Below are positions 1 through 64,000 of a stretch of DNA of 64,000 nt, piece after piece. The DNA lies in the NCBI RefSeq assembly GCF_030811715.1, contig NZ_JAUSRH010000002.1:248001-312000 (forward strand). Direction: 5' to 3'. Source of the DNA: Sinomonas atrocyanea. Its GTDB lineage: Bacteria > Actinomycetota > Actinomycetes > Actinomycetales > Micrococcaceae. The translations under genes and the position numbers were made by a program. The notes below the pieces were generated by a model, which did not search any database, was not told the origin of the DNA, and saw nothing but the letters and a program-made list of their open reading frames with translations. Position 1 is the stretch's first letter; each line of letters starts with the position of its first letter.

Positions 1-1
1 G

Positions 2-814
2 GTCACCGCGACCACCTCGCCCGAGCCGGGCGTGACGGTGAGCCTGAGCCCCGAGAGCGCCCTCGACCTCGACGAGCTGGACATCCCCCTCGACGAGCGC
101 AACCTCGCCGTGCGCGCCGCGCGCCTCATGGCGGAGATGACCGAGAACCCCACCGGCGTGCACCTGACCATCACCAAACGCGTTCCCGTGGCCGGCGGCA
201 TGGGCGGGGGATCCGCCGACGCCGCCGCCGCCCTCCTCGCCTGCGACGCCCTCTGGGGCTCGGGCCTGTCGAAGGAGGAGCTCGCGCACGTCGCCGCCGA
301 GCTCGGAGCCGACGTGCCCTTCGCGCTCCTCGGCGGCGCCGCCGTGGGACTGGGGGTCGGGGACCAGCTCTCCCCGGCACTGGCCACCACGCGGTTCGAC
401 TGGGTCCTCGTCCCGGCTCCGTTCGGCCTCAGCACGCCCGCGGTGTTCGCCGAGCTGGACCGCCTGCGCGACGCGGAGGGCCTCAGCGTCCCCGAGCCCA
501 CGCACGTCGAGCCCGCCGTCCTGGCCGCCCTGAGGGCCGGGGACGCCGGCGGCCTGTCCCACCTGCTGGTCAACGACCTGCAGCGCGCCGCGGTGGGCCT
601 CGCCCCGCAGCTGCGCGACACGCTCGGCTGGGCGGACTCGCACGGGGCGCTCGCCTCGATCGTCTCCGGCTCCGGGCCCACCGTCGCCCTCCTCGCCGCC
701 GACGCCGGAGCTGCCGCCGACCTCGCGGAGGAGCTCGCGCACCACGGGATCGGGGCGCTCGCCGTCCACGGTCCCGTGCCCGGGGCGCGGATCGTCAGCG
801 ATACCCTTCTGTAG
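2..814 (+). CDS. ispE: 4-diphosphocytidyl-2-C-methyl-D-erythritol kinase, 5' end cut off by the window
   Basis: GHMP-family kinase of the MEP isoprenoid pathway that phosphorylates CDP-ME at the 2-hydroxyl with ATP. The reading frame is open from base 2, so the start and the N-terminal substrate-binding motif lie outside the window; the GTG at 32 is probably internal. Visible motifs are the glycine-rich ATP loop GGMGGGSADAA (about 55-65 residues from that GTG) and the C-terminal GHMP motif SGSGPTVALL. About 270 residues are present against roughly 300 for the family. It ends 29 bases before the ABC-F gene on the same strand, so the two may be co-transcribed. Assignment is firm from the two GHMP motifs. 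Confidence 0.93.
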   Translation, partial: VTATTSPEPGVTVSLSPESALDLDELDIPLDERNLAVRAARLMAEMTENPTGVHLTITKRVPVAGGMGGGSADAAAALLACDALWGSGLSKEELAHVAAELGADVPFALLGGAAVGLGVGDQLSPALATTRFDWVLVPAPFGLSTPAVFAELDRLRDAEGLSVPEPTHVEPAVLAALRAGDAGGLSHLLVNDLQRAAVGLAPQLRDTLGWADSHGALASIVSGSGPTVALLAADAGAAADLAEELAHHGIGALAVHGPVPGARIVSDTLL

Positions 815-843
815 TCCCCTTCACCCGACTGGCAAGGATTCCT

Positions 844-2655
844 GTGGCACACCTCCTCGGCGGCGAGAGCCTGGCCATCTCCTTCGGCACGCGCACCGTG
901 CTCGACGGCGTCACGGTCGGGCTCAACGAGGGCGACCGGATCGGGATCGTGGGCCGCAACGGCGACGGCAAGTCGACCCTCATGCGCCTCCTCGCCCAGC
1001 GGCTGACGCCCGACGCCGGCCGCGTCACCTGGCGCCGCGGCGTCAACGTCGGCTACCTCGACCAGGGCGACGTGCTCGACGGCGACCTCACGGTGGGCGC
1101 GGCGATCGTGGGGGACCGCGCCGACTACGAGTGGGCCTCGAACCCCACCATCCGCGACATCATGGGCGGCCTCGTGGCCGACGTCGACTGGCACGCGCAG
1201 GTGCACTCCCTCTCCGGCGGCCAGAAGCGGCGCGTCGCCCTGGCCAAGCTCCTCATCGAGCCGCACGACGTCATCATGCTCGACGAGCCCACCAACCACC
1301 TCGACGTGGAGGGCGTGGCATGGCTCGCGCGCCACCTCAAGACAAGGTGGCGGCCCACCGAGGGCGCCTTCCTCGTGGTCACCCACGACCGCTGGTTCCT
1401 CGACGAGGTCTGCAACGACACGTGGGAGGTCCACGACGGGATCGTCGAGCCCTTCGAGGGCGGCTACGCCGCCTACGTCCTGGCCCGCGCCGAACGCGAC
1501 CGGATGGCCGCCGTCGTCGAGGGCAAGCGCGCGAACCTCGTGAAGAAGGAGCTCGCCTGGCTCCGCCGCGGCGCGCCCGCCCGCACCTCCAAGCCCAAGT
1601 TCCGCATCGAGGCCGCGAACGCCCTCATCTCCGACGTCCCCGAGCCGCGGGACACCGTGGCCCTGTCGAAGATGGCCACCGCGCGGCTCGGCAAGGACGT
1701 GATCGACCTCGAGGACGTGACCCTCGCCTACGACGGGGGCGACCCGCACGCGAAGCCGCTCCTGGACGGCATCACGCTGCGGCTGGCCCCCGGCGAGCGG
1801 GTGGGACTCGTCGGCGTCAACGGCGCCGGGAAGTCCACGCTCCTGCGGCTGCTCTCGGGGGACATCGCCCCGACCTCGGGCCGGGTCAAGCGCGGCAAGA
1901 CCGTGGTCCCCGCCGTGCTCAGCCAGGACGTCCGCGAGCTCGACGACGTGGCCGACCTGCGCGTCATCGAGGTCATCCAGCGCGAGAAGCAGACGTTCAC
2001 CGTGGGCTCGAAGGAGCTCACGGCCGGCCAGCTCGTCGAGCAGCTGGGCTTCACCAACGAGAAGCAGTGGACCCGCGTGTCAGAGCTCTCCGGCGGCGAA
2101 CGGCGCCGGCTCCAGCTCCTGCGCCTCCTCGTCGGCGAGCCCAACGTGCTCATGCTCGACGAGCCCACGAACGACCTCGACACCGACACCCTCGCCGCCG
2201 TCGAGGACGTCCTCGACGGATGGCCCGGCACCCTCGTCGTCGTCAGCCACGACCGGTACCTGCTCGAGCGCGTCACCGACCACCAGCTCGCCCTCCTCGG
2301 CGACGGGAAGCTGCGCGACCTGCCCGGCGGCGTCGAGCAGTACCTCGCCCTGCGCGAGGCCGCGCTCGCGGCCGCCGAGGCGCTGCCCGGCCAGTCGCCC
2401 CAGGACGCCGAGGCCGCACCGGCCGCGCCCGGCCGCTCCGAGGCCGAGAAGCGGGAGGCCCGCAAGGAGCTCTCCCGCATCGAGCGCCAGCTCGGCAAGC
2501 TCGCCGCCCAGGAGGAGAAGCTGCACGCCCAGATGGCCGCTTCCGCCGAGGACTTCGTCCGCCTCGGAGACCTCAACGCCCAGCTGAACGAGCTGCACGG
2601 ACAGAAGGACGAGCTCGAGCTCGCATGGCTCGAAGCCTCCGAGGTCCTCGAGTAG
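844..2655 (+). CDS. ABC-F family ATPase (Uup-like)
   Basis: Soluble twin-cassette ATPase without membrane segments. ABC-F proteins act on ribosomes or, for the Uup type, in DNA and ribosome maintenance. The first cassette has GRNGDGKST, LSGGQKRRVALAKLL and IMLDEPTNHLD; the second has GVNGAGKST, LSGGERRRLQLLRLL and LMLDEPTNDLD. The region between the cassettes serves as the ABC-F linker. The last 65 residues are charged and predicted to form a coiled coil, as in Uup, where this part binds DNA. The GTG start at 844 has AAGGA at 834-838. The 603-residue length is normal for the family. Which ABC-F subfamily it belongs to is inferred from the C-terminal coiled coil only. Confidence 0.9.
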   Translation: MAHLLGGESLAISFGTRTVLDGVTVGLNEGDRIGIVGRNGDGKSTLMRLLAQRLTPDAGRVTWRRGVNVGYLDQGDVLDGDLTVGAAIVGDRADYEWASNPTIRDIMGGLVADVDWHAQVHSLSGGQKRRVALAKLLIEPHDVIMLDEPTNHLDVEGVAWLARHLKTRWRPTEGAFLVVTHDRWFLDEVCNDTWEVHDGIVEPFEGGYAAYVLARAERDRMAAVVEGKRANLVKKELAWLRRGAPARTSKPKFRIEAANALISDVPEPRDTVALSKMATARLGKDVIDLEDVTLAYDGGDPHAKPLLDGITLRLAPGERVGLVGVNGAGKSTLLRLLSGDIAPTSGRVKRGKTVVPAVLSQDVRELDDVADLRVIEVIQREKQTFTVGSKELTAGQLVEQLGFTNEKQWTRVSELSGGERRRLQLLRLLVGEPNVLMLDEPTNDLDTDTLAAVEDVLDGWPGTLVVVSHDRYLLERVTDHQLALLGDGKLRDLPGGVEQYLALREAALAAAEALPGQSPQDAEAAPAAPGRSEAEKREARKELSRIERQLGKLAAQEEKLHAQMAASAEDFVRLGDLNAQLNELHGQKDELELAWLEASEVLE

Positions 2656-2746
2656 CGCCGAGCGTTCACACTCCCGCCACCACGTGGCCACCGGCCCCGC
2701 CTACGCTGGGCGCAGCAGGCCATGGGGGCTCGCGGAAGGGACACGC

Positions 2747-2950
2747 ATGGGCGCTCGGAGCGACGACTTCACCTCGGTGGTGCCGGGGGACCTGGTCACC
2801 GTCGTCGAGCCCGGCCGGCTCTCGGTCTCGGGCATCGTCGACGCGGTGGCGCCGGACGGATCGGTGCTGTGGGTCATCGAGCACGGCGGCCAGGGCCGCC
2901 ACATGGTGCACAGCTCGGACGCCGCCGACGTCCAGCGCCGGCGCAGCTGA
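2747..2950 (+). CDS. small conserved-looking hypothetical protein (67 aa)
   Basis: Function not recognised. The start at ATG 2747 is chosen because GGAAGGG (2734-2740) lies six bases upstream; an earlier in-frame ATG at 2684 has no ribosome site. The protein has no signal peptide or membrane segment. Its first half alternates beta-strand-like stretches (VVPGDLVTVVEPGRLSVSG and SVLWVIEHGG), suggesting a small SH3-like or KOW-like barrel, and it ends in a basic RRRS tail. It sits alone between the ABC-F ATPase and the DedA gene on the same strand. The codon bias matches the neighbours, which supports it being real. Confidence 0.6.
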   Translation: MGARSDDFTSVVPGDLVTVVEPGRLSVSGIVDAVAPDGSVLWVIEHGGQGRHMVHSSDAADVQRRRS

Positions 2951-3009
2951 CCGGCCCGCGCGGGGCCGGACTCTGGCCGCTCCCAGCCTCGCCCCCTAGC
3001 ATCGGCTAG

Positions 3010-3669
3010 ATGGGCTCCTTCGTCGCAGCGATCCTGGCGGTGCCGCCGCTCGTGGCGTACCTGGCCGTGTTCGCCCTCGTCTTCGCCGAGGACGCGATCT
3101 TCATCGGCTTCGTGATCCCAGGCGAGACCGCCGCCGTGCTGGGCGGGGTGCTCGCCAACCAGGGCAAGGCGGACCTGTGGATCATGGCGCCCCTGATCGT
3201 GCTCGCCGCGATCCTCGGCGACACCGTCGGGTATGAGATCGGCCGGCATCTGGGCCCCCGCCTGCTCGGCTTCCGGGTCTTCGACCGGCACCGGCGGCGC
3301 CTCGACGACGCCCAGGAATTCCTGCGCCGGCGCGGCGGATCCGCCGTGTTCCTGGGCCGGTTCGTCGCCTTCTTCCGAGCCATGATGCCCGCCCTCGCCG
3401 GCGCGTCCCGCATGCCGTACCCGAGGTTCCTCGCCTTCAACGCCCTGGGCGGGGCGGTGTGGGGGACAGGGTTCGCCGTGCTCGGCTACGTCGCCGGGGC
3501 GTCCTACGAGGTGGTCGCCAAGGCTGCGGGCCGGGACATCGCCGCGGTGGTGGGCGTCGTCGCCGTCATCGCCATCGTCGTCTGGCGCGTGCGCAGGGGG
3601 CGCGCGGACCGTCGCGACGAGCGGGCGTTCAGGAGTCGACCAGCCCCGGATCCCTCTGAAGGCCAGTGA
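3010..3669 (+). CDS. DedA family (VTT domain) membrane protein
   Basis: Integral membrane protein of the DedA/SNARE-associated family, whose members are implicated in lipid scrambling or undecaprenyl-phosphate recycling and in envelope homeostasis. Family motifs visible are the acidic re-entrant segment EDAIFIGFVIPGE near residues 26-38, GDTVGYEIGRHLG near 74-86, and FLGRFVAFFRAMMPALAG near 116-133 carrying the conserved FxGRF..xR..xP pattern. A C-terminal membrane helix (AAVVGVVAVIAIVVWRV) is followed by a basic tail. The length of 219 residues is typical. No Shine-Dalgarno lies upstream; a TAGCAT box at 2997-3002 is only seven bases before the ATG, so the message may be leaderless. The 3' end overlaps the convergent TetR gene by 41 bases. 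Confidence 0.9.
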   Translation: MGSFVAAILAVPPLVAYLAVFALVFAEDAIFIGFVIPGETAAVLGGVLANQGKADLWIMAPLIVLAAILGDTVGYEIGRHLGPRLLGFRVFDRHRRRLDDAQEFLRRRGGSAVFLGRFVAFFRAMMPALAGASRMPYPRFLAFNALGGAVWGTGFAVLGYVAGASYEVVAKAAGRDIAAVVGVVAVIAIVVWRVRRGRADRRDERAFRSRPAPDPSEGQ

Positions 3670-4312
3670 GCCCGTTCCACGCGAGGTTGACCAGGTGCGC
3701 GGCCACGGCGTGCTTGTCGGGGGAGCGGGCGTCCAGCCACCACTGCCCCGTCATCGCCACCATGCCCACGAGCATCTGGGCGTACATCGCGCCGTCGCCC
3801 GTGCTGAACCCGCGGGCGGAGAACTCGTCTCCGAGGATGTGCTCGACCCGCGCGGCCACGCGCGAGAGGATGCTCGACAGCGCGCCCTCCCGCTGCCCGG
3901 GCGGCGCGTCGCGGACCACGATCCGGAAACCGTCCGTGTTCTCCTCGATGTACCCGAGCAGCGCGAGCGCGGCGCGCTCCACGAGCACCCGCGGCCGGGC
4001 CTTTCCGCCCAGCGAGGAGCGGATCGCCTCGAGCAGGCTCTCCGACTCGTGCTCGACGACCTGCCGGTACAGGCCCTCCTTCGACCCGAAGTGCTCGTAG
4101 ACCACGGGCTTGCTCACGCCCGCGGCGGCCGCGATCTCCTCGATCGTGGCCCCGTCGAGGCCCTTGGCCGCGAACACCGACCGGCCCACGTCGACCAGCT
4201 GGAGGCGGCGCTGGGGCCCGCTCATCCGCACTCGCGCCGCGGCGGGGTCCCGTCCGGGCGCCGCCGCGGGGGCGGCGGCGCGCTCGGGCTCGGACGGCAA
4301 CACGATGGCCAT
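3629..4312 (-). CDS. TetR/AcrR family transcriptional regulator
   Basis: One-component DNA-binding repressor. The N-terminal helix-turn-helix is TIEEIAAAAGVSKPVVYEHF, followed by GSKEGLYRQVV, the standard TetR helix 3-4 signature. The C-terminal ligand and dimerisation domain is helical and contains GMVAMTGQWWLD. The ligand cannot be read from sequence. The first 29 residues are Ala/Pro-rich and low complexity, and an alternative start at 4225 (MSGPQRRLQL) would begin right at the usual TetR N-terminus, so the start is uncertain. The gene is divergent from the tRNA and glmU. A TetR gene next to glmU-prs is also found in mycobacteria (Rv1019 beside glmU), so this is probably an ancestral neighbour. 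Confidence 0.88.
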   Translation of the reverse strand: MAIVLPSEPERAAAPAAAPGRDPAAARVRMSGPQRRLQLVDVGRSVFAAKGLDGATIEEIAAAAGVSKPVVYEHFGSKEGLYRQVVEHESESLLEAIRSSLGGKARPRVLVERAALALLGYIEENTDGFRIVVRDAPPGQREGALSSILSRVAARVEHILGDEFSARGFSTGDGAMYAQMLVGMVAMTGQWWLDARSPDKHAVAAHLVNLAWNGLTGLQRDPGLVDS

Positions 4313-4403
4313 CCTAGTGCGGGCGGCCTGCGCGGCCTTCCAGCGCGCCCATCCATGGCAGAATTGACCACTGTGCCGCGCCCGTTCCGGCGGCAGCGTG
4401 CAC

Positions 4404-4475
4404 TCCGCCCTGGTGTAACGGCAGCACGCCGGCCTTTGGAGCCGTGCAGTCTAGGTTCGAATCCTAGGGGCGGAA
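4404..4475 (+). tRNA. tRNA-Gln (anticodon TTG)
   Basis: A full cloverleaf can be drawn. The acceptor stem TCCGCCC (4404-4410) pairs with GGGCGGA (4468-4474), the D arm is GTG...CAC, the anticodon loop CTTTGGA gives anticodon TTG, and the T arm is CTAGG TTCGAAT CCTAG. The discriminator base is A4475. The first anticodon-stem pair is a C-T mismatch, leaving four clean pairs. CCA is not encoded. The loop and TTG anticodon match actinobacterial tRNA-Gln. It lies between the TetR gene and glmU. Confidence 0.94.
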
Positions 4476-4501
4476 CGCAATGGCCAGCCGACGGCACTGG
4501 C

Positions 4502-4507
4502 TAGAAT
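4502..4507 (+). promoter_or_regulatory. candidate -10 box for the glmU-prs transcript
   Basis: TAGAAT lies 54 bases before the glmU start and 27 bases after the tRNA, in a short AT-richer patch. No convincing -35 is seen, so this is only a likely -10 element. Confidence 0.4.
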
Positions 4508-4555
4508 TGCCGACAGCCCCACTCGCCAGCCGATCGACCAGGAGAGCCAGCGACA

Positions 4556-6157
4556 GTGAATGCGGAGACCCCCGGACAGAGCGCAACAGCACAGGACCTG
4601 GGGCGGCCGCATCCCGCCGGCGCCCCGAGCGCGGCCCACGGACAGCACGGCCCCGCCGCCGTGATCGTCCTCGCCGCCGGGGCGGGGACGCGCATGAAGT
4701 CGCGCACCCCCAAGATCCTCCACCCGCTCGGCGGCCGCTCGATGGTCGCCCACGCGCTCGACGCCGCCCGCGGCCTCGCGCCGGGCCGGCTCGCCGCCGT
4801 CGTGCGGCACGAGCGGGACCTCGTCGCCGCGCACATCGCCGAGCACGACCCGGCCGCCGTCATCGTCGACCAGGACGAGGTCCCCGGGACCGGGCGCGCG
4901 GTCGAGGTGGCCCTCGAGGCGCTCGACGCCGAGGCCGAGGGCGGCCAGCTAGCGGGCACCGTCGTGGTGACCTACGGCGACGTGCCGCTGCTGACCACCG
5001 CGCTGCTGGCCGAGCTCGTCGCCGAGCATGAGGGCGCCGGCAACGCCGTCACCGTCCTCACCGCCGTGCTCGAGGACGCGACCGGCTACGGCCGCATCCT
5101 GCGCGAGGACGACGGCACGGTCGCCGGGATCCGCGAGCACAAGGACGCCTCGGCCGCCGAGCGCGCCATCCGCGAGGTCAACTCGGGCATCTACGCCTTC
5201 GAGGCCGCCGTGCTGCGCGAGGCGCTCCGGCAGGTCACCACCGAGAACGCGCAGGGCGAGAAGTACCTCACCGACGTCCTCGCGATCGCCCGCGCCGCCG
5301 GCGGCCGCGTCTCCGCGCTCGCCACCACGGACCGCTGGCAGGTCGAGGGCGCCAACGACCGCGTCCAGCTGCAGGCCCTCGCCGCCGAGCACAACCGGCG
5401 CATCCTCGACGCCTGGATGCGCGCCGGCGTGACGGTGGTGGACCCCGCCACCACGTGGGTCGACGCAACGGTGCAGCTCGCCGAGGACGTCACCCTCAAG
5501 CCCAACACCCAGCTGCACGGCGCCACGGTCGTGGAGCGCGAGGCAGTGATCGGACCCGACACGACCCTCACCGACTGCGTGGTCCGCGAGGGCGCGACCG
5601 TGAAGCGCACCGACGGGACCGGATCCGAGATCGGCGCCGGCGCCACCGTGGGCCCCTTCACCTACCTCCGTGCCGGCACCCGGCTCGGGCCCGACGGCAA
5701 GATCGGCGCGTTCTACGAGACGAAGAACGCCCAGATCGGCCGCGGCGCCAAGCTCTCGCACCTCGGCTACGTGGGGGACGCCGAGGTCGGCGAGGGCGCG
5801 AACATCGGCTGCGGCAACATCACCGCCAACTACGACGGCGTCCACAAGCACCGCACCGTGATCGGTGCCCAGGTGCGCACCGGCTCGAACACGGTCTTCG
5901 TGGCCCCCGTCACCGTCGGCGACGGCGCCTACACGGCCGCCGGCGCGATCGTGCGCAAGGACGTGCCCGCCGGGGCCCTGGCCCTCTCCGTCGCCCCGCA
6001 GCGCAACGCCGAGGGGTGGACCGAGGCGCACCGCGCCGGCTCGCCGTCCGCGGCCGCGGCTGCCGGAGCCCGGGCCGCGGCGGCCGGCGCCGCCGACGAG
6101 GCCCCCGAATCACCTTCCTCCGCCGCATCCCCCTCGAAGAAAGAAGAAGGCAAGTAG
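4556..6157 (+). CDS. glmU: bifunctional N-acetylglucosamine-1-phosphate uridyltransferase / glucosamine-1-phosphate acetyltransferase
   Basis: Makes UDP-GlcNAc from GlcN-1-P in the cytosol, feeding peptidoglycan and the surface polysaccharides encoded further along. The N-terminal nucleotidyltransferase carries LAAGAGTRMKSRTPKILHPL near residues 36-55, VTYGDVPLL, and NSGIYAF. The C-terminal left-handed beta-helix has repeated hexapeptides, and GNITANYDGVHKHRT supplies the acetyltransferase active-site region. The GTG start at 4556 is supported by AGGAGAG (4540-4546). It has a 30-residue N-terminal extension and an Ala-rich C-terminal tail ending in SKKEEGK, giving 533 residues against about 460-490 for most homologues; mycobacterial GlmU has a similar tail. 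The stop is immediately followed by the prs ATG. Confidence 0.97.
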   Translation: MNAETPGQSATAQDLGRPHPAGAPSAAHGQHGPAAVIVLAAGAGTRMKSRTPKILHPLGGRSMVAHALDAARGLAPGRLAAVVRHERDLVAAHIAEHDPAAVIVDQDEVPGTGRAVEVALEALDAEAEGGQLAGTVVVTYGDVPLLTTALLAELVAEHEGAGNAVTVLTAVLEDATGYGRILREDDGTVAGIREHKDASAAERAIREVNSGIYAFEAAVLREALRQVTTENAQGEKYLTDVLAIARAAGGRVSALATTDRWQVEGANDRVQLQALAAEHNRRILDAWMRAGVTVVDPATTWVDATVQLAEDVTLKPNTQLHGATVVEREAVIGPDTTLTDCVVREGATVKRTDGTGSEIGAGATVGPFTYLRAGTRLGPDGKIGAFYETKNAQIGRGAKLSHLGYVGDAEVGEGANIGCGNITANYDGVHKHRTVIGAQVRTGSNTVFVAPVTVGDGAYTAAGAIVRKDVPAGALALSVAPQRNAEGWTEAHRAGSPSAAAAAGARAAAAGAADEAPESPSSAASPSKKEEGK

Positions 6158-7138
6158 ATGACCGAGATCACGGCCAATGGCGAGAAGCGCCTGGTGCTCG
6201 CCTCCGGGCGCGCCCACCCGGAGCTCGCGCAGGAGATCGCCAAGGAGCTCGGCACCGAGCTGCTGCCGACCTCGGCGTACGACTTCGCGAACGGGGAGAC
6301 CTACGTCCGCTTCGAGGAGAGCGTCCGCGGCGCCGACGCGTTCGTGATCCAGGCGCACCCCGCGCCGATCAACAACTGGATCATGGAGCAGCTGATCATG
6401 ATCGACTCGCTCAAGCGTGCCAGCGCCAAGCGGATCACGGTCGTCTCCCCGTTCTACCCCTACGCCCGGCAGGACAAGAAGCACCGCGGCCGCGAGCCCA
6501 TCTCGGCGCGCCTCATGGCGGACCTCTACAAGACCGCCGGCGCGGACCGCCTCATGAGCGTGGACCTGCACACGGCGCAGATCCAGGGCTTCTTCGACGG
6601 ACCCGTCGACCACCTCATGGCCATCCCGCTCCTGGCCGACTACGTGCGCACGCGCGTGGACCTGAACAAGGTCACGGTCGTCTCCCCGGACACCGGCCGC
6701 GTGCGCGTCGCCGAGCAGTGGGCCGAGCGCCTCGGCGGCGCCCCGCTCGCGTTCGTGCACAAGTCCCGCGACGTCAACGTGCCCAACTCCGCGGTCTCCA
6801 AGACCGTTGTCGGCCAGATCGAGGGCCGCGACTGCGTGCTCATCGACGACATGATCGACACCGGCGGCACGATCTCCGGCGCCGTCACGGTCCTGAAGAA
6901 CGCCGGCGCCCGCTCCGTCATCATCGCCGCGACCCACGCCGTGTTCTCCGACCCGGCGGCGCAGCGCCTGGCCGAGTCCGGCGCCCGCGAGGTCGTGGTG
7001 ACCAACACGCTGCCGATCCCCGCCGAGAAGCGCTTCGAGCAGCTCACCGTCCTCTCGATCGCCCCGCTCATCGCCCGCGCGATCCACGAGGTCTTCGACG
7101 ACGGCTCGGTCACGTCCCTCTTCGACGGCCGCAGCTGA
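6158..7138 (+). CDS. prs: ribose-phosphate pyrophosphokinase
   Basis: Transfers pyrophosphate from ATP to ribose-5-phosphate to give PRPP for nucleotide, His, Trp and NAD synthesis. Visible signatures are SPFYPYARQDKKHRGREPIS (catalytic flexible loop and ATP site), the Mg-binding region VDLHTAQIQGFF, and the PRPP-binding loop CVLIDDMIDTGGTI. The length of 326 residues is typical of the class I enzyme. The ATG directly follows the glmU stop codon, and the AAGAAGAAGG at the glmU 3' end serves as the ribosome site, so the two genes are translationally coupled. A strong terminator follows. Confidence 0.97.
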   Translation: MTEITANGEKRLVLASGRAHPELAQEIAKELGTELLPTSAYDFANGETYVRFEESVRGADAFVIQAHPAPINNWIMEQLIMIDSLKRASAKRITVVSPFYPYARQDKKHRGREPISARLMADLYKTAGADRLMSVDLHTAQIQGFFDGPVDHLMAIPLLADYVRTRVDLNKVTVVSPDTGRVRVAEQWAERLGGAPLAFVHKSRDVNVPNSAVSKTVVGQIEGRDCVLIDDMIDTGGTISGAVTVLKNAGARSVIIAATHAVFSDPAAQRLAESGAREVVVTNTLPIPAEKRFEQLTVLSIAPLIARAIHEVFDDGSVTSLFDGRS

Positions 7139-7150
7139 CTGCAGCACCCC

Positions 7151-7206
7151 ACGCACGACGGCGGTGTCCCCACCTGAGGCGGGGACGGCGCCGTCGTGCG
7201 TCGTTT
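7151..7206 (+). terminator. rho-independent terminator after glmU-prs
   Basis: ACGCACGACGGCG (7151-7163) pairs perfectly with CGCCGTCGTGCGT (7189-7201). An inner stem GTCCCC/GGGGAC (7166-7171 and 7181-7186) extends the hairpin, and a short T run (7204-7207) follows. It is the clearest intrinsic terminator in the window. Confidence 0.88.
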
Positions 7207-7234
7207 TGGCGGGCGTCCCGCCGCCCGGTAGCAT
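7206..7234 (+). promoter_or_regulatory. candidate rplY promoter
   Basis: TTGGCG (7206-7211), a 17-base spacer and TAGCAT (7229-7234) form a reasonable housekeeping promoter right after the prs terminator. It would give a leader of about 120 bases before rplY. No known leader RNA is recognised in that stretch. Confidence 0.5.
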
Positions 7235-7363
7235 GGACGGCGAACCTTGGCGAGGGAGCGCCCGCTCCGTGATCGACTGGGTCTGGCAGTTCCTTCGCAG
7301 TGTCCCTCGGGGCCGGGCGGGGGTCGGCAGACCTCGCGCCAAACGAACCTCGAAGGAGACACC

Positions 7364-7981
7364 ATGAGCGAGAAGCTCGCAGCCGAGAAGCGCGCCGAGT
7401 TCGGCAAGGGCTACGCCCGTCGCGCCCGCGCCGCCCACAAGATCCCCGCCGTCATCTACGGCCACGGCGCCGAGCCGATCCACGTCACCCTCCCGGGCCA
7501 CGAGACCATGATCGCCGTCCGCGTCCCGAACGCCCTCCTCACGCTCGACATCGCGGGCGAGGAGCACCTCGCGATCGTCAAGGACATCCAGCGCAACGCC
7601 GTCCGCCAGACGATCGAGCACATCGACCTCCTCACGGTCCGCCGCGGTGAGAAGGTCACGGTCGACGTCCCCGTGCACGTCACCGGTGAGGTGGCCGCCG
7701 GGTTCGTCGCCAACCAGGAGGCCGTGACCGTCTCGGTCGAGGCCGAGGCGACCCACCTGCCGACCGCCCTCGAGGTCAGCGTCGAGGGCCGCGAGGCCGG
7801 CCAGCACGTCCACGCCGCCGACATCGCCCTGCCCCAGGGCGTGGCGCTCCTGACCGACGGCGAGACCCTCGTGGTCAACGTCTCCGAGGCCCTCGAGGTT
7901 GCCGCGGAGGAGGCCGGCGAGGCCGAGGCCGCCGCCGAGGCGCCGGAGGCCGAGGAGGCCGAGGAGGCCCCCGCCGAGTAG
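7364..7981 (+). CDS. rplY: 50S ribosomal protein L25 / general stress protein Ctc
   Basis: 5S rRNA-binding ribosomal protein of the long Ctc (TL5) type. The N-terminal L25 domain covers about residues 1-95, with FGKGYARRARAAHKIPAVIYG as the RNA-binding start. The C-terminal beta domain is about 96-185, and the tail is a Glu/Ala-rich run rich in AEEA and EAPEAEEAEE. The ATG at 7364 is chosen because AAGGAG (7353-7358) lies five bases upstream; the frame is open further upstream without a ribosome site. The length is 205 residues. Position between prs and pth is the conserved actinobacterial order. Confidence 0.95.
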   Translation: MSEKLAAEKRAEFGKGYARRARAAHKIPAVIYGHGAEPIHVTLPGHETMIAVRVPNALLTLDIAGEEHLAIVKDIQRNAVRQTIEHIDLLTVRRGEKVTVDVPVHVTGEVAAGFVANQEAVTVSVEAEATHLPTALEVSVEGREAGQHVHAADIALPQGVALLTDGETLVVNVSEALEVAAEEAGEAEAAAEAPEAEEAEEAPAE

Positions 7982-8006
7982 TCTCGCGACTGCTGAACTG
8001 CGTCAG

Positions 8007-8036
8007 GCGGCCCGTCCCACCCGGGGCGGGCCGCTT
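8007..8036 (+). terminator. terminator hairpin after rplY
   Basis: GCGGCCCGTCCC (8007-8018) pairs with GGGGCGGGCCGC (8023-8034) around the four-base loop ACCC, with one G-T pair. Only CTTCG follows, so the T run is weak, as is common in high-GC actinobacteria. Confidence 0.6.
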
Positions 8037-8089
8037 CGACGTGGCGGGCCCGCCCGCCGATCGCCCGCCCAGCCCCAAGGAGCGCACCC

Positions 8090-8677
8090 ATGACCGACAC
8101 CTGGCTCGTCGTAGGCCTCGGCAACCCCGGGCCCGAGTACAGCGGGAACCGGCACAACGTCGGGCAGATGGTCCTCGACGCCCTTGCCTCCCGCATGGGC
8201 GGGAGGTTCGCCGCGCACAAGGGGGCGCGCGCCGCCGTCCTCGAGGGCCGGCTCTGGGTGGGCGGCCCCCGCGCCGTCCTCGCCAAGCCGCTGACCTACA
8301 TGAACGTCTCCGGCGGTCCGACCTCCTCCCTCGCCAAGTACTACGGGATCGAGCCCGGCCACGTCGTCGCGGTCCACGACGAGCTGGACATCCCGTTCAA
8401 CACGGTCCGGCTCAAGCTCGGCGGCGGCGAGGGCGGCCACAACGGCCTGCGGGACATCTCCAAGGCCCTCGGCACGAAGGACTACCTCCGGGTGCGGGTC
8501 GGCGTGGGCCGGCCTCCCGGGCGCATGGACGCCGCCGACTTCGTGCTGCGGGACTTCGCCTCCACCGAGAAGAAGGAACTGCCGTTCCTCCTCGACGAGG
8601 CCGCGGACGCTGTCGAGATGCTCGCGCGGGACGGCCTCGCCGCCGCCCAGCAGAAGTTCCACCCGGCCAAGGCGTAG
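8090..8677 (+). CDS. pth: peptidyl-tRNA hydrolase
   Basis: Cleaves peptidyl-tRNA released by stalled ribosomes. The signature VVGLGNPGPEYSGNRHNVG sits at residues 7-25 and contains the substrate-binding Asn12 and the catalytic His22. KPLTYMNVSGG, VVHDELDIPF and GGGEGGHNGLRDI are the other conserved blocks. The length of 195 residues is normal. AAGGAG (8077-8082) precedes the ATG by seven bases. It is the last gene of the conserved left block. In several actinobacteria mfd comes next, whereas here a long accessory region begins. Confidence 0.96.
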   Translation: MTDTWLVVGLGNPGPEYSGNRHNVGQMVLDALASRMGGRFAAHKGARAAVLEGRLWVGGPRAVLAKPLTYMNVSGGPTSSLAKYYGIEPGHVVAVHDELDIPFNTVRLKLGGGEGGHNGLRDISKALGTKDYLRVRVGVGRPPGRMDAADFVLRDFASTEKKELPFLLDEAADAVEMLARDGLAAAQQKFHPAKA

Positions 8678-8684
8678 GCCTCGC

Positions 8685-8708
8685 GCAGGGCATGACATTC
8701 GGCCCTGC
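8685..8708 (+). terminator. hairpin after pth
   Basis: GCAGGGC (8685-8691) pairs with GCCCTGC (8702-8708) over a ten-base loop. No T run follows, so it is a possible terminator only. Confidence 0.35.
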
Positions 8709-8789
8709 TCGCACCGCCGACCGCGGCGGTACGGTTGCCCCAGCCACGTCCTTGCGGGGGACGTGCCGACGCACGGGGGCGCAGGTCAG

Positions 8790-11513
8790 ATGCGGACGCG
8801 GATCGAGGCAGAGGAGACGGGCCAGCTCCTGCGGGACGCGAAGGTCCGCGCGGGCGACAGGCTGGCGTGGGCGCGCGCCGTCAGATCCAGGGAGATCGCG
8901 GAGGCGGCGGCGGCGCTGGCCGCGCCCGGCTCCTACGGCGTGGTGCTGACCGGCGACACGAGCTCCGGCAAGTCCGCGGTGGCCTCGGCCCTGCTCACCG
9001 GCCTCGAGGCCTCCGCCCACACCATCCGCCTGCGCTCCACGACCATGGGGACCCGGACCCCGTATGGGGCGCTCGCGGTGCTGCTTGCGCGGCTGCCCGA
9101 GGACGCCCAGGCCGACCCGGGATCGATCATGCGGGGCATCCTGCAGCTCGTCGCCGCCGACGCCGGCGGCCGCACCGCGGTGATGTCGCTGGAGACCTCC
9201 AAGAACCTCGACGAACTCAGCACCGCCACCCTCGTGAACATCATGGTCACCGGCACCGCCAAGGTGGTCCTCGTCGCGGACCGGGCGAGCGAGCTGCCCG
9301 CAGACTTCCACTGGATGCTCTCCGAGGGGCGGCTGCGCGAGATCCCCCTGGCCGCGCTCTCGCCCGAGGAGACGCTCCAGGGACTGCGCCTGCTGCTCGG
9401 AGGGATCGTCCCCCAGACCGTCGGGTTCCAGCTGCAGGCGATGTCGCGGGGCAACCCGCAGGTGACGCTGCTCGTGGCAGCCGAACTCCTGCAGCGGGGG
9501 GCCCTCGCCGCCGCGGACGGCGTGTGGACCCTTGCCCCCGACGCCGAGATGGGCGGCATCCGCCAGATCGACGACCTCGTGCGGGCCCGGCTCGAACGGC
9601 AGCCCCCGCGCATCCAGACCATCGTCGAGGCCCTCGCCTGCGCACGCCGCATCCCGCTGCAGCGGCTCCTCTCCGTGTTCCGCCGGGAGGACCTCGCGCA
9701 GATGGAGGACGACGGCCTCATCACCGTCGACGACGGGGGGCGGCATACGGTGGCCCTCGCCGACCCCCTCGTGGGCGAGGTGGTCCGCGGGTGGCTCTCC
9801 GTGCCCCGCCGCCGCGAACTGCGCACGCTGCTGATGTCCGACGGCGAGCCCCCGGTCGAGGCCATTGCCGTCCTCGAACTCCTCGGCCTGGCGGCCTGGA
9901 CGCGCGAGTGCCACACCCTGCTGCCGCCGCGGCACGCCCTCGCGGCCGCCTCCGCGTCCCTGCGGCTGTTCGCCCCGCGGTTCGCGCTCGACTGCCTCGA
10001 GGGGATCGACCGCGAGGCCACGACCTGGCCCACCGTCCAGCACCTGCGCGCCCGGGCCCTGCTCATGCTGCAGCTGCCCCAGCAGGCCCTCGCCTGCCTC
10101 GACCAGGTCGCCGAGGACGAGCTCGCCCTCCTGGCCCCCTCAGCGGTGGCCGAGCTCACGGCAACCCAGGCCGAGGCCATGCGCTGGATCCCGGACCGCG
10201 CCGGGCAGGTCGAGGGCCTCCTGGCCGATGCCCGCGCCAGGCTCCTGCTGGGCGCGGGGTCCGGCCCGCGCCCGGATGCCGAGGTCCGGCGGGCGGCCGC
10301 GGTGCTGGACCTCGCGGACTTCGAGCACAGGGCCTTCGTGGGCGACTACCGCCGCATCGAGGACCGACTCGAGGCCATGGTGGCGGACCCCGACCCTGCC
10401 GACGACGAGATCCGCCTGCGCGCAGCCTGCATCCTCATGGAGGCCAGGACCATGCTCGGCAGGGAGCAGGAAGGGCTCGCCCTGCTGCACGAGGTCGCGG
10501 CGCAGATGGGACAGAAGCAGGGTTCGGCGCCGCTGCGGCAGGCCTTCGCAGCCCGCGCCTTCACCGTCCTCCTGTTCAACGGGCACTGGCGGCAGGCGCT
10601 CGCCCTGCTCAGGAGCCCGTCCCAATGGTCGCTCGAGCGGCTCAGGGCGACCGGGGCCTCCCTCGAGCTTGGCGCGGGACTCGCGTACGTCTACGCGGGC
10701 CGCGGCCACGACGCGCTGGGCCCCCTCCTCTCCGCGCTCGCCCTCCTCGAGCGGGGGCCGTCGGCGGGCCTGCTCGGGCCCGCCTACGCCGCGACCGCCT
10801 TCGCCTACGCGCAGCTGGGCGATGCCCCGGCGTCCCGGAAGTGGCTCGAGAAGCTGGAGCGCTGGCGGCCGCAGGGCAGCTACCAGACCCGCTCGATCGT
10901 CGACTTCTGCTCCCAGATGGCACGCCGGTGGACCGGGGACCCGCAGGCGGCCTCCCGGCTCGTGGCCTCGGCGCGCGAGGACATCGCCTTGGGGCGGTGG
11001 AACCAGGCCGGCATCAAGCTCTTCGGGGCGACGGTGGGGGGCCACGCCGACGACCTGCGCCTGCTCGAGGAGGTCTGCGCGCACCGGCAGGGTCAGCTGG
11101 CCCAGCTCGCCCTCCTGCTGGCCCGCGGCACCCGGACCGGGCGGCTCGAAGACCTGACTGCGGCGGCGGACCTTGCGGCCGCGCTCGAACTCGACGCCGT
11201 CGAATCGCGGTGCGCGGCCGTGGCCCTCGACCGGGCGCGGGAGATGGACGACGCCGGGGCGGTGCGGCGCCTGCGCCCGCGCCTCGACGCCCTGGCGGGC
11301 CGGCTCGCCGTCCTTCCCGTGGAGCCCCGGCACGCGCCGGCAGTTCTCACCGACCGCGAACAGGAGGTCGCGGCCCTCGCAGCGTCCGGAACCTCCAACC
11401 GGCGCATCGCGGAGCTGCTCGGACTCTCGGTGCGCACCGTGGAAGGGCACCTCTACCAGATCTTCGCCAAGCTCTCCGTCTCGACCCGGGGCGAGCTGGC
11501 GGACCTGCTGTGA
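8790..11513 (+). CDS. LuxR-family LAL/STAND transcriptional regulator A (degenerate Walker B)
   Basis: Very large regulator: an N-terminal P-loop NTPase module, a long helical repeat (TPR-like) region, and a C-terminal LuxR helix-turn-helix. Walker A is GDTSSGKS at about residues 55-62. The Walker B position reads AVMSLETSKNLDE (about 131-143) and has no adjacent acidic pair, so ATP hydrolysis may be lost. The final 60 residues hold LTDREQEVAALAASGTSNRR and LSVRTVEGHLYQIF. The ATG at 8790 is preferred to the GTG at 8763, but neither has a strong ribosome site. It is closely similar throughout to regulator C (16510) and is followed after 22 bases by regulator B. The target and signal are unknown; the adjacent polysaccharide operon is a plausible target. 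Confidence 0.85.
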   Translation: MRTRIEAEETGQLLRDAKVRAGDRLAWARAVRSREIAEAAAALAAPGSYGVVLTGDTSSGKSAVASALLTGLEASAHTIRLRSTTMGTRTPYGALAVLLARLPEDAQADPGSIMRGILQLVAADAGGRTAVMSLETSKNLDELSTATLVNIMVTGTAKVVLVADRASELPADFHWMLSEGRLREIPLAALSPEETLQGLRLLLGGIVPQTVGFQLQAMSRGNPQVTLLVAAELLQRGALAAADGVWTLAPDAEMGGIRQIDDLVRARLERQPPRIQTIVEALACARRIPLQRLLSVFRREDLAQMEDDGLITVDDGGRHTVALADPLVGEVVRGWLSVPRRRELRTLLMSDGEPPVEAIAVLELLGLAAWTRECHTLLPPRHALAAASASLRLFAPRFALDCLEGIDREATTWPTVQHLRARALLMLQLPQQALACLDQVAEDELALLAPSAVAELTATQAEAMRWIPDRAGQVEGLLADARARLLLGAGSGPRPDAEVRRAAAVLDLADFEHRAFVGDYRRIEDRLEAMVADPDPADDEIRLRAACILMEARTMLGREQEGLALLHEVAAQMGQKQGSAPLRQAFAARAFTVLLFNGHWRQALALLRSPSQWSLERLRATGASLELGAGLAYVYAGRGHDALGPLLSALALLERGPSAGLLGPAYAATAFAYAQLGDAPASRKWLEKLERWRPQGSYQTRSIVDFCSQMARRWTGDPQAASRLVASAREDIALGRWNQAGIKLFGATVGGHADDLRLLEEVCAHRQGQLAQLALLLARGTRTGRLEDLTAAADLAAALELDAVESRCAAVALDRAREMDDAGAVRRLRPRLDALAGRLAVLPVEPRHAPAVLTDREQEVAALAASGTSNRRIAELLGLSVRTVEGHLYQIFAKLSVSTRGELADLL

Positions 11514-11535
11514 CCTTGCCCAGCGGGGCGCCGCC

Positions 11536-14251
11536 ATGAGCCCCGGGCCGCCGCACAGTGCACCGGCGCACGGGCTGCCCGCGGACACGGGCCGCGTCAT
11601 CGAGCTCATCACCCGGCCGGCCACCGCCGCGGTGCTGGTCCTGGGCGAGATGGGCATGGGCAAGTCCGCGCTGCTCGATGGAGCGGCGCAGGCGCTCGGC
11701 GAACGGCTGGAGGTCCTCCGCCTCCACGGCAGCCCGGCCCTCGCGAAGGTCCCCTATGGCGTCCTCGCGCCCTTCCTCGGGGGTCTGCCCCCTGCCGGGG
11801 CGGCGTCGCGGGTCGAGGTCCTGCGGGCCTTCTGGCGCGCCGTCGAGGCCCTCCGGCAGGGGGCCAAGCCAGACCTGCTCCTCGTCATCGACGACGCGCA
11901 CGAGCTGGACGCGGCCTCGAGCGAGGTCGTCGCCGAGCTCGTCTCGGCCCGCTGGACCAAGGCGGCCATGGCCGCGCCCAGCGGCGCTGCCCTGCCGAGG
12001 CCGCTCATGGAGCTGTGGCTCGACGACGGCGTCGAGCGGGTCGACCTCGCGCCCCTCACGGTCGAGCAGGTGCGCTCCTACCTCGAGGCCGCGCTCGGCG
12101 GTCCCGTGCTGCCCACCGTGCCGCAGCTGCTCTGGCAGGAGTCCGAGGGCAACCCGCTCCTGCTCGGGCGCCTCGTCGAGGAGGCCCGGCGGTCGGGAGC
12201 GCTGGGCCTGCACGGCCAGACCTGGCTCGTCACCGAGGACCTCCCGCACCGAGGGGAGGGGCTGCTCGCCCTCGCCCGGGCGCAGCTCGGGCGCCTCGGC
12301 CCCGGCGAGCGGGAGGCGCTGAGCCTCATCGTCGTGGCCGAGCCGGCCCCCTTCGCGCTCGTGGAACGGGAGTGCGGCGCCGAGGCCATCCGGCGGCTCG
12401 TCGCCATGAGGCTCGTGCGCCCGGCCGAGGGCCCCGACGGCGTGCTCCGCCTCCGGCACCAGGTGTACGGAGACGCGCTGCTGGCGCTGATCCCGCTCAC
12501 CACCGCGCTGGCGCTGCGTGAACGGGTTGCCGGCCACCTCGCGCGGCAGGCGTCCACGGGACAGGGCCTCCTCCGCGCCGTCACCTGGGCGCTGCACTGC
12601 GGATTCCCGGTGGAAGACGAGGCGCTCCTGGCGGCCGCCCGGCTGGCCCTGGGGCTGCACGAGAACACGCTCGCCGCGCGGGCGGCCAGCGCCGTCCAGC
12701 GCCCGGGCGCGCGGGACGCCGCACGGGACGTGCTCGGACAGGTGGCCTACAGCCGCGGCAGGTACGCGGAGGCCGCCGCCCTGCTGCGCCCCGCCGCCTC
12801 TGGGCGCGGGAGCATCCGGCCGGGCCTGGCCGGCGGCCTCGCATGGATCGCGGCGCGCCGGGCCTTGGGCCATGCGGCGGAGGCGCTCCGCGCCGAGATC
12901 GAGCGGCTTCCCGGGGCCGGCGCGGGGGGCCTGCGCGATGTGCTCGCCCTCGTCGTCGCCTCGGACGCCGGCGACCGGGACTGGCTGGCTGACGGGCTGC
13001 GCCGCTGGCGCTCCGGGCATCGGCAGGGACGCGGGTCCCCGCACGGGGCCGCGGCCGAGGCCGTGGTCTGTGCCCTCGAGGCGGAGCTCCTGATGGCCTC
13101 GGGCAGGCCGCTCGGGGCCGCACGGCCGCTGCGCGCCGCGCTCGGGCGCGCCGCCGGGACGGCCGACGCGACCCCCTGCCTGCAGGCCTTCGGGGCAACG
13201 CGCCTGGTCCTCGCTGACCTCGCGGCCGGAGAGTGGGAGGCCGCGGAGGATGACCTGCAGCGCTTCCTGATCGCCTCCAGGGCCGGACTCGTCACCGACG
13301 GGCCTGCGGCGCAGATGGCCCGCGGAGTGGCTCTGGTCCGGCGCGGACGCTTCCGCGCGGCGTGGGAGGCGCTCGCGCCGGCGCTGGATGCCCTCCACGG
13401 CCGCGACCCCCAGCGCCTGCTCCCGCTCGCCGCCGCGGTGGCGGCCTACGCGGGCGCCCGCGCGGGGGAGCACGGCGCAGCGCGCACCCTCCTGGGCTCG
13501 GCGGAGGACCGGGCGGTCCCGGCCGTGGCGCTGGTGCGGCCCGTGGCCGGGCTCTTCACGGCCGCCGCGCGTCACGTCCTCGATGCGGCCGCAGGCTCCG
13601 CCGGCCCCGACTCTCCCGGCGCCGGGGAACGCCTCGAGGCCGCGGTCGACGGGGCCGCAGGAGAGGGCCGGCTCGACGTGGAGCTGCAGGGGGAGCTCCT
13701 CTGCTTCGAGGCGGGCCGCCGCGACCGGCTCGCCAGGCTGCTCGAGGTGGCGCACAGCACCGAGGGCCGCTGGGCCGAGGCGGCGGCCGTCCTCGCAGAC
13801 GCCTTCGCCGCGAGGAGCCCGGGCGGGCTCCTCGAGGCGGGGGAGCGGCTCTCCGCGGGGGGGCTGGACCTCCTACGCGCGCGACTGCTTCGCCGAGGCA
13901 TCGCGCGGCTTCGACCGCGCCCTCCAGCGCTCCGACGCCCGCGCCGCGTGGTCGAGGAAGGCCGAATGCGACGCGCTCCTGGGCGACGGGGTACCCCGGC
14001 CCGCCGCCGGATCGGCCCGGCTGACGCCCCGCGAGCGCGAGGTGGTCGCCTTCGCCGCGGCAGGGCTCAGCGACCGCGAGATCGCCGAACGGCTCACCGT
14101 CTCGGTCCGCACCATCGAGGGACACCTCTACCGGGCCTATGCCAAGCTCGAGGTCACGAGCCGAGAACAGCTCGGCGCAGCGTTCGGATCCGGCGGCGCG
14201 ACACCGGCCGCGCCCGGGGGATCCGAGTACACACGGGCGGCGAGCAAGTAG
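11536..14251 (+). pseudogene. LuxR-family LAL/STAND regulator B, reading frame broken near its C-terminus
   Basis: Starts at ATG 11536 with Walker A GEMGMGKS (about 37-44) and a canonical Walker B LLLVIDDAHELD (about 114-125). A helical repeat region follows. Near residue 774 the frame that encodes everything upstream stops making sense. The normal C-terminus, with DCFAEASRGFDRAL and the LuxR HTH LTPREREVVAFAAAGLSDRE and SVRTIEGHLYRAYAKL, continues in the next frame to TAG at 14251. The likely slip point is a run of seven G at 13857-13863; removal of one base restores one frame of about 904 residues. As written, translation would run to about 14511 without an HTH. Three readings are possible: true mutation, homopolymer sequencing error, or slippage-based switching. 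Confidence 0.8.
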
Positions 14252-14296
14252 TCCCGGTCCCGCGAGGGTCCAGAAGACAAGTAGTCACTACCCGTG
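14245..14296. promoter_or_regulatory. GTAGT-motif cluster in the sufS upstream region
   Basis: CAAGTAGT occurs at 14245-14252 and again at 14278-14285. The second copy runs into a perfect short dyad, GTAGTcACTAC (14281-14291), followed by CCGTG. Related GTAGT sites occur upstream of both polysaccharide operons (22160, 22238, 48567). The rest of the 300-base gap before sufS (14297-14559) shows no gene. Confidence 0.3.
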
Positions 14297-14511
14297 CGCA
14301 GGCACGGTGCCTGGTGCGAAAGTGGGGATGTGGCCGGAAACCCCGAGTTCCCGGCCACTGTCCCCAAGGACTGGGCCGGCGGCGTCGGAACCTCCCCGAG
14401 ACCAAGGTTCCTCCCCCCAGCCGCCGCCGGCCCCGCCTTGGGATCTCCTGCGTTGGACCCGACGCCCGCCGGGCGTGGGACAATGGATTCCGGCATGTTC
14501 GCATGCCCTAA

Positions 14512-16347
<1,836 letters not shown>

Positions 16348-16358
<11 letters not shown>

Positions 16359-16406
16359 CGCCGGTGCACCCCAGCCACGCGGGTGCGCCCCAGTAACACA
16401 CCGGTG
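16348..16406 (+). repeat. three contiguous 19-21 bp direct repeats at the sufU stop
   Basis: Units are 16348-16366 (CACCCCAGTAACGCCGGTG), 16367-16385 (CACCCCAGCCACGCGGGTG) and 16386-16406 (CGCCCCAGTAACACACCGGTG). The sufU TAA is in the first unit and the third unit repeats the same TAA. They look like local duplications of the gene's end. Confidence 0.8.
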
Positions 16407-16434
16407 CCCTGCCGTATCCGGGGCGTTGGTCCCT

Positions 16435-16462
16435 TTGCAATGTCCGAGGGCGGCCGTAGGCT
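16435..16462 (+). promoter_or_regulatory. candidate promoter of LAL regulator C
   Basis: TTGCAA (16435-16440), a 16-base spacer and TAGGCT (16457-16462) give a fair sigma-70-like promoter 48 bases before the ATG of regulator C. A GGTGGAGG ribosome site follows. Confidence 0.45.
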
Positions 16463-16509
16463 GTGCCTGTTCGGGCGGCTGGGGGCCAACGTCCGAGGTG
16501 GAGGCATAG

Positions 16510-19230
16510 ATGGTCAACAACATACCGAGCCTGATGGACGCGCCCGGCCCGGCCGGCGCGCCGCCCGCGGCTCCGACGGAGCGGCAGGCGGACCGGAGGC
16601 ACTGGGCCACGCTCGTGCGCCAGTCCGAACTCGACGCTGCCGTCGGAGCGCTCACCCAGGACTCCAGCCTCGGTGTGGTGATCACCGGTTCCCCCGGCGT
16701 GGGGAAGTCCTTCCTCGCGGGCGCCGTGCTCTCCTCCCTCGGTCCCGGCGTGCACACCATGCGGCTGCGGGCCTCGTCCGGGCCCTCCGGCCCGGGGGCG
16801 GCCCCGTCCACGTGCCTCGGCCCCCTCCTCGCCCGGCTCCCGAAGTCCGCCCCGTCCTCGGGCACGGGCCTGCTCCTGGCCCTCGAGCGCATGCTCGCCG
16901 ACGACGCGGCCGGCCGCGACGTCGTGCTCACCCTCGACCTCGTGGGGCCCCTCGCGGAGGACTGCGTGGCCGTGCTCATGCACCTCGTCCTCAGCCGCGC
17001 GGCGCGGCTGATGGTCATCGCCCCCGCCGTCGCCGACCTTCCCCCCGACCTCGCCCGCCTCGTCCGCGGTGGCCGCCTCAGAGAGATCGCGCTCGGCAGG
17101 ATCGGCGTGCCCGAGACGCGCCGGCTCGTCTCGGCGATCGTGGGCGGCAGGGTGGCGTCGTCGACCATCGGCGAGGTGCACTACGCCTGCGGCGGCAATC
17201 CCGCAGAGGTGTACGGGATCGTGCACCGCGAGCGTGCCCGCGGGAACCTGCACCAGCGGGGCGGGGTGTGGACCCTAGACCGCTCCGTCCGGCCCGAGCC
17301 GGTCCGGGGCGCGGACGACCTCATCCGTGCGCGCTGGGCCCGGGAGTCCCAGGACGTCAGGGAGGTCATCGAGCAGCTCGCAGTGGCCCGCAGGGTGCCG
17401 ATCACGGCCCTTGCGGGCCTTTTCGGTTCTGAGGTCCTCGTCGACATGGAGGACCGCGGCCTCATCGCCGTCGACACGAGCCAGCACCGCTGCGCCTACC
17501 TCCGCGAGCCGCGCATGGCGGAGCTCGTGCGGGCCCGGCTCGGGCCGGACCGCCACCGCGAACTCGCCTCGCTCATGTCCCTCGGCGGCGCATCCGAGGA
17601 GGGCGGCCTGGACCGCGACGAGCTCATCTCCTACGTCGAGTGGACCCTCGAGGTCGGCACCGCCCCGGACCCAGGCCTCGTGCTGCAGTCCGCGGCAGCC
17701 GCGGTGGAGCTCTTCGAGCCGGACCGGGCGCTCGTGCTGCTGGACCGGCTCCCGTCGCTCGACGGCCCGCCTGCGTTCGAGGCCGCCTTCCGCCGCGCGG
17801 CGGCGCTCGCGATGCTCGAGCGCCGGGACGAGGCCCTCTCCGTCCTCGAGGCGCTGCCGGCGGCGGTCCTCGGCTCGCTCGAAGCGGTGGACGCCGCGAG
17901 GTACGCAGCGGCGAAGTCGGAGCTGCTGAGCTGGCTCCCTGCGGCAGGGGACGCGCGCGAGCCGCTGCGGTCGGCGTGGGACCGGCTCGCGGTCCGCGCC
18001 GAGGAGTCCGGGCTGGTCCGGGCGGCCGGCGAGGTGCTCGACCTTGCCGAGTTCAGGGCGCACGCCTTCACCGGGGACTTCATGCCCCTCCTCGCCCGCC
18101 TGGAGGCCGCCTCGCGGGACACGGACGCGAGCGAGGGCTTCCGTCGCGGCTCGTCCATCCTGCTCGCGCATGCCTGGGCCGCGTGCGGCCGGGAGGCGGA
18201 CGCCGCGGCCCTGCTGGCCTCCATCGAGTTCTCCGCGCCACGGCGCATGGACGAGGGCGACTTCCTGGCGACGGCATTCTCCGTCTGGACAGCGATGGGC
18301 GACTGGAAGCGGTGCGTCGACCTGTTCGAGGCCTACATGGACAAGGGCGGCCGCAGGCTGACGCTCCGCGGCGGGATCGCCGAGCTGTACCTCGCCCTCG
18401 CGCACCTGGCCGCCGGGCACGGCGCCGCGGCGCTCGGTCCCGCCCTCAGCGCGGCCGCCCAGCTCGAGGAGTTCCCGGCGCTCAACGCCCAGCGCGCCGC
18501 CTATGCGGCGGCGGCCCTCGCCTACGCCCAGATCGGCGACTCGGGGGAGGCGGAGCGCTTCCTCTCCCTGGCCGCCAAGGCCCGGGGGCCGATGTTCTGG
18601 CAGCTCGCGACCTACGCCGACCAGTGCGAGGGCGCCGCCCGGACGTGGCTCGGCCAGGGCGACGGCGCGGCGGCGATGCTCGCCCGCGCCGCCCGGGACG
18701 AGGCCGCGGGGCGCATGGGCGCCGCCGGCACCGCCGTCTTCGAGGCAAGCCTGGTGGGCGGCGAGCGGGAGTTCCTGTGGATCGAGCGCCTCGCCCACCA
18801 CCGGCAGGGCCCCCTCGCCCACCTCTACGCAGCGGTCGCCTCCGCGACGCGGCGCAGGGACGTGGCGGGCCTCCTCACCGCCGCCGAGGAGGCCTACGAC
18901 CTCCGCCTCGACGCCGTCGAGGCCCGGTGTGCCGCGCTCGCCCTCGACTTCGCCCGGGGCGAGGGGAACTCGGTGGCGGCCGGCCTCGCCCAGACCCGGC
19001 TGGACCGGCTCGCGCGGGTGCTGCCGGTGCTCCCGCTCGTGCCCCAGACGCCCGCCCCGATGCTCACAGAGCGCGAGCGCCAGATCGCGGTCCTTGCCGC
19101 CTCCGGCTCCTCCAACCGGGACATCGCCGACGAGCTCGGCGTCTCGGTCCGCACCGTGGAGGGACATCTGTACCAGGTATTCATGAAGCTGGGGGTGAGT
19201 TCGCGTGCCGGACTGGCTGGCCTTGTCTGA
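16510..19230 (+). CDS. LuxR-family LAL/STAND transcriptional regulator C (degenerate Walker B)
   Basis: A 906-residue paralogue of regulator A, with the same order: NTPase module, long helical repeats and C-terminal LuxR HTH. Walker A is GSPGVGKS (60-67). The Walker B position reads VVLTLDLVGPLAED (about 138-151), which has hydrophobics and a single D but no DD/DE pair. The HTH is LTERERQIAVLAASGSSNRD with GVSVRTVEGHLYQVF. Similarity to A includes LARLP, GRLREI, GNPxV/AE and MEDxGLI blocks. A strong ribosome site (GGTGGAGG) precedes the ATG. The gap to regulator D is 40 bases, so C and D are likely co-transcribed. The signal is unknown. Confidence 0.87.
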   Translation: MVNNIPSLMDAPGPAGAPPAAPTERQADRRHWATLVRQSELDAAVGALTQDSSLGVVITGSPGVGKSFLAGAVLSSLGPGVHTMRLRASSGPSGPGAAPSTCLGPLLARLPKSAPSSGTGLLLALERMLADDAAGRDVVLTLDLVGPLAEDCVAVLMHLVLSRAARLMVIAPAVADLPPDLARLVRGGRLREIALGRIGVPETRRLVSAIVGGRVASSTIGEVHYACGGNPAEVYGIVHRERARGNLHQRGGVWTLDRSVRPEPVRGADDLIRARWARESQDVREVIEQLAVARRVPITALAGLFGSEVLVDMEDRGLIAVDTSQHRCAYLREPRMAELVRARLGPDRHRELASLMSLGGASEEGGLDRDELISYVEWTLEVGTAPDPGLVLQSAAAAVELFEPDRALVLLDRLPSLDGPPAFEAAFRRAAALAMLERRDEALSVLEALPAAVLGSLEAVDAARYAAAKSELLSWLPAAGDAREPLRSAWDRLAVRAEESGLVRAAGEVLDLAEFRAHAFTGDFMPLLARLEAASRDTDASEGFRRGSSILLAHAWAACGREADAAALLASIEFSAPRRMDEGDFLATAFSVWTAMGDWKRCVDLFEAYMDKGGRRLTLRGGIAELYLALAHLAAGHGAAALGPALSAAAQLEEFPALNAQRAAYAAAALAYAQIGDSGEAERFLSLAAKARGPMFWQLATYADQCEGAARTWLGQGDGAAAMLARAARDEAAGRMGAAGTAVFEASLVGGEREFLWIERLAHHRQGPLAHLYAAVASATRRRDVAGLLTAAEEAYDLRLDAVEARCAALALDFARGEGNSVAAGLAQTRLDRLARVLPVLPLVPQTPAPMLTERERQIAVLAASGSSNRDIADELGVSVRTVEGHLYQVFMKLGVSSRAGLAGLV

Positions 19231-19270
19231 GAGGGAAGCGCGCCCGGAACGGAGGACGATGGAGACGACC

Positions 19271-22000
19271 ATGAATGCCTCACCGGGCTCCCGGGGAGAC
19301 CGCCGCGACTACACGATGGCCCCCGACGGGCTGGCCCCGACGCAGCAGACGGTCATCGCCGCCACCGTCGAGGCCCTGCGCCGTGGGCTCCCCGGAGCGG
19401 TGATCGTCTCGGGAGAGCCCGGGACGGGGAAGACCCACCTCATCGACACGGTGACCGCCCAGCTCCGCGACGACGTCCGGTTCGTGGCAATCACGCCCGG
19501 GGAGAGCCTGAGGCACATTCCCTACGGGGCGCTCCTGCAGTGCCTGAGGCACCTCACCCCGGAGGAGGCCCAGGACCGCGTCGGCGTCCTGCGTGCCCTC
19601 TGGGCTGAGCTGCACGGCTCCGAGCCCGAGGACGGCTCTCGCCCCGAGCGGCCGATCGTGATCGTGCTCGACGACGCGCACCATCTCGACGACGACTCCG
19701 CCGGGGTCCTCGCCGAGGCGGTCGCGTCGTCATGGGTCAGGGTGCTCGCCACGGCGTCCAGCTCGGGCGGGCTCCCCGGCGACCTCCTGGACCTGTGGCG
19801 GGACGGGCTCGCAGAGCGGTTCGACCTCGGCCCGCTGTCCCTCGAGGAGAGCCGGGACGCGGCCGGGAAGCGGCTCGGCGGACGGCTCTCCATCACCGCC
19901 GCCGCGGTCCTGCATGCCCTGAGTGCGGGCAACCCGCTCCACCTCGTGCGGCTCACGGACGAGGCCATCGCGGGCGGAACCCTCGTCCAGCGGCGCGGGA
20001 TCTGGCTGCTCACCGGGGACTTCGCGAGCAGGGGCCAGGCCCTCGGCGCGCCCGTGCGCAGCGCGATGGAGTCCCTCGCCCCGGCCGAGCGCGAGGCCCT
20101 CACGCTCATCGCGCTGACCGAGCCGCTGCCCCGCGCGGCAGCCCGGACGCTCATCGAGCGGGCCGTGTTCGACCGGCTCACCGACGCCGGATGGCTGGCG
20201 GACGCGGGCCATGCGAGCGTCCGGCTGCGCTACCCGCTCGTCGCGGACGCGATCCGCGCCATGACGACCTCCACCCGGCGCCTGCACCTCCTGCGGCGCG
20301 CCACGGCCATGGGCGGGGACGAACTGCGCCAGCCGGCGAACGAGCTCAGGCTGTTCGAGCTCGCCCTCGAAACCGGCACAATTCCGCCGTTCCACGAGCT
20401 TGCACGGGGCGCGGCCCACGCTGTCTCGCGCTTCCGCAACGATCTGGGCCTCAAGGCAGCGGCCCTCGTCGAGGGGGACGCCGAGCGCTCGCTCATGCGG
20501 GCCATCCCGGCCCGTGCCCACCTCAACCTCGGCAACCCGGCCGCGGCGCTCGCGGACCTCTCTCGCGGCCCCGTGGACCCGAACGACGTCGACGACGTCC
20601 TCGCCGGCACCCTGGTCGGCTTCGCCGCGAGGGCGGCCCGGGGCGAGACCGCCGCGATGGACGACGACGCAGCGAGGCTCGAGCGGGCAGCGGAGGCCGT
20701 GGAGCGGGCCACACCGACGGGCGACATCGTCTTCGGGCCCGGCCCCCGCGAGGCCGTCCTGCGCAGGGCCAGGCTCCTGCGGGCCCTCGCCGCCGACGAG
20801 CGCGGGGACATCGCCGCGGTCGAGGCTGCCGTGGCCGAGGAGCAGCGCGCCGTGCACGCCACGCCCTCGGCCCCGATCGAGCAGGCGCTGTGGACGCTGC
20901 TCGAGGGGTCGGTGCTGCTTGCACGGGGCCAGTACGCCACCTCCGCGCGCCTGGCCGGTTCCGTCCTGGCCCAGATCGAGATCGACGACGAGCACTTCCC
21001 GCTCGAGGAGTACGGGCTCGTCCGGTACCTCTCGGCCCTCGTCCTCGGCGGCGACTGGGGGTCTGTCGTCAAGGTGTCCGAGGGGTACACCGGCGTCCGT
21101 TCCCGTCCGATCGTCGCCTTCGGCCCCGGGCTCTACTGTGCGCGGGCCTTCGCGCTCCTCCACAGCGACCGCGGCGCGGAGGCCCTGCCGATGCTCGGCG
21201 ACGTCGTCGAGAACCTCGAGCTCATGGACCCCCTGCGCCTCCTCGCCGTCGCGGCCTCGTTCGCCGCGTGGGCGGCCGCGGCAGCAGGGGACGAGGAGGG
21301 CGCACGCGAGTACCTCGCCCGCGCCGAGGGCTGCGCCGAGGTGGGCAACGCGGCCATGCGCGAGCTCGCGGCCATGCACCGCGCCGGGGCCGCCGAGATC
21401 CTCCAGCCCGGCAGCGGCCTGGCGGCACTTGAGGAGATCGCCGAGCGGAACCGCGCGGCGGGCCGGCCCGGCTGGGAGCTCATCGCGAGGGTCCTCTTCC
21501 TCGAGCTCGGCGGCAGGGACGAGGCCGGCCGGGCCGCGGAGGCCGCGGCGGCCGCGGAAGGATCCTGGGCCAACGGCTGGGGCGCCTGGGCACGCGCCGA
21601 GGCGGAGGAGCACGGCGACGGCTACCTGGCGGCAGCGGACCACTTCCGCGCCCTCGGGCTCAACCGGCGCGCCCGGGCCGCCTACGCGCGCGCCGCGGCC
21701 TGCTTCGACGCCGCGGGGGACAGGGTCGCCGCGCGCCGCGCGGGGGCGGCCGCCCGCGCCTGCGAGGGCCTGCCCGGCGCCGGCGAGGCGGGGGAGGCAG
21801 AGGAGGCCGTCCTCGCGTCGCTGCGCCTGAGCCCGCGCGAGCAGGATGTCGTGGACCTCGCCGTCGAGGGCCTCAGCGACCGCCAGATCGCCGACAGGCT
21901 GCACCTCTCCGTCCGCACCGTGGAGGGGCACCTGCACCGCAGCTACGCCAAGCTCGGCATCCGCAGCCGCGAGGACCTGCGCTCCGCCGTCGAAGACTGA
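19271..22000 (+). CDS. LuxR-family LAL/STAND transcriptional regulator D
   Basis: A 909-residue paralogue of regulator B, with an intact ATPase site: Walker A GEPGTGKT (48-55) and Walker B IVIVLDDAHHLD (129-140). The middle is alpha-helical repeats rich in ARG/AAAR. The C-terminal HTH is LSPREQDVVDLAVEGLSDRQ followed by HLSVRTVEGHLHRSYAKL. ATG 19271 has GGAG six bases upstream; ATG 19259 is an alternative. It is the last regulator before the polysaccharide operon, which begins 345 bases downstream on the same strand. Local control of that operon is inferred from position only. Confidence 0.87.
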   Translation: MNASPGSRGDRRDYTMAPDGLAPTQQTVIAATVEALRRGLPGAVIVSGEPGTGKTHLIDTVTAQLRDDVRFVAITPGESLRHIPYGALLQCLRHLTPEEAQDRVGVLRALWAELHGSEPEDGSRPERPIVIVLDDAHHLDDDSAGVLAEAVASSWVRVLATASSSGGLPGDLLDLWRDGLAERFDLGPLSLEESRDAAGKRLGGRLSITAAAVLHALSAGNPLHLVRLTDEAIAGGTLVQRRGIWLLTGDFASRGQALGAPVRSAMESLAPAEREALTLIALTEPLPRAAARTLIERAVFDRLTDAGWLADAGHASVRLRYPLVADAIRAMTTSTRRLHLLRRATAMGGDELRQPANELRLFELALETGTIPPFHELARGAAHAVSRFRNDLGLKAAALVEGDAERSLMRAIPARAHLNLGNPAAALADLSRGPVDPNDVDDVLAGTLVGFAARAARGETAAMDDDAARLERAAEAVERATPTGDIVFGPGPREAVLRRARLLRALAADERGDIAAVEAAVAEEQRAVHATPSAPIEQALWTLLEGSVLLARGQYATSARLAGSVLAQIEIDDEHFPLEEYGLVRYLSALVLGGDWGSVVKVSEGYTGVRSRPIVAFGPGLYCARAFALLHSDRGAEALPMLGDVVENLELMDPLRLLAVAASFAAWAAAAAGDEEGAREYLARAEGCAEVGNAAMRELAAMHRAGAAEILQPGSGLAALEEIAERNRAAGRPGWELIARVLFLELGGRDEAGRAAEAAAAAEGSWANGWGAWARAEAEEHGDGYLAAADHFRALGLNRRARAAYARAAACFDAAGDRVAARRAGAAARACEGLPGAGEAGEAEEAVLASLRLSPREQDVVDLAVEGLSDRQIADRLHLSVRTVEGHLHRSYAKLGIRSREDLRSAVED

Positions 22001-22032
22001 CCCCCCACGCCCCACCCCGTCGTTCCAGGCCT

Positions 22033-22057
22033 CCGGCCCGCCCCCGTGGCGGGCCGG
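22033..22057 (+). terminator. hairpin after regulator D
   Basis: CCGGCCCGCC (22033-22042) and GGCGGGCCGG (22048-22057) form a perfect ten-pair stem with a five-base loop. There is no T run. It lies 33 bases past the stop and probably ends the C-D transcript. Confidence 0.5.
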
Positions 22058-22159
22058 GGGCCTGTGGCGGGCCTAAAGCCTCTGCCGCCGCGCGCCGTCG
22101 TGCGTCCCGTTTGCCCCCGGCACGTAGCCCTTGCCGGGCCCCGCGGAAAAGGCATGCGG

Positions 22160-22248
22160 CACCGGGTAGTGGCCGCCGAACCGGGTGCGTACCGGTCAAG
22201 GGGTGCACCCCCGGAACCCCCGCGAAGCTCGCGTACTCACTACTCGTG
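22160..22248. promoter_or_regulatory. GTAGT-type motifs upstream of the polysaccharide operon
   Basis: CACCGGGTAGTGG (22160-22172) and CACTACTCGTG (22238-22248, the reverse complement of CACGAGTAGTG) are two similar sites in the 345-base gap before the first polysaccharide gene. The second resembles TCACTACCCGTG at 14285. The gap otherwise shows only the terminator hairpin and no coding frame. Confidence 0.35.
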
Positions 22249-22345
22249 ACCCTCCTCCGCCCGGCGCGTGTACTGGTGTGCAGAAGCTTTCCGTTCGAGG
22301 CGGTGCCCCAATGCCGGGCACCGCGGCAGGGGCAAGGAGCGGGTC

Positions 22346-23878
22346 ATGTCCGTAGGAGCTCACCAGGGATCAGCAGGATTCGAGCAGGCCCGCGCGCGCG
22401 GGCTGGCAGACCGGTTCGGGGCGCTGGGTCTGCGGCTGCGCCGGGACCTGAACGCGGCGGAGGCCCGCATGGCCCGGTCCGCACGGGCCCAGGACTGGGC
22501 CCACCGCTACGCCCGGTTCCTGCGCATCACGGACACCCTCGTGGCGTTCGCCGCCGGGGCCCTGGGGCTCCTGGTCATGAAGCCGCCGCCTGGGCCGGCC
22601 GCCGCGCTCGGAGCGTTCATCCTCGTCTGGCCGTTCGCCCTCGGGCTCTCCGGCAGCCGGGACACCTCCGTGCTCGGCATCGGCGTGGACGAGTACCGGC
22701 GCGTGGTCAGCGCCACGATGCAGCTGTTCGCCTTCGTCGCGGTCGTGGTCGTCCTCACCGACGGGGCCCTGCCCGCGCGGCTCTGGGCCCTCGTCCTCGG
22801 CACCGGCTCGGCCGGTCTGCTGGCGACCCGCTCGCTGAGCCGCCGCTGGCTCCATCGCCAGCGGCAGAGCGGCATGTACCTCACCCCCGCCGTGGTCGTG
22901 GGGGAGCCGGAGGACGTCCGCTACGTGGTGCGGCGCATCGCCGCCGGCGAGGGCGCGCCGTACAACGTCCTCGGCGCGATCCTGCCCGGGGGCCGCCGGG
23001 GGCAGACCCTCACGGTCGACGGCGAGCGCCTGCCCGTGCTCAGCTCGACAGACGACGTGGTGCGCACCGTTGCGACGAAGAAGGCCGGCGCCGTGATCGT
23101 GGCCGGGCCCGTCCCCGGCGGCAACCAGTACGTCCGCGAGCTCGGCTGGAACCTCGAGGAGCACGACGCCGAACTCGTCCTCGCCTCGTCCCTGACCAAC
23201 GTCGCCGGGCCCCGCATCCACTTCCGCCCCGTGCCGGGCCTGCCCCTCATGGAAGTCGACCTCCCGCGCTACTCAGGGACCAAGCACGTGGTGAAGCGCT
23301 GCGCGGACCTCGTGATCGGCACGGCAGCGGTGATCGTCCTGGCGCCGGTGCTCGCGGTCCTGGCGCTGATCGTCCGGCTCGACTCTCCAGGCCCGGTGCT
23401 GTTCCGGCAGGAGCGCGTGGGCAAGGACGGCAGGCCGTTCACGATGTACAAGTTCCGCTCGATGGTCCCGGACGCGGAGGCCCGCCTGGCCGCCCTCGCC
23501 GAGGCGAACGAGGGCGCCGGGGTGCTGTTCAAGATGAAGGAGGACCCGCGGGTGACGCGGTGCGGCGCCTGGATGCGCCGCTACTCGCTCGACGAGCTCC
23601 CGCAGTTCTTCAACGTCCTGCGCGGCGAGATGAGCCTCGTCGGCCCGCGGCCGCCGCTGGCCAGGGAGGTCGGCAGCTACGAGCGCTACACCCACCGGCG
23701 GATGCTCATCAAGCCCGGCATCACGGGCCTGTGGCAGATCAGCGGCCGCTCGGACCTCGAATGGGACGACGCCGTCCGCCTCGACCTGTACTACGTCGAG
23801 AACTGGTCCCTCACTGGTGACCTCATGATCCTGTGGCGCACGCTCCGCGCCGTGGTCGCACCGACGGGCGCCTACTGA
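22346..23878 (+). CDS. exopolysaccharide polyprenyl glycosylphosphotransferase (priming sugar transferase)
   Basis: Membrane enzyme that starts the repeat unit by moving a sugar-1-phosphate from a nucleotide sugar onto undecaprenyl phosphate. Several N-terminal membrane helices span about residues 50-150, then comes a CoA-binding-like nucleotide fold (YVVRRIAAG...). The bacterial sugar transferase domain is about 312-510 with KRCADLVIG, FRQERVGKDGRPFTMYKFRS, RRYSLDELPQFFNVLRG, SLVGPRPPL and KPGITGLWQISGRS. The ATG at 22346 has AAGGAG (22334-22339) six bases before it. The length is 510 residues. It is the first gene of the + strand polysaccharide operon. The sugar specificity cannot be read reliably. 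Confidence 0.93.
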   Translation: MSVGAHQGSAGFEQARARGLADRFGALGLRLRRDLNAAEARMARSARAQDWAHRYARFLRITDTLVAFAAGALGLLVMKPPPGPAAALGAFILVWPFALGLSGSRDTSVLGIGVDEYRRVVSATMQLFAFVAVVVVLTDGALPARLWALVLGTGSAGLLATRSLSRRWLHRQRQSGMYLTPAVVVGEPEDVRYVVRRIAAGEGAPYNVLGAILPGGRRGQTLTVDGERLPVLSSTDDVVRTVATKKAGAVIVAGPVPGGNQYVRELGWNLEEHDAELVLASSLTNVAGPRIHFRPVPGLPLMEVDLPRYSGTKHVVKRCADLVIGTAAVIVLAPVLAVLALIVRLDSPGPVLFRQERVGKDGRPFTMYKFRSMVPDAEARLAALAEANEGAGVLFKMKEDPRVTRCGAWMRRYSLDELPQFFNVLRGEMSLVGPRPPLAREVGSYERYTHRRMLIKPGITGLWQISGRSDLEWDDAVRLDLYYVENWSLTGDLMILWRTLRAVVAPTGAY

Positions 23879-23959
23879 GGCCCGCGCGGCCCGACTCCGC
23901 CCGATTCCTTCGACTTCTGTCAACTTCCGTCAACGCACATCATCTAGCAAGGGGAGACC

Positions 23960-25165
23960 ATGGGAGATGTTCCACATCCGCTGGCCCAGCTGAGGGGGCT
24001 CGCCGAGGGCCGGCACGGCAGCACATTGCGCGTCGTCGTGGTCGGAGCCGGCTACTGGGGTCCCAACCTCGCCCGGAACTTCGGCCGCTCCCCGGACTGG
24101 GAGCTGGCCGCGGTCTGCGACCTGGACGTGGCGAAGGCCGCCGTGCTCGGCGCGCCCTTCGGTGCCCCGGCCTTCCCTTCGCTGGACGAGGCGCTCGACA
24201 CGGTCGAGGCAGACGCCGTGGCCATCGCCACACCGGCGAGGACCCACCACGGCGTGGCGCTCACCGCGCTCGCGGCAGGCAAGCACGTGCTGATCGAGAA
24301 GCCGCTCGCAGACACTTGGGAGAAGGGCGCCGACCTCGTGCGGGAGGCCGAGGAGCACGGCCTCGTCCTCATGGCAGACCACACGTACTGCTACACCCCC
24401 GCGGTGCAGAAGATCCGCGAGATCATCCTCGACGGGGACCTCGGAGACCTGCTGTACATCGACTCAGTCCGCATCAATCTGGGCCTGGTCCAGCCGGACG
24501 TCAACGTGTTCTGGGACCTCGCCCCCCACGACCTCTCGATCCTCGACTACGTCCTGCCCGATGGCCTCGCCCCGGAGGCCGTCTCGGCGCACGGCGCCGA
24601 CCCGCTCGGCACCGGCCGCGACTGCGTGGGCCACCTCACCTTCGACCTGCCCGACGGCGCCATGGCCCACATCCACGTCAACTGGCTCAGCCCGACCAAG
24701 ATCCGCCAGATGGTGATCGGCGGCACGCGGCGCACCCTCGTGTGGGACGACCTCAATCCGCAGCAGCGGCTGAGCGTGTACGACCGCGGCGTCCAGCTTC
24801 CGCGCAAGGGCCCGCGGGGCGGGCTCGAGCGGCGTGACGCGGCGGTGTCCTACCGGCTCGGGGACACCTGGTCTCCGGCGCTGCCCGAGCGCGAGGCGCT
24901 GGGGGCGATGGTCGCCGAATTCGCCGGCGCCATCCGCTCGGGGCGCTCGCCCGCCACGAGCGGCGAGTCCGCGCTGCGCGTCCTCGGCATCCTCGAGGCC
25001 TCGAACCGCAGCGTCACCCACCACGGCGCGCAGGCGGCGGTCGCGGCGCTCGACGGCGTGCCCGGCGCCGCGGGCGCCAAGGACGCCAGCGTCGTCGACA
25101 TCGCCGGCCACGCCCACCGGACCCCGCTCGTCGAGAGCGGCGCGGCCCAGGAGTCCGGGTCATGA
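23960..25165 (+). CDS. Gfo/Idh/MocA family sugar-nucleotide dehydrogenase (WlbA/WbpB-like)
   Basis: NAD-dependent oxidoreductase. The Rossmann motif VVVGAGYWGPNLARNFG lies near residues 26-42, with the family catalytic region HVLIEKPLAD (EKP) and later DVNVFWDLAPHDLSIL. Relatives in polysaccharide loci oxidise C3 of UDP-GlcNAc-uronate, giving the keto sugar for a DegT transaminase and a WlbB acetyltransferase. Both partner types are present in this window (DegT genes at 26154 and 27988; WlbB-like gene at 47791). The ribosome site AAGGGGA precedes the ATG. The stop overlaps the next start (ATGA). The length is 401 residues with a 24-residue N-terminal extension and an Ala-rich C-terminal extension. 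The exact substrate is inferred. Confidence 0.85.
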   Translation: MGDVPHPLAQLRGLAEGRHGSTLRVVVVGAGYWGPNLARNFGRSPDWELAAVCDLDVAKAAVLGAPFGAPAFPSLDEALDTVEADAVAIATPARTHHGVALTALAAGKHVLIEKPLADTWEKGADLVREAEEHGLVLMADHTYCYTPAVQKIREIILDGDLGDLLYIDSVRINLGLVQPDVNVFWDLAPHDLSILDYVLPDGLAPEAVSAHGADPLGTGRDCVGHLTFDLPDGAMAHIHVNWLSPTKIRQMVIGGTRRTLVWDDLNPQQRLSVYDRGVQLPRKGPRGGLERRDAAVSYRLGDTWSPALPEREALGAMVAEFAGAIRSGRSPATSGESALRVLGILEASNRSVTHHGAQAAVAALDGVPGAAGAKDASVVDIAGHAHRTPLVESGAAQESGS

Positions 25166-26157
25166 CCGTCCTGGCCGGGGCGCGGGTGCTCGTCACGGGC
25201 GGCGCCGGAACGATCGGCTCCACGATCGTGGACCAGCTGCTGGACGCGGGCGTGGAGCACATCGACGTCCTCGACAACCTGGTCCGCGGCCGGCTGGCGA
25301 ACCTGGACCATGCGATCGCCACGGGACGCGTGCGGCTCGTCGAGGGCGACCTGCGGGACCGCGACCTGGTCCACGACCTCACGGTCGAGAAGGACGTGGT
25401 CTTCCACCAGGCTGCCATCCGCATCACCCAGTGCGCCGAGGAGCCGCGCCTCGCCCTCGAGGTCCTCGTGGACGGCACGTTCACGGTGCTCGAGGCCGCC
25501 GCCCAGCACAGCGTGGACAAGGTGGTGCTCGCCTCGAGCGCCTCGGTGTACGGGGCTGCGGAGCAGTTCCCCACGGGCGAGCGCCACCACCACCACAACA
25601 ACGACACGTTCTACGGCGCTGCCAAGAGCTTCAACGAGGGCATGGCCAGGAGCTTCCGGGCCATGTACGGCCTCGACTACGTGGCCCTGCGCTACTTCAA
25701 CGTGTACGGCCCGCGGATGGACGTCCACGGGCTCTACACCGAGGTGCTCGTGCGGTGGATGGAGCGGATCGCGGACGGCCGGCCGCCCCTCGTGTTCGGC
25801 AACGGCGAGCAGACCATGGACTTCGTCTACACGGAGGACGTCGCGAGGGCCAACATCACAGCCGCCGAGTCCTCCGTCTGTCAGGGCGTGTACAACGTGG
25901 CCAGCGGCACGGAGACGAGTCTGCTCGCGCTCGCCGTGGCGCTGCTCGCGGCCATGGACTCGGACCTCTCGGTCGAGTTCGGGCCCGCCCGCAGGGTCAA
26001 CGGCGTCGCCCGCCGCCTCGCCGACATCGCGGCAGCCGAGCGGGACCTCGGGTTCCGCGCGCAGATGCCGCTCGAGGAGGGCCTGCGCCGCCTTGTGGCC
26101 TGGTGGCGCCCCCTTCGCGAGGAAATCGCCGCCGCCCGAGTCCTGGCGGCGTCATGA
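25162..26157 (+). CDS. NAD-dependent epimerase/dehydratase (extended SDR)
   Basis: Sugar-nucleotide epimerase or dehydratase of the extended SDR family. The cofactor loop is VTGGAGTIGS (11-20). The catalytic pair is Y151 and K155 in FYGAAKSFNE, with the third residue in VVLASSASVYG. RYFNVYGPRM is the usual substrate-side motif. The segment before the catalytic Tyr is unusually His-rich (GERHHHHNND), where UDP-glucose 4-epimerase-like relatives often have NNRT-type sequence. Whether it is a 4-epimerase or a dehydratase cannot be settled. It overlaps both neighbours by ATGA. Confidence 0.88.
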   Translation: MTVLAGARVLVTGGAGTIGSTIVDQLLDAGVEHIDVLDNLVRGRLANLDHAIATGRVRLVEGDLRDRDLVHDLTVEKDVVFHQAAIRITQCAEEPRLALEVLVDGTFTVLEAAAQHSVDKVVLASSASVYGAAEQFPTGERHHHHNNDTFYGAAKSFNEGMARSFRAMYGLDYVALRYFNVYGPRMDVHGLYTEVLVRWMERIADGRPPLVFGNGEQTMDFVYTEDVARANITAAESSVCQGVYNVASGTETSLLALAVALLAAMDSDLSVEFGPARRVNGVARRLADIAAAERDLGFRAQMPLEEGLRRLVAWWRPLREEIAAARVLAAS

Positions 26158-27302
26158 GCGGGCGCATCAACGTCATGCAGCCGTGGGTGGGCCCCGAGGA
26201 GGCCGCTGCGGTCGCCGAGGTGATCGCCTCCGGGTGGCTCGCGCAGGGGCCGCGCGTGGCCGAGTTCGAGTCGGCATTCGCCGCGGCGCAGGGCGCGGCG
26301 CACGGCGTCGCCACCTCCAGCTGCACGACGGCGCTGCACCTCGCCCTCGTCGTCGCCGGCCTCGGACCGGGGGACGAGGTGGTCGTGCCGTCGTTCTCCT
26401 TCATCGCGACCGCCAACGCGGCCCGGTACGTGGGGGCAGAGCCCGTGTTCGCCGACGTCGACCCCGTCACCGGGAATGTGACCGCCCAGACCGTCGAGGC
26501 GGTGCTGGGTCCCCGGACGGCCGCCGTCGTCGTCGTCGACCAGGGCGGGATGCCCGCCGACGTCGCCCCGATCGCACGGCTGTGCGCGGCCCGGGGCATT
26601 CCCCTCATCGAGGATGCCGCGTGCGCCGCGGGCTCCCTCTACCGGGGCCTGCCGGTGGGCGTGTTCGCGGACGCCGCCGCGTGGTCCTTCCACCCGCGCA
26701 AGCTGCTCACCACCGGCGAGGGCGGCATGCTCACCACCAGCCGGCCGGAGTGGGCCGAACGCGCGCGGCACCTGCGCCAGCATGCTGCGAGCCTGTCCGC
26801 CGCGGACCGGCACGGGTCCGTCCGGGCGCCGTCCGAGTCCTACACCGAGGTGGGCTTCAACTTCCGGATGACCGACCTGCAGGCCGCGGTGGGGCTGGTC
26901 CAGCTGGGCAGGCTCGAGGCCATGGTGGCGCGGCGGCGCGAACTCGCGGCGCTGTACCGGGCCGCGCTCGCGGACCTCCCGGGGCTGCGGCTCGTCGCAG
27001 ACCCCGAGGAGGGCGAATCAAACTTCCAGTCGCTGTGGGCCGAGGTGGGCGAGGAGTTCCCGCTCACGCGGGACGGGCTCCTGGACGCCCTCGCCGAGCA
27101 GGGCATCTCCGCCCGCCCCGGCATCATGGCGGCCCACCTCGAGCCTGCCTACGCCGGGGCGCCCCTGCGCGTCCCGCTGCCCGCGACCGAGCGCCTCACC
27201 GCCCGGACCCTGATCCTGCCGCTGTACCACGAGCTCGGCGCCGACGGCGTCGGGCGGGTAGCCAACGCCGTGCGGGCGGCCGCGGCGGTGGCGCGGACAT
27301 GA
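26154..27302 (+). CDS. DegT/DnrJ/EryC1/StrS family sugar aminotransferase 1
   Basis: PLP-dependent transaminase that adds an amino group to a keto-sugar nucleotide, using glutamate. The PLP lysine is K183 in FHPRKLLTTGEGG; other motifs are SSCTTALHLAL, VPSFSFIATANA and the PLP-binding Asp in LIEDAACAAG. FNFRMTDLQAAVGLVQL is the dimer and substrate region. The length of 382 residues is typical. It overlaps the epimerase and the NeuD-like gene by four bases each, so it belongs to the same operon. It is the more PglE/WbpE-like of the two DegT genes by motif pattern, but this is tentative. Confidence 0.92.
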   Translation: MSGRINVMQPWVGPEEAAAVAEVIASGWLAQGPRVAEFESAFAAAQGAAHGVATSSCTTALHLALVVAGLGPGDEVVVPSFSFIATANAARYVGAEPVFADVDPVTGNVTAQTVEAVLGPRTAAVVVVDQGGMPADVAPIARLCAARGIPLIEDAACAAGSLYRGLPVGVFADAAAWSFHPRKLLTTGEGGMLTTSRPEWAERARHLRQHAASLSAADRHGSVRAPSESYTEVGFNFRMTDLQAAVGLVQLGRLEAMVARRRELAALYRAALADLPGLRLVADPEEGESNFQSLWAEVGEEFPLTRDGLLDALAEQGISARPGIMAAHLEPAYAGAPLRVPLPATERLTARTLILPLYHELGADGVGRVANAVRAAAAVART

Positions 27303-27991
27303 CGGAGCTCCTCCTCGCCGCAGCCGGCGGCCTCGCCCGCGAGGTCATGGCAGCCGTCCGCGACGGCAGCAGGTACGACATCCTCGGGCTCGTCGACGAC
27401 GACCCGGCCCGCACCGGGACCGTGTTGGACGGGGCCCACATCCTGGGCCGCCTCGAGGACGTGCGGGAGTACCCCTCGGTGCACCTCGTGGTCTGCGCCG
27501 GCAGCGGGACCGTGCGTGCCGACATCGTCCGGCGGCTCGGCGTGCTCGGGGTGGCCCAGAACCGGTACGCGACCATCATCCATCCGAGTGTGACGGTCCC
27601 TGAGGGGTGCTCCGTGGGAGAGGGGAGCATCCTGCTCGCGAACGTCGTGATGACGGCGGCCGTGCAGATCGGCAACCACGTCGTGGCCATGCCCCAGGTG
27701 ACCTTCACCCACGAGGACGTGGTCGAGGACTTCGCCACGTTCGCTGCGGGTGCGACCCTCGGCGGGTCCGTCACGATCGGGCGCGCCGCGTACGTGGGCA
27801 TGAACTGCAGCATCCGGCAGAACGTACGGATCGGCGCGCAGGCCGTCGTCGGGATGGGCGCGGCCGTCGTGGCCGACGTCCCGGACGGGCAGACCTGGGT
27901 GGGGGTGCCCGCGCGGCAGATCCCGCCCCCGCCGCGCCAGGGACCGGCGTCGGACGAGACCGCCGCTCCGGCGGGGGAGGGGGAGCGATGA
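27299..27991 (+). CDS. NeuD/PglD-like sugar acetyltransferase
   Basis: Left-handed beta-helix acyltransferase that N- or O-acetylates a sugar. The N-terminal alpha/beta domain of about 90 residues begins with TELLLAAAGGLAREVMAAV, where PglD binds the UDP-sugar. The hexapeptide-repeat helix follows from about residue 95 (HPSVTVPEGCSVGEGSILL to WVGVPARQI). The probable catalytic His is in THEDVVEDF. A Pro/Ala-rich tail extends it to 230 residues. Position between two aminotransferases suggests it acetylates the amino sugar one of them makes. Confidence 0.88.
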   Translation: MTELLLAAAGGLAREVMAAVRDGSRYDILGLVDDDPARTGTVLDGAHILGRLEDVREYPSVHLVVCAGSGTVRADIVRRLGVLGVAQNRYATIIHPSVTVPEGCSVGEGSILLANVVMTAAVQIGNHVVAMPQVTFTHEDVVEDFATFAAGATLGGSVTIGRAAYVGMNCSIRQNVRIGAQAVVGMGAAVVADVPDGQTWVGVPARQIPPPPRQGPASDETAAPAGEGER

Positions 27992-29118
27992 CAGCCGAAG
28001 CGAGAGCGGGTGCGCCCGCCGTGCCCTTCGTGGACCTCGCCGCGCAGCAGCAGGAGATCGCGGCCGACGTGGTGCCCGACGTGCTCGAGGTCCTCGCCAC
28101 GGGAGCCTTCATCGGCGGCCCGCAGGTGGCAGCGTTCGAGCAGGAGTATGCGCGGTTCGCCGGGACGAGGGCGTGCGTGGGCGTGGCCAACGGCACCGAC
28201 GCGCTCGAGCTCGCACTGCGCGCCGTCGGCGTCGGCGCCGACGGGGAAGTCATCCTGCCCGCGAACACGTTCGTGGCCACGGCGGAGGCCGTGGTGCGGG
28301 CGGGCGCGCGGCCGGTGCTGGTTGACGTCGACCCGGAGACGCTCCTGATCGACGCAGATTCGGTGGGCCGGGCGGTGGGTCCTAGGACGCAGGCCATCGT
28401 CCCGGTCCACCTGTTCGGGCAGGTGGCGCCCGTCGAGGAGCTGCTCCCGATCGCGGTGGCGTGCGGCGCCGCCGTGGTCGAGGACGCGGCGCAGTCCCAG
28501 GGCGCGCGGCGCTTCGGGCGCCCCGCGGGCTCCCTCGGAGACGTCGCGGCCACGAGCTTCTACCCGGGCAAGAACCTCGGCGCGGCCGGGGACGCGGGGG
28601 CCGTGACGACCGACGACGGCCTGCTCGCCGACCGCGTCCGGCTCCTCTCAGGGCACGGGAGCCGGGTGAAGTACGTCCACGAGGCGGTGGGCTGCAACTC
28701 GCGGCTCGACGCCGTCCAGGCCGTGGTGCTGCGCGCCAAGCTGCGCCGGCTCGAGGGCTGGAACGCACGACGCCGGGCGGCGGCTGAGCTGTACTCCTCG
28801 CTTCTCGAGGGGGCCGCCGAGGTGCGGGTGCCGCGGAGCCTGCCCGGCAACGAGGACGTGTGGCACCTGTACGTGGTGCGCGTCCTCGAGGGGCGGCGCG
28901 CGTCCGTGCAGGCGGCGCTGGCCGAGGCCGGGATCGCCACCGGCATCCACTACCCGGCCCCGGTGCACCTGACCGAGGCGTTCTCCTACCTGGGGTACGG
29001 GCCCGGCGACTTCCCCGTCGCCGAGGCCGCCGCGGAGCAGATCCTGTCCCTGCCGATGTTCCCGCACATCACGGACGGGCAGGTTGAGCGGGTGGCGGGG
29101 GCGGTGGCGGGATGCTGA
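27988..29118 (+). CDS. DegT/DnrJ/EryC1/StrS family sugar aminotransferase 2 (FdtB/QdtB-like)
   Basis: Second PLP-dependent sugar transaminase. The PLP lysine is K195 in FYPGKNLGAAGDAGAV, a motif characteristic of the 3-keto-sugar transaminases FdtB/QdtB. Other blocks are ANGTDALELALRA, VEDAAQSQGA and NSRLDAVQAVVLRAKL. The length is 376 residues. The ribosome site GGGGGAGGGGGA is inside the preceding gene. Its stop overlaps the flippase start by seven bases. Two different aminotransferases suggest at least two amino sugars in the polymer, or one diamino sugar. Confidence 0.92.
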   Translation: MTAEARAGAPAVPFVDLAAQQQEIAADVVPDVLEVLATGAFIGGPQVAAFEQEYARFAGTRACVGVANGTDALELALRAVGVGADGEVILPANTFVATAEAVVRAGARPVLVDVDPETLLIDADSVGRAVGPRTQAIVPVHLFGQVAPVEELLPIAVACGAAVVEDAAQSQGARRFGRPAGSLGDVAATSFYPGKNLGAAGDAGAVTTDDGLLADRVRLLSGHGSRVKYVHEAVGCNSRLDAVQAVVLRAKLRRLEGWNARRRAAAELYSSLLEGAAEVRVPRSLPGNEDVWHLYVVRVLEGRRASVQAALAEAGIATGIHYPAPVHLTEAFSYLGYGPGDFPVAEAAAEQILSLPMFPHITDGQVERVAGAVAGC

Positions 29119-30644
29119 GGAAGCGGGTGGTGCCGGGGCTCTTGCACAGCCGAGGAATGCCGCTCGCCGCCCGCGGGCAGGGCGAGTCGGCGTCCACACT
29201 GTCCGGCGCTGTCACCGTCGGGGCCTGGTGGGCTGCCGGAGGTTCCCTCGTTATGAGGATTGGGAACATCGCACTTACGGCTGTCGTCGCCCGCATCATG
29301 GCCCCTCACGAGGTGGGAATCTTCACGCTTGCGGTCACCCTGCACGCGTTCCTCACGAGTGTGGCCGAACTTGGAATCGCGTCGGCTGCCGCCCGAGCGG
29401 ACCTCGACCAGAAGCAGATCGAACCTACAGTCGCGCATATATCCGTCATATCGTCGTTGACGATCGCAGCGGTGGTCGAGATCTTCGCTGCTCCGCTTGC
29501 GACCGCGCTGGGAAACGCCGAAAGTGAACCATCCGTCCGTATCCTCGCCATAGGTATAGCCCTCATCGGTCCCTTCGCGGTTCCGGGAGCCGTACTACAG
29601 CGCGACTTTCGTCAGGATGTTGTTTTCCGAGCCTCAGCCATCGCTTTCTTACCAGGCAGTCTCTTGCTCCTGGCCTTGGCATGGCTCGGTTTTGGTGCAA
29701 CGGCCTTCGCGTGGTCCCGGATATTCGCTCAGCTGATCATCGGTCTTGTGATGATGAAGGCGACGGGATGGCCGGGCATGCGACTGCATCGTCAGTTGAT
29801 CGTGCCTCTCCTCACTTTCGGAATTCCTCTTGCCTTAGCCAACCTCGTGAGCCAGGTCGTCCTGAACGCGGATTACATTGTCATAGCACACCTGCTCTCA
29901 GCCGAAGCCGTAGGTCTCTTCGGCATTGCATTTAACGTCGCCTCGTGGCCCAGCGCCGTGATTGGAACTGTGCTCAATGGGTTGGTGCTGCCGACTATCT
30001 CTCGGGTTGTGCGCGACGGGGGCGATACTGCAAAGTCACTGAGGCAAGCCGTGACCATGATCTCAACCGTTGCCTTTCCAGTTGCGGCTTTCACGGCATT
30101 CTTCGCACACCCGTTACTAGCGGTTCTATATGGCTCTCGCTGGGAAGAGGCGTCACCCTCGCTGACATTACTCGCGGCATACGGAGCCCTATTCGTCATT
30201 GGATTACTGCTGGCGAATGCCTTGGTTGCATTCGGGCGCACAGGCAGTCTGCTCGTCGTTCAGGTTCTGGCGCTCTTAGTATTGGCACCCAGCCTCATTT
30301 TCGGCGCGATGTGGGCTGGCTTGATCGGAGTTGCAGCCGCGCATGCCGTAGTGATTGTTGTCGTCGTGATACCGGCATATCTAGTAATCGCGAGGCGGCT
30401 TGCAGGTTTCGGTGCAAGTGATCTCATAGGGCCGATGATGCTGCCGGCTGTTAGAGCGTTAGCCTGCGTTTCAACCGCCTGGGTGGTCACCCAAGGCGCC
30501 AGCGAGCTGGTCAAACTATTGGCGGGAGGAATCCTTTTTGGCGCAATGTACGTATTTGTTGCGCGGACGACTCTACGGCAAATGGTCCCCGAGCGGGTTG
30601 CCTTCAATATTACGCGTACTTTACGATTGCGGCGGGAGCCCTAA
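29112..30644 (+). CDS. Wzx-like polysaccharide flippase
   Basis: Polytopic membrane protein of the MOP superfamily, oligosaccharide flippase type; moves lipid-linked repeat units across the membrane. About 12-14 hydrophobic segments can be counted, beginning at VGAWWAAGGSLVMRIGNIA and ending at GGILFGAMYVFVA. The length of 510 residues fits. The composition changes within this gene: the first 80 or so bases keep the strongly GC-biased codons of the upstream genes, after which A/T-ended codons become frequent. The start overlaps the upstream aminotransferase, and the stop TAA shares its last A with the next ATG. Confidence 0.88.
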   Translation: MLRKRVVPGLLHSRGMPLAARGQGESASTLSGAVTVGAWWAAGGSLVMRIGNIALTAVVARIMAPHEVGIFTLAVTLHAFLTSVAELGIASAAARADLDQKQIEPTVAHISVISSLTIAAVVEIFAAPLATALGNAESEPSVRILAIGIALIGPFAVPGAVLQRDFRQDVVFRASAIAFLPGSLLLLALAWLGFGATAFAWSRIFAQLIIGLVMMKATGWPGMRLHRQLIVPLLTFGIPLALANLVSQVVLNADYIVIAHLLSAEAVGLFGIAFNVASWPSAVIGTVLNGLVLPTISRVVRDGGDTAKSLRQAVTMISTVAFPVAAFTAFFAHPLLAVLYGSRWEEASPSLTLLAAYGALFVIGLLLANALVAFGRTGSLLVVQVLALLVLAPSLIFGAMWAGLIGVAAAHAVVIVVVVIPAYLVIARRLAGFGASDLIGPMMLPAVRALACVSTAWVVTQGASELVKLLAGGILFGAMYVFVARTTLRQMVPERVAFNITRTLRLRREP

Positions 30645-31789
30645 TGAGAATCGGAATACTCTATCCGGTGCCGGATCCCATTTCCCCCAAGAACTGGTCA
30701 GGCACGCCAGCAGGGCTGGCCAGCGGTTTTGCGGCCATTGGGCATGAGGTCGTCCCCCTCGGTGCGCGAATCATGCCCGGACTGCACCAGCTAGTGGCGG
30801 TACTGTCGCGATCCACCGGACGGCGGGGAGCAGTCGCTGACCGGCTTCAAGTCAGGCGCTGGGCCCGAACGAACGCATTGGCGCGCCGTCTGGATGTTGA
30901 AGGTCCTCTCGACGGACTCGTCGCCATGGGAACTGAGATGTATGACCTTGCGCGGGTCGTACGGGGCAGGGTCCCGGCCGTGACATATGACGATGCCACA
31001 CTCCTTCAGATGTATCGGCACCCGAATTCCGATATCAGCCGGTCCAGGTTCCCTGATGCTCATGTGCAAAGGTGGGTGAGGCGCCAGCAGGAGTCCACGC
31101 GCTCGGCAGAGCTCTGCTGCGTTAGCACCGAATGGGCTGCACGGTCCTTTCGGGACGATTACGGCATTCCGCACAGTCGAATAGCAGTAGTTGGAATGGG
31201 TCACTTCAGCGCTGCGCGGCCTGACCTTCGCCGCGATTGGTCGTCGCCGAAGTTCCTGTTTGTGGGGGTCGACTGGCGACGTAAGAATGGGGACAGAGTG
31301 CTCGCGGCTTTCGAACGTCTACGTCGTGTTATCCCGAATGCGCATTTGGACCTCGTAGGACACCATCCTTCTCTCAACATGCCTGGAGTGCATGGACACG
31401 GATTCCTTCCACGTGAAGACCCTAGGGCGCAGGCCGTCCTCGCCCGATTGTTCGCGGAGGCCACATGCTTCGTCCTCCCAAGCGAGTTTGATCCGTCGCC
31501 TATCGCCTACCTGGAGGCTGCATCGGCCGGCCTACCCGTGATCGCAACCTCTGAAGGCGGGGCGGCCGAGTTGTTGGGACCTGGTGCTCTCGTCGTTGAC
31601 CCAACCGATACGGACGCATTGGTCGCTGCGATGTTAGAACTCGCTAAGCCCGAGATTGCAGTGAGCGTTGGTCGTGCCGCATCTGAGAGTGCCTCCACAT
31701 CGTCCTGGCCGCATGTCGCTGCCCGCATATCCAACGCACTAGCTGACCTGAGGGGAACCCTAGACACCGATGAGGTGACGACGTGGTGA
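30644..31789 (+). CDS. glycosyltransferase, GT4-like (GT-B fold)
   Basis: Probable retaining glycosyltransferase adding one sugar to the lipid-linked repeat. The C-terminal GT-B signature is VLPSEFDPSPIAYLEAASAG followed by LPVIATSEGGAAELLGPGAL. KFLFVGVDWRRKNGDRVL starts the nucleotide-binding half. It is soluble or peripheral, with no membrane helix. The length is 381 residues. ATG at 30644 shares one base with the flippase stop. Donor and acceptor are unknown. It lies in the lower-GC segment. Confidence 0.86.
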   Translation: MRIGILYPVPDPISPKNWSGTPAGLASGFAAIGHEVVPLGARIMPGLHQLVAVLSRSTGRRGAVADRLQVRRWARTNALARRLDVEGPLDGLVAMGTEMYDLARVVRGRVPAVTYDDATLLQMYRHPNSDISRSRFPDAHVQRWVRRQQESTRSAELCCVSTEWAARSFRDDYGIPHSRIAVVGMGHFSAARPDLRRDWSSPKFLFVGVDWRRKNGDRVLAAFERLRRVIPNAHLDLVGHHPSLNMPGVHGHGFLPREDPRAQAVLARLFAEATCFVLPSEFDPSPIAYLEAASAGLPVIATSEGGAAELLGPGALVVDPTDTDALVAAMLELAKPEIAVSVGRAASESASTSSWPHVAARISNALADLRGTLDTDEVTTW

Positions 31790-32859
31790 GTCCGATTCGC
31801 TCCTGCCCTTCGGGGAGAATTCCCCATGTGGCCGTGGTCGTGCCGTGCTACAACTACGGTCGGTACCTCGGAGACTGCGTCTCCAGTGTTACAAGGCAAC
31901 GTGGCGTATCCGCCACGGTTCACATTATCGACGATGCTTCGACGGACGGTAGCATCCGGATCGCCGAGGAGCTAGCAGATAGAAATCGAAATGTCAGTGT
32001 AACCGAGCACGACAAGAACATCGGCCACATCGAAACGTATAACGAGGGCCTTCGGCAGGTCGATTCGGACTACCTTGTCCTTCTATCAGCCGACGATATA
32101 TTGCCCCCAGGATCACTTGCCCGAGCCACCTCGCTGATGGAACACCATCCCGCCGTCGGACTTACCTATGGCCATCCTCAGGCATTCACAGAACTACCCG
32201 CCCCGAGTCCAGCGCGCGCCCGAAGTTGGTCGGTCTGGCATGGCGGGAAGTGGATAGATATGCAGTTCCGTCGAGCTCTAGGGATAATCAGCTCGCCGGA
32301 AGCCGTTGTCAGGACTTCTGTCCAGCACCGTGTTGGCTACTACAATCCAGATCTACCCCACTCGGCGGACCTGGAAATGTGGCTCCGTATTGCAGACGTG
32401 GCGTCGGTGGGCAGGGTCAATGGGCCGGATCAAGCATATCGGCGCATCCACGACATGAGCATGATGACCACAAACTACGGAACTCTGCTCCGGGACCTAG
32501 TGGAGCGCAGAAAAGCCTACGACTCATTCCTTCAGCGCTCACTCCTACCGGAAGAAATAAGGTCCGAACTCAAACGTAAAGTCTATCTAAGAATGTCGGA
32601 TGAGGCGTTTGAATGGGCGGCAGAGGTCGCATCGCGTGACCGTTCAACCACAGCGGATGTTGCTGAGGCAGTGGAACTTGCTCGACAATTGAACCCCGGT
32701 TACAGGTCATCATACGCGTATCGTGATTATGTCTGGACGTCAGCGGCACCGGAGGCTGGTAAGGACGTACGTGAAATTCCAGCGGTTATAGCTGGGAGGA
32801 TAACCCGAACGCTAGGGCCGCGGGTGCGATGGAGGAGGTGGCGGAGGTTTGGATACTGA
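31783..32859 (+). CDS. glycosyltransferase family 2
   Basis: Inverting GT-A enzyme. The N-terminal catalytic domain starts at HVAVVVPCYNYGRYLGDCV, with IIDDASTDGS (donor-binding Asp) and the metal-binding region LLSADDILPPGS. A helical C-terminal extension ends in a very basic tail (RVRWRRWRRFGY) that could hold it at the membrane. Two GTG codons in a row (31783 and 31786) can serve as start; both overlap the upstream stop. The length is 358 residues. Confidence 0.88.
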   Translation: MVSPIRSCPSGRIPHVAVVVPCYNYGRYLGDCVSSVTRQRGVSATVHIIDDASTDGSIRIAEELADRNRNVSVTEHDKNIGHIETYNEGLRQVDSDYLVLLSADDILPPGSLARATSLMEHHPAVGLTYGHPQAFTELPAPSPARARSWSVWHGGKWIDMQFRRALGIISSPEAVVRTSVQHRVGYYNPDLPHSADLEMWLRIADVASVGRVNGPDQAYRRIHDMSMMTTNYGTLLRDLVERRKAYDSFLQRSLLPEEIRSELKRKVYLRMSDEAFEWAAEVASRDRSTTADVAEAVELARQLNPGYRSSYAYRDYVWTSAAPEAGKDVREIPAVIAGRITRTLGPRVRWRRWRRFGY

Positions 32860-33739
32860 CCGAATCGAAATCATAACCCCAAGCTACGCAGCGGATTTTG
32901 CCCTGTGTGCCGAATTGAGCCGCTCGATTCAGCGCTGGGCGGGTCCAGGCATCCAACATCGTATTATTACCCCCAAGTCCGACCTGACCTTGTTTTCCGC
33001 CTTGTCGAGTGAGAACACTTCGGTCCACGATGTGGCAGAGTACTTGTCGCCGGCACTGATCAAAATTCCTTACAGAAACGTTTGGATTAATCGGCGACGA
33101 GTTTGGCCGCCGGTGCGCGGCTGGATAGCGCAGCAATTGGTGAAGCTTGCTGCTGCTGCAGCATCTTCTGCACAGGCAGTGGTACTTGCAGACTCGGATC
33201 TCGTTTTCATTGCACCATTCGAGATTTCAGATTTACTGCCCAGGGGTGCGGCCGTACTGTATCGCCAGCCCGGCGCGGTCCACGCAGGGCTCCCAATCCA
33301 CCGGAAATGGCACGAGTCTTCTTGTCGACTTTTGAATATGGAGCCGCCAGGCGAGGAGGCTCTGACAGACTTCGTTTGCTGGCCGTGTTTATGGATTCCA
33401 GATAACGTGCGGCAGCTTCTTTCAACAGTCGAGGCAGTGTCAGGAAGGCCGTGGCAAACAGCCATCGGAGGCGAACTCTTCTTTTCAGAGATGATGCTTT
33501 ACGGAATCTTCATGGAAAGGCAGGGCGGTGTGGAGACAACAAGTCGAATGCTCGCGGCCACCTATTCTGAGGAGACACCGCTGGACCGACCGGCCCTTGA
33601 CAGACTCTTACGGTCGGCTCGGGACGACGTCATCGCAGTCATGATCTCGGCGAAGTCCAGCACCGACATCGAGCTGAGGAACAGAGCAATCGACGACTTC
33701 TCGGCGTCCCGTTCCTCATATCGAAGGGAGCAGCGATGA
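32849..33739 (+). CDS. DUF6492-type putative glycosyltransferase
   Basis: Function not established. The sequence opens with IEIITPSYAADFALCAEL and has VVLADSDLVFIAPFE, a DSD motif in the position of the DxD metal site of GT-A enzymes. WQTAIGGELFFSEMMLYGIF resembles the acceptor-side motif of the same group. It starts with TTG at 32849 inside the upstream gene (11-base overlap), with GGAGG close upstream. The length is 296 residues. The family assignment is from recollection of the pattern and is moderate. Confidence 0.7.
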   Translation: MDTDRIEIITPSYAADFALCAELSRSIQRWAGPGIQHRIITPKSDLTLFSALSSENTSVHDVAEYLSPALIKIPYRNVWINRRRVWPPVRGWIAQQLVKLAAAAASSAQAVVLADSDLVFIAPFEISDLLPRGAAVLYRQPGAVHAGLPIHRKWHESSCRLLNMEPPGEEALTDFVCWPCLWIPDNVRQLLSTVEAVSGRPWQTAIGGELFFSEMMLYGIFMERQGGVETTSRMLAATYSEETPLDRPALDRLLRSARDDVIAVMISAKSSTDIELRNRAIDDFSASRSSYRREQR

Positions 33740-34974
33740 CGCCCGGCGCTGGACCGCTCCAGAGGGTCTGGAATGAGGCCCTATTACACGGGCCGTCTGC
33801 CGCTGGCGAGATGGTCGGTCGTCGCTTGAATCGATGGTTACTAGACCGACTGTCGACCTCGGACCTACCTTTGCGCCCGGAACATATCTATCACAGGGCC
33901 TCATCGGCTCCGATCTTTGCACCGAGCAGCGAAGGATCGCTGAAAATCGGATGGGTTTGCAGCCCGCCTGGGCCTGGATCAGGCGGGCACACCACGCTGT
34001 TTCGAATGGTAGCTGCAGCCGAAAAGGCTAATCACTTCTGCAAACTGTACCTATATGACAAGAACAGTGATGACGTCTCACGCCACGAGGCGTTGATTAG
34101 AAAATGGTGGCCTGATCTCGGCGCTCCGATTGGCAGCGCATCGGTAGATTCTTTCGGTGACGTCGATGTCCTCGTTGCCAGCTCCTGGGTGAGTGCCCAC
34201 GTGATTGGTTCAAGAAGCACCACAGAAAGCCGAAGGTTCTATTTCATCCAAGATTATGAGCCGTATTTTTATCCCCGCGGCTCTCTGTACCAGTTGGCCG
34301 AGAGCACCTACCACTTTGGGTTCGTGAACATTTCATTGGGCGAGATGGTCGCGGAGGCCATGAAGCATGAGTTAGGGAAGTCGCCCGAATTTGTTGTTCC
34401 TTTCGGCTGCGATACTGGCGCATATCGCTACATACCTAGGGAGGAACTCGGCGCCTCAAGGCGTGGGGTAGCGTTCTATGCCAAGAAGAATGTGCCGAGA
34501 CGTGGTTACGAACTCGGTAAGTTGGCGCTCGAAGAGTTTCATCGCAGGCATCCAGACCAACCGATTCATGTTTTCGGAGAAAAAGTAAGCGGATGGCGTG
34601 TGCCGATCATCAACCATGGCACAATCGTTCCTGCAGAACTCAACCTTTTGTACAACTCGGTTATTGCAGGACTCACTCTGTCCTTCACAAATGTCACATT
34701 GACAGCAGCTGAAATGATGGCTGCTGGAGCTGTGCCCGTAATGAACGAGTTTGCGGGTTCAAAGCAGGTGCTTGGAGAAGAGGTCGGGATTTGGTCGCAG
34801 CCTACGCCGGAGGCGCTCGCGTCAGCGTTGTCGGGCGCGGTGGAGGCCCCAGACACCGAAGGACGGGCCCTGAAGCTCGCGTCGCGTGCGTGGAGGGGCT
34901 GGGATGAGACATCAAGAGCGACGATTCGGGCGATAGAGGACGCGGTGCGATCTCCGTCCCGTGCTCTCGCCTGA
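33736..34974 (+). CDS. glycosyltransferase, WsaF/GT4-like
   Basis: Likely polysaccharide glycosyltransferase. IGWVCSPPGPGSGGHTTLFR near residues 72-91 is the glycine-rich N-terminal loop of GT-B enzymes such as the rhamnosyltransferase WsaF. RFYFIQDYEPYFYP, VVPFGCDTGAYRYI and FTNVTLTAAEMMAAGAVPVM are further conserved blocks; the last is the donor-binding acidic region. The length is 412 residues. It overlaps the preceding gene by ATGA. A rhamnosyl donor is possible but not shown. Confidence 0.78.
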   Translation: MTPGAGPLQRVWNEALLHGPSAAGEMVGRRLNRWLLDRLSTSDLPLRPEHIYHRASSAPIFAPSSEGSLKIGWVCSPPGPGSGGHTTLFRMVAAAEKANHFCKLYLYDKNSDDVSRHEALIRKWWPDLGAPIGSASVDSFGDVDVLVASSWVSAHVIGSRSTTESRRFYFIQDYEPYFYPRGSLYQLAESTYHFGFVNISLGEMVAEAMKHELGKSPEFVVPFGCDTGAYRYIPREELGASRRGVAFYAKKNVPRRGYELGKLALEEFHRRHPDQPIHVFGEKVSGWRVPIINHGTIVPAELNLLYNSVIAGLTLSFTNVTLTAAEMMAAGAVPVMNEFAGSKQVLGEEVGIWSQPTPEALASALSGAVEAPDTEGRALKLASRAWRGWDETSRATIRAIEDAVRSPSRALA

Positions 34975-34991
34975 TCTGAAGGGGGACGATC

Positions 34992-36401
34992 TTGCTTCGT
35001 GAACGTCGGCCAAATAGACCATGGAGGACGTGGTCCGTGACTATCGGGGTCGTAACGAAGGCGCCAGTTCTGACACGGCTGTTCGCTGTGGTTCTATTCG
35101 TTCTGCCTTCCACGATGGTGATCAAGCCCATCGGCGCCTCTGGTACTGCACCGATGATCCTCGCCGTTGTCCTCGTGCTTGCCTGGTTGGGGTCAGTCGT
35201 CTTCGGCCGACGGGCGATCACCGGAACTCTTCATCCAGCTGTTGTGGGAGTCGCTTTCCTCGTCGTGGTCTCATGCACGTCCTACGCTGCCATGTTTCTG
35301 GGTGTAACCGGCGGTAGCACGGACGTGAGTCGCCTCGGCGCGGATCGATGGTTGCTTCTCATGCTGGTTTCGGCCGGTCTCATGATGGTGCTCGCGAATC
35401 AGCTGCGGAGCCTCGATTTGGTGATGGACTTTGTGCGGGCACTACTTGCAGGAGCTTGCTTTTGTTCATTCGTTGCGGTTCTTCAGTTTTTGCTTTTGGT
35501 GAACCCAATGCAATGGGTCCAGACCTTGATGCTCGGGTTCACCTATAACGGCGGAGACACTCCATTTCAGGCGCGCGGAGCATTCGTCCGGGTCTCCGGA
35601 AGCACCTTTCACTCAATTGAGCTCGCAGCCGTTTCTTCTATGCTGCTACCTCTGTCCGTCTGGCGGGCGATATATGACTCGAAGGGAAAGCCATGGCTCC
35701 ACTGGTCAATGACCGGACTGCTCATATTTTCGATTGCCGCCACAGTTTCCCGCAGCGGGGTCCTAGGGCTCCTGATCGGGTTAGTAGTATTTACGCCGTT
35801 CATGCCAAAGCGTGTGAAAAGATGGGCTTTGTTCGCGGTGCCAACTGTGGTGCTCGTTGTCTTTGCAACAATGCCCGGTATGATTTCCACGTTGGTCAGC
35901 GCTCTTACCATAGGACAGTCGGATCCGTCGATCAGCACCAGAACTGACAACTATCCTAGAGTAGAATCAATCATCGAGGGCTATCCGTGGACAGGATTAG
36001 GACCGGGAAACTATAGTGCCGACACGGCGGTTCACGTCCTGGACAATCAGTATCTCAGTTCAGCAGTGAACCTCGGCATCTTCGGTATCGTGGCCGTCGC
36101 AACGTACTTCTTCACTCCGTGGATAGCCGCGGCGCACACTGGCGCGGTGGCGAGATCGGAAGAATTGCGCTGCCTTGCTGGTGCCGTCATGAGCGGAACG
36201 TTGGTGGCCTCGGTATGCTCGGCAACTTTCGATTCTCTGTCGTTTCCCATTTTCGCATTAACCTTCCCAGTGCTCACTGGGATAGGCGGCGCGGCATGGA
36301 GACTGGCTTCTCAGGAGAGGGCTCTTGGGGGACGGTTGCAGACGCGAATGGTCAGGCCCCCAGCGGTCGTCGCGCATAGTAATCAACGCAGAGAAAGATA
36401 G
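34992..36401 (+). CDS. O-antigen ligase/polymerase family membrane protein (Wzy-like)
   Basis: Polytopic protein with about 10-12 hydrophobic segments, a large periplasm-facing loop, and the Wzy_C-type sequence TRTDNYPRVESIIEGYPWTG followed by GLGPGNYS. In this context it is the probable repeat-unit polymerase (Wzy) rather than a ligase. The start is TTG at 34992 with GGGGGA (34981-34986) five bases upstream. The length is 469 residues. Together with the flippase at 29112 and the Wzz-like gene downstream it completes a Wzx/Wzy-dependent system. Confidence 0.84.
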   Translation: MLRERRPNRPWRTWSVTIGVVTKAPVLTRLFAVVLFVLPSTMVIKPIGASGTAPMILAVVLVLAWLGSVVFGRRAITGTLHPAVVGVAFLVVVSCTSYAAMFLGVTGGSTDVSRLGADRWLLLMLVSAGLMMVLANQLRSLDLVMDFVRALLAGACFCSFVAVLQFLLLVNPMQWVQTLMLGFTYNGGDTPFQARGAFVRVSGSTFHSIELAAVSSMLLPLSVWRAIYDSKGKPWLHWSMTGLLIFSIAATVSRSGVLGLLIGLVVFTPFMPKRVKRWALFAVPTVVLVVFATMPGMISTLVSALTIGQSDPSISTRTDNYPRVESIIEGYPWTGLGPGNYSADTAVHVLDNQYLSSAVNLGIFGIVAVATYFFTPWIAAAHTGAVARSEELRCLAGAVMSGTLVASVCSATFDSLSFPIFALTFPVLTGIGGAAWRLASQERALGGRLQTRMVRPPAVVAHSNQRRER

Positions 36402-36409
36402 GTCTCGTC

Positions 36410-37213
36410 ATGGAATCGTCCAATGTATTCAAGATCATCTGGAGAAACAAGTGGTTCGCCCTGCCGATCCTGCTTGCCACGCTGGCTGCCGTGTTCTACG
36501 TCGTCCAAGTAGCGCCGCGGAGATATGAATCGATCATGACCTATGCGGTGATCAACCCCCAGGTTCCGAGCCAGGAGCAGCTGAACAATGATCCCGCTCT
36601 ACGCAAGCTCAATTCAAACAATCCCTATTTGCGTTCGTCTGACAATTCTCTGATTGTGCAGTCTCTAATCACCAAGTTGAACGACAAGTCCAGTCAGGAT
36701 CTTCTGGCGCAGGAAGGGCACAGTGTCGAGTATCAGGTCATCAGGGGCGGTGGCGGAAATTACAACTTTCTTGTGGACATCAAAGGCGTTTCATCTAGCC
36801 CGGCAGATACAATTGCGACCACGGCTGCGGTAGGAAAGCTCCTTGAAAATGATCTTTATGCTATTCAGAAGGTAGAAGGCGCTGACAATACGTATCTCTT
36901 CACCTCGCTTGTGGTGTCTCCTCCGACTAGCGCTACGGAGCAGTTTTCCAGCAGACTGCGGTCTGCGATTGCGGTGGCCGTCGCCGGCCTAGTGCTCATG
37001 TTTGGACTTGTGGCGATTGTCCACAGCACGCGTCGACGCCGCCAGCAATTGTTGAACTTTCCGACTGTTGCGCCTGCATCGAGACGAAGCGCTCGCGCAC
37101 ATCGGAATTCGAGCCCTGTGCATTCCGTCGCAGCAGTTCATTTGAGTGTAAAGTCGCGGACCCGGCCGGCGTCAAACGACAAGCATACTGTCGTCAGACC
37201 AAACCAGGCATAG
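36410..37213 (+). CDS. Wzz/YveK-like chain-length or polymerase co-regulator
   Basis: Two membrane helices flank an external domain: WFALPILLATLAAVFYVVQV near residues 15-34 and AIAVAVAGLVLMFGLVAIVH near 186-205. This is the layout of Wzz/CapA-type chain-length proteins. The cytoplasmic tail is basic and disordered-looking, and no Walker motifs are present, so the tyrosine-kinase half found fused or adjacent in many loci is missing from this window. The length is 267 residues. It starts eight bases after the polymerase gene. Confidence 0.72.
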   Translation: MESSNVFKIIWRNKWFALPILLATLAAVFYVVQVAPRRYESIMTYAVINPQVPSQEQLNNDPALRKLNSNNPYLRSSDNSLIVQSLITKLNDKSSQDLLAQEGHSVEYQVIRGGGGNYNFLVDIKGVSSSPADTIATTAAVGKLLENDLYAIQKVEGADNTYLFTSLVVSPPTSATEQFSSRLRSAIAVAVAGLVLMFGLVAIVHSTRRRRQQLLNFPTVAPASRRSARAHRNSSPVHSVAAVHLSVKSRTRPASNDKHTVVRPNQA

Positions 37214-37224
37214 GTTAGACTACA

Positions 37225-38460
37225 GTGGCGAGGCGAATTGGGTATCTTGTTCCGGAGTTTCCTGGCCAAACCCACTCTTTCTTCTGGGGCGAACTACGTC
37301 ACGTTGAAGAAATGGGCTGGGATGTTGACATAGTTTCGACGCGACCTCCACGTTCCGTCCAAGGGAGGCATCGTTGGGCATTGAGTGCGCGCGAGCGGAC
37401 TCTTTATCTAGGAGGATCGGCTCGCCGCGATCTTCGCCTGTTGGCAAGCGGATGCGCGCAAATCGCAAAAGCCCCGATACGAGCGGGGGCAATGATAGCT
37501 GGGACTTCTACCCGCCGGTTTTCGGTCGCGGAAATATTGCGAGGGATGGCTGCCTTTTGCGCTGGCGCCGAACTGGTGCGATTGGGGCGCCGTCGAGAGT
37601 GGAGGCACGTCCATGTGCATTCATGCGGCGATGCTGCCTTGGTTGCCCTCATGGCGCATTCGATCGCAGGGCTTCCCTATAGTTTGACTCTTCATGGTCA
37701 ATTATCTGACTACGGCGGCCACCAAAAGGACAAGTGGTCCAACGCTTCATTCGCTACGATCATTACGAATGAGCTCGCAATGCGCGTGGCTGAGGAGATC
37801 CCGGGTAACGCGGCCCAGACCGCCCAGGTCTCTCCGATGGGAGTGGATCTGTCTGAGTTTCGTCGTTGTTCTTCGTACATTCCATGGACCGGTGACGGGC
37901 CGCTGCGTGTCGTTTCTTGTGCGAGGTTAAACGTGAGCAAGGGGCATGATGTCCTCCTCAAGTCCCTGAGTCTTCTTAGACGCGAAGGTTTGGATGTGCG
38001 GCTGGTTATCATCGGTGAGGACGAGGACGGCGGGACGGGCTACAGGAGGCGGCTTGAAGCGCTCATTGGTGACCTTGGTCTTGGCGACTATGCGGTCTTG
38101 GCCGGCAGCGTCGGTCATGAAGATGTGAGGGCCGAGCTCGAAGCTGCCCATATCTTTGCGCTAGCGAGTCATGCGGAGCCACTGGGTGTTGCGATCATGG
38201 AAGCTATGGCACTCGAGATGCCGGTCGTGGTTACCCGCTCGATGGGGGTATCCGAACTGGTAGTCGAGGGCGCTGGAATCATGGTCCCGCCAGGTGTTCC
38301 GAATGAGTTGGCGCGCGCGTTGTCAACGGTGGCGAACGATCCTCATCTCGCGCTTAACCTCGGAAGATCTGCACGTGCCCGGGTCGAAGCTGGTTTCGGA
38401 AGCATCAGAAGTGCGAAGATGCTGGTCGAGAGATTGAATAGCGATTATCCCGATTCCTGA
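37225..38460 (+). CDS. glycosyltransferase, GT4 family (exopolysaccharide type)
   Basis: GT-B glycosyltransferase. The N-terminus RIGYLVPEFPGQTHSFFWGE resembles WcaL/AmsK-type enzymes. VVSCARLNVSKGHDVLLKSL begins the donor-binding half, and ASHAEPLGVAIMEAMALEMP carries the EX7E-like acidic motif. The length is 411 residues. It starts with GTG at 37225 and is the last gene of the + strand operon, facing the - strand operon across a 50-base gap. Linkage and donor are unknown. Confidence 0.87.
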   Translation: MARRIGYLVPEFPGQTHSFFWGELRHVEEMGWDVDIVSTRPPRSVQGRHRWALSARERTLYLGGSARRDLRLLASGCAQIAKAPIRAGAMIAGTSTRRFSVAEILRGMAAFCAGAELVRLGRRREWRHVHVHSCGDAALVALMAHSIAGLPYSLTLHGQLSDYGGHQKDKWSNASFATIITNELAMRVAEEIPGNAAQTAQVSPMGVDLSEFRRCSSYIPWTGDGPLRVVSCARLNVSKGHDVLLKSLSLLRREGLDVRLVIIGEDEDGGTGYRRRLEALIGDLGLGDYAVLAGSVGHEDVRAELEAAHIFALASHAEPLGVAIMEAMALEMPVVVTRSMGVSELVVEGAGIMVPPGVPNELARALSTVANDPHLALNLGRSARARVEAGFGSIRSAKMLVERLNSDYPDS

Positions 38461-38510
38461 GGAAGAGCGTCGGCTGTCATCGTCCGCATCCACCGATCAG
38501 TAGCTGGTTT

Positions 38511-39950
38511 TCATTCCGATATGCAGTAAAAATAGGAGCCCTGCAGATCACCTTCCAGTGCTCCCATGCGCACGATGAACCCCCCGGTAGAGCTACGGGA
38601 ATCTCTTTCGGGTGCAATGGCAAGATTCTTGGTCGTCACGCTTATTCGTCGGAATTCGTTCTCAGAAGGGATCGCCAGCTTGGAAGTACCGCCCGTGTCG
38701 GACGCAAAGATGAGGACTGACCTCTTTCCTGTGCTGGGTTCAATAAAAGCGGCCGCCGAGTCAATGCCTGTTCCGTCTGCCTCAAGGCTGACACTCCGAG
38801 CACCTGGGCGGATGCATGCAACAAGTATTGAAAGCACGGTGAACGCTCGTCGCGGGTCGTAGGTTCCCGTCAAATCATCGTACGCAAGCGCTCCCCAATA
38901 ACCCACATGCCCGTGGTGCTCGTAAAAGCCGTCCCACGCATCGTAAAACTCTAACCCGTTTGCTCCCTGCTTCAGGAGGCTCACGGCTTCCTGGGCAGTT
39001 TCCACGGCCGCCGACGGGTCGTCGGGATGTGGTGCTCCATCGTCACAGCTGGGGCAGGGTCCTGAGTATTCGGTCACGATGACCGGGGTTGCGACCCCTC
39101 CGGCGGCGAGCTTTGCCGGTGCCCCACCCAGATCGCCGCTGTAGGTATGCACTCCCCAGGCAGCCACGTGGGCGACAACCAGGGTGTCGGAGGCAATGGC
39201 TGGGAGGTATGCGCCGAGTCCTCTTTCAGGATCAGCAGTGTCCGGGACTACGAGTCGGATATCGTGAAGTCCCATCTCATCAAGACGGCTGAGCAGCTTA
39301 TGCATGAGTCGGACGTATTGATCCGGCGGTACCTGAGGTCCTTCAACTCCATTCCAGTCGACCTCGTTCATCGGGCCCACAATCGAGAAGTCAAGCTTCT
39401 CGACGTTGCGCCCGAACGCGATCATCGTTGCCATACTTCGAACCTAGTAGTCCTCTTTGTCGTCACGGATTTTGCTCCCACCCATCCATCCGGGTACACC
39501 ACCCATGACGTTGATCATCACCTTCTGACCGGGGGAGGCCTCAATGTACCGCACGGTACTCCAAAGGTCGCTCATCTTGCCCGTGCTGTAAATCGTGCTA
39601 TAGGCGTTCCAATCGACTGTGTCAGCAGTCCCAGGAAGCTGAGTAGATTCCCAGTCGCCTCGGTCGATGATCACTCGCCAGAGGAGAGGACCGAGTGCGG
39701 TGTAACGGTCGATCGCAGGCTTGAGTTGTCCTCCATTCCAGCTATGAACGTTCGCATTCACATCGAGCCCCACAACCTCGTTTGTGCTCTTGATTCCGGA
39801 CCCGGGCGTGACGGAGCCGATGATCTCGCTGCCCTCCTTAGACGTCCCTGGTGCAGCCGCGGGTCCACTCACAGATTCTGTGAGGAGCAAGCAGCAGGTG
39901 AGTACGCTCCCGAGCTGCCGCCCCAGTGTCCGACGAATTGACGGAGACAT
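38511..39950 (-). pseudogene. secreted glycoside hydrolase (clan GH-A type) interrupted by an in-frame TAG
   Basis: Two adjacent pieces in the same frame make one protein of about 479 residues. The first 168 residues start with a signal-like segment (LGSVLTCCLLLTESVSGPAAA) and end DKEDY, then TAG at 39446-39444. The frame continues at once VRSMATMIAFGRN, and the rest carries FSIVGPMNEVDW (acid/base NE motif) and VIVTEYSGPC (nucleophile TEY motif) of clan GH-A. A single change of TGG to TAG would explain it. An internal ATG at 39434 could make a signal-less fragment. The likely original role is polysaccharide trimming. It is the last gene of the - strand operon. Confidence 0.8.
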
Positions 39951-39953
39951 GGC

Positions 39954-42900
39954 CTACGGCACCTTCATGACTAGATCGACCCAGTAGTTGGTGGCGTTGT
40001 AGCTGTTCGTCGGGAAGCCTGACGCACCGTACACGTAGACACCGTTCAGATGACCAGCTGTGCTGGCGAGCCCATGCAGCGGCGGAGAGTCCGCCGAGTT
40101 GGTGAAGTAGCTGCCGTTGGCCGAGTAATAGCCATTCGGAGCGTAATAAGAGACCACATACGTTGTGTTCGCCGAGACCGCTATGGGGCTCGACAAAGTG
40201 GCGGTCTGCCACCCACTAGCGGTCTCGCCTGAGAACGTCACTGAAGCCAGCAGCGTCCCGCTGCCCGTCCAAAGGTGGCCTACGTGAGTTCCCGTGTTCT
40301 GGGAACCCTTGTAGAAGCGGATGGCTGTCAAGGAGCCGGATACATCCGAAGTGAACTGCATCCCGAGTTCCACAGCGTGAGCGTCATTGACGTTCGGAAC
40401 CGCCGGCGTTGATGAGGTGCTGAAAACGCTGCACGGGCAGTTGTAGCCCGAGGCCCCGGTCGTGAAACTCCAGGTGTAAGCCGATGCCATCGACTGACCC
40501 GTTGCGCTCTTCGCGCCGGCGACACTCGCCGTGTATGTGGTGCTTCCGGCTAGAGCAGAGGCCGGCGTGAAGGTGATGGTGCCTGAGGCGGAAAGATTGC
40601 CGGTCGTTCCCGAGACGGCTGCGCCTCCGCTCGGGGTCAACGTGAAGGTCGCCGCTGACGTATCGACCGCTTGGTCGAAAGTCGCGGAAACCGTGGATGT
40701 CACGGGCACGCCGGTAGCGCCCTGGGACGGCGAGGTGCTCAGAACCATCGGCGCGGCGGGAGCTCCTGGATTGAAGACCGCATCGACCCAGTAGTTCGTC
40801 GAGTTGTAGGTCCCGGCAGGGAAGCTCGACGTAGGGCCGTACGCGAAGACCCCGTTTCCGCCTGAAGCCCCACTCGCAAGGCCGACAAGGGGCGCTGTAC
40901 CCTGTTGGCCCGAGAACCCGTTGCTGGTGTAGGAGTAGTTACCGGCTGGCGCATAGTAGGAGATGACGTAACTGGTGTTTGCCGTCACCGAGACAGGCGT
41001 CGAGAAGTACGCCTGCTGCCAGCCGGAAGCGGATTCGTTGACGAAGGTCACGCTTGCGAGGTTCGTGCCGCTTGCCGACCACAGGTTGCCGACGTGGGTG
41101 CCCGTGTTTTGAGAGCCCTTGTAGAAGCGGACCCCCGTGATCTGGCCGTTCGTGGTCGTCTGGAACTTCATCCCGAGTTCGACACTGTTCGCGTCGCCGG
41201 AGTTCGCATTCGCCGGCGTTGAAGTCGACGGGAACACCGTGCAGGGGCACGAATAGGCGGGCACGGTCGTGAAGCTCCAGCTGTAGGGGGACATCATCTG
41301 GCCCGTCGCGTTGGTCGCGCCGCTCACGGTCGCCGTGTACTGCACACCGTTGGCGAGCGAAGAGGACGGAGTGAAGGTTGCCGTTGTAGTCGCGCTGGAG
41401 TATGAGACGGAACCGGCAACGGCGACCCCCGACACGTCCTGCACCGTGAACTGGACGGACGAGGGCGTGACGTCCTGACTGAAGGTTGCGCTGACGGGAG
41501 AGGTCACTGCGACTCCAGTTGCGCCCGGGGGCGGATTCGCAGAGGAGACATTGGGGGCGGGCGGTGCGCTGGCTGTGGCGAAGTTCCACGAGTAGGGGCT
41601 GGCCATAGTCTGGCCCGTAGAGTTCGTGGCTCCGCTCACCGTCGCTGTGTATGTCATGCCGTAGCTCAGAGCGGCCGACGGCGTGAACGTCGCTACCGTG
41701 CGGTTGCCGCCCAGTGCCGTCGTCCCGGGCACCAAAGCCCCGGTCGAGTCCTTGAGGGTGAAGGTCACTGATGACGCACTCACGGCCTGATTGAACGTCG
41801 CGCTCGGTGCCGCATTGGTGGCGACTCCGGTTGCGCCTGGGGCGGGCGCTGTCGAAGCCACGGCAGGGGCGGGCGGAGCCGCTGCGGTGGTGAAGGTCCA
41901 GGAGTAGGGGTTGGCCATGGTCTGGCCGGTAGAGTTCGTGGCTCCGCTCACCGTGGCGGTGTACGCGGTGCTGTAGGCAAGGGCAGCCGATGGCGTGAAC
42001 GTCGCCACGGTTCCGGTGTTATTGAGGCTCGTTGTTCCTGTGACCGCTGCGCCCGTGGAATCCTTGAGCGTGAAGGTCACCGACGTGGAGCTGACTGCCT
42101 GGTTGAACGTTGCGGTCGGCGCAGTCGTTGTAGCGACCCCAGTAGCTCCCGAGGACGGGCTCGTGGTGGTCACCGCAGGAGGTTGGTTCGCGGCCGGTGA
42201 GAACACTGGATCTACCCAGTAGTACTCAGCATCGTAGATCTGGTTGGGGAACGTCGACGTGCTGCTGTACACGTAGAAGCCGTTGGGTGAGCCGGGGAGG
42301 CTCCGGGTGAAGTGCAGCGGAGGCGAGTCAACCGAGCCGGATCCGGCCGGGGGTGGCGAGGGGTTGTTGTAGAAGTAGCCCGTCGTCTGGGTGTAGTGGC
42401 CCTTCGGGGCGAAGTAGGAGATGACGTACTTGGTGCCGGCGGCGATCGACACCGGCTGTGAGAACGCTGCGGTCTGCCACCCCGAGCCGCTCTCGCCGCT
42501 GAAAGTGACACTGGCGAGCTTGGTCCCGGAGGCCGTCCAGAGGTTCCCGACATGGGTGCCGGTGTTGGTGGAGGCCTTGTAGAAGCGCACTCCGGTCACA
42601 GTGCCCGCGACATCCGAGTAAAACTGGGCCCCCACTTCCACAGAGTTGGCGTCGCCCGCGTCCGCCACGGCGGGCTTGGTGCTCGTTCCGAAGAGCGAAC
42701 AGGGGCAGGCCACGGACACGGACGCGCCAGAACCGGGAGACTCGATGTTGCCGCTGTCATCGACAGCACGGGTCTTGAGTATCGTCGACGGGTTGCCGTG
42801 GACGTTCCACGAATAGCTCCAGCTCGTGGTGCCGGTGGCGGGATGCCAGGTAGTGCCGCCGTCGGTCGATACCTCGACGCCCGCGACCACACCTCCGACG

Positions 42901-44675
42901 TCGGACGCTGTCCCCTTGATGGTGACAGCGGTCCCGTCCGCGAACGAGGTTCCGCTCGCTGGAGCGGTAACGGCCGACGTCGGCGCGGTGCTGTCCGTCG
43001 ACGCTGAGGCTGGTGTTATGCCGGACATCAGGGTGGCCGGCTGGACCCCCATATCCGCGAAGAGGTTGACGGTAGCTTGCTGCATCGTCGGGTCTGGGCT
43101 CTTGCCGGTCGTGAACCCGTCGAGGCCCCACGACCATTGGACGGTTCCCGCGCCGAAGACGAGTGCACCGCTCTTCGCACGGTACTCGGTCAGGTTGTGT
43201 GTTGCGGTCTGGCCGCCCAAAGTATTGGAGCCGTAGTCAGTGAAGATCTCAGAACTCCCGTAGGTCGTCGAGGAGAGGTCGAAGAGGCCGGCGGGCCTGA
43301 ACCCGTTGTCGGCATCGAGGTCCCACTCGTAGCCGAGCGTTCCGAGTCCGGCCCCGAGAGTGGCCGATTGGGTGCCCGTGAGGTTGGCAATGGGCGTATT
43401 GCGCCACATTCGCAGCTTGGCGTACTGGGCCGGGACCGTGATGTCGGTCGTTCCCGAATTCACGTTGAAGAACTGCCCGCTGAGCGAGTTCTGGGGATTT
43501 CCTCCGCCTCCCGCTGTCCCATAGCGCGGGTCGGCGTAGGTTCCAGTCCACGTCACCGGATCGGTCGGGGCATTGAAGTGCGTGTCCTTGTACGCCACCA
43601 GCGTGCGGCCCGACGCCGTGGCACCGGCCTGACTGGGTTCCCAGCGCGTCCGCCAGAAGATCTCGTTGCCAGTGAACATCGCGACGTTGACGCCCTTGTC
43701 GCGCGCGGCCTCCACGTTGGCGCGCTGGTCATAGGACCAGTACTCGTCGTGCCCTGCGGTGACGAAGGCCTTGTGATTGGTCAGAAGTGATCCACGGGTC
43801 GCGACGTCGATACCCGCCATGTAGCTCATGTCGTAGCCGTTGGCTTCCATGAACCGGATCATCGGCATCTCGGCGTAGGTGAGCCAGCTGCGGCCCTGAT
43901 CGTCCAGCGCGGAATGGAAGGGCCGGTTGTACGAGACCTTGAAAGCCGCCTTGTAGGCCTGCGGGTTTCCGGGGGGGCATGCCACGGTGCACTGGTAGAG
44001 GCTGTTGCCCCCGTACGTGTTGTAGGCCTGCCAGGTCTCGTCAGAGGTCTGCATGACGATCGCCGTGGTGGCAGAGTCGTTCCGAACCACGAAGGGTATC
44101 CAGCTGCTCCCTCCCGTGTCGTTGCGCACGAGATGGGCGATGTAGACGCCGGAGACTGCGCTCGTCGGCACCGTCCATGACCCTGAGGCTGCCCAGTTCC
44201 CGCAGTCGACGAGGCCAGTGTCGGAGAATGTCTGGCACGCTGGCTGCGACTGGGGCAGCGCGGCGCTGGGCAGCAGGTTGGCGGCCACCTTCCGCGCGCC
44301 GTTCCCCTGGTAGTAGCCGAGCCGCAGGATGTCGAAGTGATATGCCTTTGCAGCCGTATTGATCTTGAACGTGACAGTCTCGCCGACGTTCACGCTCATC
44401 TGCGTGGCGTAGCCCTGGATCGTCGAGTCACCCGCTCCCGAGATCATCCAGTCGCTCTGCGGGGTACCCGCCTGGGTGTTTTCGCACGCGACGGCGCTCG
44501 CCACAGGGGCCGTGCAGGGGTTGGTGGCCGCCTCGGCCGGCGGGGCCCCCGATACGAGCGGGATGGCTGCCAGCGTGCCCGCAACGAGGAGTCCGGGGAC
44601 CAACGTTGCTGTGCTCCGGCGGAGGGTGACGCGGTGGAGACGGTGGAGCAATCTGAAGCCTGCTGACGGTGTCAC
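39954..44675 (-). CDS. very large secreted protein: N,N-dimethylformamidase-beta-like domain, Big_5 Ig-like repeats and three DUF4082 domains
   Basis: About 1573 residues. GTG 44675 is chosen because AGGAG lies five bases upstream; ATG 44696 has no site. A Sec signal (TLVPGLLVAGTLAAIPLVSG with AEAA cleavage region) is followed by a DMFase-beta-like domain (QTSDETWQAYNTYGG, VTAGHDEYWS, MFTGNEIFWRTRW). After an Ig-like linker come a DUF4082 domain, three near-identical SbsA/Big_5 Ig-like domains (each with ATFNQAV- and YSWTF-like motifs), a second DUF4082, another Big_5 and a third DUF4082 at the C-terminus (each with GVRFYK, NTGTHVG, NYWVD). DUF4082 modules are thought to bind carbohydrate. 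No cell-wall anchor is seen. A role in displaying or modifying the polysaccharide is inferred. Confidence 0.85.
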   Translation of the reverse strand: MTPSAGFRLLHRLHRVTLRRSTATLVPGLLVAGTLAAIPLVSGAPPAEAATNPCTAPVASAVACENTQAGTPQSDWMISGAGDSTIQGYATQMSVNVGETVTFKINTAAKAYHFDILRLGYYQGNGARKVAANLLPSAALPQSQPACQTFSDTGLVDCGNWAASGSWTVPTSAVSGVYIAHLVRNDTGGSSWIPFVVRNDSATTAIVMQTSDETWQAYNTYGGNSLYQCTVACPPGNPQAYKAAFKVSYNRPFHSALDDQGRSWLTYAEMPMIRFMEANGYDMSYMAGIDVATRGSLLTNHKAFVTAGHDEYWSYDQRANVEAARDKGVNVAMFTGNEIFWRTRWEPSQAGATASGRTLVAYKDTHFNAPTDPVTWTGTYADPRYGTAGGGGNPQNSLSGQFFNVNSGTTDITVPAQYAKLRMWRNTPIANLTGTQSATLGAGLGTLGYEWDLDADNGFRPAGLFDLSSTTYGSSEIFTDYGSNTLGGQTATHNLTEYRAKSGALVFGAGTVQWSWGLDGFTTGKSPDPTMQQATVNLFADMGVQPATLMSGITPASASTDSTAPTSAVTAPASGTSFADGTAVTIKGTASDVGGVVAGVEVSTDGGTTWHPATGTTSWSYSWNVHGNPSTILKTRAVDDSGNIESPGSGASVSVACPCSLFGTSTKPAVADAGDANSVEVGAQFYSDVAGTVTGVRFYKASTNTGTHVGNLWTASGTKLASVTFSGESGSGWQTAAFSQPVSIAAGTKYVISYFAPKGHYTQTTGYFYNNPSPPPAGSGSVDSPPLHFTRSLPGSPNGFYVYSSTSTFPNQIYDAEYYWVDPVFSPAANQPPAVTTTSPSSGATGVATTTAPTATFNQAVSSTSVTFTLKDSTGAAVTGTTSLNNTGTVATFTPSAALAYSTAYTATVSGATNSTGQTMANPYSWTFTTAAAPPAPAVASTAPAPGATGVATNAAPSATFNQAVSASSVTFTLKDSTGALVPGTTALGGNRTVATFTPSAALSYGMTYTATVSGATNSTGQTMASPYSWNFATASAPPAPNVSSANPPPGATGVAVTSPVSATFSQDVTPSSVQFTVQDVSGVAVAGSVSYSSATTTATFTPSSSLANGVQYTATVSGATNATGQMMSPYSWSFTTVPAYSCPCTVFPSTSTPANANSGDANSVELGMKFQTTTNGQITGVRFYKGSQNTGTHVGNLWSASGTNLASVTFVNESASGWQQAYFSTPVSVTANTSYVISYYAPAGNYSYTSNGFSGQQGTAPLVGLASGASGGNGVFAYGPTSSFPAGTYNSTNYWVDAVFNPGAPAAPMVLSTSPSQGATGVPVTSTVSATFDQAVDTSAATFTLTPSGGAAVSGTTGNLSASGTITFTPASALAGSTTYTASVAGAKSATGQSMASAYTWSFTTGASGYNCPCSVFSTSSTPAVPNVNDAHAVELGMQFTSDVSGSLTAIRFYKGSQNTGTHVGHLWTGSGTLLASVTFSGETASGWQTATLSSPIAVSANTTYVVSYYAPNGYYSANGSYFTNSADSPPLHGLASTAGHLNGVYVYGASGFPTNSYNATNYWVDLVMKVP

Positions 44676-44708
44676 GGGGACTCCTCGCTGGGACATGGTG
44701 CGCTGCTG

Positions 44709-45131
44709 CTAGAGGGACGAGCGTTCTGAGACCGACCCGCCGCGGGCGGCAGGCTGGGGCCGGTGGACTCGGATCCACCGCGAGGCAGTGAAGAGCAGGT
44801 AGCCCACCAACGCCCCCGTCGTGTTGGTGAAGACATCCCGCGGCGTTCCGAGACGCGTTGAGATGAACAGAGCCTGCACAACCTCGATGGATGTTGAGGT
44901 CAGGCAGCAGAAGGGGACGGCGAGCCACCGGCGCCCGCGGGGCAGAAGCTGCGCCACCAAGAAGCCGAGCGGGACGAACACCAGCACGTTCGCCGCCGCC
45001 TCGACCTCGCCCGCCCTCACCCCGGCGGGCAGCGGCACTCCACGCAGGCTCGGCCCCACGGGGCTGAATACCAGCACGGCAAGCAGGGCGCAGTAGACCC
45101 CGAGCACCCAGAGGACCGCTCGTCGCCTCAT
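44709..45131 (-). CDS. VanZ family membrane protein 1
   Basis: Small membrane protein of about 140 residues with four hydrophobic segments: VLWVLGVYCALLAVLVFSPV, NVLVFVPLGFLVAQLL, WLAVPFCCLTSTSIEVVQAL, and the segment after TRLGTPRDVFTNTTG. The pattern NVLVFVPLGF...EVVQ...RxxxxxDVxxNTxG is the VanZ-like signature. ATG 45131 overlaps the upstream stop (ATGA); a longer start at 45158 lies inside that gene. The function of VanZ-like proteins outside teicoplanin resistance is unclear. Its place in a polysaccharide operon is common in actinobacteria. Confidence 0.82.
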   Translation of the reverse strand: MRRRAVLWVLGVYCALLAVLVFSPVGPSLRGVPLPAGVRAGEVEAAANVLVFVPLGFLVAQLLPRGRRWLAVPFCCLTSTSIEVVQALFISTRLGTPRDVFTNTTGALVGYLLFTASRWIRVHRPQPAARGGSVSERSSL

Positions 45132-47794
45132 CGCCGGCTGCTCTCGTCGCGCTCCCAAGGCGGGGCGCCCGCGACTGGGCCGACCCGGCGCCCCACGAGC
45201 GCGAACGTCGCGTAGACGGCGGCGTCGGCGGCGGAGAGCGGCCCGCGCACGGAGGCGAGGAGTCCGCGGACGGTGCGTTCCGGAGTGCCCCCGCCGGCGA
45301 GGGCGGGGGCGCGGTAGACGCGGTGCAGGGTGGAGATGAGCGAGCCCGCCGTCTGTGGGGGGCGTACAGTGACGGGCTCGCAGTCGAGGATGACCTTCTG
45401 GTCAGCGGAGAACAGGGCATCGACGTAGTAGTCGTCCGCCATGCCCTCGGGGAAGCGGCCGAGCCGGCGGTGGCCGGCCTCGGTCAGGGCGTAGCAGCCG
45501 GCGCCCCACAGCGCCGCGCGGTTCGACGGGACGCGTACGCGGGCCCGGTAGTAGGCCGCGACGAACGGGTCGCAGTCCGTGCGGTCGTAGCGGAAGGCCG
45601 GGCGCGCGGCCAGGTACCGGCCGCGGTCCAGCTCAGCGAGCACGGTGGCCAGCGCACTGGGCGGGAGCTCGATGTCGGCGTCCAGGTACACGCGGGGCCA
45701 TCGGGTGGCCACCGCATCCGCGGCATTGAGCGCCCGCCCCTTGCCGGGCTCCGGCAGCTCGATCACGCGTACGCCCTCGAAGGCCCGCGCGACCTCGGCG
45801 GTCGCGTCGGTGCAGGCATTGCACGCCACAATCACCTCGACGCGGCCGCTCGCGAGCGCCGGCCGGAGCCCCTCGAGGGTCCGGCCGATCACCGACTCCT
45901 CGTTGTGGGCGGGAATGACGACGCTCCCGACCGGATGCTCGCCGGCCTTCCCGGCTGCACAGGACACGAAGGACTGGCCGGGCACGACGTCGGGCCCGGC
46001 CAGCGGCACCAGCGCGTCCCAGCCCCCGGGGCGGAGGAGCGCTGCCAGCGTGCGGCGGTGGCCGCCGTCGTACGAGCGCAGCGCCTCGCGGGCGACCACG
46101 GCGGCGGAGGCGAGCGCCGCGGGCACGCCGGGATGGTGCTTGCGCATGTAGCGGATGCGGTTCACCGCCATGAGGGCCGCGAGCGGCCCGGAGGTCCCAG
46201 AGCCCGCTCCCGAGTGCCGCACCCTGGCCGCCGGCTCGAACCAGACCTCGAACCCGCGCTCGCGTAGGGCATGGCAGTAGTCCGTCTCCTCCGAGTACAT
46301 GAAGTAGCGCTCGTCCCACGGCCCGGTCTCCGCCGCAGCCGCGGCCGAGACGAGCATCGCGGCGCCGGTCGCCCAGTCCACCGTGTGCGCGTGGGCGTAG
46401 CTCTCGGGGTCGTAGTCCGTCTCGGCGCACCAGTGCGGCCGGCCGGCGAAGTGCGCGCCGAAGAGGGCATCGCCCCAGATCCGCGCCGCGCTGGGCTCCC
46501 GCCGCAGCGAGGTGTGCGGCACGCCGTCGTCGTCCACGAGGAGGGGCACGACGGCGCCCGCCCCGCTCGCGCGCAGCCTCGCCAGGAGCGCGGCGATCGC
46601 TCCGGGGGAGACCTCGGTGTCCGGGTTGAGGACGAAGTACGCCTCGGCGTCGCCCGCGGCGGCCACGGCGGCGTTGACGCCGCCCGCGTAGCCGAGGTTC
46701 CCGCCGGTGGGGAAGGCGAGGACGTCGGGGTGCCGGGCGAGCGCGTCGAGGGTGGCCCGGCCGGGGGAGTTGTCCGCCACCACGACGCGGAGCCGCACGT
46801 CGCGGGCCTCGCGCCGCAGCGACGCGACGAGCGCATCGACCGTGTCGGCATTGTTGTACGTCACGACGACGACGGCGACCTCTGCGGCCTCTCCATTGCG
46901 CACGAACGCGCCCTCGGCGCCCGGACCGGGGCTGCCGTCCCGGGGAAGGCCCCGGCCGGCCGGGTGGGCGGCCCTGGCCGAGGCACGCGCCGCCTCCCGC
47001 CGCGCCGCGGCGGACAGCGCGATGCCGCCCGCGGCGCTGTGGCGGCGCAGGCGCAGGTAGGCCTCGGGCCCCTGCACCAGGTACCGCTCGGAGAGGCGGG
47101 CCGGCTCCAGGACGAGCCTCCACGCCCATTCGAAGCCGTGCTCGGCCACCCAGGAGGGGGCCCGCTGGACGCGCTCTGCCAGGAAGTCCACCGCGGCACC
47201 GAACGCGAGCAGCACCCTCGCGCCGGTGTGCACGCCGTGCTCGGCGATCCACAGCTCCTGCCGGGGCTTGCCCAGGCCCACCACGAGGACGTCGGTGCGC
47301 GCGGCCGCGACGGCGAGGGCCGCGGCCCGCGCGGAGTCCGGGTCGCCGAGCTCGGCCCGGGTGGGGCTCCAGAATCCGGCCACCTCGAGGCCCGGACGCC
47401 GCTCGGCCAGCCGGGCCGCGAGCAGCCCCTGCACCTCCGGGCTACCGCCGAGGAACCCGACGCGCAGGCGGTCGGCCTCGGCACGGTCCAGGAGCGGGCC
47501 GATGAGGTCACTGCCGGCGAGCCGCGGCCACGCCCGGCCGGTGATCCTCTCGGCCTCGGCCGCGAGCGGGGCGCCGTCGAGCAGCGTGAGCCACTCGACG
47601 CCGTCGGCGGCCTCGAGCGCGTGCTGCCAGCGGCCGCCGGCGCCGAAGTGGAAGATGTGGTCCAGATTCGCGGAGACGACGCCGAGCGGCGCGGTCCGCC
47701 CGCGGCACCCGCCGAGGACCGCGTCGACGGCCTCGGCGGAGTCCAGAAGGGTCACGGCGGTGCCGCCGAGCAGCACGCGGCCTCCCGCGCTCAC
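45128..47794 (-). CDS. three-domain glycosyltransferase fusion: WecG/TagA/CpsF + GT2 + GT2
   Basis: One 888-residue polypeptide with three catalytic modules. Residues about 1-245 are a GT26 (WecG/TagA/CpsF) domain with VSANLDHIFHFG, GSPEVQGLLAARLAERRPG, VLVVGLGKPRQELWIAEHG and FGAAVDFLAERVQRAPSW. About 300-560 is a GT2 of rhamnosyltransferase type (VAVVVVTYNNADTVDAL, GGNLGYAGGVNAAV, LNPDTEVSPG). About 620-880 is a second GT2 (SVVIPAHNEESVIGRTLEGL, KGRALNAADAV, YLDADIELPP). The GTG start overlaps the upstream stop (GTGA at 47794-47791). Separate genes would be usual; fusion suggests three sequential transfers on one lipid-linked intermediate. Confidence 0.9.
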   Translation of the reverse strand: MSAGGRVLLGGTAVTLLDSAEAVDAVLGGCRGRTAPLGVVSANLDHIFHFGAGGRWQHALEAADGVEWLTLLDGAPLAAEAERITGRAWPRLAGSDLIGPLLDRAEADRLRVGFLGGSPEVQGLLAARLAERRPGLEVAGFWSPTRAELGDPDSARAAALAVAAARTDVLVVGLGKPRQELWIAEHGVHTGARVLLAFGAAVDFLAERVQRAPSWVAEHGFEWAWRLVLEPARLSERYLVQGPEAYLRLRRHSAAGGIALSAAARREAARASARAAHPAGRGLPRDGSPGPGAEGAFVRNGEAAEVAVVVVTYNNADTVDALVASLRREARDVRLRVVVADNSPGRATLDALARHPDVLAFPTGGNLGYAGGVNAAVAAAGDAEAYFVLNPDTEVSPGAIAALLARLRASGAGAVVPLLVDDDGVPHTSLRREPSAARIWGDALFGAHFAGRPHWCAETDYDPESYAHAHTVDWATGAAMLVSAAAAAETGPWDERYFMYSEETDYCHALRERGFEVWFEPAARVRHSGAGSGTSGPLAALMAVNRIRYMRKHHPGVPAALASAAVVAREALRSYDGGHRRTLAALLRPGGWDALVPLAGPDVVPGQSFVSCAAGKAGEHPVGSVVIPAHNEESVIGRTLEGLRPALASGRVEVIVACNACTDATAEVARAFEGVRVIELPEPGKGRALNAADAVATRWPRVYLDADIELPPSALATVLAELDRGRYLAARPAFRYDRTDCDPFVAAYYRARVRVPSNRAALWGAGCYALTEAGHRRLGRFPEGMADDYYVDALFSADQKVILDCEPVTVRPPQTAGSLISTLHRVYRAPALAGGGTPERTVRGLLASVRGPLSAADAAVYATFALVGRRVGPVAGAPPWERDESSRR

Positions 47795-48393
47795 GCCTCG
47801 GCCCTCCGAAGCCGCCCGGCGTCCTCGGTGTACCTGGCCCCGGTCACGGGGCACACCCACGTGGTCCCGTCCTCGGCCGGGTCTTCCTTGAGGCGGTGCC
47901 CCGCCTCGCCGACCCAGCCGATCTGGCGGGCGGGCACGCCGGCCACGAGCGCGTAGTCCGGCACGTCCCGGACCACCACGGCGCCGGCCGCCACGGTGGC
48001 CCAGGCCCCGATCCGCACCGGGGCGACGCACACTGCCCGCGCGCCGATCGCCGCGCCCCGGCCGACGGATACGCCCACGGCGTCCCAGTCGGCGGCCGAC
48101 TTGGCGGTGCCGTCCGGGTTGACCGCCCGCGGGTTCAGGTCGTTGGTGAGCACCGCGGCGGGCCCCACGAAGGCGCCGTCCTCGAGCACCGCAGGCTCGT
48201 AGACGAGCGCGTAGTTCTGCAGCTTGCAGCGGTCGCCGACCACCGCGCCCGGGCCCACGTAGACGCCGCGGCCCACGGTGCACTCGCTGCCGATACTCGC
48301 CCCGGCACGGACGTGCGCGTACTGCCAGAGGGTGGTCGCGGCGCCGATGTGCGCGCCGTCCTCGACCACCGCCGTGGCGTCGATCCGATCCAT
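47791..48393 (-). CDS. WlbB/WbpD-like sugar N-acetyltransferase (hexapeptide repeat)
   Basis: Left-handed beta-helix acetyltransferase of 200 residues. The pattern DATAVVEDGAHIGAATTLWQ, CKLQNYALVYEPAVLEDGAF, VLTNDLNPRAVN, VVVRDVPDYALVAGVPARQI and GW followed by CPVTGARY matches WbpD/WlbB, which acetylates the 3-amino group of UDP-GlcNAc3N-uronate. ATG 48393 is chosen because GGAGG lies five bases upstream; a GTG at 48411 is weaker. It is the first gene of the - strand operon. Its logical partners, the Gfo/Idh dehydrogenase (23960) and a DegT aminotransferase (26154), are in the facing operon. Confidence 0.87.
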   Translation of the reverse strand: MDRIDATAVVEDGAHIGAATTLWQYAHVRAGASIGSECTVGRGVYVGPGAVVGDRCKLQNYALVYEPAVLEDGAFVGPAAVLTNDLNPRAVNPDGTAKSAADWDAVGVSVGRGAAIGARAVCVAPVRIGAWATVAAGAVVVRDVPDYALVAGVPARQIGWVGEAGHRLKEDPAEDGTTWVCPVTGARYTEDAGRLRRAEA

Positions 48394-48566
48394 GCAGGCC
48401 TCCGTCCCCACGCGTGACGCGTTCCGTGTGTGCAGCTGGCACCACGGTCGTCAGGCGGGGATCAGGCGGACAAGCAAGGGAAACCGAATCGGGGATCGGG
48501 CGGCCCGGAATCAGGTGGTGCAGGACGGCGGCCGTCCGGCCCGCGCGTATGCCGCGGCCCACGGGG

Positions 48567-48590
48567 CAAGTAGTACCGAGTACAGGGCGC
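48567..48590 (-). promoter_or_regulatory. GTAGT-type motif upstream of the - strand polysaccharide operon
   Basis: CAAGTAGT (48567-48574) is followed by ACCGAGTAC, about 175 bases upstream of the WlbB-like gene. The same CAAGTAGT core occurs twice before sufS, and the AGTAGT..GAGTAC arrangement recurs in reverse complement at 22233-22247. A regulatory role is an inference from recurrence only. Confidence 0.3.
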
Positions 48591-48851
48591 GGGCTGTCTG
48601 CGTACAGGGGCGGCCCTCGGGCTCAGTGCCGATGCAGCGCCTGAAAAGAGTCTGCTGGTGCATCACAGAGTGTTCGACGCCCTAGCTCGATCCATCGACA
48701 CGCATATCGGCTCATAACCGCGCACGTAGTGCCGGCGTCCTCTCCGTGCTGAGAGGACGCGCCGTGTGGCGCGGGGCGGATCTGAACCGGTGGTCAATGG
48801 AAGGAAGCCTTCGCGTTTCAGTGTGCCGCGCAGTGGCCCGCATGCCTGCTG

Positions 48852-49222
48852 ATGGTGTTCGTCGGGCTCGACGTCGGAGTGTCTGACAACTGCGCTTTCG
48901 CTCTGGACTCGGATGGGAACGCCTGCTGCACTCGGGCCCTGCCAATGACAAGGCCCCTCGCCATCGAGCTGGTTCGAAGATGCGATTGACAGGTGTGCGA
49001 GATCCTGGCCGAACCGGCGAGCAGGACGAGGACGGTGATCTGTTCCTTTCGCCCTCGTCGGTGTGAATCGAGCCCGGGCGTGCGGGACTGTCTGAGCGGC
49101 CTCGGCGACGATCAGCGCGTCGCTGGCGTCAGTCTTAGCGGAGCCTGAGTGTCAGGTCCGCAGTCCGCCGCATGGCCAGCTGAGGCCACGGAGAGCTTCG
49201 GGCTGGTCCAAAGCCATCAGCA
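48852..49222. mobile_element. IS110-family transposase debris in two opposed fragments
   Basis: On the + strand 48852-48985 reads like an IS110 N-terminus (VFVGLDVGVSDNCAFALDSD, then TRALP with a frame shift into NDKA). On the - strand about 49222-48960 gives the internal blocks of the same family in order: VLMALDQPEAL, MRRTADL, then after a frame shift GSAKTDASDALIVAEAAQ and TVPHA, later FGQDLA and SN. Both are broken by shifts and lack the C-terminal Ser motif. The opposed orientation of N-terminal and internal pieces implies inversion or two insertions. It is non-functional. Confidence 0.65.
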
Positions 49223-49317
49223 CCGGAGCGCCCATCGGTGAACCCTTCGAGCCCTGGCCACGCAGGATCTACCCACGAGCGGGTCCTCGAACGCCGCATC
49301 TCCCACGCTCTGCAGTG

Positions 49318-49372
49318 GCGGGCCTGCTCATCTGCTTATCAGACACCTATCTGCACGAAGACAGCAGGCCCG
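49318..49372. repeat. inverted repeat, possibly an old element end
   Basis: CGGGCCTGCT (49318-49327) and AGCAGGCCCG (49363-49372) are a perfect ten-base inverted repeat separated by 35 AT-richer bases. It lies just outside the IS110 debris. Whether it is an IS end, a terminator or chance cannot be decided. Confidence 0.45.
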
Positions 49373-49811
49373 GGCCACGGGCGGGCGAGCCTGAACGAGC
49401 ACGCCCCAGTCACAGTTGGTAGCGGCCGGAGACCCTCGCGGTCGAGGCACTCAAGGAGGCGCGCCCTCCCCATACGCTCTTGACCTCACTCGCTCGAGTT
49501 GGGGCCCAGGACGGGCTCGGGATCCTCGCAGATTTGGTCGGTGAGGACTTCAAACTCGCCGTACACCTAGGCCTCCCACTCGGGTACCGCCTCGGTAACA
49601 CGGAGCTCCGCGACCTCTATCATCGTCGAGTACGGGCCGAGAGGGGGAACAAGTGCCTCGAACGCATTCACTCCTTCCGGCAGGCGATCTCTCGCCGAGC
49701 CGGAGTTCAATCCAATTTGGGGTGAGCGCCGTTCAGATCCCTAAGCTAGAAGACCGCTTCCGGACGAACTCGAGGGACAGTCGAAGGTGTGAACAGCCGG
49801 AATGACCCACT
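49373..49811. other. gene-free scar segment
   Basis: No convincing gene. A short + strand frame (49480-49725, 81 codons) has no ribosome site and no recognisable motif. The composition is mixed and the stretch lies between IS110 debris and the GT-C gene, so it is probably decayed DNA. Confidence 0.5.
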
Positions 49812-51212
49812 TCAGCACCGAGCTTCAAGGGAAAGCGTCGCGATATCAAATTTGGCATGCCATGAATTGCTCACGCAGAAACCCTCGAGCCTGACATTCT
49901 CTTCCCCAGCACGACTAAGCACCCAAACTCTCGCGTAGGGCCTGAGTTTGTTAGCAAAATCAACGCGATCCACTAGTTGGGGTTCGAAATGCCCTGTGGA
50001 TTGGCCGCTACTGCGCACTAAAGGCTCAGTCAAATGTGAGCTAGACAAGTGATAGAGAACAGGTAGTCGCACGGCCCAGCCGGGAGCAAACAATGCGTCG
50101 GTGTTGACATTCGCTTCGCTCGTGATGATGGCGGCTAGCTGCTGGGGTGCCCAGTTGTGGCCGTCCTCACTACGGACCTGAACCTGGGTCGGGATGGTGA
50201 GGAGTCCCAGAATGATGAGACACGCCGGCACTGCGATTCGTAGGCTCGGAAGAGCGAACAGTCTGGAGATTGCGAAGGATGCAGAAATCACCATTGGTGG
50301 AAGAGTCCAAATAACATACCGACCGGTAAAGATTGGTGTCGCCAACATCGACGCAGTCCAAAAAATAAGGGGGGGAGCCAGCCACCAAAGCCCCAACCAG
50401 AGAGCCTTCGGGGGCATGGTCCGCGTCCTTTTTGCGCCGAGGAAGTCAAGAGTCAAGCCAGTGACAGCAAGCGCGCCCACCAGGCAATACCAAGCGCCAC
50501 CAAAGGTGGAAAGCATGTCTCGCGCGGCGTCGACCGGCCCGAGCTTCGTCAACCAACTGACTTGACCAACTTGCATAAAGGTCGCCGCGGCGACTGCAGC
50601 AGTCGGAGCCAGAGCGGATAGCGCCAGGATTAGGTGTCCCCTCCTGCGACGTAAGAACGCCATCAAAACATGGACGCCCAGTACCAATCCTGCGAAAAGG
50701 TGCGTTAGCGGAAGGGCTGTGGCCAGCCCAAGGTAAAGGAATATTTGAGGCCTGCTGAGCCTGCGGTCTAACCTCGAATGGAAGTACCACGTAGCGAGGG
50801 TTGCCGCTGCTAGAGAAGCAGCATATGGTCTGGCATCCTGCGCATATTTCACCCACCCACTTGACAGCACTAGCAGGAAAGCGCTAATCCATCCCGCAGA
50901 CGGGTGGTATAGGGATCGAGCGAATCCAGATAGGGCGGTGACCGCGGCGGCGGCGCACACTGCAGAGGGAAGCCGCAGCCACCAGACGTCCGACGAGACC
51001 GTGGACCAGAAGTGCATGAAGATGTAGAAGGGGGCGAAGTTCAGGTCCTGATTCGACACCAGCTGCCAGAAATCGTGCCAACTCAGCCCCGCCGCCCACC
51101 AGCTCGCGGCCTCGTCCGCATCGAGGCCGGGGTTGCCAATGCCCAAGAGGGCAAAAGCGAGTGCTGCCGCGAAAACGATAATTAACTGGAGGCTCTTTTT
51201 ATTCACGTACAA
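49812..51212 (-). CDS. GT-C membrane glycosyltransferase (GT39/ArnT-like)
   Basis: Polytopic protein of 466 residues with about ten hydrophobic segments. The first external loop has GLDADEAASWW, the acidic DxDE-type motif at the position of the catalytic Asp of GT39/GT83 polyprenyl-phosphate-dependent enzymes. WVKYAQDARPYAASL is a second conserved loop. The C-terminal 90 residues are extracytoplasmic. It likely transfers a sugar from a polyprenyl-phosphate donor to a surface glycan or protein. Codon use is less GC-biased than in the conserved blocks. It lies 16 bases after the secreted TIM-barrel gene on the same strand. Confidence 0.8.
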   Translation of the reverse strand: MYVNKKSLQLIIVFAAALAFALLGIGNPGLDADEAASWWAAGLSWHDFWQLVSNQDLNFAPFYIFMHFWSTVSSDVWWLRLPSAVCAAAAVTALSGFARSLYHPSAGWISAFLLVLSSGWVKYAQDARPYAASLAAATLATWYFHSRLDRRLSRPQIFLYLGLATALPLTHLFAGLVLGVHVLMAFLRRRRGHLILALSALAPTAAVAAATFMQVGQVSWLTKLGPVDAARDMLSTFGGAWYCLVGALAVTGLTLDFLGAKRTRTMPPKALWLGLWWLAPPLIFWTASMLATPIFTGRYVIWTLPPMVISASFAISRLFALPSLRIAVPACLIILGLLTIPTQVQVRSEDGHNWAPQQLAAIITSEANVNTDALFAPGWAVRLPVLYHLSSSHLTEPLVRSSGQSTGHFEPQLVDRVDFANKLRPYARVWVLSRAGEENVRLEGFCVSNSWHAKFDIATLSLEARC

Positions 51213-51228
51213 CTCGCTCTCTCTGAGG

Positions 51229-52548
51229 TCAGAGTCGTATCCGATAGACGTGGTGTGCCGATTCAGATGCGAAGGTGTCGGAGAACTGACCCGCCTCGAC
51301 CTTTGTTGTACGGGCTTCGCCGATGACTTCCACGGTCCTCCCTGAAATGCCTGGCGGCAACGTCAATGAGTACTGGCCCGCGGGCGTGCCAAGTGCGGGG
51401 GCTGCGAATACATACGCAAAGCCGTCCTTGACCTTCAGCATCGTGTCGAGTTTAGGATGGAAACTCCACGCGTATGACTGCGTGTTAATGGCTGGCGCTA
51501 ATTGCTCAATCGCTTTGATTGCAAGCGACACTTTCTTCAAACGGTCCGATGGCGCATCGACAAGAGAATACGTTCCCGCCCCGCTGCCGTTGTTGTGCTG
51601 GAAGAAAGAAATGCCCCTCGCCTCGTGGATGATCGCCGACCACATTGCTCCTTCTATTTGGTCTGTGGTGATCATACTGCTTCCATTTTCAACAAGATAA
51701 GGCCGTCCGGTTTCCACAAAGATCCAATTCGGATGCGCACCTGGAGAGGATTGATATGAACGCATTCGATCGACAAGCCAGCCATAGGATGCTGATTTCC
51801 CTGGGTCGAGTCCCTTAGGCCATGCGGGTGATTGGCTGATCTGATCCCTTATATGGGGGCTAGTGTAAGCATACTGATCAACCGATGCCGCGTCGACGAT
51901 GCTCATGAAGGACGGCATGTTGCCGATAGCCCAGTAAGTCCCCAGTATCCCGCCCCCATAATTTGCGAAAACAAAGCGTCCGTCTATTCGGTTCCGCAAT
52001 TCTTGCACCATTTGCTTCTGCTGTCTAAGATTCTCATCGGTGTTGCTTCCTGGGCACCCGATTCCCATGTCACATTCATCGGACGCGAGCCACCCCACGA
52101 CGGAACTGTCGTTGCCGACGTCCTCTTTTGTCCACTCAGATTGAGCAACGACGTACAACCCTTTCTGGGTTATCGATGTGATCGGAGATCCATCTTTTTC
52201 TGCGCCAAGATATGTATTGACGCCGAGGCTCTTCAGTGCTTCGGCCTGTGATGGCTTTCCCATGAAGACGGCGATGGGAAAGAATGTAGAGCTGGTCCAA
52301 CCGGCGGCCGCGGGCTTGGTGAATCGTTTCCAATAGTCGGGGCCGTCTTCCCAAGGTATGCGCGGGAGTGTGAGATTGTGCTCGGATGATCGGCGCGGGA
52401 CGCTCTCGGTGGTGTGAGCCGAGGCGCTGGTCATCGACAACACTACGATCGAGGCGACGAGGGCGATCAGTGTAAGCCTGGGCCGCTCTTGGCGCGGCGA
52501 TGGGCTCGCAGCAAGACGCTCGCACTGCCGATTGGATGACCGAATCAT
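51229..52548 (-). CDS. secreted TIM-barrel glycoside-hydrolase-like protein
   Basis: A 439-residue exported protein. The signal is RLTLIALVASIVVLSMTSAS with AHT after it. The mature part has FFPIAVFMG, LKSLGVNTYLG, VVGWLASDECDMG (possible acid/base region), SVDQYAYTSP and NWIFVETGRPYL (possible nucleophile Glu), in the order of a beta/alpha-barrel glycosidase. A small C-terminal beta domain follows (YSLTLPPGISGRTVEVIGE). The exact GH family is not recognised. The ATG is 32 residues before the hydrophobic core, so a shorter start is possible. It probably cuts or edits the exopolysaccharide. Confidence 0.72.
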   Translation of the reverse strand: MIRSSNRQCERLAASPSPRQERPRLTLIALVASIVVLSMTSASAHTTESVPRRSSEHNLTLPRIPWEDGPDYWKRFTKPAAAGWTSSTFFPIAVFMGKPSQAEALKSLGVNTYLGAEKDGSPITSITQKGLYVVAQSEWTKEDVGNDSSVVGWLASDECDMGIGCPGSNTDENLRQQKQMVQELRNRIDGRFVFANYGGGILGTYWAIGNMPSFMSIVDAASVDQYAYTSPHIRDQISQSPAWPKGLDPGKSASYGWLVDRMRSYQSSPGAHPNWIFVETGRPYLVENGSSMITTDQIEGAMWSAIIHEARGISFFQHNNGSGAGTYSLVDAPSDRLKKVSLAIKAIEQLAPAINTQSYAWSFHPKLDTMLKVKDGFAYVFAAPALGTPAGQYSLTLPPGISGRTVEVIGEARTTKVEAGQFSDTFASESAHHVYRIRL

Positions 52549-52890
52549 CTCTCAGACCTCCGGTAGCCGACTCTGAGTGGTGTGTGAACTTGCGTCAGCG
52601 AGCGAACTGCAATCCATATGATGGTGAAGGCACGCGCGTGGTCCGAGGCCGAGGTCACTCGTCCGGCCGGGAAGTGCAAGGCGACCGCGGGGCCTCCGGC
52701 CAACGGCGCGGCCCTTGTTCTACCGTGCTGCACGTGAGGCGATGGGACAAGTAAGAGGCAAGACAATAGGTCCTCGGAGGCGCAGAAACGGGTGGTATCC
52801 AGCCCCCAGCCCGCCACCAACAAGTGTGACCTCGACGTGCCCCAAGTAATGCCGCGGTGCAAACAGTCCAGCACCTGCGTACCGGGCGGG
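52549..52890. other. gap between the secreted hydrolase and nhaA
   Basis: About 340 bases with no gene. It must hold the promoter of the - strand hydrolase/GT-C pair and the 3' end of nhaA. No clear promoter or terminator stem is seen. The composition switches here from the lower-GC accessory type back to the GC-rich chromosomal type. Confidence 0.5.
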
Positions 52891-54216
52891 TCAGCCGGCG
52901 GTGCCCCGCTCGAAGGCGTCCGGCACCCCGTCGCCGTCGGCGTCGATCGCCTCCTCGCGCGCGATGCGCCGGTAGTGCCGGTTGCGGGCGCGGAGCACGA
53001 CGGCGGCGAGCAGCGCCGCGGTGACGGAACCGGCGAGGATGGCGGCCTTGGCGCGCTCGCCGTGGGCGGAGGCGGGCCCGAAGGAGAGCTCGGCGATGAG
53101 CAGGGAGACGGTGAAGCCCACCCCGGTGAGCAGCGCCAGGCCAGCGAGGTCGATCCATGCGAGGTCCGAGTCGAGGTCGGCGTGGCGGCTCTTGGCCACG
53201 AGCCAGGTGGCGGCGAACACGCCGATGGCCTTCCCGGCCACGAGCGCAGCGGAGATGCCGAGGGCCACCGGGTCCCGCAGCGCGGAGACGAGGCCGTCCC
53301 ACCCGCCGATCGCGACGCCCGCGGAGAAGAACGCGAAGACGGGCACCGCGATCCCGGCCGAGAGCGGCCGGAGCCGGTTCTCGAAGATCTCCGCGAGGCC
53401 CGGGCCGGCCTCGGGTCCGCCGTTCTTCTGGCTGCGCAGCACGGGCACGGTGAAGGCGAGCAGCACCCCGGCGACGGTCGCGTGGATGCCCGAGGCATGC
53501 ACGAGCGCCCACGTCGCGAGCGCGAGCGGCACGAGCAGGTACCAGGCCCGGACACGGAGCTGGACGAGGACCCCGAACGCGGCGAGCGGCACGAGGGCGA
53601 GCAGCAGGTACGCGGGCGCCAGATCGGAGGAGTAGAAGAAGGCGATGATGGCGATCGCGAGGAGGTCGTCCACGACCGCCAGGGTCAGCAGGAACGTGCG
53701 CAGGGCCGCCGGCAGGTGCGTGCTGATCACGGCAAGGACGGCGAGGGCGAACGCGATGTCGGTCGCCGTGGGGATGGCCCACCCCTTCAGCCCGTCGGAG
53801 CCGGCCGCGAGGTTGACGCCCACGTAGACGAGCGCCGGGACCGCGACCCCGCCGAACGCGGCGACCACGGGCACGAGCGCCGCGGCGGGCCGGCGCAGGT
53901 CCCCGGCCACGAACTCGCGCTTGAGCTCGAGCCCCGCGACGAAGAAGAACAGGGCGAGCAGGCCGTCGGCCGCCCACGAGCCGAGGCTGAGCTCGAGGTG
54001 CCACGGCGCGTACCCGAGCCGGGCGTCACGCAGTGCCGCGTAGGTTGGGCCGGCGGGGGAGTTGGCCCAGACGAGCGCCGCCACGGTCGCGACCAGCAGC
54101 AGCGCGCCGCCCACGGTCTCCTTGCGGAGGATCTCGGCGATGCGGCGGTACTCGGGGTAGCTCCCGCGGCCCAGGGTGGGGGCGAGCGGACGACGGCGCG
54201 GGGCGGGCTGCGGCAT
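52891..54216 (-). CDS. nhaA: Na+/H+ antiporter NhaA
   Basis: Electrogenic exchanger of protons for Na+ or Li+, 441 residues with about 12 membrane helices. [20 protein letters not shown] and [14 protein letters not shown] are family motifs. [17 protein letters not shown] carries the adjacent Asp pair equivalent to D163-D164 of the E. coli protein. [16 protein letters not shown] and the helix with [17 protein letters not shown] are also conserved. The tail is odd: after the last helix a short basic linker leads to [12 protein letters not shown], which matches a calcium-binding DxDxDGxxD loop. The leader upstream is strongly structured. Confidence 0.95.
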
Positions 54217-54296
54217 GGATTCATCCCATCGGTCGGGGGTCTCCTCGCGGGGAGGACGAACGTCACGCCGACCAGACTTCCCGGCACACCTTGATT
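54217..54296 (-). promoter_or_regulatory. structured nhaA leader, candidate ion-sensing riboswitch
   Basis: On the - strand the 80 bases before nhaA contain GGTCGG (54273-54268) pairing with CCGACC (54236-54231). Inside it TCCTC/GAGGA (54256-54252 with 54246-54242) closes the loop CCCGC. A second hairpin CCGG-GAAGT-CTGG (54284-54272) shares two G with the long stem, so the two can exclude each other. GGATGAATCC just before the ATG can also fold and no strong Shine-Dalgarno is free. Li+ and Na+ riboswitches are known before nhaA-type genes; membership in such a class is unproven here. Confidence 0.45.
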
Positions 54297-54331
54297 CATT
54301 CTAGGGGGAGGGGCGCGCCGGAAGCAGAACA

Positions 54332-54370
54332 GCGCCCCGGCCACCCGCGAGCAGCGGGTGACCGGGGCGC
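54332..54370 (-). terminator. terminator of the SCO4848-like gene
   Basis: GCGCCCCGG (54332-54340) pairs with CCGGGGCGC (54362-54370), and inside it CACCCGC (54342-54348) pairs with GCGGGTG (54354-54360) with one mismatch between. Reading on the - strand, TGTTCTGCTTCC follows. It lies about 60 bases past the stop of the - strand gene at 54433. Confidence 0.75.
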
Positions 54371-54432
54371 CGTCGTGCGCTCCATGCCGTCACGTCCCGG
54401 GCGTCCCCCGCCCCGGAACGGTCGGGAGGGCC

Positions 54433-54654
54433 TCAGGAGAACAGCGTCCGGATCCCGATCACCGCAACGGCCACGCCGAGCGTGACCGAGATGGACACGA
54501 GCAGCAGGTGGACGGTCATGAACCGGGTGGCCCGGCCCTGCTCGTCCTTGGCCCGCGGATCCTTCATGATCCGGCGGAGGAACTGCGGCCACACCACGAG
54601 GTTCCACACGCCGGCCACGATGAGCACCCAGGAGAGGGCGACGGGCAGCTGCAT
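54433..54654 (-). CDS. small membrane protein, SCO4848-like
   Basis: A 73-residue protein with two helices: VALSWVLIVAGVWNLVVWPQ and FMTVHLLLVSISVTLGVAVAVIGIR. The segment between them, FLRRIMKDPRAKDEQGRATR, is basic and conserved-looking. It matches my recollection of the SCO4848 family of actinobacterial membrane proteins, of unknown function. Its ATG shares one base with the stop of the DUF2505 gene, so the two are co-translated. Confidence 0.75.
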   Translation of the reverse strand: MQLPVALSWVLIVAGVWNLVVWPQFLRRIMKDPRAKDEQGRATRFMTVHLLLVSISVTLGVAVAVIGIRTLFS

Positions 54655-55157
54655 CAGTTGATCTCGCCGGCCAGCCAGGCCTCGGCCTGCGTGGCCTGGA
54701 GGTTGAGGGCCTTGCCGACCATCGGCTCGGCCGCGGAGGCGATCTTGCCGCCGAGGAGCGGCACTGAGGAGCTCACGGTGCCGTTGAGCTCGATGCGCGT
54801 CGCGCCGCCGTCGGCTGCGAGGCGCTGCACCGCGGCGACGTCCACGGGGGCACCGGCGACCTTGACCTTGATGTCGGCCTGGCGGGAGCCGTCGGCCTCG
54901 GGCGCGCCCCAGGTCTCGGTCTGGGTGACGTTGACGTACTCGCCGACCACCTTGCGGGCGATCTCGGGCAGGCGCTGCGTGGGCAGCTGGCGCACAACGG
55001 TGGCGGTGAAGGCGCCGGCCACGTCGCCGTCGACCGTGAACGACTCGAGGCGGCCGCCGACGAGCTCGCTCACATGGCGCTGGAACGCCTCGTCCGCGAA
55101 CACCGCCGCGACGCGGTCGACGGGGAAGTTGAGGGTCTGGCTGGCTGACAGTGCCAC
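54654..55157 (-). CDS. DUF2505 domain protein
   Basis: A 167-residue soluble protein typical of actinobacteria. It has the START-like (SRPBCC-like) pattern expected of DUF2505: SASQTLNFPVDRVAAVFADE at the start, then RHVSELVGGRLESF, TVVRQLPTQRLPEIARKVVG, WGAPEADGSRQADIKVKVAG and a C-terminal helix. The GTG at 55157 is chosen because GGAAGGA lies five bases upstream. Its ligand and role are unknown. It forms a two-gene operon with the small membrane protein. Confidence 0.82.
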   Translation of the reverse strand: MALSASQTLNFPVDRVAAVFADEAFQRHVSELVGGRLESFTVDGDVAGAFTATVVRQLPTQRLPEIARKVVGEYVNVTQTETWGAPEADGSRQADIKVKVAGAPVDVAAVQRLAADGGATRIELNGTVSSSVPLLGGKIASAAEPMVGKALNLQATQAEAWLAGEIN

Positions 55158-55242
55158 AGGGGTCCTTCCGTAGGAGGCTGGGGTCTGGCGGAACGAATGC
55201 GGTCCCGGCACAGGCGCGCGGGGGCGCGCGCCGAAGACCATC

Positions 55243-55716
55243 CTAGGGCGCCATGGGGCCGCGGCCCGACGCGGGCTGCGGCACGGGGGCGGGCTGCCGG
55301 CGCTGCACGAGCACCGCGACCACGGCCCCCACGAGCGTGCCCAGGCCGTTGGCGAGGATGTCCATCAGGGACGCCGTCCGCTCCGGCAGGAACAGCGCCT
55401 GTGCGGTCTCGGCAGCGCCCGACGCCGCGACCCCCGCGAGCAGCGCGGCCCACGGCCGGGCGCCGAGGAGCACGGCGAAGAGGCCGAATGGAACGAAGAA
55501 CACCACGTTGGAGGTCCACTCGAGCTGGGCGTACCCGAGCCACCGGGGGAGCCCGTGCGCGTGCAGCCACACGAACACGGCCCGGATGGTGCCCGCCTCG
55601 GGCCGGTCCACGGGCGAGGGCCACAGGACCACGAGGGCCACCCCGACCAGGTACAGGACCGCCACCGCCGCCAGGGCGCGCCGCACCCGGGGGCGGAGCG
55701 AGGGGGTTCGGGGCAT
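55243..55716 (-). CDS. VanZ family membrane protein 2
   Basis: A 157-residue membrane protein with the VanZ-like pattern: LVVLWPSPVDRP, NVVFFVPFGLFAVLLGARPW, ETAQALFLPERTASLMDILA and NGLGTLVGAVVAVLV. ATG 55716 is preferred over 55728 and 55737 because GGGAGGG lies about ten bases upstream. The protein shares the fold signature with the VanZ gene at 44709, but the sequences have diverged. It is divergent from mfd. The function is unknown. Confidence 0.82.
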   Translation of the reverse strand: MPRTPSLRPRVRRALAAVAVLYLVGVALVVLWPSPVDRPEAGTIRAVFVWLHAHGLPRWLGYAQLEWTSNVVFFVPFGLFAVLLGARPWAALLAGVAASGAAETAQALFLPERTASLMDILANGLGTLVGAVVAVLVQRRQPAPVPQPASGRGPMAP

Positions 55717-55871
55717 GCGCGGGACCATCCCTCCCATGCTAGGGGCGAACGCGGGCCGCCCGCGCGCGCCGCATTGGCTAAGCTGGGACAGCCCCCGGCC
55801 TCGCAGAGTGTCGGGGCTGTTGTGCTGTCGTGGCGCGCGGCCCTCCGGAGCGCGCGAGTGAGGAGCCAGAA

Positions 55872-58800
55872 GTGTCTGTTGACGTGCTGCGCCCGGCGAG
55901 CCGCGAGGGCGCCCCGATCCTCGAGGGGCTGCGCCGCGCCGTCGGCGAGGACGCGAGCGTCGCCCGGCTCCGCGAGTACGCGACCAAGCCCGCGGCCCGC
56001 CGCAGCCAGGACCTCCAGGTCGTCGCGCCCACCGGGCTCCGGCCCGTGGTCGTCGCCGAGGTGGTCGAGGCACTGCCGGAACCCGGCGCCGTCGTGCTCG
56101 CCGTGACCGCCACCGAGCGCGAGGCGGAGGACCTCGTCTCGGCGCTGGGCGCCTACGTCCCGGCCGAGTCCGTCGCGCTGTTCCCGAGCTGGGAGACCCT
56201 CCCGCACGAGCGGCTCTCGCCGCGCTCCGACACCGTGGGGCGCCGGCTCGCGGTGCTGCGCCGGCTCGCGCACCCCGCGGCGTCCCCGGCGGCCGGCGGC
56301 CCGGCCGGCGCGGAGCTCAAGGTCGTCGTCGCGCCGGTGCGCGCGGTGCTGCAGCCGCTCGTCGCCGGCCTCGGGGACCTCGAGCCGGTCTCGCTCGCGG
56401 TCGGGCAGGACGCGCCGTTCGACGAGGTCGTCCGGGCGCTCGCCGACGCCGCCTACGCGCGCGTCGACATGGTCAGCCACCGCGGCGAGTTCGCGGTCCG
56501 CGGCGGCATCATCGACGTCTTCCCGCCCACCGAGGACCACCCCGTGCGCGTCGAGTTCTTCGGCGACGAGGTCGAGCAGATGCGCTGGTTCGCCGTCGCC
56601 GACCAGCGCTCCCTGAGCGGCCCGAACGTCCACCACCCCACGGCCCTGTTCGCCCCGCCGTGCCGCGAGCTGCTCATCACCCCGGCGGTCATGAGCCGTG
56701 CAGCGAAGCTGAAGGGGCGCCTGCCCGCGGCCGCGGACATGCTCGAGAAGATCGCCGGCGGGATCGCGGTCGAGGGCATGGAGTCCCTCGCGCCGCTGCT
56801 CGTGGACCGGATGGTCCCGTTCATCGGCGAGCTGCCGGCCGGGTCGGCCGCGCTCGTCATGGAGCCGGAGAAGGTCCGCGCCCGCGCCCACGACCTCGCC
56901 GCGACCAACGAGGAGTTCCTCGCCGCCGCGTGGGCCACGGCGTCCGACGGCGGCGCCGCACCGCTCGACGTCGCCCTCGCCGAGGCGGGGGAGGACTCGG
57001 GCGAGCACGCCGGCCGGCTCGAGGACGCGAGCTTCGCCACGCTCGGCGAGGTCCGCTCGGAGGCGCAGGAGCGCGGGGTCACGTGGTGGTCGCTCACCTC
57101 GCTCGGCGTGGACCAGGAGACCGTCCTGGACATCGACGTGGTGACGGTGGCCGCCCGGGAGCCCCGCGGGTACCAGGGCGATGTGGCCGAGATGATGGAG
57201 TTCATCGGGGGACGGGTGCGGGACCAGTGGCGGATCGTCGTCGCCACGGACGGCCCCGGGCCCGCCCAGCGCCTGGCGGAGCTGTTCCACGACGCGAACA
57301 TCCCGTGCAGCCGCATCGACGGGCTCGACCGGGCCCCGGAGCCCGGCATCATCGAGATCACCAAGGCCCCGGCCGGCAAGGGCTTCGTGCTCGACGGGCT
57401 CAAGCTCGGGCTCCTCACCGAGGCGGACCTCCTCGGGCGCGCGAGCGCGGCGGGGACCCGCGACATGCGCAAGATGCCCTCCCGGCGGCGCAACGCCGTC
57501 GACCCCCTCTCGCTCACGGCGGGCGACTTCGTGGTCCACGAGCAGCACGGGATCGGGAAGTTCGTCGAGCTCGTGCAGCGCAAGATCGCCGGTGGCGGCC
57601 CGGGGGCGGGCGGCGCGGGCGGCGCGGCGCCGACGCGCGAGTACCTGGTCCTCGAGTACGCGCCGGCCAAGCGCGGGGCGCCGGGGGACCGGCTCTTCGT
57701 GCCCACCGACCAGCTCGACCAGGTGACCCGGTACGTCGGCGGGGACACGCCGTCCCTGTCGAAGATGGGCGGCGCGGACTGGGCCTCGACCAAGTCCAAG
57801 GCCAAGAAGGCCGTCAAGGAGATCGCGGGGGAGCTCATCCGGCTCTACTCGGCGCGCATGGCGTCCAAGGGCCACGCCTTCGGGCCGGACACCCCGTGGC
57901 AGCGCGAGCTCGAGGAGGCGTTCCCCTACGTCGAGACGCCGGACCAGCTCACCACGATCAACGAGGTCAAGGCGGACATGGAGCGCGAGGTCCCGATGGA
58001 CCGGCTCGTCTCCGGGGACGTGGGCTACGGCAAGACGGAGATCGCCGTGCGGGCCGCGTTCAAGGCGGTCCAGGACGGCAAGCAGGTGGCGGTGCTCGTG
58101 CCGACCACGCTGCTCGCGCAGCAGCACTACGAGACGTTCTCGGAGCGGTTCTCCGGCTTCCCCGTCCGGGTGCGCGCGCTCTCGCGCTTCCAGACCGGCG
58201 CGGAGTCGAAGGAGACGCTCGAGGGGCTCAAGAGCGGCGCGGTCGACGTGGTGATCGGCACGCACCGGCTCCTGTCCAAGGAGGTCGCGTTCAAGGACCT
58301 CGGGCTCGTGATCATCGACGAGGAGCAGCGGTTCGGCGTCGAGCACAAGGAGGAGCTCAAGAAGATGCGCACCAACGTGGACGTCCTCGCGATGTCCGCG
58401 ACGCCGATCCCGCGCACGCTCGAGATGTCCCTCACCGGCATCCGCGAGACCTCCACGCTCGCCACCCCGCCCGAGGAGCGCCACCCCGTCCTGACCTACG
58501 TCGGGCCGTACACGGACAAGCAGGTCTCGGCCGCGATCCGCCGCGAGCTCATGCGCGAGGGCCAGGTGTTCTTCGTGCACAACCGCGTCTCCTCGATCGA
58601 CAAGACCGCCGCCGCGATCCGCGAGCTCGTCCCCGAGGCGCGCGTGGAGGTGGCCCACGGGCAGATGTCCGAGTCCCGGCTCGAGAAGATCATCGTGGAC
58701 TTCTGGGAGAAGCGCTTCGACGTGCTCGTGTGCACCACGATCATCGAGACCGGCCTGGACATCTCCAACGCGAACACGCTCATCATCGACCGCGCGGACT

Positions 58801-59588
58801 CCTACGGGCTCTCCCAGCTGCACCAGCTGCGCGGCCGCGTGGGCCGCGGGCGCGAGCGGGCCTACGCGTACTTCCTGTACCCGGCCGAGAAGCCGCTCGG
58901 CGAGGTCGCGCTCGAGCGGCTCAAGGCGGTCGCGGCGCACAACGAGCTGGGCGCCGGCATGCAGCTGGCCATGAAGGACCTCGAGATCCGCGGCGCGGGC
59001 AACCTCCTCGGCGGGGAGCAGTCCGGGCACATCCAGGGCGTCGGGTTCGACCTCTACATCCGGCTCGTGGGCGAGGCCGTCGCGGACTTCCGCGGCGAGG
59101 GCGAGGAGAAGGTCACGGAGATGAAGATCGAGCTCCCGGTCAACGCGCACCTGCCGCACGACTACGTGCCGGGGGAGCGCCTGCGCCTCGAGGCCTACCG
59201 CAAGCTCGCCGCCGCGACCGACGACGCGGGGATCAACGAGGTCATGGAGGAGCTCGCCGACCGCTACGGCGAGCCTCCCGCCCCGGTGCAGAACCTCGCG
59301 GCCGTGGCGCGCTTCCGGGTCCGGGCGCGCGCGGCGGGCCTGACCGACGTCGCGCTCCAGGGCAACATGGTGCGCTTCGCGCCCGCCGACCTGCCCGAGT
59401 CCAAGCAGATGCGCCTGGCCCGCATGTACAAGGGGGCGCAGTACAAGCCGGCGCTCAACGCGGTGCTCGTCCCCAAGCCCAAGACCGCCCCCATCGGCGG
59501 CGCGGACCTGGCCGACGGGGAGATCCTCGCCTGGGCGGACCAGGTGGTGGAGGCCATCTTCGCCCCAGCCCCGGCCGCCGCCACCTGA
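55872..59588 (+). CDS. mfd: transcription-repair coupling factor
   Basis: ATP-dependent translocase that removes RNA polymerase stalled at lesions and recruits UvrA. 1238 residues. The N-terminal UvrB-like module includes [20 protein letters not shown] and [10 protein letters not shown]. The RNA polymerase-interacting CarD-like domain begins near residue 551 ([20 protein letters not shown]). Helicase motifs are [16 protein letters not shown] near 713, [15 protein letters not shown] near 814, [29 protein letters not shown] and [17 protein letters not shown]. The C-terminal TRCF domain is complete. The GTG at 55872 has AGGAG six bases upstream. It marks the return of the conserved chromosomal backbone. 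Confidence 0.97.
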
Positions 59589-59644
59589 CGCGAGCCTGGC
59601 CCCGACTCCGGCTCCTCCATGCCCCCACAGACCCCAGACCCCCC

Positions 59645-59720
59645 GTTTCGGGTACGCATCTCGTCGCCGTTTCGCCCTTCCGGGTACGCATCTCGTCGGG
59701 GAATCAGGCCTCCGGGTACG
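59645..59720. repeat. left repeat array (GGGTACGCATCTCGTC type)
   Basis: CGGGTACGCATCTCGTCG occurs at 59649-59666 and 59681-59698, with a shortened copy CGGGTACG at 59713-59720. The first is preceded by GTTT. These are the reverse complement of the copies at 60790-60866. The array lies between mfd and the 3' end of the DUF559-like gene. Confidence 0.85.
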
Positions 59721-59735
59721 AGGGGTCTGGCCGCG

Positions 59736-60677
59736 TCAGCGCCAACCCTGAGCCGTCAGGGCGGCGACGACGCGGCTGACGATGTGCGCCTCTCCTCTGA
59801 CGAGGTCCTCCCGGGTGAGGATCACCTGGGCCCAGCCGGCCGACACCGTCCTGCGGTTGCGGCTCCGGTCCCACAGCTGCTGCTCGGGATCGAGGTGGTG
59901 CTCGCCGTCGTACTCGATGGCCACCCGGTAGCGCGCGTTGCCCAGATCGACCCAGAGGACCTTGCCCCACGGGTCGACCACCACGCAGTTGGCCTTGAAG
60001 CGCGGCAGCCCAGCCCGCTCGAGCATGAGCCGGATCCGCGTCTCCTGGGGTGAATCGGCGCCGACGGCCATGAGCTCGAGGGCGATCCGGGCCCTCCCGA
60101 GGCCCGGGACGCGGCGCTTGCCGCCGACATAGGCGCGCAGCTGGGCGAGCGTCACGATCGCAGTGCGGGGGTGGATGCTGCGCTGGTGTTCGGAGACGAG
60201 GTGCTCTCCGGCGACGATGACGTCGTCCATGGTGAGCTGGCGGATCCCGCAGAGGTCCAGCCACGTGCGCTCGGGGGTGGTGATCCTCGTGCCGCCGAGC
60301 ATCATGACGTCCTCGGCGCCGAGGCGGAGGCGGTGCCCGCGCACTTCGAAGCGGCGGGGCTGGCCGAGGCGTTCCTCCGACCCGCCCGAACGGGCGAGGT
60401 CGATCTGGGACGTGTCCTGCGCCCACGCTGGCAGAGGCATGCCGTGGAGCAGGGAAGCCGTCAGATGGCTGACCGAGGTGGACTCGTGCAGCCGCGTGTA
60501 GGGGGCCGCCCGGCTCAGCAGGTCCTCGCGGGCGTCGAGCGGCCTGCGGATGCCGCGGCTCGGGATGATGATGCGCTCGCTGCGCACCTCGCGCGGCCCG
60601 AGCCCTGCCTCGAGCCCGTCGAGCAGGGTGAAGGAGGCCGTGGGGAGCCGGTCAGCGGAGCCTGTGCTGTTCGTCAC
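59736..60677 (-). CDS. DUF559-type endonuclease-like protein
   Basis: A 313-residue soluble protein. The C-terminal third resembles the DUF559/Vsr-like restriction-endonuclease fold: SPQETRIRLMLERAGLPRF, then VDLGNARYRVAIEYDGEHHL (E-Y-D-G-E, the likely metal-binding strand), then DRSRNRRTVSAGW and QVILTREDL. The N-terminal part, with REDLLSRAAPYTRLHESTSV and TTPERTWLDLCG, is like the AbiEi-like region common in actinobacterial proteins of this group. It starts with GTG and has no strong ribosome site. The gene is flanked on both sides by inverted copies of one repeat array. Its biological role is unknown; a mobile or defence link is only a suggestion. Confidence 0.75.
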   Translation of the reverse strand: MTNSTGSADRLPTASFTLLDGLEAGLGPREVRSERIIIPSRGIRRPLDAREDLLSRAAPYTRLHESTSVSHLTASLLHGMPLPAWAQDTSQIDLARSGGSEERLGQPRRFEVRGHRLRLGAEDVMMLGGTRITTPERTWLDLCGIRQLTMDDVIVAGEHLVSEHQRSIHPRTAIVTLAQLRAYVGGKRRVPGLGRARIALELMAVGADSPQETRIRLMLERAGLPRFKANCVVVDPWGKVLWVDLGNARYRVAIEYDGEHHLDPEQQLWDRSRNRRTVSAGWAQVILTREDLVRGEAHIVSRVVAALTAQGWR

Positions 60678-60750
60678 CGTCCCATTGAGCCACGGACGAC
60701 GGCGATGCCTCCTGAGTTTTCCACAGGGCCTTCGTTTCGGGTACAGACAG

Positions 60751-60789
60751 CGGCCCGCCTGAGCACTCCTCGGAGCGGCAGGCGGGCCG
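60751..60789. terminator. hairpin between the small membrane protein and the DUF559-like gene
   Basis: CGGCCCGCCT (60751-60760) pairs perfectly with AGGCGGGCCG (60780-60789), and an inner CTCC/GGAG stem sits in the loop. A GTTTCGGGTAC fragment just left of it (60734-60744) matches the start of the left repeat array. It may be part of the repeat element rather than a terminator. Confidence 0.5.
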
Positions 60790-60866
60790 TGTGCGTACCC
60801 GGATCGGCGTCAGGGCGACGAGATGCGTACCCGGAACGCCGAAAGGGCGACGAGATGCGTACCCGA
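60790..60866. repeat. right repeat array (GACGAGATGCGTACCC type)
   Basis: CGACGAGATGCGTACCCG occurs at 60816-60833 and 60848-60865, with a partial TGCGTACCCG at 60792-60801. The last copy continues AAAC, matching in reverse the GTTT that starts the left array. Copy spacing is 32 bases here, as in the left array (59649 to 59681). The two arrays are inverted relative to each other around the DUF559-like gene. Confidence 0.85.
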
Positions 60867-60891
60867 AACGGGGCAGGCGGGGGACGGGGGG

Positions 60892-61125
60892 TCAGCGGCG
60901 GTGCTGGTCGCCCGTGTTGTTCTTGGCCATGAACGTCATCGGGATCCCGAACGCCGCGGCGAAGAGGAAGATGAGGGCCGCCATCGGCCACACGTTCGTG
61001 AAGTCGAGGAACTGCACGAGGTACAGGCCCAGGAGGAAGAGGACCATGAAGATCACGAAGAGGATGATGCTGCCGCCGAGCGGGTTCGGCTCGAGCGGGC
61101 GGTTGTACTGGTCGTCGTCAGACAT
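60892..61125 (-). CDS. small membrane protein (77 aa)
   Basis: Not recognised by family. Two hydrophobic helices, SIILFVIFMVLFLLGLYLVQ and MAALIFLFAAAFGIPMTFMA, follow an acidic N-terminus (MSDDDQYNRPLEPNPLGG) and end with a short polar tail (NNTGDQHRR). It lies 20 bases downstream of deoC on the same strand, so it is probably co-transcribed with it. The repeat array follows it. Confidence 0.68.
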   Translation of the reverse strand: MSDDDQYNRPLEPNPLGGSIILFVIFMVLFLLGLYLVQFLDFTNVWPMAALIFLFAAAFGIPMTFMAKNNTGDQHRR

Positions 61126-61145
61126 GTCTCTCCTGTGCGGTGCGT

Positions 61146-61844
61146 CTAGTAGCCGCCGGCGCCGCTGGTGCCGCCGGTGACGATGGCCACCCCGGAGCTG
61201 GCTCCGATCCGGGTGGCGCCTGCTGCAATCATAGCCCGGGCGTCGTCCGCGGTTCGCACCCCGCCGGAGGCCTTGACACCGAGGTCGGGGCCCACAGTGG
61301 CGCGCATGAGCGCGATGTCCTCGACCGTCGCGCCGCCGCCGTTGAAGCCCGTGGAGGTCTTCACGAAGTCGGCGCCCGCCTCAACGGCCGCCTCGCACGC
61401 GAGGACCTTCTGCGCGTCGGTCAGGAGCGAGGTCTCGATGATGACCTTGAGGATGGAAGAGCTGCCGTGCACGGCCTCGGCGACGGCCTGGATGTCGTCG
61501 ACGAGCGCGCCGCGGTCGTTGGCCCGCGCGGCGGCAATGTTGATGACCATGTCGACCTCGTCTGCGCCATCGAGCGTGGCGCCGCGGGCCTCGAAGACCT
61601 TCACATCGGTGGGCGTCGCCCCAAGCGGGAAGCCTGCCACGGCACACGTGAGCACGCCTGAGCCCCGCAGCGCCCGGGTTGCCGTCTTGACCCAGAGCGG
61701 GTTCACGCACACCGATTTGAACCCGTACTTCACGGCCTCGCTGCACAGGGCGAGGATGTCGGCCTCGCTGGCCTCGGGCTTGAGCAGCGTGTGGTCGATG
61801 TAGCCGGCAAGGTCCGCGGGAGTCAGTGCGGGCTCGGAAGACAC
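61146..61844 (-). CDS. deoC: deoxyribose-phosphate aldolase
   Basis: Class I aldolase cleaving 2-deoxyribose-5-phosphate to glyceraldehyde-3-phosphate and acetaldehyde in deoxynucleoside breakdown. The Schiff-base lysine is K162 in [13 protein letters not shown]. The second lysine is K191 in [10 protein letters not shown] and the proton-relay Asp is D98 in [19 protein letters not shown] opens the barrel. The length of 232 residues is normal. GAAAGGACG lies just upstream of the ATG. The region upstream carries four 15-base repeats and then the divergent LacI gene, which makes a shared regulatory zone possible. Confidence 0.95.
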
Positions 61845-61875
61845 GTCGGCGTCCTTTCGCTTGGGTCATCCCATA

Positions 61876-61935
61876 CTGGCACATCGGCTACTGGCACACC
61901 GGCTACTGGCACATCGGCTACTGGCACACCGGCGC
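61876..61935. repeat. four tandem 15-bp units upstream of deoC
   Basis: Units start at 61876, 61891, 61906 and 61921. The sequence is CTGGCACAtCGGCTA alternating with CTGGCACAcCGGCTA, so the array is effectively two 30-base units; the last ends CGC. The array begins 31 bases upstream of the deoC ATG and includes no gene of its own. It could be an operator array for a DNA-binding protein or simple slippage. Confidence 0.85.
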
Positions 61936-62070
61936 GGGCTCTCCGGCCGCGCGCGAAGAAGGAGGAGGCGCCTGGCGCTGGGAGCGGCCGCGCGGACACC
62001 GAGAAGAACGAGTACCGCCATGTGCATCGGCGCCGGTCCGGCGTTGCTCTGCTAGCGTCTAGTTGGAGGG

Positions 62071-62098
62071 TTGACAGGCTTTCCCTTGGTGGTACGTC
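62071..62098 (+). promoter_or_regulatory. candidate promoter of the LacI gene
   Basis: TTGACA (62071-62076) with a 16-base spacer leads to TACGTC (62093-62098), a weak -10. The TTG start of the LacI gene follows at 62117, with AGGAG (62106-62110) six bases before it. Confidence 0.45.
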
Positions 62099-62116
62099 TT
62101 CGGCGAGGAGGGGCTG

Positions 62117-63175
62117 TTGGCACAGGAATCAGGACGTGCAGCGGCCGTCCCACGACGGCGGAAGCCCAGCATCAATGATGTGGCGAAGATCGCCGGCGTC
62201 TCGTACCAGACCGTCTCCCGGGTCATCAACAACGCCCCGGACGTGAGCCCTGCGACCCGGGACCGGGTGCTCGGGGTGATCAAGGAGATCGGCTACCGCC
62301 GCAATCGGACGGCCACTGCGCTCGTCACCAGTAGGTCGACGGTGATTGGGATCCTTACGGACGGCTCTCCGCGTTTCGGACCGGTCGGGACGCTCATGGC
62401 GCTCGAGAGCCTGGCGCGGCAGAACGGCTATGCATCGACGGTTGTGACCGTTGACGAGCCTTACGCGGAGACCGTGCCGAAGGCACTCGACACCTTGGAC
62501 GACGTGGGCGTCGACGGCATCATCGTCATCGCGCCACGCCTTGCGATGGCTGCCGCTGTATGGAATGCCGACGTCCGGGTTCCTGTTGAGATGATCGCCG
62601 CGGGGGCCTCTTCCACGCCGAACGTCTTCACCTACTCCGAGAACCAGGAACTGGGTGCCCGCATGGCGACCCAGCACCTCATCGACCTAGGCCACACTGA
62701 CATCGCCCATATTGCAGGGTCGATGGAGTGGTTCGACGGCCGTGTCCGCAAGCGCGGCTGGGAAGCGGCGATGCGGGACGCGGGCCTGGAACCGGGGCTG
62801 TGCGTCGAGGGGGACTGGAGCCCGAAGTTTGCCTATGAGACTGGCTTGCGCCTCGTCGCCGAGGGAAGGGTTCCGCAGGCGATCTTCGCGGTGAGCGACC
62901 ACACGGCCCTCGGCCTGATCCGTGCCTTCGCCGAGAACGGCGTCCGCGTGCCTGAGGACGTGAGCATCGTCGGCTTCGACGACGTCGAAGGCTCCGACTA
63001 TTTCCTCCCGCCGCTGACAACTGTCCGCCAGGATTTTCCGGCGCTCGCCCAAGCCAGCATCGACGTGCTCCTGGGGGCAGTCGAGGGGCGTGAGGTCGAC
63101 AGGACTCCCAGTGTCCCGACACTCGTGGTGAGGGCGAGCGCCATCCGAGCGCGTCTCCGCCAAACGAGCCCGTAA
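62117..63175 (+). CDS. LacI family transcriptional regulator
   Basis: Repressor of 352 residues. The N-terminal HTH and hinge helix are SINDVAKIAGVSYQTVSRVI and NNAPDVSPATRDRV. The periplasmic-binding-protein-like effector domain starts at STVIGILTDGSPRFGPVG and contains FAVSDHTALGLIRAFAENGV and VSIVGFDDVEGSDYFLPPLT, the usual LacI/GalR core. The effector is likely a sugar but cannot be named. It starts with TTG. Two perfect LacI-type operators (CGTGAACGTTCACG) lie 150-190 bases past its stop, in front of the next gene, so that gene is a likely target. Confidence 0.93.
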   Translation: MAQESGRAAAVPRRRKPSINDVAKIAGVSYQTVSRVINNAPDVSPATRDRVLGVIKEIGYRRNRTATALVTSRSTVIGILTDGSPRFGPVGTLMALESLARQNGYASTVVTVDEPYAETVPKALDTLDDVGVDGIIVIAPRLAMAAAVWNADVRVPVEMIAAGASSTPNVFTYSENQELGARMATQHLIDLGHTDIAHIAGSMEWFDGRVRKRGWEAAMRDAGLEPGLCVEGDWSPKFAYETGLRLVAEGRVPQAIFAVSDHTALGLIRAFAENGVRVPEDVSIVGFDDVEGSDYFLPPLTTVRQDFPALAQASIDVLLGAVEGREVDRTPSVPTLVVRASAIRARLRQTSP

Positions 63176-63198
63176 GCCCGGATGCGCTGAAACCAGCG

Positions 63199-63231
63199 CG
63201 AGCGCTCGCTCCCCTCCAGGGCGAGCGCTCG
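63199..63231 (+). terminator. terminator hairpin after the LacI gene
   Basis: CGAGCGCTCGC (63199-63209) pairs perfectly with GCGAGCGCTCG (63221-63231) across an 11-base C-rich loop. No T run follows. It separates the LacI gene from the operator-controlled gene. Confidence 0.6.
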
Positions 63232-63314
63232 TGCCTCTCCTGGGCCAGCCGGCACCTGCGCCCACGCCGGATGCTCCCAGGGCCCCGCCGGCGACCACCC
63301 TCAAAAAGTGACCC

Positions 63315-63366
63315 TTGACACAACGGTCCGTGAACGTTCACGATAGTTAGACCGTGAACGTTCACG
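63315..63366 (+). promoter_or_regulatory. promoter with two LacI-type operators
   Basis: TTGACA (63315-63320) is a consensus -35. The palindrome CGTGAACGTTCACG occurs twice, at 63329-63342 and 63353-63366, 24 bases apart centre to centre. The central CG with flanking TGAA/TTCA is the LacI/GalR operator type. The first copy covers the -10 zone and the second would cover the transcription start, so binding should repress. GATAGT (63342-63347) is a possible but too distant -10. Confidence 0.8.
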
Positions 63367-63392
63367 GAACATCTCAAGGAAGAGGAGGAGCC

Positions 63393-63887
63393 ATGGTGGA
63401 AGCCGACAACTCGGCCAAGTCCCTCGGGCTCCCAGCCGAGGTCGGCGTCGGTGAAGTCGATGCCGGGCAATGGGCCCACGCGGCCCAGCTGCTGCGCGCG
63501 GCGCCCGGTTCGGGCAGCGATCTCGTCAGGGGTGTGGACGCCTTCGTACCCCGGAACTCCTCGGCGGTCGTGGGCGTCGTCCACGACGGGGCGCTGTGGG
63601 CGAGCCTGGTCGTCACGGCGGATGATTCAGGCGCTCTCGCGGCGGTGAGCACCGTCGACCCGGACGGCCTGCATCCTTCCGCTGACCTGGCCGGTGTCTC
63701 CTCCGAGGCGGTCTCCTGGGTACAGGCGCACCGCGGCCCCTGCAGCGTCGGACTCTTCTTCGACAGGCATCAAGCGGCGGCGTTCCTGAACGCCGCGGAC
63801 AAGGCCGCCGCCATCCGCGCAGCCTCGACTGCCGGCGGCCTCATCCTCTCGCCGGTCCCGCCCGCTCTCGCTCTCGCCCTCGCCTGA
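63393..63887 (+). CDS. hypothetical protein under LacI-type control (164 aa)
   Basis: Not recognised. ATG 63393 is chosen because AGGAGGAG (63383-63390) directly precedes it; an upstream GTG at 63354 lies inside the second operator. The protein is soluble with no signal peptide. SSAVVGVVHDGALWASLVVT and LAAVSTVDPDGL look like beta strands, and QAAAFLNAADKAAAIRAAST is helical. The final PVPPALALALA is hydrophobic but short. Two perfect operators in front of it suggest a sugar-responsive gene that is expected to be tightly repressed. It may be the first gene of an operon running out of the window. Confidence 0.72.
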   Translation: MVEADNSAKSLGLPAEVGVGEVDAGQWAHAAQLLRAAPGSGSDLVRGVDAFVPRNSSAVVGVVHDGALWASLVVTADDSGALAAVSTVDPDGLHPSADLAGVSSEAVSWVQAHRGPCSVGLFFDRHQAAAFLNAADKAAAIRAASTAGGLILSPVPPALALALA

Positions 63888-64000
63888 GCCCCCCGCCCCG
63901 GACACTCGTACAACCCGATCCAGACCGCTCAGGGCACGGCCCCGGAGAGCGTCGATCCAGCAGCACCCTTCCCCTCCCCAACAGGACTGGAGCACCTCAT
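63888..64000. other. right edge of the window
   Basis: No feature is supported in these 113 bases. An AGGACTGGAG stretch (63981-63990) followed by CACCTCAT at the very end could be the ribosome site and first bases of the next gene, but the start codon is not complete. Confidence 0.3.

Follow-up and report, generated by a model that had tools for sequence, protein, structure and literature searches.

Neighbouring pairs of giant LAL regulators and their downstream boxes in Sinomonas atrocyanea suggest a two-part switch resembling the paired immune receptors of plants

STAND proteins participate in the immunity of plants and animals and in bacterial gene control. In the window—that is, the whole 64,000-nucleotide stretch of S. 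atrocyanea DNA that we analysed—four genes for LuxR/STAND regulators of about 900 residues lie in the order A-B, sufSU, C-D (Table 1). The original prediction held that an ancestral pair had been duplicated and that an inactive-plus-active arrangement of the ATPases had been kept in both copies, as would fit a regulator working as a hetero-oligomer. The gene content and order agreed with that description, except that B is not one open frame in this assembly.

Table 1. Features of the window around the four LAL genes (nucleotide positions in the window).
Feature	Position	Strand	Characteristics
A, first-type LAL	8790..11513	+	907 aa; P-loop GDTSSGKS; VMSLET; C-terminal LuxR HTH
B, second-type LAL	11536..14251	+	GEMGMGKS and VIDDAHELD intact; HTH (14018-14173) in another frame
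Box site between B and sufS	14276..14298	+	GACAAGTAGTCACTACCCGTGCG
Structured RNA (or DNA hairpin)	14368..14443	+	Invariant GAGACC loop; covariation; no Rfam family
sufS, cysteine desulfurase family	14515..15906	+	Aminotran_5
sufU	15903..16358	+	NifU_N
C, first-type LAL	16510..19230	+	906 aa; P-loop GSPGVGKS; LTLDLV; LuxR HTH
D, second-type LAL	19259..22000	+	913 aa; P-loop GEPGTGKT; VLDDAHHLD intact; LuxR HTH
Box array between D and sugar transferase	22119..22280	+	Units at 22119, 22162, 22184, 22226, 22266
Initiating sugar transferase, gene 1 of the exopolysaccharide-type cluster	22346..23878	+	Bac_transf; start at 22346 inferred
Remaining exopolysaccharide-type cluster	23960..38460	+	MocA, epimerase, DegT, Wzx-like, glycosyltransferases, DUF6492, WsaF, Wzy-like

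Composition and kinship of the four regulators

The members of each pair are separated by 22 nt (A-B) or 28 nt (C-D). The lengths of A, C, and D are those of LALs; B, for its part, comprises about 774 codons in one frame and its HTH in another, the change occurring at a run of seven G at positions 13857-13863. Since B was whole, in one open frame, in all 14 other Sinomonas genomes, the break in the window would stem either from a recent mutation or from an error in the assembly. GerE exceeded its Pfam cut-off in A, C, and D and in the HTH-bearing piece of B; AAA_16, whose cut-off is 32.6, exceeded it in B and D and scored 26 in A and 21.5 in C. The P-loop motif GxxxxGK[ST] was present in all four proteins.

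The motifs quoted as common to A and C (ASG[TS]SNR, GRLREI, and MEDxGLI) and to B and D (GLSDRxIA and YAKL) were found, as were the four Walker B readings given in Table 1, with A and C retaining GxxxxGKS. The Walker B of A and C had been called degenerate, which qualification holds for the second acidic residue, lost in both, but not for the first, retained as E in A and as D in C; the two-acid Walker B of the STAND NTPases was present in B and D and absent from A and C. In global comparisons, for which the break in B was bridged with X, the identity was 37.1% between A and C (z 42.7) and 34.3% between B and D (z 36.7), and ranged from 28.5 to 31.3% (z 18.4–22.7) in the four cross comparisons. 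In a tree of 266 proteins, 133 of each type, A and C were located on the side of the midpoint root opposite to B and D, A with C inside a clade of 90 members (support 0.96) and B with D inside one of 99 (0.997), just as anticipated. On these identities and that tree we rejected a descent grouping the two members of each neighbouring pair, and the tree clades support the duplication of an ancestral pair as a unit; to judge from the sequences, A-B and C-D would be duplicates of a single ancestral module of two genes.

The AlphaFold models of A and D (mean pLDDT 87.3 and 88.1) predict an NTPase, a winged helix, and a helical-repeat sensor in one chain. The top Foldseek match of both models was a STAND protein with a TPR sensor (PDB 6mfv; E 9.3e-8 for A and 4.7e-10 for D), the whole-chain TM-scores being low, at 0.23–0.31. 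The identity to 6mfv, whose title does not name a LuxR HTH, was 12–13%, and the rmsd was 23–24 over the chain, so that the domain arrangement differs or moves.

With respect to known systems, A-D have in common with the MalT of Escherichia coli—on which mutant work was reportedly published by Marquenet and Richet in 2007 and 2010—the N-terminal P-loop NTPase, the helical-repeat sensor, the C-terminal LuxR HTH, and a length of about 900 aa. MalT, unlike the pairs, is a single gene, and its chain in the complex with MalY (8bob_C), which ranked 36 among the Foldseek matches of A and 2 among those of D, superposes poorly on the models (TM 0.19). The MalT equivalog (NCBIfam NF003420) was discarded for A, C, and D at 22.9, 29.2, and 26.2 bits, within the HTH only, against a cut-off of 537. 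Antibiotic clusters of actinomycetes contain several LALs each, such as NysRI-RIII and GdmRI-RII, acting on neighbouring biosynthesis genes, and the window resembles them in having several LAL genes in one cluster; the excerpts of the literature examined described neither a split in Walker B between first and second members nor a hetero-oligomer for those regulators. Among NCBIfam names, AbsR2 (SCO6993) of Streptomyces coelicolor scored highest for A, C, and D, at 68.6–80.1 bits for a cut-off of 850; AbsR2 has 606 aa, and the description of its neighbour absR1, which lies in the opposite orientation, does not present it as a LAL (PMC9705864, in excerpt). An identification as anti-phage defence proteins by PADLOC was likewise rejected, only HTH-sized stretches of A, C, and D having matched two CARF3 models.

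Tandem pairs among relatives

The relatives named were the best 80 of 444, in 75 loci, ranked by likeness to A. The pair counts cover 129 loci among the matches listed, a part of the 149 genomes; some loci were hand-picked among those matches, and the sample is thus not random. Five named loci that duplicate genomes already included (L059-L062, L073) were left out of the protein set, as was L129, which repeats L212, from the pair count. Two linked STAND genes kept together, as in the plant NLR pairs, were found as 159 first-second pairs in 117 of the 129 loci, the other 12 being L056, L057, and 10 that had been selected for a single hit; single LAL genes as the rule among relatives, which observation would have counted against the original prediction, were not found. 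The bacteria with such pairs include Sinomonas, Arthrobacter, and kindred soil genera.

The set of ATPase motifs was intact in only the second member in 134 pairs, in only the first in 10, in neither in 13, and in both in 2. Exactly one intact partner was therefore present in 144 of the 159 pairs, versus 127.5 in shuffles, of which 0 of 5000 reached 144. The first members retained the P-loop lysine in 157 of 159 and had lost the second Walker B acid in 140, whereas the second members retained that acid in 157. In one clade, comprising 16 pairs, the second members had lost the P-loop lysine and the first member was intact in 10; all 10 role-swapped pairs fall in that clade; parsimony required only 4 changes for the first member and 6 for the second, so that the 159 pairs are not independent. 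The trees of the first and second members had 109 of 156 splits in common. Neither partner was intact in 4 of 14 Sinomonas C-D pairs, and A reads GKG in 6 of 16. The commonest state of the first-type Walker B was DN, with N being present in 78 of 159. Outside pairs we counted 30 LALs—of 44 LAL-like frames, 14 were dropped for an unreadable Walker B or an insufficient match—and the second acid was missing in 11 of them, five reading DN.

The recurrence of the motif split in the tandem pairs of two families places it beyond chance, and at the level of motifs the survey of adjacent pairs agreed with the predicted arrangement. A strict rule of one intact partner is, however, doubtful, in view of the 13 pairs with neither, the 2 with both, and the loss of the acid outside pairs. 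At nine loci a third LAL was present, of the second type and with intact ATPase motifs, in which no HTH was detectable. None of the papers listed in the literature searches, some of which matched many more, concerned paired active/inactive LALs.

Box arrays and a structured RNA downstream of the pairs

Downstream of the second members we found repeats of a short box with the consensus [CT][GAC]AGTA[GC], which replaced the heptamer TAC[TC][CG][GA][TC] tried first. In the 400 bp downstream of the second members of A-B and C-D in Sinomonas (30 regions) there were 69 hits versus 7.1 expected; downstream of the pairs of other Micrococcaceae, 363 versus 44.0; and of those of the second family, 20 versus 1.9; beside other LALs, the hits were 10 versus 5.1 expected. 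The rule behind all these figures had been derived from some of the very regions in which the hits were then counted. Visual inspection showed no boxes upstream of A or of C. Matches to the site pattern GTACYSRCTACTSGTGA with at most 2 mismatches, 95 versus 177 for the reversed control in 15 genomes, were not enriched; the promoter-proximal site had a match in every one of the 15 Sinomonas genomes but G012. To judge from their position, the boxes are a candidate DNA target adjoining the pair. In the window the C-D array precedes the exopolysaccharide-type operon, and the locus of G012, like that of S. cellulolyticus, lacks both C-D and the sugar transferase. A role confined to suf was rejected because C-D border that cluster and many pairs elsewhere adjoin a sugar transferase without an intervening sufSU.

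The structured RNA was found 3' of A-B in all 15 Sinomonas genomes. Of 77 copies, 75 were kept (L175 and L190 being taken as chance matches) and 40 of these aligned, in which the hairpin exhibited covariation and the loop and internal loop were nearly invariant; further pair types, at 22 versus 20.4 in the control (reached in 94 of 500 shuffles), were not above control. Rfam 15 matched only a tRNA at the gathering score over the whole window, and the nine matches yielded by a permissive scan of 14240-14560 scored far under their gathering thresholds, so that a known Rfam family was discarded for the hairpin; the literature search likewise returned no known RNA motif. A T-run follows a few copies (L197, L132) and is lacking in that of the window. 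Weaker matches to the RNA model occurred beside unrelated genes with no shared context, 5 of 12 fetched regions matching on both strands. Concerning a role in trans, in which the GAGACC loop would meet GGTCTC near gene starts, AGGTCTCN{1,6}ATG occurred in the genus at about twice the frequency of the reversed sequence, a weak control; no GGTCTC was present in the gap between D and the sugar transferase of the window.

A candidate two-part switch and its alternatives

We propose, at somewhat short of an even chance, that A-B and C-D work as heteromeric STAND activators, each pair switching on its downstream neighbour. The partners, encoded side by side, would act jointly as a mixed oligomer in which B and D would carry the full ATP switch, while A and C, since they retain the P-loop, would probably bind nucleotide and, since the second Walker B acid is gone, would probably hydrolyse it poorly or not at all. 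Because both partners bear a LuxR HTH, such an oligomer could bring several HTHs to a row of short boxes; the DNA binding of MalT does require oligomerisation (PMC10427625, in excerpt). The third LAL without an HTH at nine loci would need a partner to reach DNA, a circumstance that also supports a mixed oligomer. Through its boxes C-D would switch on the exopolysaccharide-type cluster, whereas the would-be target of A-B would be the structured RNA and sufSU, which the A-B boxes precede.

That the two members instead form separate homo-oligomers, their adjacency reflecting tandem duplication and co-transcription and the Walker B difference merely tuning the time during which the first member is active, we consider unlikely, though still to be reckoned with: the HTH is retained in both members, plain linked inheritance explains the common splits of the two trees, and the acid is lost in LALs outside pairs as well; but the pairs were retained and copied as units across two families, the active site switched partner in one lineage, and the HTH-less LAL would have no route of its own to DNA. 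We deem it improbable that no active/inactive split exists and that ET, DT, DN, EF, and DL are variants of Walker B that still function, both members being ATPases. The retention of the first acid and of the P-loop lysine would agree with that reading, as would NLRP3, functional in hydrolysing ATP with the degenerate Walker B hhhhDGxDE (PMC9633759, in excerpt); and the DN present also in five LALs outside pairs, which counts against the split, means that the first-type DN may still be functional. The asymmetry between first and second members in the loss of the second acid is nevertheless contrary to that reading, and T, F, L, or A at the second position cannot serve as an acid.

An analogy with MalY, which occupies one oligomerisation surface of MalT (PMC10427625, in excerpt), would make the first member not a co-activator but an antagonist, capping or poisoning the oligomer that the second forms, and in some plant pairs the sensor NLRs do repress their helpers (PMC9528088, in excerpt). 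The HTH conserved in the first members would be unnecessary for capping, however, and in the swapped lineage the intact ATPase belongs to the first member, and we regard this possibility as still less likely. Nor do we give much credence to the boxes being bound by another regulator and the hairpin being a mere terminator of the LAL operon, with the pair having other targets: the T-run after a few copies, the weaker matches beside unrelated genes, and those among them that match on both strands, as terminator-like hairpins do, are compatible with a terminator, but boxes occur downstream of the pairs of both families and their number next to other LALs is close to background; the window copy has no T-run, and the loop and internal loop hardly vary.

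The mixed oligomer finds a parallel in the plant NLR pairs, which form heteromeric complexes where, in some, only the P-loop of the helper is required (PMC9528088, in excerpt). RGA4/RGA5, RRS1/RPS4, and Pik-1/Pik-2 are, like the LAL pairs, two linked STAND genes with divided labour; they are unrelated to them as pairs and have other sensors and another output, cell death, and the bacterial heteromer for its part remains presumptive. In its broadest form our proposal—an obligate two-protein STAND switch in at least two actinobacterial families, in which a non-hydrolysing nucleotide binder and a hydrolysing partner would form a mixed ring on dedicated boxes, the active site having moved between partners in one lineage, as a bacterial transcriptional counterpart of the paired NLRs to which the Micrococcaceae would add a dedicated structured RNA made from the array—is tentative, and may sooner prove wrong than right.

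How one oligomer accommodates two different STAND subunits is an open question even in plants (PMC9528088, in excerpt), and soluble bacterial pairs of about 900 residues with an adjacent candidate DNA target would allow tests, in a simple host, of how labour is divided, how specific the partners are for each other, and how the active site is transferred. Four elements are additions to the original prediction: the frame change in B, the arrays of boxes, the RNA, and the exopolysaccharide genes. The hairpin is a structured RNA without an Rfam listing that is available for mapping, and the LAL pairs constitute a candidate regulator of exopolysaccharide in soil Micrococcaceae.

Locus layout and ancestry of the pairs

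The genes in the window follow the order glmU, prs, rplY, pth, A, B, sufS, sufU, C, and D—A to D being the four large LuxR/STAND (LAL) regulator genes—after which comes an exopolysaccharide-type cluster with a sugar transferase, MocA, an epimerase, DegT, Wzx-like and Wzy-like proteins, and glycosyltransferases. The genome, of the genus Sinomonas (Micrococcaceae), is assembled in 27 contigs. A (907 aa), C (906 aa), and D (913 aa) each run as one uninterrupted reading frame; B is broken in the window, its N-terminal part and HTH lying in different frames with the switch at a seven-G run (13857–13863), and is a single open frame in all 14 other Sinomonas genomes. In G002, A is split (locus L046, 1992–4550) into an 852-aa frame devoid of the HTH and a piece with the HTH that is read in a different frame. 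The G+C drops from a background of 0.70–0.78 to 0.55–0.65 at 30001–44000 and 50001–52000, across the central part of the exopolysaccharide-type cluster, which looks like a recent acquisition. A 1580-aa surface-type protein with DMFA2_C, Big_5, and DUF4082 domains (39957–44696, minus strand) adjoins the polysaccharide genes.

A homologue search with A in 38 genomes gave some match in 37, many of them to the HTH only, and 19 regions were fetched; a scan of named genomes (the best 80 of 444 relatives) yielded 75 loci, every one of which held at least two neighboring LAL genes. Profile matches were obtained at 1e-40 in 85 of 149 genomes of a Micrococcaceae sample, and at 1e-60 in 42 of 297 from the whole order. 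The 1.35-Mb record NZ_AP024648.1 of Arthrobacter sp. StoSoilB13, which is classed as a plasmid, carries an A homologue (1002487–1005147; 43% identity over 98% of the query).

Upon global comparison the identities were 37.1% for A–C and 34.3% for B–D, with 28.5–31.3% for the four remaining combinations, and a FastTree tree of 266 proteins, rooted at the midpoint and not with an outgroup, was divided 133/133. One half contained every A and C together with, from the loci, 73 first and 27 third genes, plus three others; in the second were every B and D along with 71 second, 23 fourth, and nine third genes. The grouping of A with C and B with D that the original prediction had anticipated was thus borne out, and this division of the tree indicates, at the level of sequence, that the two-gene pair is older than the A-B/C-D duplication and that the pairs were copied as units.

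Walker motifs within and outside the pairs

The second Walker B acid was absent from A in 16 of 16 instances (15 Sinomonas and one Arthrobacter), GKG replacing the GK[ST] of the P-loop in six; in the same sample B kept both the P-loop and DD throughout. C lacked that acid in 14/14, while D retained both acids (DD or ED) in 14/14, with a changed P-loop in four. We extended the reading to 159 pairs of a first (A/C-like) and a second (B/D-like) member from 117 of 129 loci, the remaining 12 being L056, L057, and the 10 chosen as single hits. Only the second member had an intact motif set in 134, only the first in 10, neither in 13, and both in two, so that the Walker B split expected for adjacent LALs of related genomes was indeed recovered. 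By group, the second member alone was intact in 26 Sinomonas pairs (neither in four), in nine pairs of f6, a second family of the order (neither in one), and in 99 pairs of other Micrococcaceae (first only 10, neither eight, both two). First members kept the P-loop lysine in 157/159 and had lost the second acid in 140/159, the residue there being N (78), T (46), F (9), L (4), or another (three); second members kept the acid in 157/159 and the lysine in 140/159.

Exactly one partner was intact in 144 pairs versus 127.5 in shuffles, a figure matched in none of 5000 shuffles, the pairs being non-independent (by parsimony, four changes for the first member and six for the second). Despite that non-independence, one clade of 16 pairs is still telling, since there the usually active second member has lost the P-loop lysine and the usually degenerate first member is intact in 10 of the 16; this clade contains all 10 of the first-only pairs.

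Among the LALs of the order outside the pairs, the second acid was kept in 19 and lost in 11 of 30 readable sequences (14 of 44 rows being left out), the 11 forming three look-alike groups (DN, DA, and DG); of 10 LALs picked as single hits, seven kept it. Acid loss is therefore not peculiar to the pairs, whereas the ordered split inside them is. Two other Sinomonas LAL families were observed: one with the P-loop lysine changed to R (GSGRT/S; L138, L139, L142, L147, L149, L151, and L159), of which L142 has two genes side by side (3989–6658 and 6925–9606), one DD and one DG, and another with an intact P-loop and DD changed to DA (L141, L145, L156, and L157).

In nine loci (L067, L079, L082, L088, L090, L092, L098, L108, and L117) the pair is directly followed, at about 15.5–18.5 kb, by a third LAL of the second type with intact ATPase motifs, in none of which nine did the HTH profile detect an HTH. 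Such a protein could reach DNA only via a partner, which argues for mixed complexes.

Candidate operator and structured RNA

Features in the window
Feature	Position	Location	Basis
Box array	22119–22280		sequence pattern
Single box site	14276–14298	before sufS	sequence pattern
Structured RNA, 76 nt, hairpin	14368–14443	between box site and sufS	covariation

Alignment of the gap from D to the sugar transferase disclosed conserved repeats, and in 23 gaps of this type outside Sinomonas CGAGTA occurred 33 times versus 2.2 expected, being present in 18. We counted the box [CT][GAC]AGTA[GC] on both strands in the 400 bp that follow the second member and found 69 hits versus 7.1 expected in Sinomonas (30 regions), 363 versus 44.0 in other Micrococcaceae (119), and 20 versus 1.9 in f6 (10), which enrichment factors are optimistic because some of the counted regions had also served to define the rule. 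Beside other LALs the hits were 10 versus 5.1 downstream and seven versus 4.7 upstream (32 regions each), and mid-gene in 159 second members 31 versus 16.2. In 67 named loci (from the best 80 of 444 relatives) 24 hits lay within 400 bp upstream of the first LAL; by eye, no boxes were seen in the window in the gaps before A and before C. Of 22 same-strand spacings, 13 measured 19–24 or 41–44 bp, which corresponds to roughly two or four turns of the helix. A 15-bp unit, TACTGGCACACCGGC, occurs four times in tandem at 61874–61933 and also fits an earlier trial heptamer, TAC[TC][CG][GA][TC].

The promoter-proximal site GTACYSRCTACTSGTGA has 20 exact copies in 12 of 15 Sinomonas genomes, in 11 of which 12 it lies directly after D. 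Several genomes have extra copies in other surface-polysaccharide regions, preceding a displaced sugar transferase (G009), a phytase/CBM96 protein (G011), or a protein of 250–286 aa (two examples without a Pfam match); nearly exact copies precede a lectin-like gene and a glycosyltransferase. When up to two mismatches were allowed, the pattern gave 95 matches in the 15 genomes, below the 177 of a reversed control, and copies that are neither exact nor nearly so are therefore disregarded. G012 is the sole genome of the 15 without a match to the site, and C-D and the sugar transferase are jointly missing from the fetched stretches of G012 and S. cellulolyticus.

For the RNA, 75 distinct copies were collected from the fetched LAL loci and 40 were aligned. 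Both sides had changed in 12 of 19 base pairs, 99.3% of cells paired versus 91.7% when shuffled, and the covariation score was 0.372 versus 0.214 (0/500 shuffles); the number of pair types was not above that of shuffles in this alignment. The GAGACC loop is invariant and a C-run nearly so. Compared with shuffles, the window copy alone folded only modestly better (z −2.0), and two other copies gave −3.5 and −5.8. A covariance model located the RNA in all 15 Sinomonas genomes, the best copy always directly downstream of B, and in 12 of 198 genomes across the order, 11 of them Micrococcaceae; no Rfam family matched it. This RNA could serve as a leader or small RNA, or as a terminator of a special type.

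Possible mechanism and standing of the pairs

In MalT, the archetype, the ligand turns an ADP-bound monomer into an ATP-bound oligomer, and DNA binding requires oligomerization (PMC10427625); STANDs are brought back to rest by hydrolysis (PMC4381067). A partner holding ATP without being able to spend it would be a stable oligomer subunit, and the partner with the intact ATPase would provide the off-switch. Plant paired NLRs, as described in PMC9528088, have the same layout as is proposed for these bacterial pairs. A and C, for their part, may not be dead as ATPases, since NLRP3, according to PMC9633759, hydrolyzes ATP despite a degenerate Walker B. The AlphaFold models of A and D (mean pLDDT 87.3 and 88.1) had as their best PDB match 6mfv, a STAND-TPR protein.

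Among the matches listed, which were open-licence papers only, we found no paper on paired active/inactive LALs. The pairs are of the LAL/STAND kind and come with a candidate operator and an RNA without an Rfam listing.
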